This document shows positions 1-64,000 of a stretch of 64,000 nt of DNA, one piece after another; the first letter of the stretch is position 1, and every line of letters begins with the position of its first letter. The translations under genes were made by a program, and so were the position numbers. The DNA is from an uncultured Bacteroidia bacterium (lineage in GTDB: Bacteria > Bacteroidota > Bacteroidia > Bacteroidales > UBA932). The DNA lies in assembly GCA_902773925.1 (NCBI GenBank), contig CACYGI010000002.1, forward strand, positions 224,990 through 288,989. The letters are read 5' to 3'. A model generated the notes under the pieces. It worked only from the letters and a program-made list of their open reading frames with translations. It was not told the DNA's origin and searched no databases.

Positions 1-2
1 AG

Positions 3-557
3 ACCTCGGAGATCGACCTGTGCGGCATCGAAGACCTGCTGGGCCAGCGCGGCGAGATACTCAACGCGGAGGTTTACGCCCGCAACGACGGGATAATGTA
101 CGTCGAGATCCGGCAGAGACATCCGGCGATGCGCCTCTGCCTGCCCGACGGAGCCGTTTACAGCGATTCGCAGGGGTACCTCTTCCCCATCACGAACCCT
201 TCCGACGTCCCGGTGGTCACCGGAGCCATACCGGTAAGCGTCCCCGATACGGGAAAGGGATTCGCCGCCAGCGAGCAGGAGCGCGAGTGGCTCGACTCGA
301 TGTTGCGGCTGGGCAAATATATCGACAGCCACGACTACTGGCGCACGGAGGTCGGTCAGATTGACATCGAAAAGGACGGCGACGCCGTATTATATTTGCG
401 CAGCTCGCGCGAAAGATTTATTTTAGGCGACTGCGAACATATCGAACGCAAATTCAACCGCATCTCGACATATTACCGCACGATCGCGCCCCTTGACACC
501 AACAAACGCTACACGTGCATAAACTTGAAATATAACAAACAGATTGTCTGCAAATAG
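3..557 (+). CDS. ftsQ: FtsQ-like cell division protein, 3' part
   Basis: The reading frame is open from the window edge and ends 2 bases before ftsA; the true start is outside the window. About 184 residues are visible. They contain short hydrophobic strands and a C-terminal part (FNRISTYYRTIAPLDTNKRY) that resembles the beta-rich periplasmic domain and end of Bacteroidetes FtsQ proteins. FtsQ is a single-pass membrane protein that bridges early and late divisome parts. The call rests mainly on position, since ftsQ-ftsA-ftsZ is the usual order in this phylum, and on weak sequence resemblance. No membrane segment is visible because the N-terminus is missing. Confidence 0.7.
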   Translation, partial: TSEIDLCGIEDLLGQRGEILNAEVYARNDGIMYVEIRQRHPAMRLCLPDGAVYSDSQGYLFPITNPSDVPVVTGAIPVSVPDTGKGFAASEQEREWLDSMLRLGKYIDSHDYWRTEVGQIDIEKDGDAVLYLRSSRERFILGDCEHIERKFNRISTYYRTIAPLDTNKRYTCINLKYNKQIVCK

Positions 558-559
558 AA

Positions 560-2122
560 ATGAATCAGTATTTAAGCGCCATTGACTTCGGGTCTTCGAA
601 AGTGACCCTTGCCGTCGGCCGTCGGACCGACTCGGGCATACAGATAGTCTATTACCGCGATACGCCCGTTGCCGGAATCCGCAACGGAGAGATTATCAAC
701 GACCTGCGCGTCGTCGAATCCATCCGGCCCATGCTGGAGGACGCTTCGCGCCAGATCGGAGAGCCCATCACCGAAGCCATCATCAACGTTTCAGGTAAAT
801 TCCTGCACTCAAAGGATACCACTAGCCGCTACGCCCGCAAGGATGCGGCACGCTACATCGACGAGAGAGATATCCGCCAGATGACAGCCGAACAATTCAA
901 CAAGGCGGTCGATGGCGGCGACAACCGCATTTTCGAGGTGATCCCCCAGAGATTCAACATCGACGACCAGATAGGCGTGCGCTGCGACGAAGTCGTGGGT
1001 ATGGGCGGAAGCATCATCGAAGGCTTCTTCAAGGTCATTTACGGCCGTCAGGCCCTTATCAGCCGCCGCATCAAAATCCTTCGCGACTGCGGCCTGAATC
1101 TCCGCAAGACCTGCCTCTCGTCGGTTGCATCGGCACACGCGGTACTCACCCGTCAGGAGATGGACAACGGCGTGGCGGTGGTTGACATCGGCCGCGGCAC
1201 GACCGACATCGCCATCATCAAGGGGCACGTGGTCCGCGAGGCGGCGGTCATTCCGTTCGGAGGCGATTCGATCACCAATGACATCCGCAACGTCACCAAC
1301 ACTACCTACGAATGGGCCGAGAAGCTGAAGGAATATTACGGCGACTGCCTGTCCGAATTTACCCCGGAGAATAAATTGCTGGTCCTGCGCGGCGCAGACA
1401 ACGTGGAGGAAGGCAACATCGAGCTGACATTGCTCACCAATATAATCGAAGCCCGGATGAGCGAGATTATGGATGCGGTATTCTACATCCTCGAGAGGTC
1501 CGGCTATCTGGGCAAACTGCCCGCAGGCGTGGTGATCACGGGCGGCACCTGCTACCTGAGCCACATTCTGCCGCTGGCGCGCGCCATCCTCAACTGCAAG
1601 GTTCGTCTGGCCGCACCGCGCAGCTCGATCACACCCGATTCGAGTCTCGAAGCGATGAACGCATCCTCTTCGACGGCCGTAGGCCTCGTGCTCGAAGGTT
1701 TCGACAGCATGCTCTCATTCGAGCCCGAGAACAAGCCTTCGCTGATGGAGGCATACGTTGACAGCTCCGCTGCAAGCGTACCCGAAAAACCCAAGCCGGC
1801 CGAAACCGCTCCCGCTCCGGCCAAGGAAAAGGAGAAGGAAGAGTCCGGAATGATAGAGATATCCAAACCGGGCAACGAAGAGGAAGTCCGCAAACAGCTC
1901 CGCCGCGAAGACGAGAAAAAGCGCAGGGAGGAAGAAGACCAGCGCAAGCGCGAGGAGAACAGGCGCATAAAGGAGGAGCAGGAAAAGCTTCGCGCCGAGC
2001 AGAAGCGCATCAAGGAAGAGAAGAAGCAGAAGGAACGCGAAGACCGGAAGCAGAAAGGCAGCATTTTCAGCCGGGCAAGGAAAGGCCTTGCAAGTTTATT
2101 TGATGAAGACGATCTAACATAG
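560..2122 (+). CDS. ftsA: Cell division protein FtsA
   Basis: Actin-like ATPase that tethers FtsZ filaments to the membrane. The N-terminus (AIDFGSSKVTLAVG) is the phosphate-1 motif of the actin fold, VVDIGRGTTDIAI near residue 210 is phosphate 2, and GVVITGG near residue 325 is the adenosine motif. Residues 1-400 cover the normal FtsA fold. The remaining ~120 residues are an added tail: a Pro/Ala/Glu linker, then a highly charged Lys/Glu/Arg segment (about 435-500) expected to form a long helix or coiled coil, ending in GLASLFDEDD, which could be the short membrane or partner-binding end. The ATG follows ftsQ by 2 bases, and ftsZ follows by 7. Confidence 0.97.
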   Translation: MNQYLSAIDFGSSKVTLAVGRRTDSGIQIVYYRDTPVAGIRNGEIINDLRVVESIRPMLEDASRQIGEPITEAIINVSGKFLHSKDTTSRYARKDAARYIDERDIRQMTAEQFNKAVDGGDNRIFEVIPQRFNIDDQIGVRCDEVVGMGGSIIEGFFKVIYGRQALISRRIKILRDCGLNLRKTCLSSVASAHAVLTRQEMDNGVAVVDIGRGTTDIAIIKGHVVREAAVIPFGGDSITNDIRNVTNTTYEWAEKLKEYYGDCLSEFTPENKLLVLRGADNVEEGNIELTLLTNIIEARMSEIMDAVFYILERSGYLGKLPAGVVITGGTCYLSHILPLARAILNCKVRLAAPRSSITPDSSLEAMNASSSTAVGLVLEGFDSMLSFEPENKPSLMEAYVDSSAASVPEKPKPAETAPAPAKEKEKEESGMIEISKPGNEEEVRKQLRREDEKKRREEEDQRKREENRRIKEEQEKLRAEQKRIKEEKKQKEREDRKQKGSIFSRARKGLASLFDEDDLT

Positions 2123-2129
2123 AAGGGAT

Positions 2130-3353
2130 ATGGAATTACAGATGATACCTACCAACTGGCAGAAGCGCGACAACATCATCAAGGTTATCGGCGTGGGTGG
2201 CGGCGGCGGCAATGCCGTGGCATATATGTTCCAGCAGGAACTGACCGACATCGATTTCGCTGTCTGCAACACCGACCTCCAGGCACTGGAGATGAACCCG
2301 GTACAGGAGAAAATCCAGCTCGGCGCCATCCTCACCAAGGGTCTTGGCGCAGGAACTGACAATATAGTCGGCAAGAAGGCCGCCGAAGAATCGCTGGACG
2401 ATATCCAGAAGCTTTTCCATCCCGGCACGGAGATGGTCTTCGTGACCTGCGGAATGGGTGGCGGTACGGGTACCGGCGGCGCTCCCGTGGTGGCCAATAC
2501 CGCCAAGCAGAAAGGTCTGCTGACCGTGGGCGTTGTGACCATTCCCTTCCGCGACGAAGGCGAAGAGGCCCTCTACCGTGCGGTCCAGGGCGTCAAGGAA
2601 CTCAGTCAGCAGGTTGACAGCATCCTGATCATCGACAACCAGAAACTCTACGATATCTACCCCGACCTGGATGTATTTACGGCTTTCGACAAGGCCAACG
2701 AGGTGCTCTGCACCGCAGTCCGGAGCATCGCCGACATCATCACCAAGGGCGGCCACATCAACACCGACTTCGCCGATGTGCGCAAGATTATGCAGAACAG
2801 CGGCGTATCGATGATGGGTATCGGTATGGGCAGCGGCAAGGACCGTGTCACCACTGCCGTGGACCAGGCTCTCTGTTCCCCTCTGCTCAACAATCTGGAC
2901 CTGACGACGGCCAAGCGCGCGCTGGTCAATATCACCACCAGCAGCGAAAACGGCAAGGCTGCATCGATGACAGAGCTTTCCCAGATCATGGACCTGATCA
3001 AGAGCAAGACCGGCAATATGATCCACTTCAAGAGAGGTATCGTCAAGGACGACAAGATGGGCGACTCGATTATGATCACCATCATCGCCACCGGATTCGA
3101 GATGACTCAGCTGCCGATGATCAACGTCCGCCGCGAGAATACCATCGAGGTGCGCTACGACGAGATCGGCGACCGTTTCCGCAAGACGGGAATGCCCCTC
3201 TGCCCTGACGAAGAGTCGCATATCAACAACAAGGCCCGCCTGGACGGGAAGCCCTCGCTCATCGTGGACCGTCTGGAAGATTTGCAGGCGATGGAGGACG
3301 AACCGGCCTTCTACCGCCGCGAACGCCTTATCAAGAACAGAGCAACCAACTAA
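2130..3353 (+). CDS. ftsZ: Cell division protein FtsZ
   Basis: Tubulin-like GTPase that polymerises into the division ring. Seen: IKVIGVGGGGGNAV near the N-terminus, the tubulin signature GGGTGTG near residue 110, the T7-loop region with NTDFADV, and the C-terminal GTPase domain to about residue 320. The last ~80 residues are a variable linker ending in ERLIKNRATN. A canonical C-terminal FtsA-binding peptide is not obvious, though FYRRERLIKNR is basic and could take that role. Length (407 aa) is normal for Bacteroidetes. It lies 7 bases after ftsA and 9 before gltX, so translation is probably coupled. Confidence 0.98.
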   Translation: MELQMIPTNWQKRDNIIKVIGVGGGGGNAVAYMFQQELTDIDFAVCNTDLQALEMNPVQEKIQLGAILTKGLGAGTDNIVGKKAAEESLDDIQKLFHPGTEMVFVTCGMGGGTGTGGAPVVANTAKQKGLLTVGVVTIPFRDEGEEALYRAVQGVKELSQQVDSILIIDNQKLYDIYPDLDVFTAFDKANEVLCTAVRSIADIITKGGHINTDFADVRKIMQNSGVSMMGIGMGSGKDRVTTAVDQALCSPLLNNLDLTTAKRALVNITTSSENGKAASMTELSQIMDLIKSKTGNMIHFKRGIVKDDKMGDSIMITIIATGFEMTQLPMINVRRENTIEVRYDEIGDRFRKTGMPLCPDEESHINNKARLDGKPSLIVDRLEDLQAMEDEPAFYRRERLIKNRATN

Positions 3354-3362
3354 TCAATCCCT

Positions 3363-4907
3363 ATGAAGAAGAGAAGAGTACGTTTTGCGCCAAGCCCGAC
3401 CGGACCGCTGCATATGGGCGGTGTCCGCACCGCACTGTACAACTATCTGTACGCAAAGCAGGCGGGAGGGGATTTCATACTCAGGATCGAAGATACCGAC
3501 TCACAGCGTTTCGTGCCCGGGGCGGAAGCATATATCATCGAGGCTCTCCGCTGGTGCGGGATTCTGCCCGATGAGGGCGTGGATGCCGACGGGCATATCG
3601 TAGAGACCGCCTCGGACCGCCATCCGCACGCGCCCTACCGCCAGTCGCAGCGCAAGCCGATCTACCGCCGCTACGCCGAAGAGCTGGTAGCAAAAGGCAT
3701 GGCCTACTACGCATTCGATACTGCCGAAGAGCTGGGTGCCCTGCGCGCCGAAGCGGAAGCTTCGAAGCAGACATTTACCTACAATGCCGCAACCCGCGGC
3801 CGCCTGCGCAACTCGCTCACCCTGCCCGCAGACGAGGTATCGCGGCTGCTGGAGCAGACCACGGACTGGACCGTTCGCTTCAAGATGCCGCAAAACCGCA
3901 TCGTGGCGATGGACGACCTGATCCGAGGCCATATCGAAGTCAATACCGACACGCTCGACGACAAGGTGCTCTGGAAACGCGCCGATGAGCTGCCCACATA
4001 TCACCTGGCAAACATCGTGGACGACCATCTGATGGAGATTACCGATGTAATCCGCGGTGAGGAATGGCTGCCCTCGCTGCCTCTGCACTACCTGCTCTAC
4101 GAGGCATTCGGCTGGGAAAGGCCCGCTTTCGCACACCTCTCGCTGCTGCTCAAGCCTGACGGCAAGGGCAAGCTGAGCAAGCGCGACGGCGACCGCCTGG
4201 GATTCCCCGTTTTCCCTCTGAAATGGATTTCGCCCGAGGGCGAAGAGTCCCGCGGCTATCGCGAGGACGGTTACTACCCTGAGGCATTTGTCAATATGCT
4301 GGCCCTTCTGGGTTGGAATCCCGGCACGGAGCAGGAGCTCTTCACACTGGACGAACTTGCAAAGGCATTCTCACTGGAGCGCGTGGTCCGTTCGGGTGCC
4401 AAATTCAACCCCGAAAAGGCAAAGTGGTTCAACCAGGAGTATCTGCGTATGCGTCCGATCGAGGCCCTTACGGCTGAATTCCGCGCTCTTGCGCCTGAGA
4501 TGACCGCCGTGCGCAGCGACGATTTTATCGGCGCAGTGCTTTCGCTTATGCGCGAGAGAGCGCATTTTGCAGCGGAGCTGCCGGAAATGACGCGCTTCTT
4601 CTTCGAGGCGCCGCAGGCTTATGACGAGGCATCGGTCGCCAAGTTCTGGAAGGACGATGTTCCGGCTATAATGCCGCAGGTAAGGGATTTTCTCGCGGCC
4701 GTAGAGCCGTTAAGCCGTGAAAAGCTGGAAGAGGCCCTGCCCGCACTCATACACGAACGCGAATGGCCCATGGGCAAGGTGATGAACACCCTCCGCCTGA
4801 TGATGATCGGCATAGCGCAGGGACCGGCGATGGCCGACCTGCTCTCGATTCTCGGCAGGGAAGAGGTTCTCAAGCGCATGGACCGCGCCATCAAAACTCT
4901 CGGATAA
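3363..4907 (+). CDS. gltX: Glutamyl-tRNA synthetase
   Basis: Class I aminoacyl-tRNA synthetase that charges tRNA-Glu in the cytoplasm. The HIGH-type motif appears as PSPTGPLHMGG at residues 10-20 and the KMSKS-type motif as KLSKRDG near residue 270. The remainder is the alpha-helical anticodon-binding part; length (514 aa) is typical. The stop overlaps the start of rpiB by one base (TAATG), which suggests translational coupling. The sequence shows the discriminating form; it is far longer than glutamyl-Q tRNA synthetase. Confidence 0.97.
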   Translation: MKKRRVRFAPSPTGPLHMGGVRTALYNYLYAKQAGGDFILRIEDTDSQRFVPGAEAYIIEALRWCGILPDEGVDADGHIVETASDRHPHAPYRQSQRKPIYRRYAEELVAKGMAYYAFDTAEELGALRAEAEASKQTFTYNAATRGRLRNSLTLPADEVSRLLEQTTDWTVRFKMPQNRIVAMDDLIRGHIEVNTDTLDDKVLWKRADELPTYHLANIVDDHLMEITDVIRGEEWLPSLPLHYLLYEAFGWERPAFAHLSLLLKPDGKGKLSKRDGDRLGFPVFPLKWISPEGEESRGYREDGYYPEAFVNMLALLGWNPGTEQELFTLDELAKAFSLERVVRSGAKFNPEKAKWFNQEYLRMRPIEALTAEFRALAPEMTAVRSDDFIGAVLSLMRERAHFAAELPEMTRFFFEAPQAYDEASVAKFWKDDVPAIMPQVRDFLAAVEPLSREKLEEALPALIHEREWPMGKVMNTLRLMMIGIAQGPAMADLLSILGREEVLKRMDRAIKTLG

Positions 4908-5347
4908 TGGAAGCCAGGACCGTTGGAATGGCCTCTGACCACGCCGGTTATGCCATGAAAGAATATCTGAAGGGCGTACTTGAGGGCCTCGGCTACAAAG
5001 TACGCGACTTCGGTGCATACAGCGAGGAACGTGCGGATTACCCCGACTCGGCGCATCCGCTCGCGCTGGCCGTAGAAGCCTCCGAAGTGGATTTCGGAGT
5101 GGCCGTATGCGGCTCCGGCAACGGTATCTGTATGACGCTCAACAAGCATCAGGGCATCCGCGCAGCACTTTGCTGGGCTCCCGAACTGGGGCGACTGGCA
5201 AAGGCTCACAACGATGCCAACGTGCTCTGCCTGCCCGGCCGTTTCGTCACCACGGACGAGGCGAAAGCCATCCTGGAAGCATATCTGGGTGCGGAGTTCG
5301 AAGGCGGCCGCCACAGCATCCGCATCCGGAAAATCCCCTGCCGTTAG
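4907..5347 (+). CDS. rpiB: Ribose-5-phosphate isomerase B
   Basis: Interconverts ribose 5-phosphate and ribulose 5-phosphate in the non-oxidative pentose phosphate pathway. Motifs: ASDHAGYAMKE at the N-terminus, and the active-site loop VCGSGNGICMTLNK near residue 70, where the usual Cys is present. The size (146 aa) fits the RpiB/LacAB family. The ATG at 4907 overlaps the gltX stop; the frame is open further upstream inside gltX, but homology begins at MEARTVGMASDHAG. truB starts 4 bases later. Confidence 0.95.
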   Translation: MEARTVGMASDHAGYAMKEYLKGVLEGLGYKVRDFGAYSEERADYPDSAHPLALAVEASEVDFGVAVCGSGNGICMTLNKHQGIRAALCWAPELGRLAKAHNDANVLCLPGRFVTTDEAKAILEAYLGAEFEGGRHSIRIRKIPCR

Positions 5348-5351
5348 TCCT

Positions 5352-6170
5352 ATGGCGAATTATTTCCTGCTGGAAGGCTGCCCTGTGGAAGGGATGGAGG
5401 GCTTCCTGGCCTCCCGTCTTGGCACAAGTATGGACGACTATCCCGGAGGCATCGTACTGCCTCTGGACAAGCCCCTGCGCTGGACTTCCGCCGATCTGGT
5501 CCGGAAGGTCAAATTCACGCTGCAAAAGCAGACGGGACTTCGCAAGCTCAAAGTGGGCCACGCCGGAACGCTGGATCCCCTTGCAACCGGAATGCTGATC
5601 GTTTGCGTTGGAGCAGCTACCCGGATCGCCGAATCGCTGCAGGCGCACGAGAAGGAATATGTCGCACAGGTAGAATTCGGAGCCTCTACCGCCTCATTTG
5701 ACCTGGAGCAGCCTCTGGACAGTTTCTATCCCTGGGAGCACATCACGCGGGAGGCAGTCGAAGAAGCGCTCAGGGGCTTTATCGGCCCTCAGGAGCAGGT
5801 CGCTCCGGCCTTTTCGGCCAAAATCGTGGGCGGCGTACGCTCGTACGAATACGCCCGGAGCGGCGAACCGGTCCCCTTGCGAACCGCCACGATCGAGATA
5901 TATGAGGCAGAGCTGCTGGATTTCCGCTGCGGCGGAAGCGAAAGCACCCTGGAGGAAGCACCGCAGGTCGCGGCAGTAGTGCGCCACGTGCACAATTATC
6001 ATACTGCCGTAATGGGCAGCGAAGGCATTCGCCCGCGCGCCACTATCCGCATCCGGTGCAGCCGCGGCACGTATATCCGTTCGCTCGCACGGGACCTCGG
6101 ACTCGCCCTTGGCTCGGGTGCGTATCTTACCTCGCTGCGCCGCACTGCTTCGGGTCCTTTTAAAATTTAA
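5352..6170 (+). CDS. truB: tRNA pseudouridine-55 synthase TruB
   Basis: Makes pseudouridine 55 in the T-loop of tRNAs. The catalytic aspartate lies in KVGHAGTLDPLATGML, about residues 70-84. The RNA-binding signature RCSRGTYIRSLARDLG is near the C-terminus. The ATG at 5352 (MANYFLLEG) gives 272 aa and follows the rpiB stop by 4 bases. The protein has about 30 residues before the usual start of homology and a low-complexity insertion around 195-225 that includes a His-rich stretch (RHVHNYH). Both additions look like lineage features; the core is intact. Confidence 0.94.
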   Translation: MANYFLLEGCPVEGMEGFLASRLGTSMDDYPGGIVLPLDKPLRWTSADLVRKVKFTLQKQTGLRKLKVGHAGTLDPLATGMLIVCVGAATRIAESLQAHEKEYVAQVEFGASTASFDLEQPLDSFYPWEHITREAVEEALRGFIGPQEQVAPAFSAKIVGGVRSYEYARSGEPVPLRTATIEIYEAELLDFRCGGSESTLEEAPQVAAVVRHVHNYHTAVMGSEGIRPRATIRIRCSRGTYIRSLARDLGLALGSGAYLTSLRRTASGPFKI

Positions 6171-6250
6171 TTATCCGATTTGAAACTTTTTCCGAATTTG
6201 TGCGTATAAACTATTGCTTTGTCTGACCAAAAACGGAAAAGCACGCACAA

Positions 6251-7306
6251 ATGAAACTTTCACAATTCAATTTCGATTTCCCGGTCGAACTCATCGCCAA
6301 GCACCCCGCGACCTATCGCGACGAATCACGTCTGATGGTGCTTCACAAAGATACGGGAGAGGTCGAGCACCGCATTTTCAAAGACATCATCGACTACACC
6401 AGGCCCCACGACCTGTTCGTTTTCAATAACGCGAAGGTATTTCCCGCGCGCCTCTACGGCAATAAGGAGAAGACCGGCGCAGAGATAAAGGTATTCCTGC
6501 TGCGCGAGCTCAACCGCGACCAGCACCTGTGGGACGTACTGGTCGATCCGGCACGCAAGATCCGCATCGGCAACAAGCTCTATTTCGGCGAGAACGACGC
6601 CCTTGTGGCCGAAGTCATTGACAACACCACCTCCCGCGGCCGTACCCTGAGGTTCCTCTTTGACGGCACCAACGAGGAGTTCCGAGAGATCCTCTACAGC
6701 CTCGGCGAGCTGCCCATACCGGAGTGGATCCGCCAGCACGCGGAGCCCGAGGATACCGAGCGTTTCCAGACCATTTACGCCGATCCGGCGCACGAGAAGG
6801 CGGTAGCCTGCCCCGCGGCCGGCCTGCATTTCAGCAAGATGCTCTTCAAGCTGATGGAGCTCAATGATGTCGACTGGACATTCCTGACGCTGTATATGGG
6901 CAACGCCCATTTCCACAAGGTGGATGTCGAGGACCTCTCGAAGCACAAGATGGACTCCGAGGAGATGATCATCACCGAGGCCACCGCAGGCGCAGTCAAC
7001 AACGCAAAGCACAAGGGCAACCGCGTGTTCTCCATCGGCATCACCGTGCTGCGCGCCCTCGAGACCTATGTCACCACCACGCACGAAATCCGTCCCTACG
7101 AAGGCTGGACCAACAAGTTCATCTTCCCTCCGTACAACTTCTCGATCCCCGATGCCCTGGTCACCAATTTCCACCTGCCCCAGAGCACGATGCTGATGAA
7201 TACTGCGGCTTTCGGCGGCTACCAGAAGGTGATGAACGCCTACCAGATCGCCGTCAAGGAGAAATACCGCTTCGGGACATACGGAGATGCTATGCTGATC
7301 ATCTGA
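6251..7306 (+). CDS. queA: S-adenosylmethionine:tRNA ribosyltransferase-isomerase
   Basis: Transfers and isomerises the ribosyl part of SAM onto preQ1-modified tRNA in queuosine synthesis. Family motifs seen: [12 protein letters not shown] at the N-terminus, [20 protein letters not shown], and [14 protein letters not shown]. Length (351 aa) is normal. It is separated from truB by 80 bases that are AT-rich and could hold a promoter (TTTG-type elements are present), although no clean -33/-7 pair is visible. A terminator-like hairpin follows at 7339-7370. Confidence 0.97.
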
Positions 7307-7338
7307 TTCGGATATCGGTCTTCAAATTCCGAGAAATC

Positions 7339-7370
7339 GCCGGTCGACAAAAACGTCACCGGCGTTTTTT
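7339..7370 (+). terminator. Intrinsic terminator after queA
   Basis: GCCGGT pairs with ACCGGC, extended inside by GAC/GTC around an A-rich loop, and is followed directly by G and six T. It closes the division/tRNA-modification block before dprA. Confidence 0.75.
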
Positions 7371-7420
7371 GTCGTGCTGCATCTCCGGTCAGCGCCTTAT
7401 CTTCGCCGCAAAAAACCGAT

Positions 7421-8536
7421 ATGGATCACAGGGAATTGAAATGGACCATCGCGCTGGCAAAGGTTTTCGCCTATAAATGCGCGGCCGGAAGGGAACTGAT
7501 CGCGATCTGCGGCTCGGCCTCGGAGGTATTCCGCCTGGGGCGGAAAGGGCTCGAGAGATACCTTGCCGGCGGGGAGCTTTACATCGAACAGCTGCTCGAC
7601 CCCTCGCTCGGAGAGTGGGCCGAGGACGAGCTGGAGTGGTGCCTGCGGCACGGGATAGCCGCGCTAACCGAAGACAGCCCGGAATATCCCTTCCGCCTGG
7701 CCACCTGTCCGGATGCACCTCTGGTGCTTTTCTGCCGCGGGAAGGCCGACCTGAACGCCGAACATCTGCTGGCCGTGGTGGGCACCCGCCGCTGCACCTG
7801 GACCGGACGGGAGATGACCCGCCGCATCGTAAGCGGGATGAAAAACGTCCGGGGCGGGGTCAGCATCGTATCGGGACTGGCCATCGGCATTGACGGGGAA
7901 GCGCATCGCACGGCCCTCGAAGAAGATCTGCCCACCATTGCCGTCATCCCGTGCGGAATGGATGACATATATCCTCAGCATCACCGCACGATGGCCGCCA
8001 GCATCGCGGAGAGTGGCGCCGTGGTGACGGATTTCACGCGGAAAACGGAGCCGGTCGCGATCAATTTCCTGCGGCGCAACCGGATTATCGCCGGGATGGC
8101 GGACGCGACGCTCCTGGCCGAGTCGCACGCGAAGGGCGGAGGCCTGATCACCTGCAACCTGGCCAATTCCTACGGCCGCGAGGTATTTGCCGTCCCGGGG
8201 CGGCCGACGGACAATTCATTCGCCGGATGCAACAGTCTTCTGGACCGTCTCTCGGCACGCGTGGCGATCTGCGCCGAATCCATCTGCAGGGGAATGGGCT
8301 GGCCGATGCGCAGGACCGCTGCCGCAAACCCGCAACTGCCCGGGATAGACATCACCGACCCTCTCGGGAAGGCCATCCTGCAAATGCTGCAGGACGGGCA
8401 GCCGCAGACTTTTGACAGCCTCTGCTCCGGGACCGCAGCCTCACCCGCCCTTCTTGCCCAGCGCCTGGTGGAGATGGAACTCTCCGGGGCCATAATCAGC
8501 GGAGCGGGCAACCGTTATTCGGCCGTACATACTTGA
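7421..8536 (+). CDS. dprA: DNA-processing protein DprA/Smf
   Basis: Binds incoming single-stranded DNA and loads RecA during transformation; also present in lineages not known to be competent. The Rossmann-like core shows VVGTRRCTWTG, SIVSGLAIGIDGEAHRTAL, the glycine-rich ESHAKGGGLITCNLA and EVFAVPGRP. The N-terminus carries helix-hairpin-helix-like helices, and the C-terminus (about 305-371) is a winged-helix-like DprA tail. ATG at 7421 is the first start after the queA terminator. Confidence 0.95.
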   Translation: MDHRELKWTIALAKVFAYKCAAGRELIAICGSASEVFRLGRKGLERYLAGGELYIEQLLDPSLGEWAEDELEWCLRHGIAALTEDSPEYPFRLATCPDAPLVLFCRGKADLNAEHLLAVVGTRRCTWTGREMTRRIVSGMKNVRGGVSIVSGLAIGIDGEAHRTALEEDLPTIAVIPCGMDDIYPQHHRTMAASIAESGAVVTDFTRKTEPVAINFLRRNRIIAGMADATLLAESHAKGGGLITCNLANSYGREVFAVPGRPTDNSFAGCNSLLDRLSARVAICAESICRGMGWPMRRTAAANPQLPGIDITDPLGKAILQMLQDGQPQTFDSLCSGTAASPALLAQRLVEMELSGAIISGAGNRYSAVHT

Positions 8537-8562
8537 CATATCGAAAGCATTTATTACTTTTG
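8533..8562 (+). promoter_or_regulatory. Bacteroidetes-type promoter for tatD
   Basis: TTG at 8533-8535 and TACTTTTG at 8555-8562 match the -33 and -7 (TAnnTTTG) elements with a 19-bp spacer. The promoter overlaps the dprA stop codon and sits just before tatD. Confidence 0.6.
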
Positions 8563-8595
8563 CGTGGAAAAGGCCCTGGGGCCGACTCTTCTGCC

Positions 8596-9372
8596 ATGGA
8601 GTGGATTGACACGCATTCGCATATTTACGACGAACAGTTCGACGAGGACCGCGAAGAGGCGATCGCCCGCGCCCGGGATGCATCTGTGGTAAGCCTCGTC
8701 CTGCCCGGCATCGATATCGAATCATACGGGCGGATGACCGCCTGCGCCGATTCCCTTCCCGAATATGCGTTCCCCTGCATCGGGCTGCACCCCACATCCG
8801 TCGGCGAAAACTGGCGGCAGGAGCTGGATTTCGTGCGCGACCATCTCGGCGACCGGCCATTCAAGGCCATCGGCGAAATCGGCCTGGACGCATATTGGAG
8901 CAGGGAGTTTATCGATCAGCAGAAACGGGTCCTGGCAGAGCAGCTGGAGATGGCCTCGCGCGCCTCTCTGCCCGTCATCCTGCACGTGCGTGAAGCCACG
9001 GAAGCTCTTTTCGAGGTTCTGGAAGATGTCAAAGGACTTGAGCTCAAAGGCTCATTCCACGCATTCACGGGCAGCTACGAGACCTACCGCCGCGGCCTGC
9101 GATACGGAGATTTCAAGTTCGGCATCGGAGGCGTGGTCACCTACCGCAAAGCCGGCATAGCGCAGGATCTGCCCCGTATGTCGATGTCCGACATCATTCT
9201 GGAGACTGACTGTCCCTGGCTCACTCCCGTCCCGCATCGCGGGCACCGCAACGAAAGTTCATACATACCCATCATAGGGGCGCAGGTGGCCTCCCTGACA
9301 GGCCTCAGCATCGAAGAAGTGGCAGAGACGACCACCCGAAACGCCCGGCAATTATTCAATCTTGCCATCTGA
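8596..9372 (+). CDS. TatD family hydrolase
   Basis: Metal-dependent amidohydrolase-fold protein; family members act as nucleases on DNA or RNA ends. Seen: the metal-binding DTHSHIYDEQF at the N-terminus, CIGLHPTSVG, AIGEIGLDAYWS, VILHVREA, SFHAFTG and LETDCPWLTP. The ATG at 8596 (MEWIDTHSH) fits the family start; the longer frame reaches back across the promoter. 258 aa is usual. ansA begins 2 bases after the stop, so the two genes are likely co-transcribed. Confidence 0.93.
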   Translation: MEWIDTHSHIYDEQFDEDREEAIARARDASVVSLVLPGIDIESYGRMTACADSLPEYAFPCIGLHPTSVGENWRQELDFVRDHLGDRPFKAIGEIGLDAYWSREFIDQQKRVLAEQLEMASRASLPVILHVREATEALFEVLEDVKGLELKGSFHAFTGSYETYRRGLRYGDFKFGIGGVVTYRKAGIAQDLPRMSMSDIILETDCPWLTPVPHRGHRNESSYIPIIGAQVASLTGLSIEEVAETTTRNARQLFNLAI

Positions 9373-9374
9373 CC

Positions 9375-10406
9375 ATGCAGACATCCATCCTGATCATCTA
9401 CACCGGCGGCACCATCGGAATGAAGCAGGACCCCGCGAGCGGGCTCCTCAAGCCGTTTGATTTCAACCAGATACTCTCCGAAGTTCCGGAGCTGGCCAAG
9501 TTCGGCTGCCATCTGGACACGTATTCGTTCCAGCCTCTGATCGACTCGTCGGACGTGCGGCCGGAATTCTGGATTCACCTGGCGCACTTCATCCGCGACC
9601 GGTATGACGACTACGACGGCTTCGTCATCCTGCACGGCACGGACACGATGGCCTATTCGGCTTCGATGCTGAGTTTCATGCTGGAAGGCCTGACCAAATG
9701 CGTCGTGCTGACGGGCAGCCAGCTGCCCATCGGGATGCTGCGCACGGACGGACGCGAGAATTTCATTTCGGCCATAGAGATAGCCTCGGCGCGTGACGCA
9801 GAGGGGCACTCACTCGTGCCGGAGGTATGTATCTATTTCGAGAACAAGCTGATGCGTGGCAACCGCACCACCAAGTTCCACGCCGACAATTTCGCCGCTT
9901 TCAGCAGCCCCAACTATCCGCCCCTGGCCGAAGTGGGCATACATATCCGCTACAACGAACCGGCGATCCTGCGCCCCGACTGGTCAAGCAGACTGCGGCT
10001 GCACGACCGGCTCGACGCCAACGTGGGCCTGCTCAAGATTTTCCCGGGAATGACCGAGCAGTATGTCAAGTCTGTCCTGCATACCGAAGGATTGCGCGCA
10101 GTGGTCCTGGAGACCTTCGGCGCCGGCAATGCGCCCGCCCTGCCGTGGTTCCTCGAGGCCATCGGCGAGTGCACCGCCTCGGGCATACCGGTAGTCAACG
10201 TCACGCAGTGCCGGGCCGGCAGCGTCAATATGGGTACTTATGCCAACGGCGCGGTGCTGGATGCCTGCCACGTTATCAGCGGGGGCGATATGATGACCGA
10301 GGCGGCGCTTACCAAACTCTTTGTTTTATTGGGAGAAAGCAGCGATCCGGAGGTAATCGCCGAGAAGTTTGGCGAATCATTCTGCGGAGAAATTTCTCTC
10401 AAATAA
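9375..10406 (+). CDS. ansA: L-asparaginase, type I
   Basis: Hydrolyses asparagine to aspartate and ammonia. Catalytic segments: IIYTGGTIGM with the nucleophilic Thr at the N-terminus, and VILHGTDTMAYSASML near residue 90 with the second Thr-Asp pair. There is no signal peptide, which agrees with the cytoplasmic, lower-affinity type I enzyme. 343 aa is a standard length. It is followed by a 113-base AT-rich gap with no clear terminator. Confidence 0.93.
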   Translation: MQTSILIIYTGGTIGMKQDPASGLLKPFDFNQILSEVPELAKFGCHLDTYSFQPLIDSSDVRPEFWIHLAHFIRDRYDDYDGFVILHGTDTMAYSASMLSFMLEGLTKCVVLTGSQLPIGMLRTDGRENFISAIEIASARDAEGHSLVPEVCIYFENKLMRGNRTTKFHADNFAAFSSPNYPPLAEVGIHIRYNEPAILRPDWSSRLRLHDRLDANVGLLKIFPGMTEQYVKSVLHTEGLRAVVLETFGAGNAPALPWFLEAIGECTASGIPVVNVTQCRAGSVNMGTYANGAVLDACHVISGGDMMTEAALTKLFVLLGESSDPEVIAEKFGESFCGEISLK

Positions 10407-10519
10407 TTCGTAATTCTAAAAAATAAATACTAAATTGCAGGGAATTTCCCGTAGCATGGACTTAGGGACACAAAATGAAATATAACTAAATTATTGTTTA
10501 ATAACTAATTCAAACCCTT

Positions 10520-11314
10520 ATGAAAAAACTTTTCATGTTTCTGGCAGTTATCGGCTTGATGGCGATTTCTGCAAACACCTACGCTCAGGATCAGGTCGAA
10601 GCTGCTGCCGAGACCGAAAACACCGAGGAAGTCGTCGCAGCCGCTGACGAGGAAGTCAATCCCTTCACGGCTCCCCAGGAAGACCAGCCTCTGCATCAGA
10701 CCCTCAAGAAACTCTTCATCGAAGGTGGTGCAGGCTTCATGGCAATGGTTCTCCTCTGCCTTATCTTCGGTCTTGCTATCGCAATCGAGCGTATCATCAC
10801 TCTGAGTCTCTCCCAGACCAACACCAAGAAGCTTCTTGAGAAGGTTGAGAAGGCTCTCAATGAAGGTGGTGTCGAAGCTGCCAAGGATGTATGCCGCAAT
10901 ACCCGCGGCCCTATCGCAAGCATTTTCTATCAGGGTCTGCTCAGCATGGACCAGGGTATCGACAAGGCAGAGAAGGCTATCGTCGATTACGGTTCCGTCC
11001 AGATGGGCCAGCTTATGAACGGCATGTCCTGGATTACCCTCTTTATCGGTATCGCCCCGATGTTGGGCTTTATGGGTACGGTCATCGGTATGATCCAGGC
11101 ATTTGATGCTATCGAGGTTGCAGGTGATATCAGCCCGACCCTCGTCGCAGGCGGTATGAAGGTCGCTCTGATTACCACCGTCGGCGGTCTTGTCGTTGCT
11201 ATTATCCTCCAGATCTTCTACAACTATCTGGTTTCAAAGGTTGACTCCATCACCATCGCAATGGAAGACGCTTCCATCTCGCTGGTCGACCTGCTCGTCA
11301 AGTATCAGAAATAA
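10520..11314 (+). CDS. exbB: ExbB/TolQ/MotA-type proton channel protein
   Basis: Inner-membrane subunit of a TonB-ExbB-ExbD-type energy transducer that couples proton flow to outer-membrane transport. The protein starts with a signal-like segment (MKKLFMFLAVIGLMA, ending in YAQ) and an acidic Ala/Glu linker to residue 55. It then has three membrane segments, near residues 75-95, 170-195 and 215-240, with the conserved MLGFMGTVIGMI block. Upstream, 10407-10519 is AT-rich but lacks a perfect TAnnTTTG element. It leads a four-gene block with exbD1 and exbD2. Confidence 0.93.
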   Translation: MKKLFMFLAVIGLMAISANTYAQDQVEAAAETENTEEVVAAADEEVNPFTAPQEDQPLHQTLKKLFIEGGAGFMAMVLLCLIFGLAIAIERIITLSLSQTNTKKLLEKVEKALNEGGVEAAKDVCRNTRGPIASIFYQGLLSMDQGIDKAEKAIVDYGSVQMGQLMNGMSWITLFIGIAPMLGFMGTVIGMIQAFDAIEVAGDISPTLVAGGMKVALITTVGGLVVAIILQIFYNYLVSKVDSITIAMEDASISLVDLLVKYQK

Positions 11315-11349
11315 TTATTGCCGCCACAGGTATTAAGCAATTTGTCATT

Positions 11350-11757
11350 ATGAAAGTTTGGAAATATTTGGAAATCGTCCTGCTGGTCGTCTCGCTGGTC
11401 ATTTTCGTAGTCTTCTTTCTGGCTGCGGACAAGACCGGTATCATGCTTGACGGCTATCTGGGATGGGCCTATATCCTGCTCGCGACGGCAGCCGTCACCG
11501 CGCTGGCTTTCCCGCTGGTGAACGCCTTCAAGAGCAAGTCAGGACTGAAGGCCCTGCTGCTTCTCATAGTCGGCCTTGTCGTAGTATTCGGCGGTATGTA
11601 CCTGCTTGCTCCCGGCACCCCGATCGAGGTTAACACTCAGGTGACTGATTCGGTATTCAAGTTTACCGACACTGCACTTTATATTACCTATCTCTTTATC
11701 GGTGCATCCGTGCTTGCCATTGTATGGAGCATCGTTCGCAACGCTATTAAGAAATAA
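11350..11757 (+). CDS. Small four-helix membrane protein of the exb block
   Basis: A 135-aa protein with four predicted membrane helices, at about residues 8-27, 35-57, 67-87 and 108-130. No catalytic motif is visible. A small membrane protein in this slot between exbB and exbD is common in Bacteroidales, so a structural or accessory role in the proton-channel complex is a reasonable inference. It begins 35 bases after exbB and ends 2 bases before exbD. Confidence 0.8.
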   Translation: MKVWKYLEIVLLVVSLVIFVVFFLAADKTGIMLDGYLGWAYILLATAAVTALAFPLVNAFKSKSGLKALLLLIVGLVVVFGGMYLLAPGTPIEVNTQVTDSVFKFTDTALYITYLFIGASVLAIVWSIVRNAIKK

Positions 11758-11759
11758 TT

Positions 11760-12338
11760 ATGGCTTCTAAAAAGACTCCCGAAATCAACGGCGGTTCCAT
11801 GGCGGATATCTCGTTCCTGATGCTGATATTCTTCCTGATGGTGACCACTATGGATAAGGAGGAGGGTCTCTCCAGACGTCTCCCGCCTATGCCTGCTGCA
11901 GATCAGAAGGTAGAGGACCAGAAAGTCAACCGCAGGAATATCATTCAGGTCAAGATAAATTCCAGCGACAGGCTCTACGCCGGTAATGAGATGATGGATG
12001 TCAGCCAGCTGAAAGATAAGATCAAAGAGTTCCTCTCCAATCCTCTGGACGATCCCAACCTTCCCGAGAAGGAAGCCGTTGAGATCGAAGGTCTCGGTAC
12101 GGTGATGAAGTCCAAGGGCGTCATCTCGCTGCAGAACGACCGCGGTACCACGTACAGCAAATACATCGAAGTTCAGAACGAACTGATCAAGGCTGTCAAC
12201 GAACTGCGTGACGACTTCTCGATGCAGCAGTACGGCAAGACCTACGCAAAGTTGGATTCTGATCGTCAGGAGCTTGTCCGCAAGGCAATCCCCCAGAACA
12301 TATCAGAGGCGGAACCCAAGGATGTCAAGAAAAAATAG
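11760..12338 (+). CDS. exbD: ExbD/TolR-type biopolymer transport protein 1
   Basis: Single-pass stator protein that works with ExbB. The N-terminal membrane segment (MADISFLMLIFFLMVTTM) carries the conserved Asp needed for proton transfer. The periplasmic domain from about residue 55 is longer than in classical ExbD and ends in a basic tail (EPKDVKKK). Its stop lies 11 bases before the second exbD. Paired, non-identical ExbDs are usual in this phylum. Confidence 0.92.
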   Translation: MASKKTPEINGGSMADISFLMLIFFLMVTTMDKEEGLSRRLPPMPAADQKVEDQKVNRRNIIQVKINSSDRLYAGNEMMDVSQLKDKIKEFLSNPLDDPNLPEKEAVEIEGLGTVMKSKGVISLQNDRGTTYSKYIEVQNELIKAVNELRDDFSMQQYGKTYAKLDSDRQELVRKAIPQNISEAEPKDVKKK

Positions 12339-12349
12339 GAGGACACAGT

Positions 12350-12820
12350 ATGGCTAAATTCATCAAGAAAGACAAAGGTGAGACTCCCGGTATCAGTACC
12401 GCGTCCCTGCCCGACATCGTGTTTATGATCCTGATGTTCTTCATGGTCTCCACGAGCATGCGTGAGACTGACCGCAAGGTCATCGTCTCAATGCCGCAGG
12501 CTTCGGAGATCGCCAAGCTGGAGCGCAAGGACCTGGCCTGCTACATCTACATCGGCCAGCCTACGGCGCAGTATCGCGCACAGTACGGTACCGAGTCCCG
12601 TATCCAGCTCAACGATGCGTTCCGCACCATTGACGATATCCGTGACTTCATCGCTTCGGAGCGTGAGAATCTCAGCGAGAGCGAACGCCCGCTGATGACC
12701 GTTTCGCTCAAGGCTGACAAGGATACCCGCATGGGTATTATAACGGATGTCAAACAGGAGCTCCGTCGCTGCTCGGCCCTCAAGATAATGTATGGCGCCC
12801 GTCAGGGCGGAATTAAATAA
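12350..12820 (+). CDS. exbD: ExbD/TolR-type biopolymer transport protein 2
   Basis: Second ExbD paralog, 156 aa. The membrane segment is [19 protein letters not shown], with the conserved Asp. A shorter periplasmic domain follows, with a C-terminal [29 protein letters not shown] that resembles the ExbD fold. A purine-rich AGGAGG-like sequence precedes its ATG. It is the last gene of the block; a terminator follows at 12831-12863. Confidence 0.92.
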
Positions 12821-12830
12821 TCCGCTTATC

Positions 12831-12863
12831 AAGAAGGGTGGCCCTCGTGTCACCCTTCTTTTT
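12831..12863 (+). terminator. Intrinsic terminator after exbD2
   Basis: AAGAAGGGTG pairs with CACCCTTCTT across a 10-base loop and runs into T-rich sequence. It also sets the start of asnS, because the longer frame would begin inside this hairpin. Confidence 0.85.
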
Positions 12864-12870
12864 ATCCTTT

Positions 12871-14253
12871 ATGCACAAGAAAATCAAACAATTACTGCAA
12901 GAGGCCCCCGGAAGTGAGGTCATTGCCAAAGGTTGGGTCCGCACGAAGCGCGGCAACAAGAACGTTGCATTTATCGCACTGAACGACGGCTCCACCATCA
13001 ACAACATACAGGTCGTCTGCGAAGTTGCAGCCTTTGACGAAGAGCTGCTCAAGCAGGTGACTACCGGCGCATGCCTCGCCGTCAAGGGAAAGCTCGTAGA
13101 GTCGATAGGCAGCGGACAGGCCGTGGAGATCCAGGCATCCTCCATCGAGGTGCTCGGTACGGCTGATCCCGAGACATATCCCCTTCAGAAGAAGGGCCAC
13201 AGCATGGAATTCCTTCGGGAGATCGCACACCTGCGTCCCCGTACAAATACATTCGGCGCAGTGCTCCGCATTCGCCACGCGATGGCCTTCGCCATCCACA
13301 AGTTCTTTAATGACAAGGGCTTCGTATATCTGCATACTCCTCTCATTACGGCTTCGGATTGCGAAGGCGCAGGTGAGATGTTCCAGGTCACTACGCTCGA
13401 CCCGGAGAATCTGCCCCGCACCGAAGAAGGCAAGGTCGATTACAGCCAGGATTTCTTCGGCCGTTTCACCTCGCTGACCGTCAGCGGACAGCTGGAGGGC
13501 GAGCTCGGAGCTACGGCCCTCGGCGACATCTACACCTTCGGCCCCACTTTCCGCGCAGAGAATTCCAACACTCCCCGCCACCTGGCAGAGTTCTGGATGA
13601 TCGAGCCGGAGATGGCATTCTACGATGTCAATGACCTGATGGACCTCGAGGAGGAATTCATCAAGTACCTTGTGCGCTACGCCCTGGACAACTGCGGCGA
13701 CGATCTGGCATTCCTCAACAAGATGATCGACAACGAACTGATAGACCGTCTGCGCAGCGTGCTCGACACTCCCTTCGTAAGGATCACCTACACGGAGGCC
13801 ATCGACATCCTGTCCGCATCGGGCCGCAAGTTCGAATTCCCCGTATCGTGGGGCGTGGATCTGCAGAGCGAGCACGAGCGCTATCTGGTCGAGCAGCATT
13901 TCGGCCGTCCGGTCATCCTGACTGATTATCCGAAGGATATCAAGGCGTTCTATATGAAGCAGAATGATGACGGACGCACCGTGCGCGGCACTGACGTGCT
14001 CTTCCCGAAGATCGGCGAGATCATCGGTGGTTCGGAGCGCGAATCCTCCCTCGAGAAGCTCAACGCACGCATAGCAGAGCTCGGCATGGACACCACCAAC
14101 CTCTGGTGGTACCTCGATACCCGCCGCTTCGGTACCTGCCCGCACAGCGGTTTCGGCCTCGGTTTCGAGCGCCTGCTGCTCTTTGTCACGGGCATGTCCA
14201 ACATCCGCGACGTAATACCTTTCCCCAGAACACCCAAAACCGCAGAATTCTAA
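12871..14253 (+). CDS. asnS: Asparaginyl-tRNA synthetase
   Basis: Class II synthetase that charges tRNA-Asn. An N-terminal OB-fold anticodon-binding domain ([20 protein letters not shown]) is followed by the catalytic core with motif 2 ([25 protein letters not shown]) and motif 3 ([15 protein letters not shown]). The start is placed at 12871 (MHKKIKQLL) because upstream in-frame sequence is the exbD2 terminator. 460 aa is normal. udk follows with a 1-base gap. Confidence 0.96.
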
Positions 14254-14254
14254 T

Positions 14255-14893
14255 ATGCTTATCATCGGTATCGCCGGAGGTTCCGGTTCAGGCAAGACAA
14301 CGGTAGCCAAAAGATTGGCCGAAAGGCTTCACGACCACATTGTAATCGTGTCGCAGGATTCATATTACAAGGATCAGAGTCACCTGCCCCTGGAAGAACG
14401 CCAGGCGCTGAACTTTGACCATCCCAATGCAATCGACTGGGATCTGCTGACCAGCAACGTGAAGCGTCTAAAGGAAGGCCAGGACATTGAGCAGCCTGTC
14501 TATTCGTATATCACCTGCACCCGGAGCGAAACCGAGACGGTACACATCTCCCCCGCCCCCATCATCATCGTCGAGGGCATTCTGATATTCACTTGCAAGA
14601 AGCTGATGGACCAGATGGACATCAAGGTCTATGTGGATGCGGATGATGACGACCGCCTGATGCGCGTCATAGCACGCGACATCCGCGAACGCGGCAAGGA
14701 TGTGGAATGGGTGATGGACCGCTATACCAAGACGGTAAAGCCGATGCACCTGCAGTTTATCGCGCCCAGCAAGCGCTACGCAGATATTATCGTCCCCCAG
14801 GGAGGACACAACCGCGTTGCCATCAACATCCTCGTTGCCACAATACGCAACATTTTGAAGCTAAAGGCAGAAGAGGAAGAGTCGGGCAACTGA
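14255..14893 (+). CDS. udk: Uridine kinase
   Basis: Phosphorylates uridine and cytidine in pyrimidine salvage. The P-loop GIAGGSGSGKTT is at residues 5-16; YYKDQSHLP and the NFDHPNAIDWDLL block are family markers; IVEGILIF is the Walker B-like strand; the lid region contains RDIRERGKDVEWVMDRY. 212 aa is standard. It lies in a tight run with asnS and the TonB-like gene. Confidence 0.95.
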   Translation: MLIIGIAGGSGSGKTTVAKRLAERLHDHIVIVSQDSYYKDQSHLPLEERQALNFDHPNAIDWDLLTSNVKRLKEGQDIEQPVYSYITCTRSETETVHISPAPIIIVEGILIFTCKKLMDQMDIKVYVDADDDDRLMRVIARDIRERGKDVEWVMDRYTKTVKPMHLQFIAPSKRYADIIVPQGGHNRVAINILVATIRNILKLKAEEEESGN

Positions 14894-14900
14894 TACCGAC

Positions 14901-15632
14901 ATGGACTCACTGAAACAGCGGCAGAAGAAAGAGAACAAAGCCGGGGTATATACGACAATAGCGTTTCACCTCGGCCTTCTCATTGTGCTGCTTGTTCTCT
15001 CGATCGGCGCCGTAAGCCGCCGGGAGAATACATTTGTCCTGGACTTTACCAATCAGGAAAACCTCGAGCGCGAGCGGCAGCAGATGCACCTTCGCGAGGA
15101 AGCCTCGGAAGCTCTCGACGAACAGATCGCAGCCTCCCGGGCGAACATCCGCAATATACGCGTCGATGCCGGCGCACAGCTCAAGGACGACAGGCACAAG
15201 GATCCTTCGAGCATCTACCGCGAAGCTGACGAGCTCCAGCACAAACTGGATGCAGCCAGGGCCGAAGCGATGCGCCAAGATGAAAAGGCGACGGATCGCG
15301 TGGATCTGGACGAGCGTAAAAGCAGCGAATCAAAAGAGACCGCTGCATACCGCGGCCCGTCGGTGCTCTCCTACTCTCTCGAAGGCCGCAAGGCCCGCAA
15401 CCTGCCTGTTCCCGCATACAAAGGATTTGCCGGAGGCGACGTATATGTGGCAATAGAAGTTAACCGCAGCGGACGCGTCATATCGGCAAAGGTGATTCCG
15501 GGAGCATCATCTACGGATACGCAGCTTCAGGAGTACGCGCTGGATGCGGCGATGCGTTCCCGCTTTTCAGCAAAAAACACCGCTCCGGATCCCCAGAGCG
15601 GTGAGATAGTCTATCGTTTCGTAGCCCAGTAA
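14901..15632 (+). CDS. TonB family C-terminal domain protein
   Basis: Likely periplasm-spanning energy-transduction protein. One N-terminal membrane helix lies at about 17-38, then a charged helical region (45-145) rich in Glu, Arg and Gln, then a C-terminal TonB-like domain (about 165-243) with GGDVYVAIEVNRSGRVISAKVIPGASS. The Pro-rich spacer of classical TonB is absent and is replaced by a coiled-coil-like segment. Its place 2 kb after exbB-exbD supports a partnership, though it is in a separate transcription block behind asnS-udk. Confidence 0.85.
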   Translation: MDSLKQRQKKENKAGVYTTIAFHLGLLIVLLVLSIGAVSRRENTFVLDFTNQENLERERQQMHLREEASEALDEQIAASRANIRNIRVDAGAQLKDDRHKDPSSIYREADELQHKLDAARAEAMRQDEKATDRVDLDERKSSESKETAAYRGPSVLSYSLEGRKARNLPVPAYKGFAGGDVYVAIEVNRSGRVISAKVIPGASSTDTQLQEYALDAAMRSRFSAKNTAPDPQSGEIVYRFVAQ

Positions 15633-15634
15633 TA

Positions 15635-17248
15635 CTACTGGCCATCGGGCTGTCCCGCCCCGGAGCCTGCTATCGCGGCCTGGACGGTCGAGTCGATATT
15701 GATCCAGATGGGATAGAATCCCTCATCTCCCATAGCCGTATAGCGGCCGATCAGAGCCTTGACCTGCGTCAGGATGATATCGCCGGACTTCTCCCAGTCA
15801 CCCTTTTCGGGGCGCACGTCATAACCGGCTGCAAAACCAAGGAAAAGTGACTTCAGATCCAGCTCCGAGAGGAACTGCTGCAGATCATACATCCTGGAAA
15901 TGCCGCGCATTCGCGCGCGATGCTGGTCGGTGATATGGTTGGCAAACTTCACCTGGAGGCTCTGACGGTTGCATTTGACAAGAAAATCAGTCACGCCGAC
16001 CGTATCCAGAGGGATGAAGACATCGGGGACGATGCCGCCTCCGCCATATACCACGCGGCCGCCGGGAGTCTCGTAACGCAGCGAATCGTTGACGCGGATG
16101 CTGTCGGCTGACATCATTTCGCCGTGGCGGTAACGCTCTATCAGATCCAGCTCGTAATCATCACTGTAGGGCTTCTGTATGCAGCGGCCCGTAGGCGTAT
16201 GGTAGCGGGCCACGGTCAGGCGGATGCCCGAACCGTCGGTCAGGTAGAACGGCTCCTGCACCACGCCCTTGCCGAACGAACGGAGGCCATAGATGGTCGC
16301 ACGGTCGTTGTCCTGCATCGCACCGGCCACGATTTCGCTCGAAGAGGCGGACGATTCATTGATCAGAATGTCCAGCCCGATATCCTTGAAGAGGCCCTTG
16401 CCGTCGGCATAGACATCCTGACGCTGACGATGGGCGCCTTCCATATAGACCACAAGCTGGCCTTCCTCGAGAAATTCATTGCAGATCAGCAGGGCCTGGT
16501 CCATATAACCGCCCGTATTGTCGCGAAGGTCCAGAATCATCCGCTTCATCCCCTCGTCACGCATTTTCAAAGCGGCTTTGAGCACCTCGTAATAGCTCGT
16601 GCGGGCGAACTTCGAAAGCTTGATGTAGGCCGTGGTATCATTGACCATAAAGGCCACGTCCACGCTGTTGACGGGAATTTTGTCGCGGGTGATGTCAAAT
16701 GGCACCTGCTCGCCGTCACGAAGGACCGTAACGCGCACCTTCGTGCCGCGGCGGCCGCGCATCAGGCGCACCATCGAATCCTGAGGCATACCGACGCCGG
16801 CGATATCAACGGTATCTACCCGCATTATGCGGTCGCCCGTGAGCAGTCCGGCACGCTCGGAAGGGCCGCCCGTGATGACGGTGGAAATGACCGCCGTATC
16901 ATTGGGCACGGTAAACATTATGCCAATGCCGTCAAATCCGCCCTGCAGCTCCTCGTCCGCAGCCTTGAGATCCTGCGGAGGCAGATAGATGGAGTGCGGA
17001 TCAAGCTGATGCATTATATCCGGCAGGATGGTCTCGGTAACCTCCTTCTGATCGACGGGATCGACATAATTGGACGAAACCGTCTCAAGTATCGCATTGA
17101 GCTTGGACCACTCGGTGCCGGAGGCGGGAGAGATGGTATTCACACTGCCTGCGTAACGGTCAAAAATTATATAGCCGAGCATTATGAGCATCAGCAGGCC
17201 CATAAGTATCGTCAGCAAACGGTAGCCGCCGTTGTTGTTATTCTCCAT
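15635..17248 (-). CDS. S41 family C-terminal processing peptidase
   Basis: Periplasmic serine protease of the CtpA type. An N-terminal membrane anchor (about 9-28) is followed by a PDZ domain (about 95-190, GGFDGIGIMF onward) and the S41 catalytic domain with the Ser in NESSASSSEI and the general-base Lys in SFGKGVVQ. The C-terminal ~130 residues extend beyond the minimal enzyme. Its start overlaps the dCMP deaminase stop by 11 bases. It converges on the TonB-like gene with a 2-base gap and no visible terminator. Confidence 0.93.
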   Translation of the reverse strand: MENNNNGGYRLLTILMGLLMLIMLGYIIFDRYAGSVNTISPASGTEWSKLNAILETVSSNYVDPVDQKEVTETILPDIMHQLDPHSIYLPPQDLKAADEELQGGFDGIGIMFTVPNDTAVISTVITGGPSERAGLLTGDRIMRVDTVDIAGVGMPQDSMVRLMRGRRGTKVRVTVLRDGEQVPFDITRDKIPVNSVDVAFMVNDTTAYIKLSKFARTSYYEVLKAALKMRDEGMKRMILDLRDNTGGYMDQALLICNEFLEEGQLVVYMEGAHRQRQDVYADGKGLFKDIGLDILINESSASSSEIVAGAMQDNDRATIYGLRSFGKGVVQEPFYLTDGSGIRLTVARYHTPTGRCIQKPYSDDYELDLIERYRHGEMMSADSIRVNDSLRYETPGGRVVYGGGGIVPDVFIPLDTVGVTDFLVKCNRQSLQVKFANHITDQHRARMRGISRMYDLQQFLSELDLKSLFLGFAAGYDVRPEKGDWEKSGDIILTQVKALIGRYTAMGDEGFYPIWINIDSTVQAAIAGSGAGQPDGQ

Positions 17249-17657
17249 AATGATCTACTACAATGCCTGCACGCCGCAGCAGTTCGACGCCGTCCTGTGA
17301 ACGGTATTCATCGCGGTAAACTACGCGGGTAATGCCCGACTGGATTATGAGTTTGGCACATTCGATACACGGGGAAGCCGTGACATAGAGAGTCGAGCCC
17401 TCGCTGCTGTTGCCGCTCTTGGCCACCTTGGTGATGGCATTGGCCTCGGCGTGGAGGACATAGGACTTGGTTACTCCATTTTCGTCTTCGCAGACATTTT
17501 CGAATCCGGAAGGAGTGCCGTTGTAACCATCGGAGATTATCATACGGTCCTTTACTATCAGGGCGCCGACTTTGCGGCGGACGCAATACGAATTGCGCGA
17601 CCAGACTTCGGCCATCTCAAGATAGCTCTTGTCAAACTTATTCTGCTTTTCGTTCAT
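17238..17657 (-). CDS. dCMP deaminase-like zinc deaminase
   Basis: Cytidine/deoxycytidylate deaminase family; dCMP deamination supplies dUMP for thymidylate synthesis. Zinc ligands and catalytic Glu are in HAEANAITK and PCIECAK. The start at 17657 (MNEKQNKFDKSYLEMAE) is one base past the stop of the upstream acyl-CoA synthetase; the longer frame lies inside that gene. 139 aa fits the short dCMP deaminase/ComEB-type catalytic domain, without a fused competence region. Confidence 0.9.
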   Translation of the reverse strand: MNEKQNKFDKSYLEMAEVWSRNSYCVRRKVGALIVKDRMIISDGYNGTPSGFENVCEDENGVTKSYVLHAEANAITKVAKSGNSSEGSTLYVTASPCIECAKLIIQSGITRVVYRDEYRSQDGVELLRRAGIVVDHYGE

Positions 17658-17658
17658 T

Positions 17659-19308
17659 TTATCTCTGGTACAGATAGCGTTTGATATTGCGTTTGGGAGT
17701 CTTCTCGAACTCCTCGGGATAGATTTCCACCTTCTTGACGGCATAATATTCGGGGAAGGTGATATTGACGGTCTGGACTTCCTCCTCGAGGATCCGCAGC
17801 ACCTGCTCCCTTTCGAGTCCCTCCTCTTCCATCAGCGCGAAATCGGGATAGATCAGCGCCGTCAGCACGCCGCCGTCATCGATGACGAGGCTCTCGCCGA
17901 CATAGGGCAGGTTGTTGAGACTGCTCTCGATCTCCTCCGGGTAGATATTCTGGCCCGAAGGGCCGAGAATCATGCTCTTGCAGCGACCCTTGAGATAGAG
18001 GTAGCCGTCCTTGTCCATCACGCCCATATCTCCGGTATGGAACCATCCTTCTTCGTCGAAAGCGGCGCGGGTAGCTTCTTCGTTCTTGTAGTAGCCCAGA
18101 AACACATTGGGTCCCTTGACCAGGATCTCACCGGGAGTCCTTGCCGGATCCGGTGAATCCACGCGCATGCTGATGTCCTTGACAGGCTTGCCGCACGAAT
18201 AGAGGCGTGCCTCGGTATGGGGGATATAGGTCAGGATCGGGCCGCACTCTGTCATGCCATAGCCTACGGTAAAGGGGAAGCGGATGCGGCGCATAAATGC
18301 CTCTACCTCGCGGTTTAACGGTGCCCCGCCGACGAGGACTTCCTTGAAGTTGCCACCGAAAGCCTTCATCATCTCCTTGTGGATATTGTTGAGTATCACG
18401 CGATTGACGCGCGGTACGGAAAGGAACCACTTGATGCGTTTCTTGCTGATGATGGGCAGCAGAGTGGTCTTGTATATCTTCTCTATAATCATCGGGACGA
18501 GCACCACTGCATCAGGCTTGATCTCGTCCATAGCCTGCATCACGACCCTCGGACTTGGCAGACGAGTGATAAAGACCACGTGCGCACCGATATTCATCTC
18601 ATAGAGCAGATCGAACAAAAGGCCGTACATATGCGCCGTAGGCAGCATTGCCACCATTCGCGACTGCTCGTTCATATGCGGCTCGGCCCGGTATGCAAAT
18701 GCCACGTTGAAAGCGAGCGAACGGTAAGGGAGCATCACGCCCTTGGAGAATCCGGTGCTGCCGGAGGTATAGCTGATCATCGCCAGCTCGTCAGGGCTGT
18801 CCTGGTAGTAATTGAGGTCCGCAGACGAGAATGAGGGATAACGCGATTTGAACACTTCGTCGATATGCGTAAACAGTCCGTGATACACATCACTCTTGTA
18901 ATAGACCAGCTCCAGCGAATTGAGGTTGAAGCAGGCTTCCACCCCGGGCATCTCGGGCATTGATATGGAGTCCCAGATATTGTCGCCTACAAAGAGGACT
19001 ATCGAGTCGCTGTGATTGACGATGTGATGGATACTGCCCGGCTTGAATTCGTTGAGAATAGGGACGGGCACTGCGCCGTAAGTCATCGAGGCCAGGAAAG
19101 CCACCGGCCAGGTGGCCTGGTTCTTCGAACAGATGGCGATCTTGTCACCTTTCTTCACGTGGCAGGACTCGAACATTATGTGAATCTTGGCAATCTTTTC
19201 CGCCAGCTGGGCATAGGTTGTCACCGCTCCGTGATAATTGGAGAGCGCAGGGCGGTCCCAATGTTCGCGGAAGCTTCGCTCGAGCTGCTTGTTGAATGAT
19301 TTCTTCAT
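17659..19308 (-). CDS. AMP-dependent (long-chain) acyl-CoA synthetase
   Basis: ANL-superfamily enzyme that activates fatty acids as acyl-adenylates and transfers them to CoA. Signatures: ISYTSGSTGFSKGVMLPY (phosphate-binding loop), GYGMTECGP, WFHTGDMGVMDKDGYLYLKGR (ATP/hinge motif) and a C-terminal PKRNIKRY with the catalytic Lys. 549 aa is usual. The start overlaps the upstream ABC transporter stop by 4 bases (ATGA), and the dCMP deaminase follows closely. Substrate is inferred from the family. Confidence 0.92.
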   Translation of the reverse strand: MKKSFNKQLERSFREHWDRPALSNYHGAVTTYAQLAEKIAKIHIMFESCHVKKGDKIAICSKNQATWPVAFLASMTYGAVPVPILNEFKPGSIHHIVNHSDSIVLFVGDNIWDSISMPEMPGVEACFNLNSLELVYYKSDVYHGLFTHIDEVFKSRYPSFSSADLNYYQDSPDELAMISYTSGSTGFSKGVMLPYRSLAFNVAFAYRAEPHMNEQSRMVAMLPTAHMYGLLFDLLYEMNIGAHVVFITRLPSPRVVMQAMDEIKPDAVVLVPMIIEKIYKTTLLPIISKKRIKWFLSVPRVNRVILNNIHKEMMKAFGGNFKEVLVGGAPLNREVEAFMRRIRFPFTVGYGMTECGPILTYIPHTEARLYSCGKPVKDISMRVDSPDPARTPGEILVKGPNVFLGYYKNEEATRAAFDEEGWFHTGDMGVMDKDGYLYLKGRCKSMILGPSGQNIYPEEIESSLNNLPYVGESLVIDDGGVLTALIYPDFALMEEEGLEREQVLRILEEEVQTVNITFPEYYAVKKVEIYPEEFEKTPKRNIKRYLYQR

Positions 19309-21140
19309 TGTTGTGAGAATTCTTGTAATTCACAAAGTCTTGAGTAGATACCGCCGAGAGCCGTAAGAGACTCGTGCGTGCCGCGTTCGACGATACGGCC
19401 GTCATTGATCACGGCGATAAGGTCCGCGTGGCGGATGGTCGAGAGGCGGTGTGCTATGACCAGCGTCGTACGGCCGCCCATCAGGTGCGAGAGTGCATCC
19501 TGAACGAGTCTTTCATTCTCAGTATCGAGGGATGAAGTAGCCTCGTCCAGAATCAGTATCGGCGGATTCTTGAGTACGGCGCGGGCGATGGCGATACGCT
19601 GCCGCTGGCCTCCGGAGAGCTTGACGCCCCGGTCGCCGATAACAGTCCGGTAACCTTGGGGCATCTTGTCGATAAATTCGTCAGCGTGGGCTACGCGCGC
19701 CGCTTCGGCGACCTCTTCGGCCGTAGAGGCGGGCCGCCCGAAAGCTATGTTGGCGTAAACCGTGTCGTTGAACAGGATCGGATCCTGCGGGACTATGCCT
19801 ATCAGCGCGGTCAGATCTTCAAGCCGCACCCGCCTGATATCCACCCCGTCTATCGTAATACATCCGCCGCTTACATCCTGGAAGCGCGGCAGAAGGTCGG
19901 CCATTGTGGACTTGCCTGCTCCGGAGGGTCCCACCAGGGCGACCATGCTGCCCTTTGGGATCTCAAGGTCGATATCCCTGAGCACCGGCGTACCGGGATA
20001 GGAGAACGATACTCCGCAAAAGCGGATGGCCTGACGGAATCCTTCGAGCGGTAATGCGTCCGGAGCATCCTGCACGGCCGGTTCGGCATCCAGGATCGAG
20101 AAAACCCTCTGCCCCGAGACGAGTCCGCGCCGGATGTCGGCAAATGACTTGCTGATGGCCTTGGCCGGCTCGAGGACTTTCCAGTAGAACATTATATAGA
20201 CCACAAACGCCTCCCAGCTCATCCCAAGGCGGCCGTGGAGATTGAGCCACCCGCCATAGAAGAGCACGACGGCGCCGACGCTTATGCCGAGAAACTCGGA
20301 AGTCGGCGAAGCCAGCTCCTGACGGTAGAAAACGCGGCGCGAAACATCGCGGTGACGGCGGTTGGTCCGCTCGAAGCGGTCCGTGACATAGCCGCGGGCG
20401 TTGAAGGCTTTGATGATGCGCGAGCCGCTGACCGCCTCTTCAAACTGGCTGAGGATATCTCCCAGCAGGCTCTGCGTCTCGACCGAACCGCTGCGCAGAT
20501 AGCGCGTGATACGCGTCACGACAAAGGCCGTTATGGGAAGCGCAATGAGCGAAACGATCGTCAGCCGGGCGGACATATAGAAGAGCATCACCAGAAAACC
20601 GATAACCAGCACCGGTTCTCGGAATATGATGTGGAAACTGCCCGCGACGCTGTTCTGAATCTCCGAGACGTCATTGGAAAGGCTCGACAGCAGGTCGCCC
20701 TTGCGGCGGTCCTTGAAATAACCGACATCGAGCGAGGCAATCTTCGAGAATAGCTCGCTGCGAAGGCGCTGCATCACCTCGGTCTTGACGTTGACCAGGA
20801 TGCGCTGCGAGAGGTAGCGACAGAGATTGGCAAGCAGACAGGCCGCGACCAGCATCAGGCTGACGAAGACCAGCTTGCCCACCGTGCCGTAGGCCTGCCC
20901 TACGCGGGCCATCTCCCAGGAGAAGAGATCACGCACGTAGGATATGCTCAGCGAAGCCTGGGGCGCCGAGGCCGCGGCCGCAGTCACCGCGTCCTGCTCG
21001 AAAAGCACCGAGAGCATCGGGCCGAGCAGGGCATAATTGGCTATGCCGAATATGAGCGAAAGTATGGACAGCAGAAGATACGGCGGCCAGTATCGTCCAT
21101 ACGGCCGGGCATAACCCAATATCCTGCGAAAAAGGTCCAT
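19305..21140 (-). CDS. ABC exporter, MsbA-like lipid/multidrug type
   Basis: Half-size exporter with an N-terminal six-helix transmembrane domain (about 15-320) and a C-terminal nucleotide-binding domain. Walker A is GPSGAGKST, the signature is LSGGQRQR, Walker B is ILILDEAT, and the H-loop is VIAHRLSTIRHAD. MsbA-type lipid A flippases have this layout, and in Bacteroidetes this group is often labelled so, but drug or lipid specificity cannot be read from sequence. It shares a leftward transcription block with the acyl-CoA synthetase. Confidence 0.92.
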   Translation of the reverse strand: MDLFRRILGYARPYGRYWPPYLLLSILSLIFGIANYALLGPMLSVLFEQDAVTAAAASAPQASLSISYVRDLFSWEMARVGQAYGTVGKLVFVSLMLVAACLLANLCRYLSQRILVNVKTEVMQRLRSELFSKIASLDVGYFKDRRKGDLLSSLSNDVSEIQNSVAGSFHIIFREPVLVIGFLVMLFYMSARLTIVSLIALPITAFVVTRITRYLRSGSVETQSLLGDILSQFEEAVSGSRIIKAFNARGYVTDRFERTNRRHRDVSRRVFYRQELASPTSEFLGISVGAVVLFYGGWLNLHGRLGMSWEAFVVYIMFYWKVLEPAKAISKSFADIRRGLVSGQRVFSILDAEPAVQDAPDALPLEGFRQAIRFCGVSFSYPGTPVLRDIDLEIPKGSMVALVGPSGAGKSTMADLLPRFQDVSGGCITIDGVDIRRVRLEDLTALIGIVPQDPILFNDTVYANIAFGRPASTAEEVAEAARVAHADEFIDKMPQGYRTVIGDRGVKLSGGQRQRIAIARAVLKNPPILILDEATSSLDTENERLVQDALSHLMGGRTTLVIAHRLSTIRHADLIAVINDGRIVERGTHESLTALGGIYSRLCELQEFSQQ

Positions 21141-21165
21141 ATCTTCTCTTTTCTTTTAAGATGCA

Positions 21166-21203
21166 CGGAGCGCCCGGCGGTAAAAGCCGCCCGTGGCGCT
21201 CCG
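21166..21203. terminator. Strong hairpin between FKBP and ABC genes
   Basis: CGGAGCGCC pairs with GGCGCTCCG, with further GGC/GCC pairing inside around a TAAAA loop. No long T-run follows in the leftward direction, so it may be an inefficient terminator or an mRNA-stabilising hairpin. Confidence 0.5.
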
Positions 21204-21234
21204 GCAATCCTTCTGAAGGACGATAACTTAGATA

Positions 21235-21957
21235 TTAGTTATTCTCGCCTGCAGCGGGCTCTTCGTCCTTGATGATGCTAAGGAGCTCGACGCGGAACTT
21301 GAGAGCCTGGTTGGGGCCGATGGCTGCGCCTGCGCCATACTCGCCGTATGCGAGCTCAGCAGGGATCCAGAGAATGATCTCGCCACCCTCGTTGATGTAC
21401 TGCAGACCTTCGCCCCAGCCCTTGATGACCTGGTTCAGACCGAACTGGACGGGCTGACCGGACTCGAATGAAGACTCGAATATCGTGCCGTCGAGGAGGG
21501 AACCTTCGTAGTTGACCTCAACCTTGTCATCCGCTGCCGGATAGGCGCCGCTACCTTCGCGGACGATCTTGTACTGCAGGCCGGACTCGGTGGTGAAGAC
21601 ACCCTCGGCGTCCCTGTTCTTGGCGAAGAACGTCTCGGCCTCAGCCGCATTGGTTTCCTTGAGGGCGGTGCGAATCTTATCCATATAACCGTCCATCACG
21701 TTCATAAACTCTTCGTCGTCAATCTTGACGCCCTTGCAGGCATCCTTGATACCCTTGTCGATCATCGCAAGGTTGAGAGCGCCCATCTTGTTGCCCGAGA
21801 TGAACTGGCCGAAATTGTAACCAATCATATAGCTGGCCTCGTTGACATCCTTTGCAGTGACGCCTGCGGGACGCTTCTCGCTGGAAGTGTAACGTGCGCA
21901 AGCCGATAATGCCAAGATGCAGAGGGCCGCGATTGTGATTGTCTTGATTGCTTTCAT
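21235..21957 (-). CDS. FKBP-type peptidyl-prolyl isomerase lipoprotein
   Basis: Probably a periplasmic or surface folding catalyst. The start at 21957 gives a lipoprotein signal (MKAIKTITIAALCILALSAC, with the Cys as lipid site); the longer frame upstream runs over the promoter. Residues ~40-125 form the FkpA-type N-terminal dimerisation helices. The FKBP domain (about 135-235) shows DKVEVNYEGSLLDGTIFESS, GQPVQFGLNQVIKGWGEGLQ and WIPAELAYGEYGAG. The C-terminus is short and acidic. Confidence 0.93.
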   Translation of the reverse strand: MKAIKTITIAALCILALSACARYTSSEKRPAGVTAKDVNEASYMIGYNFGQFISGNKMGALNLAMIDKGIKDACKGVKIDDEEFMNVMDGYMDKIRTALKETNAAEAETFFAKNRDAEGVFTTESGLQYKIVREGSGAYPAADDKVEVNYEGSLLDGTIFESSFESGQPVQFGLNQVIKGWGEGLQYINEGGEIILWIPAELAYGEYGAGAAIGPNQALKFRVELLSIIKDEEPAAGENN

Positions 21958-22008
21958 AGTGAATTGAGTATTACTGTTTAATGATATATACCTTATTATA
22001 CTGGATTG

Positions 22009-22016
22009 CAAATATA
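22009..22016 (-). promoter_or_regulatory. -7 element of the FKBP gene promoter
   Basis: Read leftward it is TATATTTG, an exact TAnnTTTG match, about 50 bases before the FKBP start. No convincing -33 TTTG was found. The 129-bp gap between the divergent FKBP and recQ genes must hold both promoters. Confidence 0.5.
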
Positions 22017-22086
22017 CCACTTTTGGCTAAAAAAATTTCGCGGAAAGGTTTTTATTTGCTAAATTAGCAAAGCAAAAGAGTCGCAG

Positions 22087-24268
<2,182 letters not shown>

Positions 24269-24297
<29 letters not shown>

Positions 24298-25147
24298 TAT
24301 CCTTCCAGCATATCGCAGGATCCCGCCGCCAGTAGCTCATCTGCTTCTTGGCGTAGTGGCGCGTGTTGCGCTTGATAAGACGCACGGTCTCTTCAAACGG
24401 AATCTTACCGTCAATATAGTCGAACATCTCACTGTATCCCACCGTGCGCAGGGCCGGCAGGTCGCGGTATGGCAGTAGCGAACGCACCTCGGCCTCAAGT
24501 CCCTCGGCGATCATCTCATCGACACGCCTGTCAATGCGCTCATAGAGCTCCTCGCGCGGACGTTGCAGGCCTATCTTGGTGATGGCAAAAGGCCTTTGGG
24601 CCTTGCTGGCGGACTTAAATGATGAGAATGGCCGGCCGGTGCCGATACAGACTTCAAGGGCACGGACAATGCGCTGACGGTTGGCCAGGTCGATCGAGTC
24701 ATAAGTCTGAGGATCAAGCCGCTGCAGTTCAAAACGCAGCGATGCGAGGCCTTCCTCCTCAAGACGGCGGACGAGGCTCTCGCGAATGGCGGGGTCAACC
24801 TGCGGAAATGCATCCAGACCGTCGCAGAGGGCGTCTATGTACAGGCCAGAACCGCCTGTCATCACCAGTCTGCCGTGCGTCTTGAAGAGCTCATCCAGAA
24901 GAGCCAGCGCATCCAGCTCGTAAAGGCCGGCGGTATAGGGCTCCGTGACCGAACGCGAAGCTATGAAATAATGCCTGACACGTGACAGCTGCTCAGCCGA
25001 AGGCTGGGCGGTGCCGATACGCATCTCCTTGAATATCTGGCGCGAATCGCAGGAAATTACAGGTGAGCCGCAATCAAGTGCCAAATCGATGCTGTAGTCA
25101 GTCTTGCCTACCGCAGTCGGGCCCAGTACTATGATCAGCTCGGCCAT
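24269..25147 (-). CDS. miaA: tRNA dimethylallyltransferase MiaA
   Basis: Prenylates A37 of tRNAs that read codons starting with U. The P-loop is VLGPTAVGKTDYSIDLA at residues 6-22; ISCDSRQIFKEMRIGTAQP and MTGGSGLYIDALCDGLD are the DMAPP and substrate motifs. 292 aa. Its last 29 bases overlap the end of recQ on the other strand, so the two terminal coding sequences constrain each other. The pRiA4b-like gene ends 8 bases upstream. Confidence 0.95.
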
Positions 25148-25155
25148 GGAGAGTG

Positions 25156-25716
25156 TCAGATCTCGGACTCGTCCACGATCAGCTCTTCTTCATCCTCGTC
25201 CTCATCCTCATCTTCGTCATCCAGATCCTCGTCGTCCTCTTCATCTTCAAGATCAGATGCGGCGCGTTGCGCAGGGGCGTGGCGTGCAGCCTCGGCCTCG
25301 GCAAGCAGGCGGTCGTCATACCCGGGAGCGAACTGGTCTGGATTGTCTCCCTTCTCATCTACACGCAGTGGATAGGAGACCCTCGGAACGAGGGGAACAT
25401 CCTCCGCCTCGAGCCGAAGGATCAGGTAACGGCCGTAGCGCAGGTTGAAATAGTAACGCAGCTCCGTTTCGCCGCGGGCTATGACATCCTCCAGATGCAC
25501 CTTGTCCATTGAGCCGCAACCCAGGTCGAACAGACCGTAACGGCTCGGGTGTCCCTGCTCCGGCCGGCCCTCGAACAGGGTCATCTGGTCGGTAGAGAAA
25601 TCCATGTCATTGAGGAGAAAGTTGTGCAGGGCGAACAGACTGATGCTGCCGTCTATATCGTATATCCGGAAGAAAAACTTGCTGTCTGACAGCGTTACAC
25701 GGAATCTGTATAGCAT
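25156..25716 (-). CDS. pRiA4b ORF-3-like protein with acidic tail
   Basis: The N-terminal ~130 residues (YRFRVTLSDSKFFFRIYDI; FDLGCGSMDKVHLEDVI) resemble the plasmid pRiA4b ORF-3-like family, a small alpha/beta domain of unknown function common in bacterial chromosomes. The last ~45 residues are almost only Asp and Glu with a few Leu, then VDESEI. An RNA polymerase-like or nucleic-acid mimic role is possible for such a tail, but that is a guess. It precedes miaA on the same strand and has a divergent promoter with yigZ. Confidence 0.75.
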   Translation of the reverse strand: MLYRFRVTLSDSKFFFRIYDIDGSISLFALHNFLLNDMDFSTDQMTLFEGRPEQGHPSRYGLFDLGCGSMDKVHLEDVIARGETELRYYFNLRYGRYLILRLEAEDVPLVPRVSYPLRVDEKGDNPDQFAPGYDDRLLAEAEAARHAPAQRAASDLEDEEDDEDLDDEDEDEDEDEEELIVDESEI

Positions 25717-25747
25717 GTGAAAACTCGTTCTAAATGTCTTCTGATTG

Positions 25748-25776
25748 CAAAATTAGGAAAATTATCGCTACTTTTA
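25748..25776. promoter_or_regulatory. Divergent -7 elements for pRiA4b-like gene and yigZ
   Basis: Leftward TAATTTTG (25748-25755) is an exact TAnnTTTG element for the pRiA4b-like gene. Rightward TACTTTTA (25769-25776) matches in all but the last base and lies 9 bases before the yigZ ATG, so yigZ may have a very short leader. Confidence 0.45.
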
Positions 25777-25784
25777 CAACCATA

Positions 25785-26390
25785 ATGGCGACTGTTTCAG
25801 AACAAATTATCGACAGCTACACGAGCATTTCGCAGCCGGCGCGCGGCTCTTACAAGGAAAGCAGCAGCAAATTCCTCTCTTTTGCCTTCCCCGTGGAGAG
25901 CGAAGAGCAGATCCGCGAACATCTTCAGTCACTGCGCAAAGAGTACTTCGACGCAAGGCATCACTGCTATGCCTGGCGGCTCGGCGCGGACGGCGGCCGC
26001 TGGCGTGCGAACGATGACGGAGAGCCTTCTTCTTCGGCGGGCAAGCCCATCTACGGGCAGCTGCTCTCGCGCAATCTGAGCGATATACTGGTCGTCGTGG
26101 TCCGGTATTTCGGAGGCATCAAGCTCGGCATTCCCGGACTCATCCGGGCCTATAAGACGGCCACGGCCGACGCCCTTGACAATGCCCTTACTGTGCAGAA
26201 GACCGCGACCCGCACATATATCCTCAGATTCGGCTACGAGCGGACCACGGAAGTTATGAAAAGCCTCAAAGACCAGGGACTTGTGCCATTCGAGCCGACC
26301 TACGATTCGGTCTGCACGATAAGCGTCCGCGTCCCCCTGAGCCGCTGCGCAGGATTCGAAGAATTGATGGGCTGGGCAATTATCGATTAA
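25785..26390 (+). CDS. YigZ/IMPACT family protein
   Basis: Conserved protein of the IMPACT-YigZ family, thought to act in translation or stress control; the biochemical role in bacteria is not settled. The N-terminal domain carries the family block HCYAWRLGADGGRWRANDDGEPSSSAGKPI and VVVVRYFGGIKLGIPGL. The C-terminal ~65 residues are the DUF1949-like ferredoxin fold. The start at 25785 (MATVSEQII) is preferred since the frame upstream overlaps the promoter. Confidence 0.9.
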   Translation: MATVSEQIIDSYTSISQPARGSYKESSSKFLSFAFPVESEEQIREHLQSLRKEYFDARHHCYAWRLGADGGRWRANDDGEPSSSAGKPIYGQLLSRNLSDILVVVVRYFGGIKLGIPGLIRAYKTATADALDNALTVQKTATRTYILRFGYERTTEVMKSLKDQGLVPFEPTYDSVCTISVRVPLSRCAGFEELMGWAIID

Positions 26391-26427
26391 TAGTTTATCA
26401 ATTATTTTTTTAATCAAAAGACTTTGT

Positions 26428-26435
26428 TAAATTTG
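26428..26435 (+). promoter_or_regulatory. -7 element for the serC operon
   Basis: TAAATTTG exactly matches TAnnTTTG, 57 bases before serC. The upstream -33 box is not clear in the T-rich stretch. Confidence 0.5.
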
Positions 26436-26492
26436 CGAGATTAACAACGCCCGCAAAACCTGTTTTTAAACTTTCAAAATAAAATCAATACA

Positions 26493-27566
26493 ATGAAAAA
26501 GGTTCACAATTTCAACGCCGGCCCTTGCGTTCTGCCGCAGGCCGCTATTGATGCCACCATCGAAGCCCTGAAGGATTTCAATGGTACCGGAATGCCGGTT
26601 ATATGTGTTTCTCACCGTTCCAAAGAATGGGATGCAGTAATGGACGAGACCCGCGCCCTCTGGCGTGAGCTGCTCGATATCCCCGAGGATTACGAGATCC
26701 TCTTCCTCGGCGGCGGCGCATCCACCCAGTTCCTCATGGTCGCCATGAATCTCCTCGAGAACAAGGCTGCCTATCTGGAGACTGGTGTCTGGGCAAAGAA
26801 GGCCCTCAAGGAAGCAAAGGGTATCGGCAACGCCGTTTGCGTAGCTTCCAGCGCCGACAAGACCTACTGCTACATCCCGAAGGATTATGAGATTCCTACG
26901 GATGCAGATTATTTCCACATCACGACCAACAACACCATTTACGGTACCGAGATCAAGTATGACATGGACTGCCCCGTCAATCTGGTCGCAGATATGTCAT
27001 CCGATATCATGAGCCGTCCGGTCGATGTGCGCAAGTACGCTCTGATCTACGGTGGTGCACAGAAGAACGTCGGTCCTGCAGGTGTTACCTTCGTCATTGT
27101 CCGCAAGGATGTCCTCGGCAAGGTCACCCGTTACCTGCCCACGATGCTCGACTACCGCACCCATATCGACGGTCTGTCGATGTTCAACACCCCGCCGGTG
27201 TTCGCCATCTTCGTAATGAAGGAGACCCTCAAGTGGGTCAAGAGCCTGGGCGGCGTGAAGGCCATGCACAAGCTCAACCTCGAAAAGGCAGAGCTCCTCT
27301 ATAATGAGATCGACCGCAACCCTCTGTTCGTCGGCACCGCAGCCAGGGAAGACCGTTCGATCATGAACGTCTGCTTCGTAATGGCTCCCGGCCACGAAGA
27401 TCTCCAGGATGAATTCATGGCATTCGCCAAGGAACGCGGCATGGTCGGCATCAAGGGCCACCGCAGCGTCGGCGGATTCCGCGCATCGCTCTACAACGCA
27501 TGCCCCAAGGAGGATGTCCAGGCATTGGTTGACTGCATGCAGGAGTTCGAGAAGCTTCACAAATAA
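26493..27566 (+). CDS. serC: Phosphoserine aminotransferase
   Basis: PLP enzyme for the second step of serine synthesis, also used in pyridoxine synthesis. [10 protein letters not shown] at the N-terminus, [20 protein letters not shown] and the PLP-lysine region [14 protein letters not shown] (about residues 184-197) match family motifs. 357 aa is standard. It leads an operon with serA (16-base gap), a DUF1015 gene and an M16 protease. Confidence 0.96.
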
Positions 27567-27582
27567 TCAGGAGGATCATACG

Positions 27583-28506
27583 ATGAAAGTACTTGTAGCT
27601 ACCGAGAAGCCTTTTGCAAAGGCAGCAGTGGACGGCATCCGCAGCATCGTGGAGGAAGCCGGACACACCCTCGTCCTGCTCGAGAAATACACCGACGCCA
27701 GCGAGCTGAAAGCCGCAGTGGCAGACGCTGACGCGCTCATCGTCCGTTCGGACAAGGTGACCCGCGAAGTCGTCGAGGCTGCAGGAAAGCTTAAGATCGT
27801 CGTCCGCGCAGGCGCCGGCTATGACAACCTCGACCTTGCAACTTGCACGGAGAAGGGCGTCGTGGCCATGAACACCCCGGGCCAGAACTCCAACGCCGTC
27901 GCAGAGCTTGCCATCGGCATGATGATCTATATGAGCCGCAACCAGTTCACCCCCGGTACCGGCCGTGAGCTCAAGGGCAAGACCGTCGGTATCCACGCCT
28001 ACGGCAATGTCGGCCGCCTGGTGGCGATGATCGCCCGCAACGGCTTCGGCATGAACGTCATCGCATTCGACCCGTTCGTCCCTGCAGAGAAGATGGCCGC
28101 AGACGGCGTGAAGGCTGTCGCAAGCATCGAAGAGCTCTACGCCAATGCGGATTTCCTGTCCCTGCATATTCCCGCAACCGAGCAGACCAAGGGCTCGATC
28201 GGCCGCAAGCTGGTCGGCAGCATGCCCAAGGGTGCCTGCCTGGTCAATACCGCGCGCAAGGAAGTCATCAACGAAGATGAGCTCATCGCAGTCCTCGCAG
28301 AGCGCGAAGACCTCAAGTACATCACCGACATCGCAGCCGTCAAGATGGATGAGATGAAGGAGAAATTCGGCGCACGCGTATTTGCAACCCCCAAGAAGCA
28401 GGGCGCGGAGACCGCAGAGGCCAATATCAACGCAGGCCTGGCCGCAGCACGCCAGATCTGCAAGTTCTTCGCCACCGGCGACCGTACTTTCCAGGTAAAC
28501 AAATAG
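27583..28506 (+). CDS. serA: D-3-phosphoglycerate dehydrogenase
   Basis: First step of serine synthesis. The short 307-aa form has only the two catalytic subdomains and no ACT domain, so serine feedback through ACT is not expected. Substrate-side motif VVRAGAGYDNLD and the dinucleotide region GKTVGIHAYGNVGRLVA are seen; the loop is less glycine-rich than usual. NTARKEVINEDEL supplies the catalytic Glu. At the catalytic His position (TPHxGAxT in most enzymes) this protein has TPKKQGAET, so Lys replaces His; as far as I recall this is typical of Bacteroidetes SerA. The start at 27583 follows a GGAGG-like site; the longer frame lies inside serC. Confidence 0.93.
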   Translation: MKVLVATEKPFAKAAVDGIRSIVEEAGHTLVLLEKYTDASELKAAVADADALIVRSDKVTREVVEAAGKLKIVVRAGAGYDNLDLATCTEKGVVAMNTPGQNSNAVAELAIGMMIYMSRNQFTPGTGRELKGKTVGIHAYGNVGRLVAMIARNGFGMNVIAFDPFVPAEKMAADGVKAVASIEELYANADFLSLHIPATEQTKGSIGRKLVGSMPKGACLVNTARKEVINEDELIAVLAEREDLKYITDIAAVKMDEMKEKFGARVFATPKKQGAETAEANINAGLAAARQICKFFATGDRTFQVNK

Positions 28507-28510
28507 CATT

Positions 28511-29812
28511 ATGGTCAAGGTAAAACCTTTTGCAGCCATCCGTCCTCCGAAGGACATCTGCAAGGCCGTCTCAGCACGCCCCTACGACGTGATGAACTCC
28601 GTCGAGGCAAAGGCCGAGGCCGGGGAGAAGTCCCTCCTCCACATCACCAAGCCCGAGATTGATTTCGAGCCCATCGCCGGCGAGCACGAACAGCGCACCT
28701 ACGACAAGGCAGTCGAGAATTTCAAGAAATGGCAGGAGAAGGGCTGGCTCGTCCAGGACCCGAAGGAGTGCTACTACGTATATGCACAGACTATGGAAGG
28801 CCGCACCCAGTACGGCATCATCCTTTGCGCGCATACCGAGGATTACGCCACGGGCGCCATCAAGAAGCACGAGCTCACCCGCAAGGAGAAGGAAGACGAC
28901 CGCATGATCCACGTCCGCATACAGAACGCCAACATCGAGCCCGTCTTCTTCGCTTATCCCGACAACGAGGAGATCGACGCCATAATGTTCCGCTATATCT
29001 CCCGCGTGCCGGAGTATGATTTCATCGCAGATGAAGACGGCTTCGGACACAAGCTCTGGGTCATCGACGAGGATAAGGACATTGCGCGCATCACCAGGAT
29101 ATTTGCTGGCATAGATGCATTCTACGTAGCTGACGGACACCACCGTACTGCAGCGGCGGCCCGCGTCGGCGCAGAGAAGAAGGCGCTCAACCCCCACCAC
29201 ACCGGAGAGGAGGAGTACAACTACTTCATGGCCGTCTGCTTCCCTGACAACCAGCTCAAGATCATCGACTACAACCGCGTCGTCAAGGACCTCAACGGCC
29301 TGAACGCAAAGCAGTTCTTCGAGGCCCTGCAGAAAGACTTCATCGTCGAATGCCGCTGCGACTGCACGAAGGACGGCGGCAGGTGCGAATGCGAATTCCC
29401 CTGCCACTGCAAGTGCTCCGAGCCCTACCGTCCCGCCGGCCTGCACAACTTCTCGATGTACTTCGAGGGTGTCTGGTATTCGCTTACCGCAAAGCCGGGC
29501 ACATACAATGACAATGATCCGATCGGCGTTCTCGACGTCACCATCCTGTCGAATCTCGTATTTGACAAGATTCTCAACCTGGGCGACCTGCGCACCTCGA
29601 ACCGTATCGACTTCGTCGGCGGCATCCGCGGTCTGGGCGAGCTCAGCAAGCGCGTCGACAGCGGCGAAATGGCAGTAGCATTCGCTCTCTACCCGGTCTC
29701 GATGAAGCAGCTTATCGATATTGCCGACACGGGCAATATCATGCCGCCCAAGACGACCTGGTTCGAGCCGAAGCTCCGCAGCGGTCTTGCAATTCATAAA
29801 CTTGAAAAATAA
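28511..29812 (+). CDS. DUF1015 family protein with cysteine-rich insert
   Basis: A conserved family (DUF1015, about 400 aa) of unknown activity, often next to serine genes in Bacteroidetes and Clostridia, as here. Family blocks: VKVKPFAAIRPPKDI at the start, ISRPYDVMNS-like segment, FYVADGHHRTAAAARVG near residue 205, and FVGGIRGLGELSKRVDSGE near the end. Residues 281-302 hold a compact Cys-rich insert (ECRCDC, RCECEFPCHCKC: eight Cys and one His) that could bind metal. serA ends 4 bases upstream; the M16 gene starts 2 bases downstream. Confidence 0.85.
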   Translation: MVKVKPFAAIRPPKDICKAVSARPYDVMNSVEAKAEAGEKSLLHITKPEIDFEPIAGEHEQRTYDKAVENFKKWQEKGWLVQDPKECYYVYAQTMEGRTQYGIILCAHTEDYATGAIKKHELTRKEKEDDRMIHVRIQNANIEPVFFAYPDNEEIDAIMFRYISRVPEYDFIADEDGFGHKLWVIDEDKDIARITRIFAGIDAFYVADGHHRTAAAARVGAEKKALNPHHTGEEEYNYFMAVCFPDNQLKIIDYNRVVKDLNGLNAKQFFEALQKDFIVECRCDCTKDGGRCECEFPCHCKCSEPYRPAGLHNFSMYFEGVWYSLTAKPGTYNDNDPIGVLDVTILSNLVFDKILNLGDLRTSNRIDFVGGIRGLGELSKRVDSGEMAVAFALYPVSMKQLIDIADTGNIMPPKTTWFEPKLRSGLAIHKLEK

Positions 29813-29814
29813 CA

Positions 29815-32631
29815 ATGAAATTTTCTCGTAAAATCTTTGCGTTTGCGGCAGGCCTGATGGCTGCCGCATCGCTTTTTGCGCAGGTTAACCCCGGCGGAGC
29901 AATCCAGAGGGACCCTGCCCTGCTCTATGGCAAACTGTCCAACGGCCTGACTTACTACATCATGCATAATGATACCCAGAAGGACCGTTGCGAGTATTAT
30001 CTGATGACCAACGTAGGCGCCATCCAGGAATCGCCCGCACAGGACGGCCTGGCCCACTTCCTTGAGCATATGGCCCTCAACGGCACCAAGAACTTCCCCG
30101 GCAAGGGCATCATCAACTATATGCAGAGCATCGGAGCCAGCTTCGGCGGCAATATCAACGCCTCGACCGGCGTCGAGCAGACGATGTATATGTTCAACAA
30201 CCTTCCCACCACGCGCGAAGGAATGATCGACACGGCGCTTCTGGCCATCCACGACTATTCGGCATTCGTGACCAACGACCCGAAGGAGATCGACCTCGAA
30301 CGCGGCGTGATCATCGAAGAATGGCGTACCCGCCGCAATTCGCAGTGGCGTATGCGCGAGCAGATGTTCGAATATCTCTTCAAGGGTTCAAAATACGCCA
30401 CCTGCAATATCATCGGCACGAAGGAAGGCCTCGAGACCTTCCCCGCCGAGGAGCTGCAGAAGTTCTACAAGACCTGGTACCGTCCCGACCTCCAGGCAGT
30501 GGTAGTCATCGGTGACATCGAGCCCGGCAAGATTCTCGAGAAGATCAAGACTACGTTCGCCGATATTCCCAAGCGTGAAAATCCCGAACCCAAGCAGGTT
30601 ATCCGCATCCCGGACAACGAAGAGCCAATCGTGGGCATCATCACCGATCCGGAGGCGCAGATTACCAACATTATGCTCTGCTATAAGTGCGAACCCATTC
30701 CCCTGCAGTACCGCAGCCTCGGAGCAGGATTCATGATGGATCTCATCCAGGAATGCATCAACGGTATGCTTGAAGAGCGCCTGAGCGACCTGGCCAACAG
30801 CAGCGATGCACCGTTCCTTGGAGCCGGCGCAGGCTGGCAGAGCCTCTGTTCGACCCTCGATGCATTTACAGTCAGCCTCGCCTGCGCGGACGGACAGTGG
30901 GAAAAGGCTGTTTCGGCAGCTGTACAGGAGATTGAAAAAGCACGCAGGTATGGATTTACCCAGGCTGAATACGACCGCGTCAAGGCGGCTATGATAGCCA
31001 GCGCCGAGCGCGCTACGGCAAATGCCAAAGACCGCAAGAACAGCGAAATCGTGGGCCGCATCAGCAATGATTTCTTCCGCGGATGGCCGGCAATGGCTCC
31101 CGCTTATCAGGAACGCCAGCTGAAGGGCTATCTGGAAGTGCTGCCCCTGGAGCAGATCAACCAGATTATGGCGGCTCAGGAGTTTGCCCGCAACCTGGTC
31201 ATCATCTATACCGCGCCTGAACGCGAAGGCCTCTCCCATCCTACCGAGAATCAGCTTGTCAATTGCGTCAACGATGCTTTTGCAGCAGAGATCGAACGCA
31301 ATGCGGAGGAGCAGACCGATACCGAGCTGCTCGATCCCGCCACCCTGAAGGGCGGCAAGATCGCCGGCACCTCCAAGGGCCCTTACGGCTCAAAGGTCTT
31401 CAAGCTCAAGAACGGACTGCGCGTGACCGTGCTCCCCACCGACTACAAAAAGGATGAAGTGCTCGTCAATCTCTATATCCCGGGCGGAGCTTCGCTCATT
31501 GCTGACGAAGATATGGCATCGCTGGACGAGACGATGGTCTATTTCTACAACTCCCTCGCCGGTCTGGGCCGTTTCCCGCAGAATCAGCTGCAGAAGATGC
31601 TCTCGGGCAAGATTGCCAATGAAACCATTTCCATCTCGGATATCAATTGCGGCATCGGGGCATCCTGCTCGCCGCGCGATCTGGAGACCCTGCTGCAGCT
31701 CATTTACCTGCAGATCACGGAGCCGCGTTTCGAAGAGTCCGAGCTTACTCCGGCGATGGCACGCCTGCAGGCGATCGTTCCCAATCTCGAAAAGCAGCCT
31801 GACTATATTTTCAGCCGCACGTATATTGAGACGGCTTACGATAACAGCCCGCGCCACGAGCAGCTGAGCACTTCGAAGCTCGAGCGCATCAGCCTCGCTT
31901 CGTTCGCAGATTCATACCGCAAGATGTTCTCCAACCTCAACGGTGCGGACGTCGTGATTACCGGCAACGTGGATCTGAAGGAGATTAAGCCCCTTATCGA
32001 GCGCTACTTCGGCTCGCTTCCCGCCGCCAAGGAGAAGGCCGCATACAGGGACATCCACGACGATGTGGTCAAGGGCCGCGTAGAGAACGTGTTCACTGTC
32101 GAAATGAGCACGCCCAAGACTTCCTGCATCTATATGATCACCGGAACGGGTAAGGACAACGCCGAAAACCGCGCGCTGATGGATGCCACGGCCGATATTC
32201 TCGACCTTATCTATACCGATACGCTCCGCGAGGAGGAAGGCGGCACCTACGGCGCACACTCCAGCGGTTCGATCACCTCGCTTCCGCGTCCGGAGTATAA
32301 ACTGATCATCAGCTTCGATACCGACCCTGCCCGCGCAGAGGCCATCCGCGCACTTGCAGTCAAAGGTCTGGAAGAGCTTGCTGCCAACGGTCCGACCGAG
32401 GAGCAGCTGATGAAGGTCAAGGGCAATATGCTCAAGCGTATTCCCGAGCGCCGCATCAATAATGCTTACTGGGCAGGACGCATCCAGACCAAGTACAATA
32501 CAGGTCTGGATCTCGACAAGGATGCCGAGAAGGTTATCGAGAAGATCACCGCCGCCAAGGTGAAGAAATTCGTCGCCGACCTGCTCGCACAGGGCAACTT
32601 CATCACCGTGGTGATGAATCCCGCCGAATAG
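29815..32631 (+). CDS. M16 family zinc metallopeptidase
   Basis: Large pitrilysin/insulinase-type protease, 938 aa, with a signal peptide (MKFSRKIFAFAAGLMAAAS...FAQ), so periplasmic. The inverted zinc motif HFLEHMALNG is near residue 82, and the second-ligand region VIIEEWRTRR is near residue 165. The second half (from about 510) repeats the M16 fold without the motif, as expected for the inactive half. It ends the serC-serA-DUF1015 run and is followed by a bidirectional terminator. Confidence 0.93.
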   Translation: MKFSRKIFAFAAGLMAAASLFAQVNPGGAIQRDPALLYGKLSNGLTYYIMHNDTQKDRCEYYLMTNVGAIQESPAQDGLAHFLEHMALNGTKNFPGKGIINYMQSIGASFGGNINASTGVEQTMYMFNNLPTTREGMIDTALLAIHDYSAFVTNDPKEIDLERGVIIEEWRTRRNSQWRMREQMFEYLFKGSKYATCNIIGTKEGLETFPAEELQKFYKTWYRPDLQAVVVIGDIEPGKILEKIKTTFADIPKRENPEPKQVIRIPDNEEPIVGIITDPEAQITNIMLCYKCEPIPLQYRSLGAGFMMDLIQECINGMLEERLSDLANSSDAPFLGAGAGWQSLCSTLDAFTVSLACADGQWEKAVSAAVQEIEKARRYGFTQAEYDRVKAAMIASAERATANAKDRKNSEIVGRISNDFFRGWPAMAPAYQERQLKGYLEVLPLEQINQIMAAQEFARNLVIIYTAPEREGLSHPTENQLVNCVNDAFAAEIERNAEEQTDTELLDPATLKGGKIAGTSKGPYGSKVFKLKNGLRVTVLPTDYKKDEVLVNLYIPGGASLIADEDMASLDETMVYFYNSLAGLGRFPQNQLQKMLSGKIANETISISDINCGIGASCSPRDLETLLQLIYLQITEPRFEESELTPAMARLQAIVPNLEKQPDYIFSRTYIETAYDNSPRHEQLSTSKLERISLASFADSYRKMFSNLNGADVVITGNVDLKEIKPLIERYFGSLPAAKEKAAYRDIHDDVVKGRVENVFTVEMSTPKTSCIYMITGTGKDNAENRALMDATADILDLIYTDTLREEEGGTYGAHSSGSITSLPRPEYKLIISFDTDPARAEAIRALAVKGLEELAANGPTEEQLMKVKGNMLKRIPERRINNAYWAGRIQTKYNTGLDLDKDAEKVIEKITAAKVKKFVADLLAQGNFITVVMNPAE

Positions 32632-32652
32632 TTCGCCTTGATCGGCAAATAA

Positions 32653-32688
32653 AAAACGGCCAGCGTTCGTTGGCCGTTTTCTTTTTTA
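32653..32688. terminator. Bidirectional terminator between M16 gene and pepD
   Basis: AAAACGGCCA pairs with TGGCCGTTTT, with A-rich sequence on the left and T-rich on the right, so it can end transcription from both converging genes. Confidence 0.88.
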
Positions 32689-32699
32689 TATGCTTCCGA

Positions 32700-34163
32700 T
32701 TACTTGGTCGGAGCTGCTTCGAGTACTGCCTTGATGAAATCCCACCACTTTGCGACCGAAGGGATGTATGCGCGCTCTTCGGGAGAGTGAGGAGACTTGA
32801 GGGTAGGTCCGCAGGAGATCATGTCCCAGTTGGGATATGCACCCGAGAGGATACCGCACTCCAGGCCGGCGTGGATGGCCATCACCAGAGGCTCCTTCTT
32901 GAAGAGCTTCTTGTACTGCTCCTTCATCGTCTTGAGGATGGGAGATTTGAGGTTCGGGGTCCAGCCGGAATATGCTCCGTCAAAGTAAACCTTTGCGCCG
33001 ATGAGCTCGAAAGTGCTCTGAACAGCCACTCCGAGATCTGCCTTGAGCGTGTCGCTCGAGCCGCGCAGCAGGGTCTGGACGGTGATGACGCCCTTTTCGG
33101 TCTTGACGATAGCAAGGTTGTTGGATGTCTCGACGAGATCCTTAACCTCGAGGCTCATCCGGTCAACTCCGTTGGGGCAGGCGTAGATAGCCTGGACGAA
33201 ACGCAGACCGGTGCGGCCGGCGATGACCTTGCTGGCCTTTGCGGGAGCAATCGTGATGGAAATCGTAGGCTCGACGGCTGCAAGTTCGTGCTGAACGGTC
33301 GCGAGCGTGTCGGCGACGATCTTCTCGGCCTTGGCCTTATTATCTGCAGGAATTGCAACCAGAGCGTCGGCCTCGCGCGGGATGGCGTTGCGCATATTGC
33401 CGCCGTCGAAGCTTATGAGCTTACCCTTGAGATCCTTGAGCATCGGCAGCACGACGCGTGCCATAAGCTTGTTGGCATTGCCGCGGCCCTCATTGATCTC
33501 CATACCGGAGTGACCGCCGCGAAGGCCTGTGACATTGATATGGAACGCCGCATAGCCCTTGGGCATCGGCTCTTCCTTGTACTTGAGGCTTACATTTGCA
33601 TCGACACCGCCTGCGCAGCCGACATAGAGCTCGCCTTCGGTCTCGGAGTCGAGATTGAGCAGGATGTCACCCTGGAGCAGACCGGGCTTGAGGGCCTTTG
33701 CGCCGACCATACGGGTCTCCTCGTCAACCGTGAAGAGAGCCTCGATGGGGCCGTGCTTCAGTGTCTTGGACTCCAGGACTGCCATTGCGGCAGCTACGCC
33801 CAGACCATCGTCAGCGCCCAGAGTGGTGCCGTTCGCATAGAGCCAGTCACCGTCTTCCTTCTTGACGACGCGCGTCTCGATGGGATCCTTGGTGAAATCG
33901 TGCTTCTTGTCTGCGTTCTTCTGGGGAACCATATCCATATGTGCCTGGAGGACTATACCCTTGCGGCCTTCCATACCCTTGGTAGCGGGCTTGCGGATGA
34001 TGACATTGCCGCAGTCATCGAGAAATGCCGTCAGGCCGAGATCCTTGCCGAACTGGACAAGGTATTTGGCGACTTTCTGGGTGTGGCCCGAAGGACGGGG
34101 AATCTGTGTCAGGGCATAGAAATTTTTCCATACCTCTTTGGGTTCAAGATCGTGAATTGTCAT
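32700..34163 (-). CDS. pepD: Aminoacyl-histidine dipeptidase PepD
   Basis: M20-family zinc dipeptidase that cleaves Xaa-His and other dipeptides. Metal ligands: the His in VLQAHMDMVPQ, the Asp in GADDGLGVAAAMAVLE, and the Glu pair in FTVDEETRMVGA. A lid/dimerisation domain lies around 205-365. 487 aa is the usual PepD length. It has no signal peptide, so is likely cytoplasmic, and may process peptides imported by the POT transporter 1.2 kb away. Confidence 0.94.
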   Translation of the reverse strand: MTIHDLEPKEVWKNFYALTQIPRPSGHTQKVAKYLVQFGKDLGLTAFLDDCGNVIIRKPATKGMEGRKGIVLQAHMDMVPQKNADKKHDFTKDPIETRVVKKEDGDWLYANGTTLGADDGLGVAAAMAVLESKTLKHGPIEALFTVDEETRMVGAKALKPGLLQGDILLNLDSETEGELYVGCAGGVDANVSLKYKEEPMPKGYAAFHINVTGLRGGHSGMEINEGRGNANKLMARVVLPMLKDLKGKLISFDGGNMRNAIPREADALVAIPADNKAKAEKIVADTLATVQHELAAVEPTISITIAPAKASKVIAGRTGLRFVQAIYACPNGVDRMSLEVKDLVETSNNLAIVKTEKGVITVQTLLRGSSDTLKADLGVAVQSTFELIGAKVYFDGAYSGWTPNLKSPILKTMKEQYKKLFKKEPLVMAIHAGLECGILSGAYPNWDMISCGPTLKSPHSPEERAYIPSVAKWWDFIKAVLEAAPTK

Positions 34164-34190
34164 AGTTGTTATGATTATGAATTGTTATTG

Positions 34191-35246
34191 TCATTTGAGC
34201 GGCCAGCTGCATACCTCTCCCAGCTGATAGACGGGCATACGCGTCTGAAGCAGAGCCTCACCGGCATCCATCAGGCGCACCGTGGCGATAGCGGGGACGC
34301 GATAGTAGAGCACGGGGGCCTTGCCGGCGGGGACTTCTTCCTCAGCGGGCTCCGCCTTGCCGCCGGTCTTGAATTCGAGAGTCACCGGGCGGCCCTGCAT
34401 CTCCTCTGCGGGCAGCAGTCCGTCGGTCTCTGAAATACGGAACGCCACATATATCTGGCCGGGCTTATCCTTGACAGGAAGCACGTCGAAGTGCATCTGC
34501 TGGTACGAGGTCTCAGTAACGCCGTAGAATAGGCTCAGGTAGTCGGCCTCCAGTCTGGCAATCTCCGCGACGGCCGCTCCAAGGGCCTCGCCGCTGTAGG
34601 TGGCATCGGTATCGCCCGTGAGAATCTGGATGCGCGTCTTGCGAAGGTCGAAAATCATCTGGGCAGCTTCTGCTGCTTTCTTCTCGAGGGACTTCTCGAC
34701 CACTTCGCTCTGCTGCAGGGGGACCTTGCGGAAACCGTCGCCAGTCTTGACCGTATGGTAGAGGGTCGTCGTGGCGCTGGTCAGGTTGCCGCTGGCATCC
34801 TTGCCCGCGAAACGCTCGCCTCCAGCAACCGTCGGGAAGCGCCAGGGCTCTTCCTTGCCGGTATATGCATCGGGCAGGGCGATGAGGCCCTGGGCGCACA
34901 TCTGCAGCATATCGGTACTGCCGGCCTGCTTTGCGGTCAGCTTGACGGTAAATGATTCGCCCCTGTCGGCTTCGATATAGGGGACCATATCCACGGCCGC
35001 AATGCTGTAACGCGTCTGGTCGGAGGTCACGGCCTCCGTGCCGAGGTACTTGCGGGCATAGGCGGCATAGGGACCGGCGAAAAAGTCTTCGCGGGCCGCA
35101 GTCACCTTCAGGTGGACGACCGTATTGGGGAGCGAATAGCGTACGGTGCCCTGGGCATTGACGGGATTCTGTGCGAAAGTCGCAACGGCTGAAGACAATA
35201 GCATCAGCAGCGACAGGGGCAGTGAAAGCAGAGTCTTAAGATGCAT
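34191..35246 (-). CDS. DUF4831 family periplasmic protein
   Basis: A 351-aa protein with a signal peptide (about 1-26, ending in TFAQ). The N-terminal part (TVRYSLPNTVVHLKVTAARE, FFAGPYAAYARKYLGTEAV) matches DUF4831, a Bacteroidetes family of unknown function. No catalytic motif is visible. It is transcribed with pepD (27-base gap) and diverges from the POT transporter. Confidence 0.8.
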   Translation of the reverse strand: MHLKTLLSLPLSLLMLLSSAVATFAQNPVNAQGTVRYSLPNTVVHLKVTAAREDFFAGPYAAYARKYLGTEAVTSDQTRYSIAAVDMVPYIEADRGESFTVKLTAKQAGSTDMLQMCAQGLIALPDAYTGKEEPWRFPTVAGGERFAGKDASGNLTSATTTLYHTVKTGDGFRKVPLQQSEVVEKSLEKKAAEAAQMIFDLRKTRIQILTGDTDATYSGEALGAAVAEIARLEADYLSLFYGVTETSYQQMHFDVLPVKDKPGQIYVAFRISETDGLLPAEEMQGRPVTLEFKTGGKAEPAEEEVPAGKAPVLYYRVPAIATVRLMDAGEALLQTRMPVYQLGEVCSWPLK

Positions 35247-35290
35247 CTCGGGTCGTATATCAAGTTTAAGGCGAATTTAACAATTTTTAT

Positions 35291-35298
35291 TATCTTTG
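35291..35298 (+). promoter_or_regulatory. -7 element for the POT transporter
   Basis: TATCTTTG matches TAnnTTTG, 51 bases before the ATG. The divergent DUF4831 gene probably uses a TAAATTCG-like element on the other strand nearby. Confidence 0.5.
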
Positions 35299-35349
35299 TC
35301 GTGATATAGATGCGAATAATCTTCATTTATTAATATTCAACAACAACCT

Positions 35350-37233
35350 ATGAGAAGATTTTTGATGTTTTTGGCAGTAACCGCCGTCATGGCCTTTACT
35401 GTCGGCACGCAGACGGTTTTCGCACAGGAGCAGGTTAACGAGGCTACCGAGGAGGTCGCCGCCGTTGAGGTTGAACAGATCGAAGAGCCGGTTGCCGCAG
35501 AAGTGGCGGAAGTCGCTCCGGTCGATGCTGCACCCAAGGGATTTTTCGCAGACCTGTGGGAAAACAACCTTACCCTGCTGCTTCTGATCCTTATCCTGAT
35601 CATCGTAGTGCCGTTCCTTATTTTCTACCTGACAAAGGCAAAGGAACACCCGAAGGGACTTGTCGCAGCCGCCCTGAGCAATATGGGCGAGCGTTTCGGC
35701 TACTATATCATGAATGCCGTGCTGCTGCTCTTCCTCGTCTCCAAGTTCGGTCTGCCTGACGGTACTGCCGGTCTTATCTATTCGTTCTTTTATTTTGGTA
35801 TATATATTCTGGCGCTGGTCGGCGGTCTTATCGCTGACCGTACGCAGAATTACAACCGTACCATCCAGACCGGTCTGATCATTATGGCCGCAGGCTACGT
35901 CGCACTGGCCATTCCCCTCTTCAGCAAGGTTAACGGTTCGGTCGTGGACGGCAACGGCGGCTGGTGGAGCATCCTGATCTTCACCTGCCTGGCACTGCTG
36001 TGCATCGCATTCGGTAACGGTCTGTTCAAGGGCAACCTGCAGGCTCTTGTCGGCAAGCTGTACGATGATTTCGAGGCCGAGGCCGCAAAGAACGGTCCAG
36101 AGGCCCTCAAGATCGCAAAGGACAAGCGCGATTCCGGTTTCCAGATTTTCTACGTGTTCATCAATATAGGCGGCGTGATCGCTCCGTTCATCGCTCCGAT
36201 GCTCCGCAAGTGGTGGCTTTCCCGTAGCAGCTTTATCTACAATGCAGATATGGCGGGCCTTTGCCACAAGTTCATCGAAGGTGATACGGCAGTCGCTGCC
36301 AGCCAGAAGTTCATCGAGACCAGCGCAGCTTCGGTTACCGATCCTTCGGTCCTCGACAATACCGCAAAGTTCTGCTCTGACTATGTAGAGGTGTTCAATA
36401 CGGGTGTCCACTGGGCATTTATCGTTTCGGCTCTGGCAATGATCACCTCGCTGGTCATCTTCTTCGCCAACAAGAAGCGCTTCCCGCAGCCGGCGAAGAA
36501 GGTCGCCGCTCAGAGCGTCGAATATACCGCAGAAGAGAAGCAGGCAATGGCAAAGGAGATCAAGCAGCGTATGGCCGCCCTGTTCGCAGTGCTGGGTATC
36601 GCGATCTTCTTCTGGCTCTCGTTCCACCAGAACGGTCAGTCCCTGTCGGTCTTCGCACGTGACTTTGTCGAGACGAAGGCTCTCCCGGCTGAGATCTGGC
36701 AGGCTATGAACCCGCTGTTCGTGATCATTCTCACCCCTATCATCATGATTGTCTTCGGCTCGCTCGCACGCAAGGGCCGTCCGGTCTCCACGCCCCGCAA
36801 GATTGCGCTCGGTATGGGTATCGCAGCTATGGCATATCTCTTCCTGATGGTGTTCTCCATCATCGGCCACTATCCTTCGGGCGATGAGTTCCGCGAGCTT
36901 ACGACCGCACAGATGATCAGCCTCGGTCTTAAAAAGGCAGCTCCGTGGGTGATGGTCGTGACCTATTTCTTCCTCACGGTGGCTGAGCTCTTCATCTCGC
37001 CGCTGGGTCTGTCCTTCGTCTCGAAGGTTGCTCCGAAGAACATGGTCGGTCTCTGCCAGGGTCTCTGGCTGGGCGCAACGGCTATCGGCAACCTCTTCAT
37101 TTTCGTCGGCCCGATCATGCTCAATGCATGGCCGATCTGGAAATGCTGGGGCGTGTTCCTCATCATCTGCCTCGTATCGATGGCTATTATGCTTGGCATG
37201 GTGAAGTGGCTCGAGCGCGTTACTTCCGAATAG
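35350..37233 (+). CDS. POT/PTR-type peptide transporter with leader
   Basis: Proton-coupled oligopeptide transporter of the POT (PTR2) family, MFS fold. Family signature: ALSNMGERFGYYIMNAVLLLFL near residue 105, plus many membrane helices and GLWLGATAIGNLFIFVGP near the end. Unusually the first ~60 residues are a signal-like segment (MRRFLMFLAVTAVMAF, ending TVFAQ) and a Glu/Ala/Val-rich linker, followed by an extra membrane helix (about 72-95) before the POT signature. The same kind of leader is on ExbB at 10520. 627 aa is long for the family. A terminator follows. Confidence 0.88.
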   Translation: MRRFLMFLAVTAVMAFTVGTQTVFAQEQVNEATEEVAAVEVEQIEEPVAAEVAEVAPVDAAPKGFFADLWENNLTLLLLILILIIVVPFLIFYLTKAKEHPKGLVAAALSNMGERFGYYIMNAVLLLFLVSKFGLPDGTAGLIYSFFYFGIYILALVGGLIADRTQNYNRTIQTGLIIMAAGYVALAIPLFSKVNGSVVDGNGGWWSILIFTCLALLCIAFGNGLFKGNLQALVGKLYDDFEAEAAKNGPEALKIAKDKRDSGFQIFYVFINIGGVIAPFIAPMLRKWWLSRSSFIYNADMAGLCHKFIEGDTAVAASQKFIETSAASVTDPSVLDNTAKFCSDYVEVFNTGVHWAFIVSALAMITSLVIFFANKKRFPQPAKKVAAQSVEYTAEEKQAMAKEIKQRMAALFAVLGIAIFFWLSFHQNGQSLSVFARDFVETKALPAEIWQAMNPLFVIILTPIIMIVFGSLARKGRPVSTPRKIALGMGIAAMAYLFLMVFSIIGHYPSGDEFRELTTAQMISLGLKKAAPWVMVVTYFFLTVAELFISPLGLSFVSKVAPKNMVGLCQGLWLGATAIGNLFIFVGPIMLNAWPIWKCWGVFLIICLVSMAIMLGMVKWLERVTSE

Positions 37234-37253
37234 TTTCGTCAGCTTATAATATG

Positions 37254-37280
37254 AAGGGTGGCTCGAGGGCCACCCTTTTT
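37254..37280 (+). terminator. Intrinsic terminator after the POT transporter
   Basis: AAGGGTGGC pairs with GCCACCCTT around TCGAGG and runs into T-rich sequence. Confidence 0.85.
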
Positions 37281-37291
37281 ATTGAAATTAT

Positions 37292-37322
37292 TTTGTCAAA
37301 TCAATAAATATCACTACATTTG
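37292..37322 (+). promoter_or_regulatory. Promoter of the rpsF-rpsR-rplI operon
   Basis: TTTG at 37292-37295 and TACATTTG at 37315-37322 fit the Bacteroidetes -33/-7 pair with a 19-bp spacer, 45 bases before rpsF. Confidence 0.7.
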
Positions 37323-37367
37323 CGGTCCTTTCGGAAAGACCGGAAGGATTAATTAATACCAAATACT

Positions 37368-37736
37368 ATGTTAAAACAGTACGAAACCGTTTTCATTGCA
37401 ACTCCCGTTTTGTCTGAAGCCCAGATGAAGGAAGCGGTTGCCAAGTACACCGGTATGATCGCCGAGGACGGCGGCAAGATCGTGTACGAAGAGGATTGGG
37501 GACTCAAGAAGTTGGCTTACCCGATCGACAAGAAGACCACCGGTTTCTATCACCTGATCGAGTTTCAGGCAGAGCCGGCATTTATCAACAAGCTTGAGAT
37601 CCAGTTCAAGCGCGATGAGCGTATCATCCGCTTCCAGACTGTCTCTATGGACAAGCACGCTATCGCTTATGCAGAGCGTCGCCGCAACAAGCTTAACGAA
37701 CCCAAGGCCGAGGCCGCTAATGTAGAGGAGAACTAA
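37368..37736 (+). CDS. rpsF: 30S ribosomal protein S6
   Basis: Small-subunit protein that pairs with S18. [15 protein letters not shown] at the N-terminus, the [23 protein letters not shown] block and a charged C-terminal tail match S6. 122 aa. First gene of the conserved rpsF-rpsR-rplI operon; rpsR starts 2 bases after its stop. In many bacteria S6:S18 represses this operon; no matching leader structure was identified here. Confidence 0.97.
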
Positions 37737-37738
37737 TC

Positions 37739-38005
37739 ATGGCACAGAACGACAACATCCGTTTCCTGAATCCTCCGACAGTAGAGGTCAAGAAGAAGAA
37801 GTATTGCCGCTTCAAGAAGGCCGGCATCAAGTATGTTGATTACAAGGACGCAGAGTTCCTCAAGAAGTTCCTCAACGAGCAGGGTAAGATTCTTCCCCGC
37901 CGCATCACCGGTACTTCGCTCAAGTTCCAGAGGAAAGTGGCTCAGGCCGTCAAGCGCGCACGCCACCTCGCTCTCCTGCCGTACGTAACCGATCTTATGA
38001 AATAA
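37739..38005 (+). CDS. rpsR: 30S ribosomal protein S18
   Basis: 88 aa, basic. [23 protein letters not shown] and [32 protein letters not shown] are S18 signatures. It lies between rpsF and rplI, with a GGAGG site before rplI. Confidence 0.97.
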
Positions 38006-38017
38006 GGAGGATAGACC

Positions 38018-38476
38018 ATGGAAATCATTCTTAAGCAGGATATCCAGAATCTGGGTTATAAGGACGATATCGTGACCGTCAAGAACGGTTACGGTGCCAA
38101 TTATCTGATCCCGAAGGGTCTCGCCATCATGGCAACTCCTACGGCAAAGAAGATTCACGCTGAGAACCTCCGCCAGAGGGCTCAGAAGGAGGCCAAGATC
38201 CGCGAGGATGCTACCGCACTGGCAGCTTCGCTCGAGGGTATGACCGTGAAGGTGGCCACCAAGGTCAGCTCCAACGGTAAGGTCTTCGGTTCGGTCGGTA
38301 CCATCCAGGTCGCAGAGGCTCTCGCAGCCCTGGGCAAGGAGATCGACCGTCGCGACATTTCGTTCGTCGGCGCTGAGAACCTCAAGGAGCTCGGCATCTA
38401 CGACGCAACGGTCAAGTGCTACCGCGACATCAAGGCTACCTTCAAGGTAGAGGTTGTCGCTGCAGAGGAGGAATAA
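38018..38476 (+). CDS. rplI: 50S ribosomal protein L9
   Basis: 152 aa. The N-terminal rRNA-binding domain (MEIILKQDIQNLGYKDDIVTVKNGYGANYLIPKGLA) is followed by the long connecting helix (about 40-75) and the C-terminal domain. An AAGGAGG-type ribosome site precedes the ATG. Terminator follows at 38499-38528. Confidence 0.97.
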   Translation: MEIILKQDIQNLGYKDDIVTVKNGYGANYLIPKGLAIMATPTAKKIHAENLRQRAQKEAKIREDATALAASLEGMTVKVATKVSSNGKVFGSVGTIQVAEALAALGKEIDRRDISFVGAENLKELGIYDATVKCYRDIKATFKVEVVAAEEE

Positions 38477-38498
38477 TCCTCAGGCACTGATGTTTCGA

Positions 38499-38528
38499 TG
38501 CCCGGCCGGCTTTGGCCGGGCATTTTTT
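38499..38528 (+). terminator. Intrinsic terminator after rplI
   Basis: TGCCCGGCC pairs with GGCCGGGCA around a GGCTTT-like loop and is followed by seven T. It fixes the DUF2461 start downstream. Confidence 0.9.
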
Positions 38529-38538
38529 TATCCCGCAT

Positions 38539-39219
38539 ATGAAAGAGGTTATCGATTTTCTGAATGAGCTTTCGCTCAATAATGACAAGGTCTGGTTCGA
38601 GGCCAACCGTGACAGGTATAATAAGGCCCGTGCGAAGGTTGAGGCGCTCACGGCCGAACTGATTGCAGGCATCCGCAAGTTTGACGACAGTATCGGGCCC
38701 CTGCAGATGCGCGACTGTACTTACCGGATCTACCGGGACCTGCGTTTTTCGCCGGACAAGACTCCGTATAAGACGCACATGGGAATCTATATTACCAGAG
38801 GGGGAAAGAAGTCGGGGTACAGCGGGTATTATTTCCAGATAGGTTCGGCTTCCGCCTCCAATCTGATTGCCGTCGGCGATATCTGCTGCGAGCCGAAAGT
38901 GCTGAAGGTGATTCGCGAGGATATCCAGAACGGGGAGGGCGATTTTCGAAGGATTATCGCCTCGGCCGATCCGCGTTTTATGGTGGATACCGACGGGGCG
39001 GCAAAGCGTGTCCCTATGGGGTTCCCGGCCGACAGCCCGGATGCGGAGCTGCTCAAATTGAGGCATTACTGCCTGTATTTTACTGTCAATGACAGGTTTG
39101 TCACCTCGCGCGGCCTTGCCTCACGGCTTGTGGATATCTTTCATAGCGGGAAGCCCTTCCTGGACTATATCAACCGGGCGGTGGATTATGTGAGGGAGGA
39201 GAAAGGGTTTACGAAGTAA
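38539..39219 (+). CDS. DUF2461 domain protein
   Basis: Conserved protein of unknown function. Blocks FLNELSLNNDKVWFEANRD, YRIYRDLRFSPDKTPYKTHMG, GYYFQIG and DRFVTSRGLASRLVDIF match DUF2461. The start at 38539 (MKEVIDFLNEL) lies just after the rplI terminator; the longer frame runs through that hairpin. It is the last core gene before the integrated element and is followed by two hairpins (39221-39245 and 39248-39277). Confidence 0.85.
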   Translation: MKEVIDFLNELSLNNDKVWFEANRDRYNKARAKVEALTAELIAGIRKFDDSIGPLQMRDCTYRIYRDLRFSPDKTPYKTHMGIYITRGGKKSGYSGYYFQIGSASASNLIAVGDICCEPKVLKVIREDIQNGEGDFRRIIASADPRFMVDTDGAAKRVPMGFPADSPDAELLKLRHYCLYFTVNDRFVTSRGLASRLVDIFHSGKPFLDYINRAVDYVREEKGFTK

Positions 39220-39220
39220 A

Positions 39221-39277
39221 ATTATGACGACAGGTACGTCATAATGAAAGCAGAGCATTATGGTTTCTGCTCTGCTT
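39221..39277 (+). terminator. Two hairpins after DUF2461
   Basis: ATTATGACG/CGTCATAAT (39221-39245) and AAGCAGAGCA/TGCTCTGCTT (39248-39277) form two consecutive perfect stems. The second is not followed by a long T-run, so these are likely weak terminators or mRNA end structures. Confidence 0.5.
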
Positions 39278-39292
39278 CAATAATCCTTAATA

Positions 39293-39319
39293 ATTCTGTT
39301 GGAGTCACTTCAAAACCCC
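39293..39319 (+). repeat. Left att-like direct repeat
   Basis: 27 bp, ATTCTGT then one variable base then GGAGTCACTTCAAAACCCC. The partner is at 56406-56432, with one mismatch (T here, A there). Its 3' end supplies the first arm of the terminator hairpin at 39312-39345. Confidence 0.8.
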
Positions 39320-39345
39320 TTTGAGAGCACCTCAGAGGGGTTTTT
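39312..39345. terminator. Terminator hairpin at left att
   Basis: CCCCTTTGAG pairs with CTCAGAGGGG (one T-G pair), with A-rich left and T-rich right flanks, so it can work from either side. The att repeat ends within its first arm. Confidence 0.75.
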
Positions 39346-39353
39346 CGTATAAA

Positions 39354-39404
39354 TTTGTCCCAGAATTGTCCCGATGAAAGTGCCTTGAGCAAATCCGGGA
39401 CAAA
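39354..39404. promoter_or_regulatory. Left arm-type integrase sites
   Basis: Two GTCCC cores (39357 and 39368, 11 bp apart) in TTTGTCCCAGAATTGTCCCG, plus an inverted CGGGACAAAAT at 39396-39406. The same 11-bp-spaced pair occurs at 56269-56290 near the integrase. The arrangement fits tyrosine-integrase arm sites, by inference. Confidence 0.55.
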
Positions 39405-39409
39405 ATAGA

Positions 39410-39443
39410 ATACCCCGTCAGGAAATACATCCCGGCGGGGTAT
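39410..39443 (-). terminator. Hairpin after the leftward structural-like cluster
   Basis: ATACCCCG pairs with CGGGGTAT; in the leftward direction the stem is followed by TCTATTTTG. It probably ends transcription of the four small element genes. Confidence 0.6.
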
Positions 39444-39464
39444 CGCATTTAGAACCGTGGTTCC

Positions 39465-40154
39465 CTACTCCGAGGACAGCTTAGCCTGGGCAAGCACATC
39501 TCCGGACTTCTCGCCGGTGGCGGTGTTCACGTAGAAGTACTTGAAGAAGACCTTGGGGCTGCCGGCGGAAGGAGCGCCGCACTTGCTGTCGTAGGCACTC
39601 TTGATGTCGATGGCCGTGGCCACGGGAGTGTACGGGTCAGCGAAGGCAGCAGCCTTGCTGTAGGCGCGGGTGATACCGTTGCCCTGAGGGTCGGAGGCCT
39701 GGATGACGAGTTTCAGGTTGGTCACATCGCTGGGGATGGTGGCCAGCTGGAAGGTCATCGCAGAGGCGGTGAGGGTGATGGTCGCGGAATCCGGAGCGAC
39801 GACACCGGCGAGGTTCGGCACAGCGGTCATGATATTGCCGCCGCAATAAACCACCCAGTAGTTTAGCCTCATAAAGAGGTTGGCACCGGAAATCTTGGCC
39901 TTGGTACCCAGCACGGACTTGCCCTGTGCGGTGTTGGCCGCGGCATTCCAGGCAAGGATCTGCTCGTTGGTGAGACCCTGCCAGGCCTGAGAGAGCTGCT
40001 TGAAGACAGCTTTTACGGAAGACTGGAACGAGGTTCGGGTAGAACCGCCGTATCCACGATTGCGGATGTACTTTCTGCCGCGAGTCTTGGCGGCGGTGAC
40101 ACCCTTTGCGGAGCCCGACATTTCGTCGAAGGCGATTGAAGGATTATACTTCAT
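39465..40154 (-). CDS. DUF6266-like paralog 1
   Basis: 229 aa, no signal peptide or membrane segment. N-terminal SIAFDEMSGSAKGV and basic GRKYIRNRGYG, then a helical module: QLSQAWQGLTNEQILAWNAA, and SGANLFMRLNYWV. The C-terminal half (from about 110) looks like a beta-sandwich (Fn3/Ig-like) domain rich in Thr, Ala and Val. The layout resembles DUF6266 of Bacteroidetes and phage-type proteins with the same W-x-L-x-x-x-Q-x-x-W pattern; the assignment is tentative. Paralogs are at 40943 and 42118. Confidence 0.65.
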   Translation of the reverse strand: MKYNPSIAFDEMSGSAKGVTAAKTRGRKYIRNRGYGGSTRTSFQSSVKAVFKQLSQAWQGLTNEQILAWNAAANTAQGKSVLGTKAKISGANLFMRLNYWVVYCGGNIMTAVPNLAGVVAPDSATITLTASAMTFQLATIPSDVTNLKLVIQASDPQGNGITRAYSKAAAFADPYTPVATAIDIKSAYDSKCGAPSAGSPKVFFKYFYVNTATGEKSGDVLAQAKLSSE

Positions 40155-40185
40155 GGCGCAAAATAATTAATGGTTGAACATAAGG

Positions 40186-40935
40186 TTATTCTGAATTGTT
40201 TTCTCCATCCCTCACGAGGAAGGCAAAGATAAATGGATCGTATCCGGTGCTATCGAAACCGCTCATTCTCTCCTGGCAGGTGAACACTCCGTTCTCGACA
40301 TGGGCCAACGAGTATCCGTTTACCGAAGGGTTGTATTGGTTGGAGCCTCCGAGGAAAGGAACATCCGCGTTCACATCCGTAGGGAAATCCCCCATCTGCG
40401 CCTCCCACGGCTGGTTCCGGTAAGAGTACGAACAGCTCGAGAACTGCATGTGCAGGAACACCCAGTGTTCAAAGATGACGCAGAAGGTATCGGAACTCCA
40501 ATATAGGTAACGAGTCTCCTGGGTCATATTGATGCGTGTTCTGGTTCCCTTTATGGGGCTCCCGGGCTGGTTGAGCATCGGATACAGGGCCTGGATGAAG
40601 ATGGTTATCTCGCCCTTATCATCGAAGTTGGTGAACTTCTCCAGACAAATGGTGTTCTTGTCCTTAATCCACGTTTTAATGGCCGTACCGCCGTCATTAT
40701 TCCAGGTATAGGAAGAATACACGTAACGGTCCTGGAACGTCAGTATGGCGCCCGCAACGGCACTCCTGTTGATGCTGAGGTCAGGGACATATATCTCAAG
40801 TGTATCCACCCCTTGATAAGCTGCATTCGTGGGATCGTACGTGAACTTGGCGTTGAGAACAACGTAGTTCTCCGCCTGGTAGTCCTTGAACTGAATGGAA
40901 CCTGCACCGAAGTTATTGCCTGTAGAATTGAACAT
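40186..40935 (-). CDS. Unrecognised 249-aa protein of the DUF6266-like cluster
   Basis: I do not recognise a family. The protein is rich in aromatic residues (Tyr, Phe, Trp) and Asn/Gly, is predicted to be mostly beta-strand, and lacks a signal peptide. It ends FIFAFLVRDGENNSE. It lies 7 bases downstream of paralog 2 and 31 bases upstream of paralog 1, so it is co-transcribed with them. Such composition fits a receptor-binding, fibre or surface protein, but this is only inference. Confidence 0.6.
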   Translation of the reverse strand: MFNSTGNNFGAGSIQFKDYQAENYVVLNAKFTYDPTNAAYQGVDTLEIYVPDLSINRSAVAGAILTFQDRYVYSSYTWNNDGGTAIKTWIKDKNTICLEKFTNFDDKGEITIFIQALYPMLNQPGSPIKGTRTRINMTQETRYLYWSSDTFCVIFEHWVFLHMQFSSCSYSYRNQPWEAQMGDFPTDVNADVPFLGGSNQYNPSVNGYSLAHVENGVFTCQERMSGFDSTGYDPFIFAFLVRDGENNSE

Positions 40936-40942
40936 ATCCGTA

Positions 40943-42004
40943 TTAGTAAAGGATGCCGGGGCCGAAGACCTCCGTAGGTTTCACATAGTAGCCGCCTCGA
41001 TGGGCAAAGGTGATAGAGGAGCCGTCCCAGCTGGAGTTGCGCAGCCAGATTATGTAGGACTGGGCGGCCAGGGCGCAGTTGCCGTCGCCCATACCTCGGG
41101 CAAGAGCCATGCTGGTGCCGACGCAGTCTGCCGGAAGTTCATCTTCGAGATAGGCCTCAGAAGAAGCGACGTTGCTATGGCCGAGGCAGACGGTATCGAA
41201 GGAGATGACCGGAGCACCGGTGGAGAAGTCCACGTCACACTCAGAAACGTGGCTGTCCGGCTTGATGTCATCCATCGTAATTTTGTTGCGCTTGACATAG
41301 CCCTCGGCTTCGGCCTCTTCGGATGTGATGCATATCTTGCTATCGAAAGCACTCGCTCCAACGAAGCCGGTTTCTGTGTTCAGCCAGTACAACTCAAGGA
41401 AGACTTTGTCGCCCACAGCGGGCGCAAATCCTACGACCTTCATATAGCGGCCACGTACATTCGCATCGCCCCAGTCATCCTCGATACCGGCAGACACAAT
41501 CACAGTCTTGCTCCAACCGCTGGAAACACCGGCGGAAAGGCCTGCAGACATCTTGATAACAAGACGAAACGGGTCGTTCTGGTGTACGATCCCCTTGATG
41601 ATAAGATCGCTCGGAGTGACCCAGATTTCGTCGTAAACGACAGCGGGGATATTACTGATGTGGGAAGGCGCATCCATGAGAATGGACTTGCCCGCAAGGA
41701 GACGATTGGAATTGATGCGGACAAACGCATTGTGGGCGGTCATCTCCGCTGCCTTGCCAAAGTAGGATATACCTTTGAGATGATTGGCCAAAACCTCCCA
41801 GGCTTGCATTTGGGAATCAGAGAGCTGCTTGTACTCCCGGGAGATTTTGGACAATTGATTTCTTGTGGCTGCCTGAGAAGGTGTGAACACCTTGCTCTGA
41901 TAAGCACGTACAGAGAGTACATTCCTGCCTTGCACAGTCCTCGCGGTGACATCTTTCGCCGTACCGGAGAAGTCATTGAAGGCTATTGAAGGCTTTGCTA
42001 TCAT
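40943..42004 (-). CDS. DUF6266-like paralog 2 with extended C-terminus
   Basis: 353 aa. N-terminus KPSIAFNDFSGTAKDVTA and GRNVLSVRAYQ, then KISREYKQLSDSQMQAWEVLA and HNAFVRINSNRLL, align with paralog 1. After the shared module come a first beta-rich domain (about 110-215) and a second unrelated region (about 215-353) with several Cys and Trp, ending PTEVFGPGILY. A clear promoter (42040-42072) precedes it. No enzymatic motif is visible. Confidence 0.65.
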   Translation of the reverse strand: MIAKPSIAFNDFSGTAKDVTARTVQGRNVLSVRAYQSKVFTPSQAATRNQLSKISREYKQLSDSQMQAWEVLANHLKGISYFGKAAEMTAHNAFVRINSNRLLAGKSILMDAPSHISNIPAVVYDEIWVTPSDLIIKGIVHQNDPFRLVIKMSAGLSAGVSSGWSKTVIVSAGIEDDWGDANVRGRYMKVVGFAPAVGDKVFLELYWLNTETGFVGASAFDSKICITSEEAEAEGYVKRNKITMDDIKPDSHVSECDVDFSTGAPVISFDTVCLGHSNVASSEAYLEDELPADCVGTSMALARGMGDGNCALAAQSYIIWLRNSSWDGSSITFAHRGGYYVKPTEVFGPGILY

Positions 42005-42039
42005 AATCTAATTATGCTTAGCAGCCTCTGATTCCAATG

Positions 42040-42072
42040 CAAATATAATACTTTATTTTGAATTATTCAAAA
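42040..42072 (-). promoter_or_regulatory. Promoter of DUF6266-like paralog 2 operon
   Basis: Leftward TTTTG (42068-42072) and TATATTTG (42040-42047) form a -33/-7 pair with a 20-bp spacer, 36 bases before the start codon. Confidence 0.65.
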
Positions 42073-42117
42073 TTAGAAAGTTATGATATTTCACATAAAG
42101 TTACACTTTAGGCAAAA

Positions 42118-42831
42118 CTACAGCGACATCAGGAAGGATTTCTTCTTGAATATGTTCCGGTAGCCGGTCTCAGAATCGAGCAATAGATACCGCATATGAA
42201 CCTGGTACTCCTGCAGGTCCAAGTCCCAGATGTCCTTATACCCGGGAACCAAGACTTCCACCATGCAGTTGTTGGAAGTACAGTTCTCCTGGGCGACAAA
42301 TGACCGCAGATAGCCTGGCCTCCTACCGGAACCGGGAGTAGTCAACTGGAGGCGAACAGCAAGCCGGTATCTCGAAGGATTCGGACACCGATCCAGTTGC
42401 ACCCTCAACTTGAGGGATAGAGTATCACCTTCAACAACCGAAGCGCTGTGATATGAACAGTATACTACCGGCAGCTCCTCGAATGCCCTGGGGACCGGTA
42501 GATGCTCATTGCCAAGCTGTGCGAATCCGTGGTATCCGGAAACGAACAAATTATGGCCGGTGATGTGGTGGTCATTCTTGAACGGTGGGCGATGACTCTG
42601 TACGGTCAAGGCCAGCATATTCCACTGCTCCTGGGTCAACGGATCGAGTGTACGCCAGGCCTGCAAAGCACGAAGATGGACCGACTGCGCTTCCATCTGA
42701 GACAGCGTCCCCGGGAACTCCGGATGCGCTCTCTTCTTCCAGAAACAAACACCATCCCGGTGGTAGAAAGTAACCTCTCCCACGGAAGACCAGCAGTCTG
42801 AAAAACCGATGTTGGATTTATATTTTGGCAT
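42118..42831 (-). CDS. DUF6266-like paralog 3
   Basis: 237 aa. N-terminal KSNIGFSDCWSSVGEVTFYHRDGVCFWKKRA, then the shared module HLRALQAWRTLDPLTQEQWNMLA and ITGHNLFVSGYHGF. The rest is beta-rich (SYHSASVVEGDTLSLKLRVQLDR; VHMRYLLLDSETGYRNIF). It has its own promoter at 43005-43035 and a structured 5' leader. The gap to paralog 2 (113 bp) holds the next promoter. Confidence 0.65.
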   Translation of the reverse strand: MPKYKSNIGFSDCWSSVGEVTFYHRDGVCFWKKRAHPEFPGTLSQMEAQSVHLRALQAWRTLDPLTQEQWNMLALTVQSHRPPFKNDHHITGHNLFVSGYHGFAQLGNEHLPVPRAFEELPVVYCSYHSASVVEGDTLSLKLRVQLDRCPNPSRYRLAVRLQLTTPGSGRRPGYLRSFVAQENCTSNNCMVEVLVPGYKDIWDLDLQEYQVHMRYLLLDSETGYRNIFKKKSFLMSL

Positions 42832-43035
42832 ATCACTTTATCTATAATGAGGTGCCCTGTCTGACCATCACGGCAAGACAGGGCGTTGGGGAATTGTACT
42901 ATGTAGTGCCTGGGTCAGAGGGACCTCGGGCGTTGAACTCTTGGACACATAGGTAGCTCAAAGGTACCTCGGTATATGTAACAACTATTGTTGTAAGTCC
43001 AACACAAAGATACACAATAATTTCAATATATCAAA
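42832..43035 (-). promoter_or_regulatory. Promoter and structured leader of paralog 3
   Basis: Leftward TTTG (43032-43035) and TATCTTTG (43005-43012) are separated by 19 bp. The ~165-base leader before the ATG contains ACAAC/GTTGT and a strong stem GCCCTGTCT/AGACAGGGC with a 13-base loop (about 42855-42885). The stem lacks a T-run, so it is not a simple terminator and may act on translation or RNA stability. Confidence 0.5.
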
Positions 43036-43048
43036 CTAAAGTAATACT

Positions 43049-44468
43049 TTAATAAAAAATTGCGGGGTCAAAGGGGGCTGTGCCCCCTTGATTGTGCCAG
43101 ATTTTTGTCCCATGTTGCGACGTTCGGGCGGGGTACGGCGGTCGAGGTTTCACCTGCTTTGAAGCGTATATCAACTTGATAGGGCTCGAACTTTTCTGGG
43201 CGGCTGGCGCGACGGCGTCAGCCGTGGCGACAGACGAACGGAAAAGTTGAGCAGGCAAGGCCGTAGGCCGCGGCAGGTGAGCGACTTGATGCGGCTGAAG
43301 CGGGGTACGACGGTCTCTCGCGAACAGGCACGATCCTACGAATAGAAGCACAACGTCTGGACGCTGATGCGGGAGAGTCGGGCCGCCGGCTGGGGCTTGA
43401 GCAACGTAGCGGAAGGCGGAGGGTTGGAGGCGTCAAGGCGGCGGAGACCTTGTGGCTCCGACGACTCGCCGGAAACCCGGAGACGAGAGCGGAGTTTGCT
43501 GAAGCACCAGACGAATAGCGAGCCCGACATAAACCAAGCCGTAGGCTTACCGCGGAGTGGAGGGACGGGACTCTTCTGACGGAGCCTGCGGAGGAAGAGG
43601 AGTCACGGCCTGGAACGACCCAGCACCGGAGGTGCGTAAGGCGGCAGGATGCTCGCGCCTTGATAACGCTCCCAGCGGGCCACTACCCCACGAATCTTGA
43701 TAACGGTCCTGCGGTGCGGCACTTTGCGCCCCCGAACACTTGCAGTCCTTCCTACCGAAGGTGGTAGCGGAGGCAGTGGTATCCGGAGCGTCAGCGAAGG
43801 ATACGACTGCTGTAGCGGGGCTGGCGTCTTGATGACGGTGATACGAAGGAGCGCAAAGTGCGGAGTGAGCGACGGAGGGGAGGGGTGGTCCCCTCCCTGA
43901 GCGAACTCCTCTCCTGCCGCCGCCTCGCCTGGGCGGGGAACTGGCACAACGGTCCTAAAAGCCTCTGCCGGAACAACTTAACATAATCCGGATTGTGTTA
44001 ACCCGCAGCAGGTAGGACGTTGAAGGCGGGCTTCTGCCCCTCGCAACTTGATGTCCTTGATGCGGTGAGATACCGCTCGCGCGAGGAGTTACACAATCCC
44101 GATGGGATTATGTTAATGTTGTGGATTTCAAGCACTTACGGTGGTTCGAAGGGATGTCGCAGCCCAGGCGATTATGGCCCCTGGGGGCTGTGGGGGATAA
44201 ACCAGCACGGTGAGCTGGCAGTTGTGGAGCAAGCGCAGCGAGCGGAACAACTGACTGCTGACCGTGACCGCTTTCCCTTTAAGTGCGAGGGGGCGAGTCT
44301 GCGTCAGCAGTCTCGCTGCGCGGGGGCCAATGGAGCGGAGGGCGTCAGCAAGTCTGTGGCAGACTTGCTCTGACACAGTCTTGCAGCGAAGGGTGGCAAT
44401 GAAGGTTGCCTTTCTGGGCGGCTTGTCCGTCCCAGAAGGGCAAGTACCGCTTTCCTTTATTATTCGCC
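43049..44468. ncRNA. 1.4-kb palindrome-rich non-coding region, candidate large structured RNA
   Basis: No credible gene; the open frames are short, overlapping and without recognisable domains. The stretch is more GC-rich than flanking element genes and packed with stems: AAGGGGG/CCCCCTT, CGGC-GTCA-GCCG, GGCC-GTA-GGCC, AAGCC-GTA-GGCTT, GCACC-GGA-GGTGC, GGGGAGGGG/CCCCTCCC, CAAGTCTG/CAGACTTG and others. Some are nested: TCACCTGC (43150) with GCAGGTGA (43273) encloses GCTCGAACTTTTC with GAAAAGTTGAGC. CTTGAT occurs eight times, always on the + strand. It lies between the RM helicase stop and paralog 3. A structured RNA is the favoured reading; a DNA-level replication or packaging region is an alternative. 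Confidence 0.4.
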
Positions 44469-47048
44469 TCAGACGATCTGGAAGTAGCCTTTCTCGAATG
44501 CGGCTGGATATAGGAATTTCGCTTCCCTATCGGCAAATTTGATGATGACGTATTTATCGTCCATCGCCATGATTTCGCCTTCGCCAAAACTCTTGTGGAT
44601 GACGGTATCGCCCACCTGTAGACGCTCCCAGGGCTCCATTTCCTCTCCTTCTGGTTCCACTATCGGCTCCGGTTCCGGTTCTTCTTCCTGAGGCTGTTCA
44701 ACCAGCTTGGAAGTGTCAATTACGGTGTCCCATCCGCCGATGAGCGTGCCGGTATGTTTGTCTATGCCGGTGTATTCAAGGCTGGAATCTTCGTAGCGCT
44801 TGAACTTGTAGACAGCATCGTTCATCAATTCGCTGTTGAAGACGCCCAGGCTGACCAGCAAGCTGAAATCCTTGAGGGTAAGGCCCGTGACCTTGCGGAA
44901 AAGTTCCGGTTCGAGTTGTTCTATGACATCCTTGAGGCAGTATTCCCGGTAATCAGTAAGGTACATGAATACAGGGATACGAGTAGCGAACTTGATAAGT
45001 TTCTCCTGTATCTCCTTTCGCTTGCTCTTGTACTCTTTCTCTTCTTCTGTGAGTTCCTTTTTCTGCTTCGGTGTGAGGTCATCACCCTTCTCTTTCTTGG
45101 TATTCTTGACGTGGTCGGATTTGTTGATGATGGTCTCAATGTCGGAATTCAGATTGCGGAAACCTTCGATGTTCATCAGGGCCTTCATAGCCTCCGGATT
45201 GTTCATCAGGCGCTGGAGGGTGGCATTGTCTACATTGACCAGGACGGCGCTTTCCCACCTGCGAGCCAACAAGGTCGCGGTGGTACCGCTCATAGCCATA
45301 TCCAGCACACCGGCTGCGTCGATTTCCTTCATGGAAGAACCATCGTAAGCAAGGATAGGCAAGAACTTGATGAACTCCTCCACCTTCTTCTCCGGGTTGG
45401 TCTCCTTGACATTGAGTTGGCAACTGTATTCCTCAACCTGGCGCAACGCCCGGTTGGGGGCGAAATCGAATACGTAGCATAGAGGCTTGAGGATTACTTC
45501 CTCACCCTCTTCATCCTTTGTGGTCCAGGGGGACTGAACGCGGAAAGCGGCCTGGAAATAGGTTTCCGGAGACGTAGTATTGCGCAGCATCATAATGCCG
45601 GTCCAGGGCTTTACGGTGACGCCCGTAGACAGCTTACCGCAAGACAGGGTGATGGTCTTGGTCTGCTGCGGTTCGCCCATCGCATCATAGACAGGATCTA
45701 CTGCCTTCGCGCCCATGCCTGGCATTGGCGGTTTCTCTGTTCCCAGTTTCAGCTCCGTGACGATATTCTCCATATAAGCGCCACGGATAAGGTCGAGCCA
45801 TTTCTGGACATACTCCTCGTGTAAGAAATAATCGCCTTCTGCCCGGAAGAACTCATTCAGGTCAAATTCATCAAACTCGCCCTGTGATGCAACCTCGCTT
45901 ATGCTATCAGGCATCTGGTATGTGAGCATAACCATCTTTGGGAGCTGGGCATAAGGGTTGTTGTCGCCCTTCCAGGCTTCCTTTGCCGCCTGCTCGTCAG
46001 AATAGGTCCAGTTGTATATCTGTTCCTCGATGAATTCTCCCGTAGAGATTGCTCGGAATGGAGTGCCTGAGAGATAAAGGTAGGCTCCGGTGCGCAGCGG
46101 CATCAAGCCTTCGTCGTACAACTCACGAGCCTCCAATTCACGAACATTGTCGGCATCCTCGGTGATAATCTCCCCAACTTCCTCTGCCCGCTTCAGGGCA
46201 GGGTCTTTTTTGTCGTAGAAGTTCTTGGCGTTCTTGCCCCAGGCTCCATAGTGATATTCATCCAGGACGATGCAGTCCCAGTTTACAGTCTGAATCCACT
46301 TGTTAGTAGCCTTAATACCGCCAGCATCATTCTTTCCAAGCACATCCTGGAATGAGGCAAAGCAGACAAATGGCTTGCGCTCATTTACGTAGTTGAATTC
46401 GCGGTCTTCCTGCTTCTGGCAAAACTGCCAGCCCTCGAAATCTTTATGGGTAAGCAGATCTTCTTCCCAGGCAGTCTTCACCGCCGGCTTGAAGGTCAAG
46501 ACCAGCACCTTCTTCCATCCCATCTTGAGAGCAAGTTGATAGGTGGTAAAGGTCTTGCCGAAGCGCATCTTGGCATTCCACAAGAAGTGTGGAATGAGGC
46601 CGCGGTTAGAGGGGTCTTTCTTGAATGAATCGAAGTATGACGTTGTTTTTGCTACAGCCCTCTCTTGCTCCGGACGCATAGGAAAAGAGTAGATGCGATC
46701 GACCATCGTCTCTTTACCTTCGACTGCAGCAATGATGGCCTTTTCGACGTTTTTCACGTCAGTAACGAACCATTCTCCTTCCGGATTACGGATATGATTC
46801 TTGCGAAGAATCTTGTGAATGAGATGGTCGTCAAAGGAGGTACCGTCTTTACGCATGGCGGGGCGCTTGAGAACAATGTGGTATGGGATATTACCAGTCA
46901 GGTTCTGTTCTTTCACGCGAGTTTCCACGTCGCGGGTGGTATAGCCCACCTTAAGCCATCCTGAATGAGCGGGCACACCTACGTGTTCGTAAGCGTATAT
47001 CATTGGGGTCTCGCTGACCCTATTGCGGAGTAGGTCTTGTGCTGCCAT
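44469..47048 (-). CDS. GIY-YIG nuclease / SF2 helicase fusion, restriction subunit
   Basis: About 859 aa. The N-terminus (about 15-115) is a GIY-YIG domain of the T5orf172 type: MIYAYEH, LKVGYT, catalytic Arg in DVETRVKEQ and Glu in PEGEWF. The SF2 helicase follows: Walker A MRFGKTFTTYQ, DEXH box CIVLDEYHYGAWG and a late motif FQAAFRVQSPW like type III Res subunits. The last ~50 residues (VGDTVIHKSFGEGEIMA) resemble the Tudor-like C-terminal domain of PcrA/UvrD. The ATG at 47048 is preferred over a TTG at 47057. It lies 33 bases after the methylase gene. The likely role is ATP-dependent cutting of unmodified DNA. Confidence 0.8.
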   Translation of the reverse strand: MAAQDLLRNRVSETPMIYAYEHVGVPAHSGWLKVGYTTRDVETRVKEQNLTGNIPYHIVLKRPAMRKDGTSFDDHLIHKILRKNHIRNPEGEWFVTDVKNVEKAIIAAVEGKETMVDRIYSFPMRPEQERAVAKTTSYFDSFKKDPSNRGLIPHFLWNAKMRFGKTFTTYQLALKMGWKKVLVLTFKPAVKTAWEEDLLTHKDFEGWQFCQKQEDREFNYVNERKPFVCFASFQDVLGKNDAGGIKATNKWIQTVNWDCIVLDEYHYGAWGKNAKNFYDKKDPALKRAEEVGEIITEDADNVRELEARELYDEGLMPLRTGAYLYLSGTPFRAISTGEFIEEQIYNWTYSDEQAAKEAWKGDNNPYAQLPKMVMLTYQMPDSISEVASQGEFDEFDLNEFFRAEGDYFLHEEYVQKWLDLIRGAYMENIVTELKLGTEKPPMPGMGAKAVDPVYDAMGEPQQTKTITLSCGKLSTGVTVKPWTGIMMLRNTTSPETYFQAAFRVQSPWTTKDEEGEEVILKPLCYVFDFAPNRALRQVEEYSCQLNVKETNPEKKVEEFIKFLPILAYDGSSMKEIDAAGVLDMAMSGTTATLLARRWESAVLVNVDNATLQRLMNNPEAMKALMNIEGFRNLNSDIETIINKSDHVKNTKKEKGDDLTPKQKKELTEEEKEYKSKRKEIQEKLIKFATRIPVFMYLTDYREYCLKDVIEQLEPELFRKVTGLTLKDFSLLVSLGVFNSELMNDAVYKFKRYEDSSLEYTGIDKHTGTLIGGWDTVIDTSKLVEQPQEEEPEPEPIVEPEGEEMEPWERLQVGDTVIHKSFGEGEIMAMDDKYVIIKFADREAKFLYPAAFEKGYFQIV

Positions 47049-47081
47049 TTTTAACAATCGTTCTGGACAAAGAAGAGATAC

Positions 47082-48590
47082 TTATTCCATCGGACGAATC
47101 ATAGATTCAATAAATGAAATCTCCTCACTCGTTAGTTTGTATTTCTCGTATAGCATTTCATCCGTCCACGGATGAGAGAAATCTTGTGTCGGGACAAATT
47201 GATAAACGCGCGCTGGAGCGTCTTGTGTGTTTTTCTTTAATAAAACACAGAATCTGAAGAAGCGTGTTTGGATGTAACTAATAACATTTTCGGCTTCTTT
47301 CTTTGTATCAAAGGGACCAATCACGACATATGTCTCGGTGCAGCAAGAATTCTTTTCTCCAATAAAAGGAGTATTAAGTATTTGGTGAGGAAAGTCCTCT
47401 CCGGCTCCATACGCTCTGGTAATGAAAACTTTATACTTGTCAACCCAGCCCACGTTCTGTGTGATTTCATTTCTACTTACATACCCCACAGACTTGTTGG
47501 CATATAGTTTAACAGCTCCATCAAAACTCTTGGGCTTTCCCGTAACAAATGTGCGGAATCCAAAAGGCTTCTGACTACTTACGTATGGAGCAAAACTCTT
47601 TTCATTGAGTTTCTGTACTTTACGAAGAATAGAAATCGCTTCGTTATACCGGATGAAGGTATCAGACCCCTTTTCCAATAAGGCTCGGGTAGAAACTGAT
47701 TTCGAATCGCCGCGGACTGTTGATACCTGGCATAAACCTTCGTTGTCCCTATCCCAAAGGAAATAACACACGCCACCTTTAATCTCAACTCCAGGGAAAC
47801 ACTCTGAAGATAGAGGATAATCAACGATAACCCGCAAATGTTTATCATGGAGCATCTCATCTCTAAAGTCATCCAATCCACGGCCTCCGGCGAACCAACG
47901 GGAAGGGACAATCATAGTCAAGTAGCGAGGCTTGAGTTTCTTGGCCTGCTGGATAAACTTGTGATAAAGAGGGATTGCTCCTCCTCTCTGCCTTTCCTCA
48001 GTATCTCCGCCGTCGCTCAGTTGATAAGGCGGATTTCCTATGATGACATCAAATTTCATATTACCGAAAAATTGCTTTGGATTGTCTGTGTGAATGAACA
48101 TATAAGCGTATTGCTCCGCTTCAGGGCCACGGTCATAGGCAGCCTGAGAAGCACCGCAATACTTGCATTTACCATTCTCCCATGTATGATTACGATTGGC
48201 ATACAGGACATTTCCGCTCTCATTATTGAATTGAGAAACGCTGTATTTCCCGTTAGCGTGTTTGCTGCAGTAGAGGGAGCGCCGCGATAAATAGGAAGTC
48301 AGTTCCGTGATGGCAAGGCCATAGACCTGAGTATGCAAGATGTGGTCGATGCGTTCCTGGCGGTCCGGAATCCGGCTTTCCAGGCCACGGTCCAGACGCT
48401 TGACAATTTCCCTTAGGAAAACACCGCTCTTGGAGACTGGGTCAAGAAATGTAGTGTTCGGGTCTCTGAACAAATCTTGCGGCAACAGATCCAGCACTTT
48501 GTTTGCCAACTCTGGCGGGGTGAACACCTCGTCGTTGCTCAAATTGGCGATGCAATTGAGAACGTCCGGATTGTAATTACTGTTCGCCAT
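47082..48590 (-). CDS. Eco57I-like adenine DNA methyltransferase
   Basis: 502 aa. Motif IV is DVIIGNPPYQLSDGG near residue 185, the signature of N6-adenine amino-methylases. A motif I-like LDPVSKSGVFLREIVKRL is near residue 48, with Ser-Lys in place of the usual Cys-Gly. A possible zinc site is formed by CSKH and CKYCG (about 110-145). The C-terminal half (about 290-500) probably holds the target-recognition domain. The start overlaps the small SAM-binding partner gene by 14 bases, so the two are translationally coupled. Confidence 0.85.
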   Translation of the reverse strand: MANSNYNPDVLNCIANLSNDEVFTPPELANKVLDLLPQDLFRDPNTTFLDPVSKSGVFLREIVKRLDRGLESRIPDRQERIDHILHTQVYGLAITELTSYLSRRSLYCSKHANGKYSVSQFNNESGNVLYANRNHTWENGKCKYCGASQAAYDRGPEAEQYAYMFIHTDNPKQFFGNMKFDVIIGNPPYQLSDGGDTEERQRGGAIPLYHKFIQQAKKLKPRYLTMIVPSRWFAGGRGLDDFRDEMLHDKHLRVIVDYPLSSECFPGVEIKGGVCYFLWDRDNEGLCQVSTVRGDSKSVSTRALLEKGSDTFIRYNEAISILRKVQKLNEKSFAPYVSSQKPFGFRTFVTGKPKSFDGAVKLYANKSVGYVSRNEITQNVGWVDKYKVFITRAYGAGEDFPHQILNTPFIGEKNSCCTETYVVIGPFDTKKEAENVISYIQTRFFRFCVLLKKNTQDAPARVYQFVPTQDFSHPWTDEMLYEKYKLTSEEISFIESMIRPME

Positions 48591-49215
48591 ATGTTTTTGC
48601 GTTTATTTTCAAAAAGTGAACGGGGGCATAGGTGAAGGCGGGGATGTCGGAGAAGAGTCCATCGCTTTCGTATTCACCAATCAGATATGAGAATTCGTAG
48701 TCGCGGCGATTGAATTTCCCATCACCCACCGGACTCCATTCACATATATGTATCCACTCACCGGAGCCATCGACTCTCTTGTAGGTGAGGGCGTCTCCCA
48801 GGATGATATTTTTAGAGAGGATGTAACGGGCTTCAATGCAGGTTTCCTTGCATTTGGATTTGAAGAGGTTGCGATACTGCTCCGTGAAGCAATCCAGCAA
48901 GCGCTGGCGGCAGGCCTCAGCATTATCAGGGAGCAATTCTATGCCGTAGATGCTGGAGATGGCCAGCACAGCATTTTCTTCGTATTGAAGTTGCGTGTAT
49001 TGCTTTGATCTGACTCGATTCTCGCAGATTGCGAGTTTGCGGCGGAGGATTTCAATAAGGAAATTGCCATCTCCGCAAGCGGGTTCGAGGAAACGGGAGT
49101 CAAGTCTCTCCGTCTCCGGTTTTACAAGGTCCAGCATGGCATTCACCTCGCGGGGGTTAGTAAACACCTCACCGTGAGCGGCCACCCTGTCCCTGGACTT
49201 GATCTGGGTGTCCAT
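48577..49215 (-). CDS. Small N6-MTase-like SAM-binding protein
   Basis: 212 aa. Clear motif I FLEPACGDGNFLIEILRRK near residue 40 and an acidic-loop-like SIYGIELLPDNAEACRQRLL near residue 90. No NPPY/DPPY motif IV is found, so the protein looks like a SAM-binding half without its own catalytic loop. It shares GEVFTNPREVNAMLDLV with the start of the next gene (DEVFTPPELANKVLDLL), so the pair may be an ancient duplication. Its ATG abuts a stem of the leader at 49218-49360. Confidence 0.8.
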   Translation of the reverse strand: MDTQIKSRDRVAAHGEVFTNPREVNAMLDLVKPETERLDSRFLEPACGDGNFLIEILRRKLAICENRVRSKQYTQLQYEENAVLAISSIYGIELLPDNAEACRQRLLDCFTEQYRNLFKSKCKETCIEARYILSKNIILGDALTYKRVDGSGEWIHICEWSPVGDGKFNRRDYEFSYLIGEYESDGLFSDIPAFTYAPVHFLKINAKTYGEQ

Positions 49216-49217
49216 TC

Positions 49218-49473
49218 TGCGCTTTCATGGGGCACTTGGTGTTTACTCGATTGACGGCTTCCAAGGGGCAAAAAAAGGCGTGGATCGTTTCCTATCCACA
49301 CCAGAGGCCCTGAGAAGCCGTGAAAATGAATAAGTCGTGTCCACGCCAAAGCGCAGACATTTACTGACTTATCCGGTCTTTCACTTTAGAAATTTCTCAG
49401 GTTTCTGGTAACCGAATAAATAGCAAATGCTATGTTAAAATATGTCTTGCAATTGTTTTGCAAGGCAAATATA
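49218..49473 (-). promoter_or_regulatory. Promoter and attenuator leader of the RM operon
   Basis: Leftward -7 TATATTTG at 49466-49473. The leader holds GGCGTGGA (49340-49347), GGTGTGGAT (49294-49302) and ATCCACGCC (49277-49285) followed by seven T (49270-49276). The second and third segments form a terminator (9 bp, one G-U). The first can pair perfectly with 8 bases of the third, giving an antiterminator. ACGGCTTC/GAAGCCGT encloses the terminator, and AAAGCGCA right before the methylase ATG can pair with TGCGCTTT in the leader ORF (49348-49355 with 49218-49225). Confidence 0.6.
49292..49360 (-). CDS. 22-codon leader ORF in the RM operon leader
   Basis: ATG at 49360, TAG at 49294-49292. The peptide starts MSALWRGHDLFIF and ends TASQGLWCG, with two Trp and one Cys near the ends. 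Its codons for WRG form the antiterminator arm, and those for WCG plus the stop form the first arm of the terminator. Ribosome position on this ORF would decide between the structures. No homolog search was possible; coding status is inferred from this arrangement. Confidence 0.45.
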   Translation of the reverse strand: MSALWRGHDLFIFTASQGLWCG

Positions 49474-49532
49474 CGAAAAAATGCGGAGAAAGCCGCACGA
49501 TGGTATAAGAGATTGAGTCTAAGTGAATAATA

Positions 49533-49557
49533 CAGCCCCGGTTTTGGTCCGGGGCTG
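49533..49557 (-). terminator. Hairpin after the DUF3987 gene
   Basis: CAGCCCCGG pairs perfectly with CCGGGGCTG around a 7-base loop, 25 bases after the DUF3987 stop. There is no T-run, so efficiency is uncertain. Confidence 0.55.
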
Positions 49558-49581
49558 CGTAGCATTAAGGTAAATCAAGTA

Positions 49582-51393
49582 TTATGATCTCTTTCGGTAG
49601 CGTCCATGCTCAACTTTTTCCAGCGGACCATCTTCCTCACAAAAGGCCCTAATCCACTTCTCGGCAGTGCTGGGAGGGACTCCGGTGCGCTCTGCGGCTT
49701 CCAGGTAATCCTGACGGTCGAACTCGTCTGGTAGGGCCGTGAAGAACAACTGGCGTTTCGCGGACTTGGCAACAGCGGCGGATCGGGAGCAGTCCGTTGA
49801 TGACAACTCGTCGAATATCTTCGCCATGTGAACAGCAAGCGTACGGCTGATGGTAAGCGCCGTATTGAAGTCCTCGTCAGTGCAGACCAACTCCGTCGGG
49901 AACGTGTTGGTATCCATCATCCGGACAGACGCCAAAACCATCGCTATGCGGTAGCAAATCAGGCCCAGACGGAAGACGGAACCCGCAATATCATCTGGAA
50001 ACACCCGGCTATAGTTGTCGAGCAGTTCCCTGAAATATGCGTCAAAAGCGTCGGTCTGTTCCTCGGTTACTGAAAAATAGATGTCCGGCTGCTGACACAG
50101 GGAATCGTAGAACACGAGGAACTCCTCCCCGAGGGCATCGAACTTCTTATCGACAGTCTCCTTGCCCTGGTTCTTGAGAACGCTGCGCCAGACCAGCTCG
50201 GTCTCCATCCGGTAAAACATAATCCTTGAAAACAACCCGTTCTCAGCACTCCCGACAAGTCTTACGACCTGCTTCGGTGTGCCGGTCAGAACCGCCGACA
50301 GCTTGGGACATTTCACCTCTACATCCTCGTCGTTGGCACGCCGGTGATACGACACGCCTTCGTGATGGAATGCGGCTCTGAAAGTCTCGCTGTAGTCCCC
50401 GAAATCGCTCTCGAAGGATGAAGACAGGCCATCGGCCTCGGTGGTGAATACTATGCCCCTCTCGTCATTCTCGTTCAGCAGCTGGACGAAGGCTGTTGCG
50501 CTGGTGTTACAGGGAATGTACAGCATGGTCTGGCGAGGCTTGACGGGCTTGTCGCCACGCTGCTTCCTGGGCGTATTCTCCCATTTCACCATGTCGGCAT
50601 CGTACTCTGCCTTCAAGGTGTCGTGCAGGTCCTTGAGCCGATTGTGGATGGGAGCGGCGATGCGGCGACACAGGTCTACTCGACCCTTGCCGGAGCCGGC
50701 ACGCGCAGAGAGGAAGAAGAAAAGGTTGGCGTAGACCATCTTCTCGTCGTAAGAGCCTTGCACATTATGGAGGCACCCGGAGATGACCGTAATGGCAGCA
50801 AGAATGAGCGTATCGGTTTCCTTCGGGTTGCGCCCGTAGGATGCGACCTTGCGCAGGAAGCCAGGCAGGTGCGGCGTGATGATGTCTGAAAATGTGGGCA
50901 ATGCAACTCGCTCCGTCGCTCCAGAATCTCCAATATCTCCATTATCGCCACCGACATTCCGTGGAGATATTGGCGGCTTTGGAGATTTTGGAGGTTTGTA
51001 GGAACGTGTGCGGATGTCGATGCCGGCGTCCCTCGCATACATGAAGAATGTGCGCATAGTAACACCGGATCCCTTAGACTTCAGGCAGTTGTTGTACTGC
51101 TTGTCCGTCTCGGCTTCTGTGTACTTGGGAAAGAATCTGCACAGCCGGTGATAGAGCGAGCGTCCTGCTTCTCCGAACTGGTCGGCGAAGGCGAAGCCGA
51201 ATCGCACCCAGTTCAGTCGATCCGCAGTAATATCCACATGGCGTTCCTCTATCTGCTGAAGAACAAACTCAACGTCGCTGGCAACGTCGCCGGGAATGAC
51301 CGGCGGCGCTGCGTTTGGTGCGACTTTGGGTGAGGCCAGCTTTTCGCTTGGCGTCTGCCAGGCCTCTGGATTGAAATCTGAAATATGGTTCAT
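49582..51393 (-). CDS. DUF3987 / PriCT-2 domain replication protein
   Basis: About 603 aa. The N-terminal part (about 35-130, RLNWVRFGFAFADQFGEAGRSLYHRLCRFFPKY) resembles PriCT-2 primase C-terminal domains; after a Pro/Lys-rich linker (about 130-150) comes a DUF3987 ATPase-like region with SARAGSGKGRVDL as Walker A-like loop and VFTTEADGLSS. A C-terminal winged-helix-like end follows. Such proteins accompany BT4734-type primases in Bacteroidetes mobile elements and probably help element replication. ATG at 51393 is used; a GTG directly before overlaps the upstream stop. Confidence 0.85.
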   Translation of the reverse strand: MNHISDFNPEAWQTPSEKLASPKVAPNAAPPVIPGDVASDVEFVLQQIEERHVDITADRLNWVRFGFAFADQFGEAGRSLYHRLCRFFPKYTEAETDKQYNNCLKSKGSGVTMRTFFMYARDAGIDIRTRSYKPPKSPKPPISPRNVGGDNGDIGDSGATERVALPTFSDIITPHLPGFLRKVASYGRNPKETDTLILAAITVISGCLHNVQGSYDEKMVYANLFFFLSARAGSGKGRVDLCRRIAAPIHNRLKDLHDTLKAEYDADMVKWENTPRKQRGDKPVKPRQTMLYIPCNTSATAFVQLLNENDERGIVFTTEADGLSSSFESDFGDYSETFRAAFHHEGVSYHRRANDEDVEVKCPKLSAVLTGTPKQVVRLVGSAENGLFSRIMFYRMETELVWRSVLKNQGKETVDKKFDALGEEFLVFYDSLCQQPDIYFSVTEEQTDAFDAYFRELLDNYSRVFPDDIAGSVFRLGLICYRIAMVLASVRMMDTNTFPTELVCTDEDFNTALTISRTLAVHMAKIFDELSSTDCSRSAAVAKSAKRQLFFTALPDEFDRQDYLEAAERTGVPPSTAEKWIRAFCEEDGPLEKVEHGRYRKRS

Positions 51394-51395
51394 CA

Positions 51396-52163
51396 CTACA
51401 AGTACTTGGGGTTAATAAATGCGTTCGGATCGTACGGCACGAAGCAGGCCCGGCATATGTCGCGGCCTGAGGGGTCAGCAACGATTCCGAAAGTCTTGAG
51501 ATAGTTGGATACCGCGTCAAAGTAGAAGCCGTGGTCGTGTCCTTGGTTGTTGACTATGGGAACAATCCACTTCAATCCGTGGCCACTGGGGCTCCTGAAG
51601 AGAAGCAAGGTTTCCAAGCGCGGCACGTCGAGCAGTTGCTGGAACGTGTCTTCAACTGAGGCAGAATCAGGCAGGTCGTCAATGTCGATTACGATGTAAC
51701 CGGATGGCGTAATGATTTGGTCTGCCTTGCGGTAGGTGAAAATCCCGGCAGGCGTCACGTAGTCGAAATGCGTACGCTTGTATGCCTTTGCTGCGTCCTC
51801 GTCGGTAATGGCGCGGAGTTCTTCGGTTGCGGCTTTCGCTGCATCGCTCGTCACAAGGGCGTACAGTTGCGCCAGGGTCATCTCCTCGCACGGAATCTTA
51901 TTGGTGATTGGCCGTTTGTAGTAGGAGAAACGCGGTGGCTCTGTAACGGCGACGGGCGGCTCCGTGGTGACACTTGGCTCGTTCTCGGATGGTTCCGGGG
52001 TTGATTCCGGGCCGAAGTCGGGCATATCCTCCTCCACGGGGACATGGAATATACTATCCTCCTCCCGCTCCCAGGGCTCTATATCATCCTGTATGAGCAT
52101 ACGCGTGCGATATTCCTCTGAGAAGTCGTAGTCGGCGACTGACATAGTACTTACCCTACTCAT
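51396..52163 (-). CDS. BT4734/VirE N-terminal-like primase-fold protein
   Basis: 255 aa. The first ~75 residues are acidic and Pro/Glu-rich. The domain from about 80 shows FSYYKRPITNKIP, YIVIDIDDLPDS (paired Asp metal site) and SPSGHGLKWIVPI, the hallmarks of archaeo-eukaryotic-primase-like BT4734 domains. The end, RDICRACFVPYDPNAFINP, is typical as well. It overlaps the HTH gene by 4 bases and touches the DUF3987 gene, so the three form a replication operon. Priming of element DNA is inferred. Confidence 0.87.
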   Translation of the reverse strand: MSRVSTMSVADYDFSEEYRTRMLIQDDIEPWEREEDSIFHVPVEEDMPDFGPESTPEPSENEPSVTTEPPVAVTEPPRFSYYKRPITNKIPCEEMTLAQLYALVTSDAAKAATEELRAITDEDAAKAYKRTHFDYVTPAGIFTYRKADQIITPSGYIVIDIDDLPDSASVEDTFQQLLDVPRLETLLLFRSPSGHGLKWIVPIVNNQGHDHGFYFDAVSNYLKTFGIVADPSGRDICRACFVPYDPNAFINPKYL

Positions 52164-52444
52164 TGTTTACCCTCCTCAATGGCTTTTACCTCGCGCTCGA
52201 GGTAGTATATGGACCTGCCTATCTTGATCGGATGGATTTTCCCTGCCTGCTCCCAGCGCGTAAGCGTCATGGGGGTCTTGCCAAGGCGTTTCGCCGTGGC
52301 CGTACGGGAAACTTTCACATCCGCATCCGACTCTTGCTTCTCAGCAAGGAGTTCGGAGACTACATTCCGGATGGCTGTCTCCAGGTCCGGAACGGTGGCG
52401 ATGAGCAATGTGCGCTCGTCATTAGCTTTAAAAAGACTTGTCAT
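52160..52444 (-). CDS. Small helix-turn-helix DNA-binding protein
   Basis: 94 aa. The C-terminal half (SRTATAKRLGKTPMTLTRWEQAGKIHP..GRSIYYLEREVKAIEEG) is an excisionase/HTH_17-type winged-helix reader. The N-terminal ~40 residues are helical. The ATG at 52444 is chosen over a TTG nine bases upstream. It leads the primase operon. Proteins of this type act as excisionases or regulators; which one cannot be told. Confidence 0.82.
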   Translation of the reverse strand: MTSLFKANDERTLLIATVPDLETAIRNVVSELLAEKQESDADVKVSRTATAKRLGKTPMTLTRWEQAGKIHPIKIGRSIYYLEREVKAIEEGKQ

Positions 52445-52509
52445 TTTTGTCAATAATTAAAAGTTAACAACAACAGCGCTGCACGGAAGTGCGTTTATGT
52501 GGTCGCCAT

Positions 52510-52560
52510 AAAAAAGCGCTGTCCGAAAGCTCGGCGCGACCATCGCCTTTGCTTTCGGAC
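52510..52560 (-). terminator. Terminator of the int/729-aa operon
   Basis: Leftward GTCCGAAAGC...GCTTTCGGAC, a perfect 10-bp stem with a 20-base loop, then AGCGC and six T. It lies in the 197-bp gap before the HTH gene. Confidence 0.75.
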
Positions 52561-52641
52561 TGCAATTATATACAAAAAATGTATTGATTTACAGGTGAGT
52601 ACAGCGGTAATTTGCGGCTGTACACTCTGTGCTACACTGCG

Positions 52642-54831
52642 CTACTCGGGGCTACTCGGAGGAGATTTGAAGTGCTTCTCAAGGGCAGTTTTATATGTCG
52701 CTACGACTGACGAATCGACAGTTCTTGCGCCATTGTAATAGGAGTTGTATGTACTACGGCTGGCGAACTTTCCGAACAATTCTTCCGCTACGGTATGGGT
52801 CAGTTTTCCGGTATATCCCAGCTGCCTTGCTGCCAACAACAGGCAGATGGCATTGGTGGGGACATCTCGGTCAATATGCTCGTTTATATACTTGATTACA
52901 TCCGACTCCCGCCCAGCAAGGAGAATGTGTGGTACGGGCTCCCCAGCGGCGGGGCGATTATCCTTCTTTCTCTCGGCATCCAGCTGTTTAAGATAAGCCT
53001 CGGCTTCTTCCCCTGAGAGGATTTGGGCCGCAGAGAAAACCTTAGACGGATCGTTCCGGATGGCATTATCTATTGCATCCTTCGTAATAAAGGTATCAGT
53101 TAGGACCTCGGGGTCGAAGACGGGGACTGAGGAATCCCATTCATCAGCATCTCTCTCGCCCAGGTCGTTCAGCTTGTCATCAATGTCGTAATTGCCCGTA
53201 TCGCTCTTATATTTCAGCAGATTCTCATCAAGAAGTCTGGGCAGATATTCGATGTTAAAGCGTTGAAATAAGGAATAATTGACCAGAGAACTCCTTTTTT
53301 CGTCGCATGCCGCCCATAACTCTGCCGCAAGGATAACATTCCCTAAGCAGTATCGTGTAGTTTCAATCCATGAAGCGGCCTCATGATATGCTTCCGAGTT
53401 GAGGCTGTGAGTTAACTTCATAAATTCTACGTAGAAAGGAAGGCCTTGCTCTACCAGCGTACGAACCTTGTCTTTATACTGAGGGGTTTCGCCATCTTCC
53501 TCGAATGCATCCGAGTTTATTGTGGCCTCTATCAAGCCGTCATGGACCAGTTCGGTCACTTTGTCATAAAACGCATCTATATTGGTGTCCATATCAAAAT
53601 AGATGTCGCGTTCCTGGCCTGCGCCAAACTTGCCTTCCATACGATCTCTTTCGGCGAAATAGGCCTCCAGAGGGTCATCATAAATATTGTAATAAACCTC
53701 GACTTCGTAGCGGTGATTGTATAGAATGTTGGCCTTGAACCCTGAAACAACGGTTACTGCCTTCTCTATTATGAAATTCGCATACGTGAGGGCTATTCTG
53801 TTCAAGACATCTCGTTTCAACGAAGTGTGTTTCTTCTGCACCGACACCTTGATGGACTGCTGACACCATGTGTTGGCATCATCAATTGCATCCTTGAAGT
53901 GTTCATACCAGTGGTCGGTGAAAGCGAAAATATCACCAATCTTGTCATGGGTAAGGATTTCACAAGACTCCAGGAAATGAGCAAAGCAGTTGTCAACGAA
54001 TGTGAACATTTCCTCTACCGAAGACCGATCAATCGTACTGTTCTCGAGGTTGACAGCCTTCAAGAGTAAAGTATATGCCTTGTTACTGACTTGGTCGTCT
54101 TTGTCGCAGTAGTCGTATACTATCTTAAATAAGTCTCTACTTTCTGATTTCGCAGGCACAGGCGTGGGAGTAGGGACAGACCTTTCATAACCGGAAGGAT
54201 ACAGCTCAAGCCGTTTCTCCTCCAGGGCAATTAAAGCGTCTATTTTGTCGTCATATTCAGGTCCCCAGTCTTGCTTCTCGCTTATACTCAAGAGGTCCGT
54301 CACCTGGAGGTCAGCCTTCTTGGTCTGGAGGTATACGATCCGTTTTCGAATGTCCTCTATTTTCGCCACCTCCTCCCGGATAGCGTCGATGTCAAATTCG
54401 TTGGAAAACTGGACCAAGTTGTCTGGCACGGTCCAAGCATTTCTATATTGAAGTGTACCCCTGCTCAGTATATCGTTTTCAAGAAGATTGACGATGTAGC
54501 CATACTTGTAACGCTCCACGCTGAGGACGTCCAGCAGTACCGGCTGGAGAAGGTCGCTGTCCCAGGCGTATTCGCCCTCAAGAGGTGTGTATGATTCTCC
54601 CTCTTCATAATAGTCCAACGGCTTGCCCTTAACCGCGTTATCATAACGGACGTTAGTACTATAGCACAGATGCTGCTTGAAGTACTTGCGTGTCTGCACC
54701 TTGCTGGTACGGCGTTTCGCCAACTCGGGTATTATCTCAGCGACAATTCTCGCGAGTTCTTCTTCCTGTTCAATGCTCAGGCGAAATTTGGACGGGATGT
54801 TGTAATTCTCAAGGTTGTCTTGTACTTTCAT
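52642..54831 (-). CDS. Unrecognised 729-aa protein coupled to the integrase
   Basis: No family recognised. The protein is acidic, without signal peptide or membrane helices, and predicted largely alpha-helical. A Pro/Thr linker (PTPTPVPAKS, about 237-246) separates an N-terminal part with a coiled-coil-like stretch (about 150-180) from a long helical middle. The last ~85 residues (NAICLLLAARQLGYTGKLTHTVAEELFGKFASRSTYNSYY) look like a separate small helical domain. The start overlaps the integrase stop by one base (TAATG), so the two are translated together. A role in element maintenance, host takeover or defence is possible but unproven. Confidence 0.8.
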   Translation of the reverse strand: MKVQDNLENYNIPSKFRLSIEQEEELARIVAEIIPELAKRRTSKVQTRKYFKQHLCYSTNVRYDNAVKGKPLDYYEEGESYTPLEGEYAWDSDLLQPVLLDVLSVERYKYGYIVNLLENDILSRGTLQYRNAWTVPDNLVQFSNEFDIDAIREEVAKIEDIRKRIVYLQTKKADLQVTDLLSISEKQDWGPEYDDKIDALIALEEKRLELYPSGYERSVPTPTPVPAKSESRDLFKIVYDYCDKDDQVSNKAYTLLLKAVNLENSTIDRSSVEEMFTFVDNCFAHFLESCEILTHDKIGDIFAFTDHWYEHFKDAIDDANTWCQQSIKVSVQKKHTSLKRDVLNRIALTYANFIIEKAVTVVSGFKANILYNHRYEVEVYYNIYDDPLEAYFAERDRMEGKFGAGQERDIYFDMDTNIDAFYDKVTELVHDGLIEATINSDAFEEDGETPQYKDKVRTLVEQGLPFYVEFMKLTHSLNSEAYHEAASWIETTRYCLGNVILAAELWAACDEKRSSLVNYSLFQRFNIEYLPRLLDENLLKYKSDTGNYDIDDKLNDLGERDADEWDSSVPVFDPEVLTDTFITKDAIDNAIRNDPSKVFSAAQILSGEEAEAYLKQLDAERKKDNRPAAGEPVPHILLAGRESDVIKYINEHIDRDVPTNAICLLLAARQLGYTGKLTHTVAEELFGKFASRSTYNSYYNGARTVDSSVVATYKTALEKHFKSPPSSPE

Positions 54832-56219
54832 TATTCCCCAATAACGTTAAGTTCAGCGTCTACTTTATATGGCTTCTGGCCGAAGGCAAGGTTCATCAGA
54901 GCAAACCTGTCTTTGAGTTCGAGTGCAGTGTAGCGGTTCACGGCACCACTACCTGCCTTATGGAGACCGGCGGCGTACTTGTCGATCTGGACCTTGTTCA
55001 TCATATCGACGTGGGTCTTTCTCGCCAACTTACTCGTACCAGCCTCATGTAAAGGCAAATATACATTTTCTTTTCGAGACTCGTCGTAATGAGCGACCTT
55101 CCTGTCAAATCCGCAGGTCTTCAGCATGACCTTAATAAGGCTGTTGTAGCCGTTCGTACCGTTGATATTGCGGAGAATCTTGAACTGGAAATTGTAACGC
55201 TTGATGATGTCAAAAGCATAGCGGACGATGGGCGTCATCAGCTCAGTGTTGCCGGACTGCTCGCCAGCGGTCTTGTGGGGGATGTAATGAATATAAGGTA
55301 TGCCGTCCTCGGAGACACCCACCTTTTCCATGTTGAACTTTTGAAAGTCGCCGATACGACAGCCGAAGGCGCACTGGACCACGAAGGCATCCCGGGTCTC
55401 CCTCAAGAAGACGGGGAGTTCTGCGTTGCGGAGTTTGGTCAGTTCCTCGGCACGAAGGAAGATGGGGTCATCGAACTGGGTCTTCATCACGGTGCGACGG
55501 CGCTCAGTGCCCAGGCGGCGGAAAGGAGACTTCCGAATCTCATCATTATCGTCCAGGATGGTGAAGAAGGTCTGGAGCATCTTCAACTGGGAGACGACAG
55601 TGTTGGTGGATGCACGGGCCGAGGGGAGATTGTTCTGCTTGATGTCTTTGTACAGGCGCTTGTGCTTGGGGACGTACTTGTACTCCTCGTAGATGAAGTT
55701 GCGGAACTCCATCAACATATCCGCCGTGAATTCTTCAGCGGTGATTTCGGAGAGACCATTTATTATAAGGAAGCGGCGGAGTTTGGAGCCGACCACCTTG
55801 ACGTGCTTCTGACGAGCCTCGCTCATAATGCCATCGCGGACGGATTCTTCTGCGTAGCGGTCATACCGATCCAGGAGGGAGGGGTTTTCCGTCCGGAGTT
55901 CTACAATGGGGCGAAGGAGTTTCTCCACCTCGGCCTGCAGCACCTCGGATGTAATGTCGAGGCCCTGCTGCTTCATTCCGCGGTAAGCCTGGGAGATGAT
56001 GGGCTTCCTCTCCTTAATCTTATCAACCATACCCAGGTCTACAGATGTGACTTTGGGCTTGGGTGTGCCGTCTGATTTTAGCTTGGATATTTGCTTGACA
56101 TCAATAGGAATGTCGCTCTTGTAGTAGATGTCAACGGTCTCTCCGTCGCGGAGTCTGAACATGATGGGAACAGTCCCGTCCTTCTTTGTTGTGCGCACGC
56201 GCAGCGTAATTCTTTCCAT
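54831..56219 (-). CDS. Tyrosine-type integrase
   Basis: Site-specific recombinase of the element, about 462 aa. The N-terminal arm-binding region (ITLRVRTTKKDGTVPIMFRLRDGE) is Bacteroidetes-type; a SAM-like core-binding domain lies at about 105-225; the catalytic domain has Arg in CAFGCRIGDF, the second Arg in KLARKTHVDM (Lys where the first His of HxxR is usual), His in GLHKAGSG and nucleophilic Tyr in VNRYTAL. ATG at 56219 is preferred over TTG at 56228. Its promoter overlaps putative arm sites, so integrase could repress itself. Confidence 0.93.
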   Translation of the reverse strand: MERITLRVRTTKKDGTVPIMFRLRDGETVDIYYKSDIPIDVKQISKLKSDGTPKPKVTSVDLGMVDKIKERKPIISQAYRGMKQQGLDITSEVLQAEVEKLLRPIVELRTENPSLLDRYDRYAEESVRDGIMSEARQKHVKVVGSKLRRFLIINGLSEITAEEFTADMLMEFRNFIYEEYKYVPKHKRLYKDIKQNNLPSARASTNTVVSQLKMLQTFFTILDDNDEIRKSPFRRLGTERRRTVMKTQFDDPIFLRAEELTKLRNAELPVFLRETRDAFVVQCAFGCRIGDFQKFNMEKVGVSEDGIPYIHYIPHKTAGEQSGNTELMTPIVRYAFDIIKRYNFQFKILRNINGTNGYNSLIKVMLKTCGFDRKVAHYDESRKENVYLPLHEAGTSKLARKTHVDMMNKVQIDKYAAGLHKAGSGAVNRYTALELKDRFALMNLAFGQKPYKVDAELNVIGE

Positions 56220-56244
56220 ATTCCCCAATTTTTATAGTACACAA

Positions 56245-56290
56245 CAAAGATACAAAATTTATCTGAAATTTGTCCCGAAATTGTCCCGAT
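56245..56290 (-). promoter_or_regulatory. Integrase promoter and right arm-type sites
   Basis: Leftward -7 TATCTTTG at 56245-56252, 26 bases before the integrase ATG. Upstream at 56269-56290 lies a pair of GTCCC cores 11 bp apart, matching the left-end pair at 39354-39375 with two differences. The -33 region falls in or beside this pair. Confidence 0.55.
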
Positions 56291-56405
56291 AAATTGGCGA
56301 TGAGCGTTATTTATTTGTTTGCGAATGTTGGGGAAATCTTTGTAAGTAGTTGATAATCATATAACATTAAGCAAAAACGAGATAACACCCGTAAACAAAA
56401 TGTGG

Positions 56406-56432
56406 ATTCTGTAGGAGTCACTTCAAAACCCC
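56406..56432 (+). repeat. Right att-like direct repeat
   Basis: 27-bp partner of the repeat at 39293, one mismatch. Again it runs into a terminator hairpin, but with different loop and second arm, so each junction has its own hairpin. Confidence 0.8.
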
Positions 56433-56459
56433 GTCTGACACACGTCAGATGGGGTTTTT
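56425..56459. terminator. Terminator hairpin at right att
   Basis: AAAACCCC-G-TCTGAC pairs with GTCAGA-T-GGGGTTTT (one G-T pair) around a 4-base loop; flanked by A-rich and T-rich sequence. It ends the leftward or rightward transcripts at the junction. Confidence 0.8.
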
Positions 56460-56467
56460 CTTTAAAA

Positions 56468-56489
56468 TTGCACCAAAATTGTACCAAAG
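56468..56489. promoter_or_regulatory. Diverged arm-type sites beyond the right att
   Basis: TTGCACCAAAATTGTACC has the same 11-bp-spaced pair as the element ends but with GCACC/GTACC cores. It lies 36 bases after the repeat, the same distance as the left-end sites (35). This suggests the left end of a second related element. Confidence 0.45.
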
Positions 56490-56500
56490 AATAGTCCAGT

Positions 56501-57358
56501 TTACCAATTGTTCTCGCCATCAAAAAGCGGGGCTACAAACTGCCGGGCAATATGCTCATTGATCGGCTTGTGGTATGCGAGGAAGATCATGAAGGGAAGA
56601 CGGGTGGCTGCGTAAGGATATAGCGTACGGACCTTGTCCTCTAAATCTTTTCCTTTGGCCTCAAAATAAGCCGCCGAAAACACCTGCCAGTGATGGGAAA
56701 GCTGGTCTGGAGACAGGTGAAATAGCTCTTGGCTGCGCTCTTCGTTTGTAATGCCGGTAATGCGCCAGGTAAAGCCCAGGTCCCATTCTGGGACGCCATA
56801 ACTGAACTGTCCAACATCTATCCAGAGGTCTCTGTTCCCGGAGCGGATGATGTTCCCTATCTGGAGGTCTCCGTGAAGGCAATAGGGATGCTCGGGAACC
56901 GTCTTGATGAAATCCATTATCCTTCCACGGAGAAAGTCCGGGGCCATCTCCCTGTTCTCATAGAATGAAAGCAGACGCTGTTTCATGGACGGGACGAGGG
57001 TGGTGTCGGCAGGCGTAGCATGGAGACTCCGCGCGAGCGTTGCGAATTCTTTGCTCAGCGGTTCCATACGTTCAGGATTCTCCGAAATGATGCGTGCAAA
57101 AGACTTTTTGTCCTCTATCAGCTCATATTCTGCGCCGTAGCGTTCCCCGTCCGTAACAAGACGGATGGGACGGGGTGTCGGAATACCCAGTTCATAGACG
57201 GTTTGAGAGGTAAAGAACTCCTGCGCCGCCATATCTGCAGCAAAGCCCGGTGTAAATAATTTCGCCAGCCGTTTCTCCTGCTTGTGAGTGTACGTTAGCG
57301 CAGTTCCGCCTGCTCCCGAAAGAGAGTATTCGTCAAGGTTGATTTGCTGATAATCCAT
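56501..57358 (-). CDS. APH-fold kinase-like protein A
   Basis: 285 aa of the aminoglycoside/choline-kinase fold. Catalytic loop CLHGDLQIGNII (HGDxxxxN) and metal motif LWIDVGQFSYG, where the usual D-x-D is D-V-G, near residues 160-185. The N-lobe has LSGAGGTALTY as a nucleotide loop. Related to the Fibrobacter-type TIGR02172 group of unknown substrate; antibiotic resistance should not be assumed. It is the last gene of a four-gene operon. Confidence 0.8.
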   Translation of the reverse strand: MDYQQINLDEYSLSGAGGTALTYTHKQEKRLAKLFTPGFAADMAAQEFFTSQTVYELGIPTPRPIRLVTDGERYGAEYELIEDKKSFARIISENPERMEPLSKEFATLARSLHATPADTTLVPSMKQRLLSFYENREMAPDFLRGRIMDFIKTVPEHPYCLHGDLQIGNIIRSGNRDLWIDVGQFSYGVPEWDLGFTWRITGITNEERSQELFHLSPDQLSHHWQVFSAAYFEAKGKDLEDKVRTLYPYAATRLPFMIFLAYHKPINEHIARQFVAPLFDGENNW

Positions 57359-57374
57359 AACACAACCCTGATTC

Positions 57375-58682
57375 TTATAAACTCACATCGTATGCATTAA
57401 TCGCTTCGGCGAATCTATTCTCGACGTCGGACAGGAGGTAAAGCCCATCAGCATTTTCCATAAGACCTTCCAGTTGCAGGCGCACTGCGACTGGAGGCTG
57501 GGAATAAGACATCGCGCTCTCGCTGCGGATTTGGCTGGTCGAAGCATAGATAATCCAGATATCCGCATACTCCTTCCCGTCTTTGGCTTTGAATTTTTCG
57601 ATGACTACTTTAGATCCGATGGGAGTATGCTTTTCTATCGTTTCCGGCAAATCGTATGCTCTTGTATCAAGGGCGGCCAGCACACTGCCGATATTCGAGT
57701 CGTGCCCGCAAAGGAATGTAAAAATGCGATTATCCTGCTGCAATTCCGAGAGCATGGTCTGCAACAGAGGATGTGCAACGTTGACGGCGACGGAAGGGGC
57801 GGTGAACAGAACATCCCCGTACCATTCCTTGACCAGAGCGACATTCACCCAATCATCGGCGCCCATTTCATAACCGAATGCAGCTTTCCTGGCGTCCGGT
57901 TCTTCATAGTATTGAAGCACCAGTGCATCTGATACTGTGCAGGCCATCTTGAGGCCTCCGTTCATAAAAGGCTCCGCGTTTAATTTGAATCCTACGGAAG
58001 ACGGGTACTGAGAGAAAGACGTGGTGTCCGGATATGCCGGCGACCTGGTTATCCCGATCATATTCTCAATCAGTTTATACTGCGAAACAACATGGGCATC
58101 GATGTCGCCCATCCCGGCAGATATTTCCTTCTGTGCCTTTTCCGTAAACCCTTCCGGCAACTTGGTAATCTGCGGGTTGAATACCGGGTCCATCTTGTCG
58201 AATTCCACTTTCATTTCTACCTCAGGGGTCATTCCTGGGAATACGGCATCGGCAAAAGTGCGGGCCGTGAGTTGGCAGCGCTGCTTGGCATTGGCATAAA
58301 AGCGGAACTTTCCGTTACCTGCGGCATATTGATTGGTAAAACCTTTTTTCGTGAGCCATTCACGGAAGAAGGAACCCATTTTAGCCTCCAGCCTCTGGCC
58401 CTTGGCAGTAAGATAACTGGCCGGATCTTCCCACTGGAACCACTGATAGGAAGGATCAGTTACGCGGGAAAGGACGGATCCTTTACCGACTAGTGGCGTG
58501 CGGATGTTATGCCGGCTCAGGACCACCATCTGTTCCAGTTCGTATTTATCCTGAAAATCATCTGCACGTTCCAGCCATTCTGTCTGATTCAGTGACTCTT
58601 GGGCTTGTCCCGGATTACACGCCCAAAGCAGGAGGGCAATTGCGGAGAACCCGATAAATCTCTGAAAAAAAGTGCGTTTCAT
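57375..58682 (-). CDS. Histidine acid phosphatase lipoprotein
   Basis: 435 aa with a lipoprotein signal (FSAIALLLWAC, Cys about residue 22). The catalytic motif appears as LSRHNIRTPL (RHxxRxP) near residue 56, and the proton-donor motif as FLCGHDSN near residue 315. Family members are glucose-1-phosphatases, phytases and MINPP-type enzymes, so the substrate is an external phosphate ester. The start overlaps the tyrosine-phosphatase gene by 4 bases. Confidence 0.87.
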   Translation of the reverse strand: MKRTFFQRFIGFSAIALLLWACNPGQAQESLNQTEWLERADDFQDKYELEQMVVLSRHNIRTPLVGKGSVLSRVTDPSYQWFQWEDPASYLTAKGQRLEAKMGSFFREWLTKKGFTNQYAAGNGKFRFYANAKQRCQLTARTFADAVFPGMTPEVEMKVEFDKMDPVFNPQITKLPEGFTEKAQKEISAGMGDIDAHVVSQYKLIENMIGITRSPAYPDTTSFSQYPSSVGFKLNAEPFMNGGLKMACTVSDALVLQYYEEPDARKAAFGYEMGADDWVNVALVKEWYGDVLFTAPSVAVNVAHPLLQTMLSELQQDNRIFTFLCGHDSNIGSVLAALDTRAYDLPETIEKHTPIGSKVVIEKFKAKDGKEYADIWIIYASTSQIRSESAMSYSQPPVAVRLQLEGLMENADGLYLLSDVENRFAEAINAYDVSL

Positions 58683-59500
58683 GTGTATGTTTGATAATTA
58701 TTTGCCGGTGAAAGGTAACGTTTCCGGAGGATTCGGATATCATCATCCGTCAGGCCCATTGGGCCCTTCAGGTAGGCTTCTATGGAGCCATACTGCTGGT
58801 CAACGGTGTCCAGGGCCTTGACGAAGTTCTCCGTATTGGCTCCCAGGAAGGCTTTCACTACGGCTACCTCTTCCTCCTTTCCGCCCCAGAACCTGACGAG
58901 GCGGGAATACTTCCTGACATCCTTCTCATAGGCCTTATTGGTAGCCTCGAAATCGGACACGATGGTTTCACGGCTGGCGCCGAGTGCTGCCAGAAGCAAG
59001 GCCGAGGCAATGCCGGTGCGGTCCTTCCCCTGTGTGCAGTGATAGAGGATAGCGCCGTTTTCCGTATCCACCACTAGGCGCAGGAAGCGGGCAAACTGCA
59101 GTTGACAATCCGGGTCAAACAGCAGTGTAGGATACATCCCTTTTGCTATAGCCTTTGCCTTCTCGTTGAAGGCAGCGAACATAATGACTTTCTTTACCTC
59201 GAACTTTTTGCGGCCAGTCACCTTCTTCATTTCCTCTTCTGTAGCGTTAGCCGCGGCATTGCCGCTGGCGTCAATGGGAAGATTTACATATTTTGCCCCT
59301 GGGACGTCCTTGTTCGCTTTGCCCTTCAGGTCCACCTCCGTTCGGAAATCTACCACCATCGTAACCGGAAGGCTTTCCAGATATGCGATGTCTGCGTCCG
59401 AAGCGTCGGCCAAATGGGCAGAACGGATGAGCAGGCATGTTTTCACACACTTGCCTCCGTCCACCTCATAACCGCCCAAGTCCCGTAGGTTCACTATCAT
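58679..59500 (-). CDS. Tyrosine-phosphatase-type protein
   Basis: 273 aa, cysteine phosphatase of the Y_phosphatase3 type. LRDLGGYEVDGG at the start is the family's N-terminal block; VDFRTEVDL follows; the P-loop is HCTQGKDRTGIAS near residue 155 (Cys and Arg present). No signal peptide, so it acts in the cytoplasm. Both neighbours overlap it by 4 bases. Lipid, inositol or sugar phosphate substrates are known for relatives. Confidence 0.87.
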   Translation of the reverse strand: MIVNLRDLGGYEVDGGKCVKTCLLIRSAHLADASDADIAYLESLPVTMVVDFRTEVDLKGKANKDVPGAKYVNLPIDASGNAAANATEEEMKKVTGRKKFEVKKVIMFAAFNEKAKAIAKGMYPTLLFDPDCQLQFARFLRLVVDTENGAILYHCTQGKDRTGIASALLLAALGASRETIVSDFEATNKAYEKDVRKYSRLVRFWGGKEEEVAVVKAFLGANTENFVKALDTVDQQYGSIEAYLKGPMGLTDDDIRILRKRYLSPANNYQTYT

Positions 59501-60363
59501 AGATAATACCCTTTGACAAGTTTTCTGACGTGCATACCGAAGAACAACTTCTCCAGGAAGGTGGGCCGGACAAAGCAGGTGCGCACAATAACGTCCAGGC
59601 AGGCAAACTTGCCGGCAAGTCTGTCAAACTCAGAATGGTCTTCCTTGCCGGTGAATTCCTTGGCAAAAGCATCCCAGAAGCGGCCAAACTGCTCCTGTGT
59701 CATGTGAAAGATTTCCTGCACTTGCTTCATCGGCGCATAGACTTTACAAATCTGGAACAGGTGGCCGATGTCGAACATAGGGTCTCCATACGCAAAACGG
59801 TCCAGGTCTATCCAGTAGAAAGAGTCGCCGGACTGGATGATGTTTCCCGTCTGGAAATCGCCGTGCACGCATGTGGTTTTCTCGGGGATGGATTCGGCGA
59901 ACGCACGGATGATTCGACGGTTTTTCTTGCTCGTAAAGTCTGCATGGTCGATAGCCCAGAGTACCTGTTCCTTCCGGTTGGGAAAACAGCCGGTATTGCA
60001 GGGCGTAGCAAAGAGTTCCTTGCCTTTTTGGCACAGAAGCCGGGCCATTTCTTCCGTACGCTCCGGCTCGTCGTGGCAGATGCGGGACAGGGATTTCTTG
60101 TCTTTTACAAGCTGAGAGATAGTTGCATAGGCCTCTCCTACGCGAACTATCTCGTAAACATGAGGCACGGAAAGTCCTAATGCCTCAACGGCTTTGGATA
60201 CGTCGAACTCATGCTTGACGGCATCAAATGTACTTAAGCGGCCGTTGTTCACTTTGAGGATTTTTCCGGGTGCCGCGGGGTTCACATAAGTTTTTCCGTT
60301 GCCTCCTTTACCTACCTGCTGCCACTGCGACAGGTCTATTTGCGGATAGTTTTCGTTTATCAT
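59497..60363 (-). CDS. APH-fold kinase-like protein B
   Basis: 288 aa, paralog of the kinase at 56501. Nucleotide loop VGKGGNGKTY, catalytic loop CVHGDFQTGNII and metal motif YWIDLDRFAYGD (D-L-D, intact here). TIGR02172-like. It is the first gene of the operon APH-B, tyrosine phosphatase, acid phosphatase, APH-A; gaps or overlaps are 4, 4 and 16 bases. The Fic gene ends 10 bases upstream on the same strand. Confidence 0.82.
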   Translation of the reverse strand: MINENYPQIDLSQWQQVGKGGNGKTYVNPAAPGKILKVNNGRLSTFDAVKHEFDVSKAVEALGLSVPHVYEIVRVGEAYATISQLVKDKKSLSRICHDEPERTEEMARLLCQKGKELFATPCNTGCFPNRKEQVLWAIDHADFTSKKNRRIIRAFAESIPEKTTCVHGDFQTGNIIQSGDSFYWIDLDRFAYGDPMFDIGHLFQICKVYAPMKQVQEIFHMTQEQFGRFWDAFAKEFTGKEDHSEFDRLAGKFACLDVIVRTCFVRPTFLEKLFFGMHVRKLVKGYYL

Positions 60364-60373
60364 GGGGGGCTAT

Positions 60374-61408
60374 TTAAAAGTAGGTCTGAACGGCGAAAGC
60401 AAATTGGTCGATGAATATCTTCTTGAAAGCAGAGATGTTGTTCTGCTCATAGAAGATAAGCATGGCCTTCTTATAGTCCACGGAATCCACTGTACGGAAG
60501 GAGATGGGGCAATACTTGTTGGCGATGAGGATGGCATTGCTGGTGATGCGGGCTGTCCGTTTATTGCCGTCGGAGAATGCTTGGATATAGGACAGCAGCA
60601 ACAGAGCCAGTAAGGCTTTCTCAAAGACGTTCTCTTTTCCGTTGATAAGGCGACAACTGTCTTCGAGAGCTTCTCGGATCTGGTATTCGTTGTCCAGGGG
60701 GTAGTAGTTGGTGCCGGTAATACCGACGCGGCGCTTGCGTATACCTTTATCCACATCTAATTCCTTGGTGAGGAGGGAATGGAGTTCTTCTATACGCCAG
60801 AGGGAGATTTCCTTGAGGTACTCCGGATCGGCCAGGACAAAGTCTAGGGCATCTTTGTGATTGAGGAGCATTACGGCTTCTTCCTTCGTCTTGCCGGAGG
60901 CGGTCTGCTTCTCTTTCAGTAGTATTTCGGTCTCCAGAAGGGAGTAGGTGTTCCCTTCGATCTGGGATGACTTCCAGCTGAGGTCGATGCCCAGACGCTC
61001 CATCTCTTTGCGGTACTCATTAGGAGTAATACCTTCCAGGTTTCGGGTAAACTGGGCCTGCAGGGCATCAAGACGATCTTTCTCCTCAGCCGAGAAAAGA
61101 TCTACTTTGGGGAGGATGTTGTTGATCAGGTCGAAGTTGAAGCTGGTTTGAACTGTGCGTTCATCCGTTTCCTTCTGGAAATATGTATCAATGTCCAGAG
61201 GCATTGTTACATGAGTCTGCGGGGACACGCTGTATCGCGTGGCGCGACCCTGGCCGGAGACAATGGCGGAGCCTGCCTCCACCAGCGAGGCAAGGATGCG
61301 CTTGACCGTAGCGGGGCTTTCCGTAAGGTTCATTCCGGTCTCAATCTCGCTTCTGGAGGAGGCAGGACGATAGTGCAGGAACTGGAGTATTTCGTTTTCT
61401 CTGGTCAT
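60374..61408 (-). CDS. Fic-fold protein with degenerate catalytic motif and wHTH
   Basis: 344 aa. Residues 1-65 form a winged helix (EILQFLHYRPASSRSEIETGMNLTESPATVKRIL) likely to bind DNA. The inhibitory helix motif SSQIEGN is near residue 150. The Fic motif is QAFSDGNKRTAR at residues 276-287, so the catalytic His of HxFx(D/E)GNxRxxR is Gln. AMP transfer may be lost or altered. An array of GAGCCG half-sites precedes the gene and suggests self-regulation. Confidence 0.85.
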   Translation of the reverse strand: MTRENEILQFLHYRPASSRSEIETGMNLTESPATVKRILASLVEAGSAIVSGQGRATRYSVSPQTHVTMPLDIDTYFQKETDERTVQTSFNFDLINNILPKVDLFSAEEKDRLDALQAQFTRNLEGITPNEYRKEMERLGIDLSWKSSQIEGNTYSLLETEILLKEKQTASGKTKEEAVMLLNHKDALDFVLADPEYLKEISLWRIEELHSLLTKELDVDKGIRKRRVGITGTNYYPLDNEYQIREALEDSCRLINGKENVFEKALLALLLLSYIQAFSDGNKRTARITSNAILIANKYCPISFRTVDSVDYKKAMLIFYEQNNISAFKKIFIDQFAFAVQTYF

Positions 61409-61423
61409 GGTTCTTTCGATTTA

Positions 61424-61503
61424 CGGCTCAAATATAAGAAAATACGGCTCTTTTTCCAAATATTTGAGCCGAAAAAATGCAAAATTGGCGAAGTGTTGAG
61501 CCG
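61424..61503. promoter_or_regulatory. Promoter and GAGCCG operator array of the Fic gene
   Basis: Leftward -7 TATATTTG at 61429-61436. Half-sites: CGGCTC at 61424 and 61445, GAGCCG at 61466 and 61498. The first three are spaced exactly 21 bp (two helical turns). GGCTCAAATA and TATTTGAGCC form a 10-bp inverted repeat around the promoter. Confidence 0.55.
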
Positions 61504-61527
61504 AAAACGGTATAATAATGCGCTTCT

Positions 61528-61576
61528 ATGCAATTAGATGCAATGTGCTAAATGGCTATTATGCAACTATTTGCAA
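61528..61576 (+). repeat. Pair of ATGCAA-type direct repeats
   Basis: ATGCAATTAGATGCAA (61528-61543) and ATGCAACTATTTGCAA (61561-61576), 16 bp with three differences, 33 bp apart. They lie upstream of the Fic promoter and may be protein-binding sites. Confidence 0.4.
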
Positions 61577-61611
61577 GGAGGCTTGCTATAGGATTTACGA
61601 CAATTGGTGTT

Positions 61612-61707
61612 TTAGGGAAATGCTTTGTGTTTCCTGTAACTAATTCGGGGGTGCTTAGATAACAAAGCAGATACCAGAACATTGGTATCAATCACGACAT
61701 AAATCAT
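61612..61707 (-). pseudogene. Truncated PIN-domain toxin remnant
   Basis: The frame from 61707 reads MIYVVIDTNVLVSALLSKHP, a typical PIN-domain N-terminus with the first catalytic Asp, then continues with unrelated residues to a stop at 61612. About 110 residues of a normal PIN domain are missing and no antitoxin gene is seen beside it. Confidence 0.6.
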
Positions 61708-61821
61708 ACCTTTTCCTCCCGCGCCTGCCACCGCTGACGCGCGGCGGTTCGGGATTAGCCCGCGCCGGGGGCGCGGCCTTTTCCCTGGCCGCTCGCCGCG
61801 GGGGCCCTTGCAAGCTTTGGC

Positions 61822-61958
61822 GGGATGAAGAGATGAAAACCGGCTCCTGCCGGTTTTTATAAAAACGCGGGCCATCTTGAAAGCTAGCTTTCAGAGTGGC
61901 CCACGTTTTATAAAAATACAGGCACGGCTCTGCCGTGCCTGTTTCATCTCTTCATCCC
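61822..61958. repeat. Nested palindromic element beside tRNA-Ser
   Basis: A perfect 17-bp inverted repeat (GGGATGAAGAGATGAAA at 61822-61838 and its complement at 61942-61958) encloses three hairpins: AAAACCGGC/GCCGGTTTT (61836-61857), TATAAAAACG..GGGCCA..TGAAAGC with its mirror (61858-61912), and ACAGGCACGGC/GCCGTGCCTGT (61918-61942). The whole folds as a three-way cloverleaf. The flank 61715-61820 is GC-rich and palindromic, with no gene. Confidence 0.7.
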
Positions 61959-61970
61959 TTGGATGCTTGC

Positions 61971-62054
61971 GGAAGGTGAGGGATTCGAACCCCCGGAACG
62001 TTACCGCTCAACAGTTTTCAAGACTGCCGCCATCGACCACTCGGCCAACCTTCC
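61971..62054 (-). tRNA. tRNA-Ser (anticodon UGA)
   Basis: 84 nt, type II tRNA with a long variable arm. Acceptor ends GGAAGGT/ACCTTCC pair; the D-arm is GGCCGAGTGGTCGATGGC, the anticodon loop has TGA in CTTGAAAA, and the T-arm is GGGTTCGAATCCC. CCA is not encoded. Confidence 0.93.
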
Positions 62055-62080
62055 TTTAAGTGTTGCAAAGTTAATAAAAA

Positions 62081-63400
62081 TTACTCCTCCGGCAAGGCTT
62101 TTAATGATACTTCCTCCAATTCCTGGCGATTGACCTGCTTCCCGCCGAGGCGGACTACATTGCGGGCGGCGGTTATGATGCTCTGCCCGGAGTCCTGGAG
62201 CTTCACCAGACCGCTGTTGTAGGTAGAGTGGACTGCCAACAGACGTTTGCCCAGGTCCTGATACGAATCATAAAATGCCCGTACCCTCTTGATCATCAGA
62301 TCGGAAGCATCCATAATCTCACTGATGTTGCGATCCTGACGATACTTATTCCAGGTCAGCTGGACAATCTTGAGGAACGGCATCACCGTCTGCTCTGTCG
62401 TGATGAGGATACCGCGCTCGTAAGCCTGCTGCCAGAGCATCGGCTCACGGTCGAGCGCCACGCGGAAGGCCTGATCGATCGGCATGAACATAACCACATA
62501 ATCGGCAAACCGCTTCGAACGGTCCACCTTCTTGGCGTAATCCTTGCGCGCAAGCTCATCGATATGATTGTGAATGCTGCGCAGATGCGCCTTCATCGCC
62601 ACATCGGCGGCCTCCGGCGACTCGGCATTGACGAAATCCACGAATGCAGTCAGGGACACCTTCGAGTCCACGATAAGGTCCTTCTCCTCCATCCCGTCCT
62701 TGAAATGGAATACGAAGTCCGGGCGCGAAGCATCTTCGCCGGCCACCTCACGGTCATAATGCATTCCCTGTATCAGGCCTTCCTGCGCAAGGATCGCATC
62801 CAGCTTGTTCTCGCCCCAGCAACCCTGCATTTTCGGCTTGCCGGTCAAGGCCTCCGAAAGATGGTCCGCCTTCTGGCCGATGGACTGCGTCTTCTCCCCC
62901 AGCTCCCGGACCACGCTGTCAAAGCGTTCGCGAAGCGCGGTAGTCGATTTGGCATGCTCCAGTTCGTTGGCCTTCATCGCATCCTGCATCTTGTCGATGC
63001 TCTCCTTGAGAGGCGCGAGAATCTCGCCGATGCTGCTCCGGTTGCCCTTGCTCAGATCCTCCTGACGCTCTTTGAGAAGCTTGCCATACTGGTCGGACAT
63101 CTCAGTCTTGATAAACTTCAGCTCGTTCTCGATATTCTCCCGGTGCTTGCGCTCCTGCTCTTCGAGAGAGGCTTTCATTCCCTCCACCTGAGTCTCCAGG
63201 CGGGCAATCACGGCGCGCTGGGCGGCCTCCTGCTCGCGGAAGGCCGTCTCCTTCTGGCGGTTATCATCTTCCTTTGCGCGCAAAAGGTCCTGCAGGGCAT
63301 TTTCGCGCACGCGGGCACGCTCCCTTACCAGAAGAAAGGTGATGACAGATGCAAGCAGAGCCGCTAATATAATGGCGGCTATCGATAACCAGGCAGTCAT
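62081..63400 (-). CDS. rmuC: DNA recombination protein RmuC
   Basis: 439 aa. An N-terminal membrane helix (about 3-24), a coiled coil (about 30-185) and the RmuC nuclease-like domain with GCWGENKLDAILAQEGL and RPDFVFHFKDGMEEKDLIVDSKVSLTAFVDF. RmuC limits DNA inversions and has a predicted endonuclease fold. It ends just before tRNA-Ser and directly adjoins lspA. Confidence 0.93.
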   Translation of the reverse strand: MTAWLSIAAIILAALLASVITFLLVRERARVRENALQDLLRAKEDDNRQKETAFREQEAAQRAVIARLETQVEGMKASLEEQERKHRENIENELKFIKTEMSDQYGKLLKERQEDLSKGNRSSIGEILAPLKESIDKMQDAMKANELEHAKSTTALRERFDSVVRELGEKTQSIGQKADHLSEALTGKPKMQGCWGENKLDAILAQEGLIQGMHYDREVAGEDASRPDFVFHFKDGMEEKDLIVDSKVSLTAFVDFVNAESPEAADVAMKAHLRSIHNHIDELARKDYAKKVDRSKRFADYVVMFMPIDQAFRVALDREPMLWQQAYERGILITTEQTVMPFLKIVQLTWNKYRQDRNISEIMDASDLMIKRVRAFYDSYQDLGKRLLAVHSTYNSGLVKLQDSGQSIITAARNVVRLGGKQVNRQELEEVSLKALPEE

Positions 63401-64000
63401 TTATTCAGAAAGATGTTTACGTTTCTCGGAGGGCGTCTCGACCGACGAGGAGAAGAAACGCCAATGGAAGATCAGCAGATATATCGCACCGCAGGTGATG
63501 CAGCTGTCTGCAAAATTGAATATCGGCTGGAAGAACAGGAAATGCCTGCCGCCCCAGATAGGAATCCACGAGGGCAGGTCGGTATCAATGATGGGGAAAT
63601 ACAGCATATCCACCACCTTGCCCATCAGAAAGCCCGAATAGCCTCCGCCTTCAGGCAGGAACTGCGCCACTTCGGTAGCAGTGCTCTGGGAAAAAATCAT
63701 CCCGTAGAAGAGCGAATCGATGATGTTGCCCAGTGCTCCGCAGAGGATGGCCGCAAGTCCGATAAGCACGCCGAAGGGGACCCCTTCGCGACGAAGCAGA
63801 CGGCGCATCCACACGATGATGAACACCACCAGCACTATGCGGAAAAGGCTCAGGATGAGCTTGCCGATATCACCGCCGAACTGCATTCCGAAGGCCATTC
63901 CCTTATTCTCGACAAAAAGAATCTGGAACCAGTTGCCAAAGACCGGAATGCTCTGGCCCAGAGTCATGTTGGTCTTGACCAGGAACTTGATTACCTGGTC
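63401..64000 (-). CDS. lspA: Signal peptidase II, 3' part
   Basis: Prolipoprotein signal peptidase of the inner membrane. The frame is open to the window edge (DQVIKFLVKTNMTLGQSIPV), so the N-terminus is missing. Catalytic Asp motifs are GALGNIIDSLFYG and IFNFADSCITCG. The Bacteroidetes form has a longer loop (about 110-150) before the second Asp. The rmuC ATG directly adjoins its stop. Confidence 0.93.
   Translation of the reverse strand, partial: DQVIKFLVKTNMTLGQSIPVFGNWFQILFVENKGMAFGMQFGGDIGKLILSLFRIVLVVFIIVWMRRLLRREGVPFGVLIGLAAILCGALGNIIDSLFYGMIFSQSTATEVAQFLPEGGGYSGFLMGKVVDMLYFPIIDTDLPSWIPIWGGRHFLFFQPIFNFADSCITCGAIYLLIFHWRFFSSSVETPSEKRKHLSE

Follow-up and report, generated by a model that had tools for sequence, protein, structure and literature searches.

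Within the 64,000-nt window (the whole stretch of DNA analysed here), a gene-free segment of about 1.4 kb, hereafter STRUCT, holds a large conserved structure that contains a pair of inverted recombination sites for Xer, the system of chromosome dimer resolution. Comparison with relatives and with known systems makes it fairly likely that STRUCT is a giant folded single-stranded DNA module whose core is a Xer attachment site of the CTXphi type. The pair of Xer sites (43976–44118) is its most informative feature and was absent from an earlier sequence-only reading of the same DNA, which had proposed a large structured RNA. The proposal holds for a large, conserved and strand-polar structure, given the covariation and the better folding of the + strand; its RNA nature is unsupported, considering the Xer core, the GNA/GNNA loops, the low wobble share and the lack of any Rfam match.

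43090–44457, + strand: STRUCT, the conserved folded stretch, with GNA/GNNA loops on this strand, defined by homologs, consensus structure and shuffle z-scores

Comparison with relatives puts the best-conserved portion at about 43100–44290, with homology reaching 44457. The longest ORF inside 43050–44468 does not exceed 117 aa and G+C is 57–62%, in agreement with the description of the region as gene-free and GC-rich in the sequence-only reading. STRUCT is present in a single copy in its own 1.7-Mb genome. Against dinucleotide shuffles, the fold of 43500–44300 gives z −6.3 for + strand DNA, −5.2 for − strand DNA and −5.4 for + strand RNA, the + strand being the one that folds better. A decayed protein gene, the outcome that would have undone the structural proposal, is ruled out: homologs have helices in common but no common reading frame, with many indels between relatives. 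Terminal inverted repeats of STRUCT were dropped as a feature since homologs do not keep them. Just outside, at 43064–43089 of the window, lies a 26-nt palindrome (GGGGTCAAAGGGGGCTGTGCCCCCTT) seen again near contig ends of two other genomes (G027 and G024), which suggests that it is a multi-copy repeat in its own right.

The consensus structure was built on 21 aligned stretches and comprises 206 pairs. Paired cells amount to 93.5%, compared with 83.2% in shuffles and 36–42% when partners are slid, and the covariation score is 0.234, compared with 0.096 and 0.04–0.06, respectively. Covariation among homologs is strong: 92 of the 206 pairs change on both sides (53.6 in shuffles, 31–35 in slid controls), and these changes are too numerous to be explained by the slid control being somewhat flattering, as it is for a structure derived from the same alignment. 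That the conserved structure is real is, to us, practically certain. Several helices connect segments 100–300 nt apart, and those most relevant here are the following.

43536–43548, + strand: GNA triloop hairpin AAGCC-GTA-GGCTT (helices 16–17), appearing in relatives as ACGCC-GCA-GGCGT and ACGGC-GTA-GCCGT
43623–43635, + strand: GNA triloop hairpin GCACC-GGA-GGTGC (helix 18), appearing in relatives as GCAGC-GGA-GCTGC and GAGC-GAA-GCG
43640–43921, + strand: long-range helix 19, GGCGGCAGGA (43640–43649) with TCCTGCCGCC (43912–43921), 99.5% paired and with both-side changes at 4 pairs
43719–43861, + strand: long-range helix 21, GCACTTTGCGC (43719–43729) with GCGCAAAGTGC (43851–43861), 98.4% paired
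43925–44171, + strand: helix TCGCCTGGGCGGGGA with TCGCAGCCCAGGCGA around the Xer hairpin (helices 24–25)

Both triloop hairpins had already been singled out from the letters, along with the stem pairs TCACCTGC/GCAGGTGA, GCTCGAACTTTTC/GAAAAGTTGAGC, GACTCTTCT/AGAGGAGTC and CACTTTGCGC/GCGCAAAGTG; every stem named then is present, where it had been placed or at most 1–2 bases away.

Sites A and B are the best-conserved sequence of all STRUCT, and they lie in inverted orientation 82 nt apart.

43976–44003, − strand: Xer site A, dif-like, GGTTAACACAA-TCCGGA-TTATGTTAAGT (11+6+11), with zero mismatches to TTANNACAA-N6-TTATGTTAA; on the + strand it reads ACTTAACATAA-TCCGGA-TTGTGTTAACC
44086–44118, + strand: Xer site B, GAGTTACACAA-TCCCGATGGGA-TTATGTTAATG (11+11+11), in the opposite orientation to site A
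44100–44104, + strand: the 5-nt bulge CGATG that remains in site B on annealing to site A, from the minimum-energy DNA fold of 43970–44124

A chance match was rejected: allowing up to 3 mismatches, the window should contain 0.20 matches by chance, and the actual site has 0 mismatches. We are highly confident that the Xer site is real. The centres measure 6 nt in A and 11 nt in B, so that annealing of the two gives a dif-like XerC/XerD duplex with a 5-nt bulge; the DNA fold of 43970–44124 reaches z −6.1. Helices 27–28, which join A to B, are 100% and 93% paired across the alignment and show compensatory changes in the centre. On the XerD side the centre triplets covary as TCC/GGA, TCT/AGA, TCG/CGA and CGA/TCG, and on the XerC side as GGA/TCC, GAA/TTC, AGA/TCT, AAA/TTT and GTA/TAC. 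The pair was found in 17 of 20 fetched family loci (counting L127, which has the XerD half only) and, among 82 further loci that include some cut by contig ends, in 35. In most relatives the centre of B is 5 nt longer than that of A, with CGATG, CGATA, TTATG or AGCGC as the bulge, and the L020 hairpin has no bulge. At L127 (position 11612, genome G325) the hairpin consists of two XerD arms only, ACTTAACATAA-tcctgatggga-TTATGTTAATG, which looks like the outcome of a deletion of the apical XerC half at the bulge.

Complementarity of this kind would serve no purpose in double-stranded recombination sites, but it does in a folded strand. An ordinary double-stranded Xer site in a palindrome-rich region, serving multimer resolution in the manner of cer or pdif with no single-stranded fold, would suit site A, whose 11+6+11 layout is standard when taken alone, but we regard this explanation as very unlikely. 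The 11-nt centre of site B is outside the range of normal double-stranded sites, the complementarity is maintained by compensatory changes together with a fixed 5-nt excess, and about 1.2 kb of additional covarying helices would be left unexplained.

Besides site A, only one perfect match to TTANNACAA-N6-TTATGTTAA exists in the 1.7-Mb genome, on a contig other than that of the window (G000:C9:14224). It reads TTTTAACACAA-TTTATA-TTATGTTAAAT, also written TTNACACAA-TTTATA-TTATGTTAA, and lies beside a gene that we take, read by eye, to be rarA. The same sequence is found in most genomes of the genus, mostly once per genome, and was for that reason taken as the chromosomal dif. The Xer arms of STRUCT are identical to the arms of this putative dif, and the genome encodes an XerD-like recombinase (320 bits, slightly below the family cut-off of 329.6). 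The site A bases that would meet the TTT of dif are GGA, GAA, AGA or AAA (purine-purine-A), pairable by Watson-Crick or G.T pairs in nearly all variants. Exceptions are GTA in L204 and the L212/L270 subtype, and because of them dif as the target is a guess: we can advance the chromosomal dif only tentatively, as a partner that is possible and somewhat doubtful. No STRUCT copy integrated at dif was found, nor any dif-STRUCT junction near the dif sites fetched. Two genomes of the same genus (G037 and G027) carry dif and STRUCT, or a STRUCT fragment, on one contig, but about 17 kb apart and without a hybrid site, and were set aside as coincidence.

STRUCT belongs to an element of 17.1 kb (about 39301–56432) bounded by direct repeats.

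39301–39319, no strand assigned: left 19-bp direct repeat GGAGTCACTTCAAAACCCC, element end, paired with the right repeat
39465–40154, 40186–40935 and 40943–42004, − strand: three more C0/C1 cluster genes, seen as ORFs, family not recognised
42118–42831, − strand: C0a, 237 aa, family not recognised, accompanying STRUCT as its gene partner in almost all relatives
44469–49215, − strand: variable cargo, here restriction-modification genes (T5orf172/ResIII, Eco57I methylase; family matches)
49582–52163, − strand: BT4734-like N-terminal protein and PriCT_2/DUF3987 primase-helicase (family matches)
54831–56228, − strand: the element's own integrase, a tyrosine recombinase (Phage_int_SAM_5; profile match)
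56414–56432, no strand assigned: right 19-bp direct repeat GGAGTCACTTCAAAACCCC, element end

From right to left the order is integrase, a 729-aa unknown protein, BT4734-like protein, primase-helicase, restriction-modification genes, STRUCT and the four genes of the C0/C1 clusters. Given that the element has its own tyrosine recombinase and is located between other direct repeats, the Xer site is not what placed such elements. Among the genes of the window element, none was recognised as coding for a relaxase, a rolling-circle Rep or a coat protein. The neighbouring genes once described as DUF6266-like match no Pfam model, DUF6266 included, and C0a has no family in either Pfam or PHROG. Its AlphaFold model (pLDDT 84) presents three helices followed by a beta-sandwich, for which a structure search returned generic beta-sandwich matches only, none of them informative. 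Just inside both element ends there are AATTGTCCCGAT repeats (39351–39375 and 56266–56290), and a run of GTCCAC/GTGGAC repeats is seen at the far edge of STRUCT in genome G348 (L134 8390–8470); both kinds of repeat are possibly integrase arm sites.

Homologs of STRUCT were detected by blast in 62 of 399 genomes of the bacterial family, the named relatives being Bacteroidales of ruminant gut, horse gut and other sources, including Candidatus Cryptobacteroides. Across the fetched loci the constant unit is STRUCT plus C0a and the surroundings are interchangeable. In one relative (G037, L086 251–7771) the cargo block holds a cytosine methylase, an AAA/HTH protein, a LlaJI-like endonuclease, a Piwi-domain Argonaute and Vsr; in G348, and apparently in G392, chromosomal genes directly adjoin STRUCT. 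The element in these two genomes seems to consist of integrase, a small HTH protein, C0a and STRUCT only, in about 4.5 kb; in a search for the empty site of the G348 minimal element, the flanks were found only separately. We read STRUCT as a module of integrative elements whose integrases and cargo can be swapped.

At L125 (8796–14301), STRUCT and four C0/C1 genes lie in a 5.5-kb element that has the 19-bp repeat of the window element at its two ends and no recognisable integrase, and whose right end adjoins the apparent 3′ end of a tRNA gene; it is possibly a non-autonomous satellite of such elements. Longer C0 operons occur in L019, L020, L024, L123, L131 and L142 (clusters C4 and C12), with a lipoprotein with a C-terminal membrane segment, which by eye we take to be spanin-like, and a small protein with two membrane segments, presumably holin-like on the same basis, hinting at a lysis or virion role. 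A blastn search of STRUCT against plasmids and phages gave no match, and neither did the exact Xer-site patterns in viral contigs. Searching with C0a led to two IMG/VR contigs (L203 and L204) that carry C0a and the Xer pair, and whose other genes were not identified as viral. A GCGAAGC-rich piece of about 200 nt, homologous to the 3′ end of some STRUCT copies, stands alone in L048, L087, L049 and L050: at L087 (685–888, G027) it is a lone 3′ piece, and at L048 (9896–10877, G004) it lies beside a C0-like gene, flanked on either side by chromosomal genes.

The cargo to the right of STRUCT varies (restriction-modification, Piwi-domain Argonaute, chromosomal genes) and the C0 side is constant, as would be the case if STRUCT were an integron-like point, that is, a folded single-stranded attC-like site exchanging cargo beside a conserved C0-STRUCT module. 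The lone C0-like gene with its 3′ STRUCT piece in G004 also fits, but no array of repeated sites is seen and STRUCT is single copy in its genome, and we find this idea highly improbable.

The nature of the folded molecule was addressed by comparison with RNA. Searched against Rfam covariance models at gathering score, STRUCT matched no family, GOLLD and ROOL included, in line with the earlier failure to recognise either of them by eye, and a relaxed search returned weak microRNA matches only. Among 97 distinct triloop hairpins of the + strand 32 are of the GNA type, with 8 on the − strand and 7 in shuffles. Tetraloops of STRUCT are GNRA in 10 cases and GNYA in 14, i.e., GNNA without GNRA preference, whereas RNase P RNA of the same and related genomes has 15 GNRA, no GNYA and no GNA loops. 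In DNA, mini-hairpins with a GNA or GNNA loop closed by a G-C stem are known for exceptional stability (PMC4686876). Wobble pairs make up 3.8% of standard pairs in STRUCT and 10–13% in RNase P run through the same pipeline, and covarying pairs without a wobble cell are 77% and 39–46%, respectively, the RNA control being a single family with lower G+C (54 vs 61%).

Altogether, the Xer core, the loop type and the low wobble favour DNA over RNA, and STRUCT probably acts as single-stranded DNA. The competing interpretation, a large ornate non-coding RNA of a mobile element working with C0a, for which the Xer-like hairpin would be one stem or an embedded Xer site, is unlikely in our judgement. Strong covariation and strand polarity would be expected of it, STRUCT is similar to GOLLD and ROOL in its size and mobile context, and G.T/U predominates at four of its pairs, with a tandem among them in helix 2, a trait common in RNA. 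It is at odds with the loops and wobble just described and with the empty Rfam search, and the stem conserved best of all is an exact Xer site in agreement with the host dif, something that an RNA would gain nothing by retaining. Furthermore, the position of STRUCT relative to the C0 genes differs between relatives, upstream in some of them and downstream in others, which also speaks against such an RNA and means that STRUCT is not simply a C0 leader.

Under the single-stranded DNA reading, the + strand of the element would become single-stranded during replication or transfer, and some 1.2–1.4 kb of it would adopt a set fold with GNA/GNNA mini-hairpins as its caps. Sites A and B, inverted and each half-functional, would anneal where a forked hairpin has its base, restoring a single dif-like XerC/XerD duplex whose centre carries a 5-nt bulge. 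With this duplex, host XerC might exchange one strand with a dif-like partner, either the chromosomal dif or another folded copy, for integration or monomer resolution. The remaining fold probably protects or presents the strand, possibly with C0a as a partner. Chances seem evenly poised that STRUCT deserves to be called an 'ornate' ssDNA, meaning a kilobase-sized, multi-helix, conserved DNA fold with an Xer core that is the functional form of the elements' transferred strand.

A conserved fold of kilobase size is usually taken for RNA as a matter of course. If the single-stranded DNA reading is true, selection can act on a large defined fold of DNA as well, and loop type, wobble share and embedded recombination sites become tests that separate DNA from RNA folds. 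CTXphi-style capture of host Xer would extend from filamentous phages to integrative elements of gut Bacteroidales, elements that carry restriction and Argonaute genes, and these would have an unsuspected single-stranded stage.

The closest known system is that of the cholera-toxin phage CTXphi, whose attP1 and attP2 are inverted, lie about 90 bp apart and have centres of 12 and 7 nt (or 6 nt); only the folded + strand is a substrate, XerC exchanges one strand and compatibility is set by Watson-Crick or wobble pairing with dif (PMC3089051). STRUCT likewise has two inverted Xer sites about 80–90 nt apart with unequal centres differing by about 5 nt, which anneal on one strand into one bulged dif-like site with arms matching the host dif, and by this analogy we think it rather likely that it works like CTXphi attP(+). 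The CTXphi hairpin is, however, about 150 nt long, whereas here the hairpin is set within a conserved fold of about 1.4 kb, and host, gene content and element type differ. Since no integration at dif was found when tested and the element has its own integrase, we do not file it in the CTXphi group. Bacteroidales microvirus proviruses are also Bacteroidales elements that use host dif/Xer, but they integrate at dif-like sites and carry capsid and Rep genes, and a folded double site is not part of their description (PMC3091885). With integron attC, STRUCT would share a site remade by single-strand folding as the substrate of a tyrosine recombinase, although attC is cut by IntI and has no dif arms. 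Integron attC sites are also far smaller than STRUCT. GOLLD and ROOL RNAs (PMC12286853) are alike in being conserved kilobase-scale folds in mobile DNA, from which STRUCT differs in its lack of an Rfam match, DNA-type loops, low wobble and Xer core; an 'ornate' ssDNA, if that is what STRUCT is, would be their DNA counterpart in a widespread family of small integrative elements.

Follow-up and report, generated by a model that had tools for sequence, protein, structure and literature searches.

A large candidate family of structured RNAs, absent from Rfam and strongly associated with restriction-modification (RM) operons, is the main result of this analysis of a 64,000-nt stretch of Bacteroidales DNA (the whole of which we refer to as the window) and of its relatives in other genomes. 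On the basis of the sequence comparisons described below we consider it likely, at a probability of roughly 60%, that an RM operon has the region under study as its 5' leader and that this region includes one member of this widespread cis-acting family, which would serve as a riboswitch-like attenuator. All features of the window described here are on the minus strand.

The leader RNA and its conserved fold

The leader lies in a 366-base gap bounded on one side by a PriCT_2/DUF3987 gene (51396-49582) and on the other by a methylase gene that starts at position 49215. The latter (48577-49215) encodes a 212-aa protein resembling N6-adenine methyltransferases (PF20473, 4e-6, just under the cut-off; PADLOC MTase_II, 3e-10), and is followed by a second methylase gene of 502 aa (47082-48590; Eco57I, PF07669, 2e-37) and by a gene for an 862-aa T5orf172 plus ResIII helicase/restriction-like protein (44469-47057), assigned by domain matches. 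The two methylase genes (49215-47082) overlap and their N-terminal parts are alike (36% over residues 13-73); possibly, their products are a tandem or split N6-methyltransferase pair. On the other side of the leader, the genes between 49582 and 52453 (PriCT_2/DUF3987, BT4734-like N and HTH_17) form a set typical of Bacteroidales mobile elements, of which the RM operon may be cargo. The HTH_17 ORF (52453-52160) is excisionase-like and is separated from the RM leader by two further genes, and none of the ORFs within the leader was a small HTH gene of the C type ahead of the RM genes. A phage or plasmid origin was rejected, as blastn against phages and plasmids gave zero matches.

Computer-assisted folding of the 245-nt leader (49460-49216) predicted a free energy of -84.8 kcal/mol, as compared with a mean of -55.5 for 200 shuffled sequences (z -6.6). 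Upstream we read a putative promoter element, TATATTTG (49466-49473), with the pattern TAnnTTTG, which we take to be the -7 box of the Bacteroidota promoter type; of 81 homologs, 64 had the same pattern in the 130 nt that precede the RNA, against a resampled mean of 8. The conserved portion of the leader, of about 165 nt (49269-49433; 159 bits with our covariance model R1), folds into a helix (P0), a long hairpin (P3) and a pair of small hairpins that kiss through their loops, and it begins with a further hairpin, H0 (TAGC-ATTT-GCTA, 49421-49432), in which 99.2% of the aligned cells are paired. P0 joins ACCAGA (49404-49409) to TCTGGT (49305-49300), that is, the bases that follow TTCGG in the alignment to the bases just 5' of the terminator, and encloses hairpins H1, P3 and H2. 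H1 (GAAACCTGAGAAATTTC, 49389-49405) exposes the loop CCTGAG, which pairs with the loop of H2 (GGC-TTCTCAGG-GCC, 49306-49319; 94.7% of cells paired) in a kissing helix, K. Between them, P3 (49320-49384) consists of a variable outer stem, the stem GATAAGTC:GACTTATT and the terminal hairpin TGTCTGCGC-TTTG-GCGTGGACA. Expressed for the family, H0 has the arms TAGC..GCTA, H1 the arms GAAA and TTTC about a loop of the type CCTAGG.., and H2 the form GGC-TTCCTAGG-GCC, the H1 and H2 loops being joined by K; P3 has the variable outer stem, then GATAAGTC:GACTTATC, then GTCTGCGC-loop-GCGTGGAC.

We used an alignment of 84 members (82 of them distinct), built from 59 leaders and the covariance model, to examine this fold. 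The model contained part of the structure and the alignment consequently favours the helices concerned, so that K, P0, the outer stem of P3 and the terminator pairing T2 (see below) were tested again at anchored or slid positions; K and T2 were outside the model. It should be noted that nested folding programs do not represent the kissing loop as such. Over the whole alignment, 94.7% of 3,347 cells were paired (85.4% after shuffling, 32-46% after sliding), and 367 cells carried double changes against 110 in the shuffled controls. When positions were anchored independently of pairing, K was canonical in 97% of cells against 77% after shuffling, with 93 double-change cells against 20; P0 was canonical in 77%, against 59% shuffled and 45% slid, with 165 double-change cells against 73; and the outer stem of P3, also anchored, in 77% against 42%. 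The minimum numbers of Watson-Crick replacements on the leader tree were 41 for K, 60 for P0, 85 for the P3 outer stem, and 24 and 17 for the terminator pairings T1 and T2. The kissing helix illustrates the extent of these changes: CCTGAG:CTCAGG in the window is CGTCGG:CCGACG in homolog L115 and CTAGCC:GGCTAG in L012. An alternative 5' helix, TTATTCGG:CCGGATAA, showed little covariation in the alignment beyond that of shuffles. As judged by these comparisons, the family has a conserved fold of the kind expected of a riboswitch-like leader, supported by covariation.

The covariation bears also on whether the element works mainly as DNA, namely as a patch of homology through which RM cassettes are swapped by recombination, with RNA structure being secondary. 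Closely similar leaders do stand ahead of unrelated RM genes, as such a module would predict, but homology of the DNA would not by itself be expected to give compensatory changes in long-range pairs, among them those of the kissing loop and G-U pairs. We therefore regard this explanation as improbable in the extreme as a replacement for an RNA role, although it may hold in addition to one.

Rival pairings of the terminator and the 22-codon ORF

An earlier note on this DNA, made from the letters of the window, had described a 22-codon ORF (MSALWRGHDLFIFTASQGLWCG, 49292-49360), a terminator followed by seven T, and an upstream arm complementary to the terminator's second arm, and had read them as a leader-peptide attenuator. 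All three elements are present on the minus strand. The terminator stem, T1, pairs GGTGTGGAT (49302-49294) with ATCCACGCC (49285-49277) and runs into T7 (49276-49270), the whole occupying 49270-49302. The upstream arm, GGCGTGGA (49347-49340), complements the terminator's second arm and is part of the 3' arm of P3, GGCGTGGACA (49338-49347), which is exchangeable in that it complements both the P3 5' arm and the terminator tail; the latter pairing, between the P3 3' arm and the tail before the U-tract, is T2. T2 was paired in 96.5% of cells over the 82 distinct homologs, and in 24-56% when slid by one to three columns, so that the complementarity of upstream arm and terminator proved to exceed chance. 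In 76 of 78 close members and 73 of 78 distant ones the tail has a strong partner in the P3 3' arm, which lies 45-100 nt upstream of it; hence two strands compete for that arm in almost the whole family. The T1 stem is 91-93% paired among close members and absent from most distant ones.

In the close members T1 and T2 both end at the U-tract, and the bases of P0 overlap the base of T1. In the window, where the 3' strand of P0 is supported by covariation and by prefix folding, the GGT of TCTGGT (49300-49305) is common to P0 and the first arm of the terminator. Folding of successive prefixes of the window RNA predicted that an early 5' hairpin gives way to P0, P3 and the kissing helix, with which the base of the terminator competes; in the predicted fold of the 185-nt prefix, P0 is retained and the T1 stem is cut to 6 bp. 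This anatomy is that of an attenuator or of a riboswitch expression platform, and from it we infer the switching. Considered as pairing potential, the mutually exclusive terminator pairing of a riboswitch-like leader is present.

The same observations help to assess the view that the RNA is a constitutive element of the 5' UTR, stabilising the mRNA or setting its translation and undergoing no switch. The strong fold would suit such a role, as would a stem near the start codon. The sequence AAAGCGCAGA (49216-49225), directly 5' of the methylase ATG, complements TCTGCGCTTT (49358-49349) within P3, so that the stem reaching the methylase start that the earlier note had pointed out amounts to 10 bp in the window; among 81 leaders the longest Watson-Crick helix of this type averaged 6.7, against 4.8 after resampling, which is above chance but a weaker signal than the complementarity of upstream arm and terminator. 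A plain stabiliser, however, would make the tail, the U-tract and the rival partner of the P3 3' arm superfluous, and these are kept in nearly all members; we consider a constitutive role rather unlikely, though of the explanations competing with a switch it has the best standing.

A terminated leader of about 190 nt might instead function mainly as a trans-acting small RNA, with read-through being incidental. The RNA does have its own promoter box and terminator, and as many as 18 copies per genome stand ahead of unrelated genes. Yet a gene on the same strand usually follows at a narrow distance, the start of the next ORF lying mostly 40-75 nt past the U-tract (41 of 58 strong matches and 60 of 100 weak ones to the RNA model), and no distinct class of loci that had no downstream gene stood out. 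The position of the RNA, as read from these genomes, is that of a same-strand 5' leader, and we hold a mainly trans-acting function to be unlikely.

The earlier note assigned a role to translation, according to which a ribosome on the 22-codon ORF would select between antiterminator and terminator. The ORF of the window overlaps the pairing arms, and ATG or GTG stands at the aligned start in 55 of 84 homologous leaders (47 ATG, 8 GTG). Against this, 28 leaders have ACG and one GCA at that position, the frame ranges from 4 to 80 codons and there is no common or conserved stop position; the P3 stem accounts for the bases that are conserved at the ORF start. Because start codon, length and stop are not conserved across the 84 homologs, we reject the leader peptide, and judge the ORF of the window to have no conserved leader-peptide role; a conserved short ORF is, as far as the aligned sequences indicate, lacking from this family, and ribosome-directed attenuation appears exceedingly improbable. 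In the aggregate, the alignment of homologous leaders that the earlier note had called for shows conservation of the arms and of the RNA fold and not of the ORF. The idea of an attenuator survives, with its exclusive helices and terminator-like end, and its coupling to translation does not; similarly, the complementarity of the proposed antiterminator arm is real, but the rival partner of that arm is the P3 5' arm and not a segment covered by a ribosome.

Distribution and downstream genes

The RNA model matched at least 137 genomes among 399 from the same family, at least 101 among 393 from the order and, in a draw of 395 genomes across the phylum, at least 38, one of which was outside the class. 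These counts are lower bounds because screens of more than 40 genomes employed strict filters and scored no more than seven candidates per genome. Of the Bacteroidales genomes tested, roughly one in four to one in three carry the RNA, with up to 18 copies in one 2-Mb genome.

Samples of 300 same-family genomes were searched with the leader as DNA and with the methylase as protein, and the 2 sets of genomes recovered overlap but differ. Downstream of the leaders found by DNA search were EcoRI-type methylases with a DUF262-like gene, another methylase with a T5orf172 helicase, a type III Mod-like gene and others. Nearly all close Bacteroidales homologs of the methylase for which enough upstream sequence was available also have the leader, and more divergent Bacteroidales copies have a weak, correctly placed match. 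The leader was absent from six genomes with relatives of the methyltransferase, namely two labelled as Methylobacter and one each as Clostridia, Flammeovirgaceae (which itself belongs to the Bacteroidota), Alphaproteobacteria and Pyrinomonadaceae. We considered the leader as an integral part of the RM system and discarded the idea, as methyltransferase relatives in other lineages lack it and it occurs with other genes.

By our own reading of the cluster tables, about 40 of the 58 strong matches that were found with the RNA model only and had a readable downstream gene precede RM genes. They make up nine clusters of proteins that BLAST does not link to one another (13 EcoRI-type, 10 split methyltransferases, 4 N4/N6, 4 Dcm, 3+2+2 type I/IIG/MmeI-like, and single cases), and the types represented also include type III/N4-N6 and PLD-type systems. 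Among 100 weaker matches, about 11 precede RM genes and many of the others precede genes for secreted proteins, lipoproteins or BspA-type leucine-rich-repeat (LRR) proteins. Two related 2-Mb genomes (G668 and G476; L217-L236) have 13-18 copies of the weaker class before BspA-type LRR surface-protein and RM genes. The proposal that the element controls the RM operon is accordingly to be qualified: it does precede the RM operon of the window, but it is not specific to that operon, being found also before many unrelated RM types and before genes other than RM.

RM types are intermixed on the leader tree, from which it follows that leader and enzyme have been exchanged separately. Supported pairs include L008/L117 and L003/L115, and the leaders L008 and L117, which are sisters, precede a split-type and an EcoRI-type system, respectively. 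A further leader, L155, is near that of the window (about 0.1 changes per column) and what follows it looks like no more than the opening codons of an EcoRI-type methylase (MAKNTNLGTA), which suggests that an RM cassette was lost behind a retained leader.

Relation to known systems and a possible mode of control

The order and amount in which RM genes are expressed have to be right, and the control known for them is mostly by DNA-binding C proteins or by methylase autorepression. The present leader resembles the control of type II RM systems by these means in that putative control is exerted from the sequence ahead of the methylase; it differs in operating at the level of RNA, in serving many enzymes with one leader and in having no C-protein-like ORF. 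With leader-peptide attenuators of the trp type it shares a 5' leader, rival hairpins and a terminator before the operon, but not a conserved leader peptide. Aptamers with kissing loops, such as those of the purine type, are known from riboswitches that attenuate transcription, and to such riboswitches the likeness extends to a closing helix that overlaps an intrinsic terminator, to loop-loop kissing, to strand exchange with the expression platform and to several copies per genome before different genes. Unlike known riboswitches, this RNA matches no Rfam aptamer, and instead of a single metabolic pathway it has RM and surface-protein genes as its putative targets.

Searches of Rfam 15 at gathering and relaxed thresholds placed no family on the RNA itself. 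Matches to DUF805 and DUF805b (RF03081 and RF02914; candidate cis-regulatory RNAs that are likewise upstream of genes in Bacteroidota) were set aside as its identity, since they adjoin the RNA and none lies on it. These matches, in two loci (L177:1605-1797; L266:3454-3522 and 2847-2917), are 24-155 nt downstream of the RNA, and in some species the motifs may belong to a larger leader; DUF805 and DUF805b are short, separate from the new RNA, with which they have no match, and were not found in the window. The Bacteroidota transcriptome papers and structured-RNA surveys consulted contained no matching description. The surveys list thousands of unnamed candidates, and an entry for this RNA is possible there, for example among the 3,161 candidates of one survey (PMC8040213) or in another (PMC9723704), which has 64 structured 5' regions.

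The RNA probably acts as an on/off control where the message begins. The compact fold of P0, P3 and the kissing loops would be held by a ligand, a protein or a folding condition, and, when so held, would keep the tail, or else the terminator base, from entering a full terminator stem, whereupon RNA polymerase would continue into the methylase genes. Failing that, pairing of the tail in T1 or T2 would stop transcription and leave a short RNA of about 190 nt. Such a mechanism would require no ribosome on the leader ORF. Both the direction proposed here (fold = ON) and the nature of the signal are guesses. In the weaker class of matches RM and secreted-protein genes are mixed, with no single metabolic theme that points to a ligand. 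Sensing of SAM, which would form a link to the methylases, is weakened as a candidate by the many members that precede non-methylase genes.

The presence of the same leader before many unrelated RM cassettes implies that control travels separately from the enzyme. It is possible, and we put this forward tentatively, that the family constitutes a new Bacteroidota class of riboswitch or protein-sensing RNA whose regulon comprises anti-phage RM systems and surface proteins. The family would also provide a defined and testable orphan regulatory RNA, of which many copies exist naturally in Bacteroidota from the gut, the rumen and the environment. If the reading is true, one intracellular signal would set both the DNA-restriction defence and the proteins of the cell surface, with defence cassettes being plugged behind a common RNA switch, and a shared, horizontally reused RNA leader would be a general route by which newly acquired defence genes are placed under existing control of the cell.
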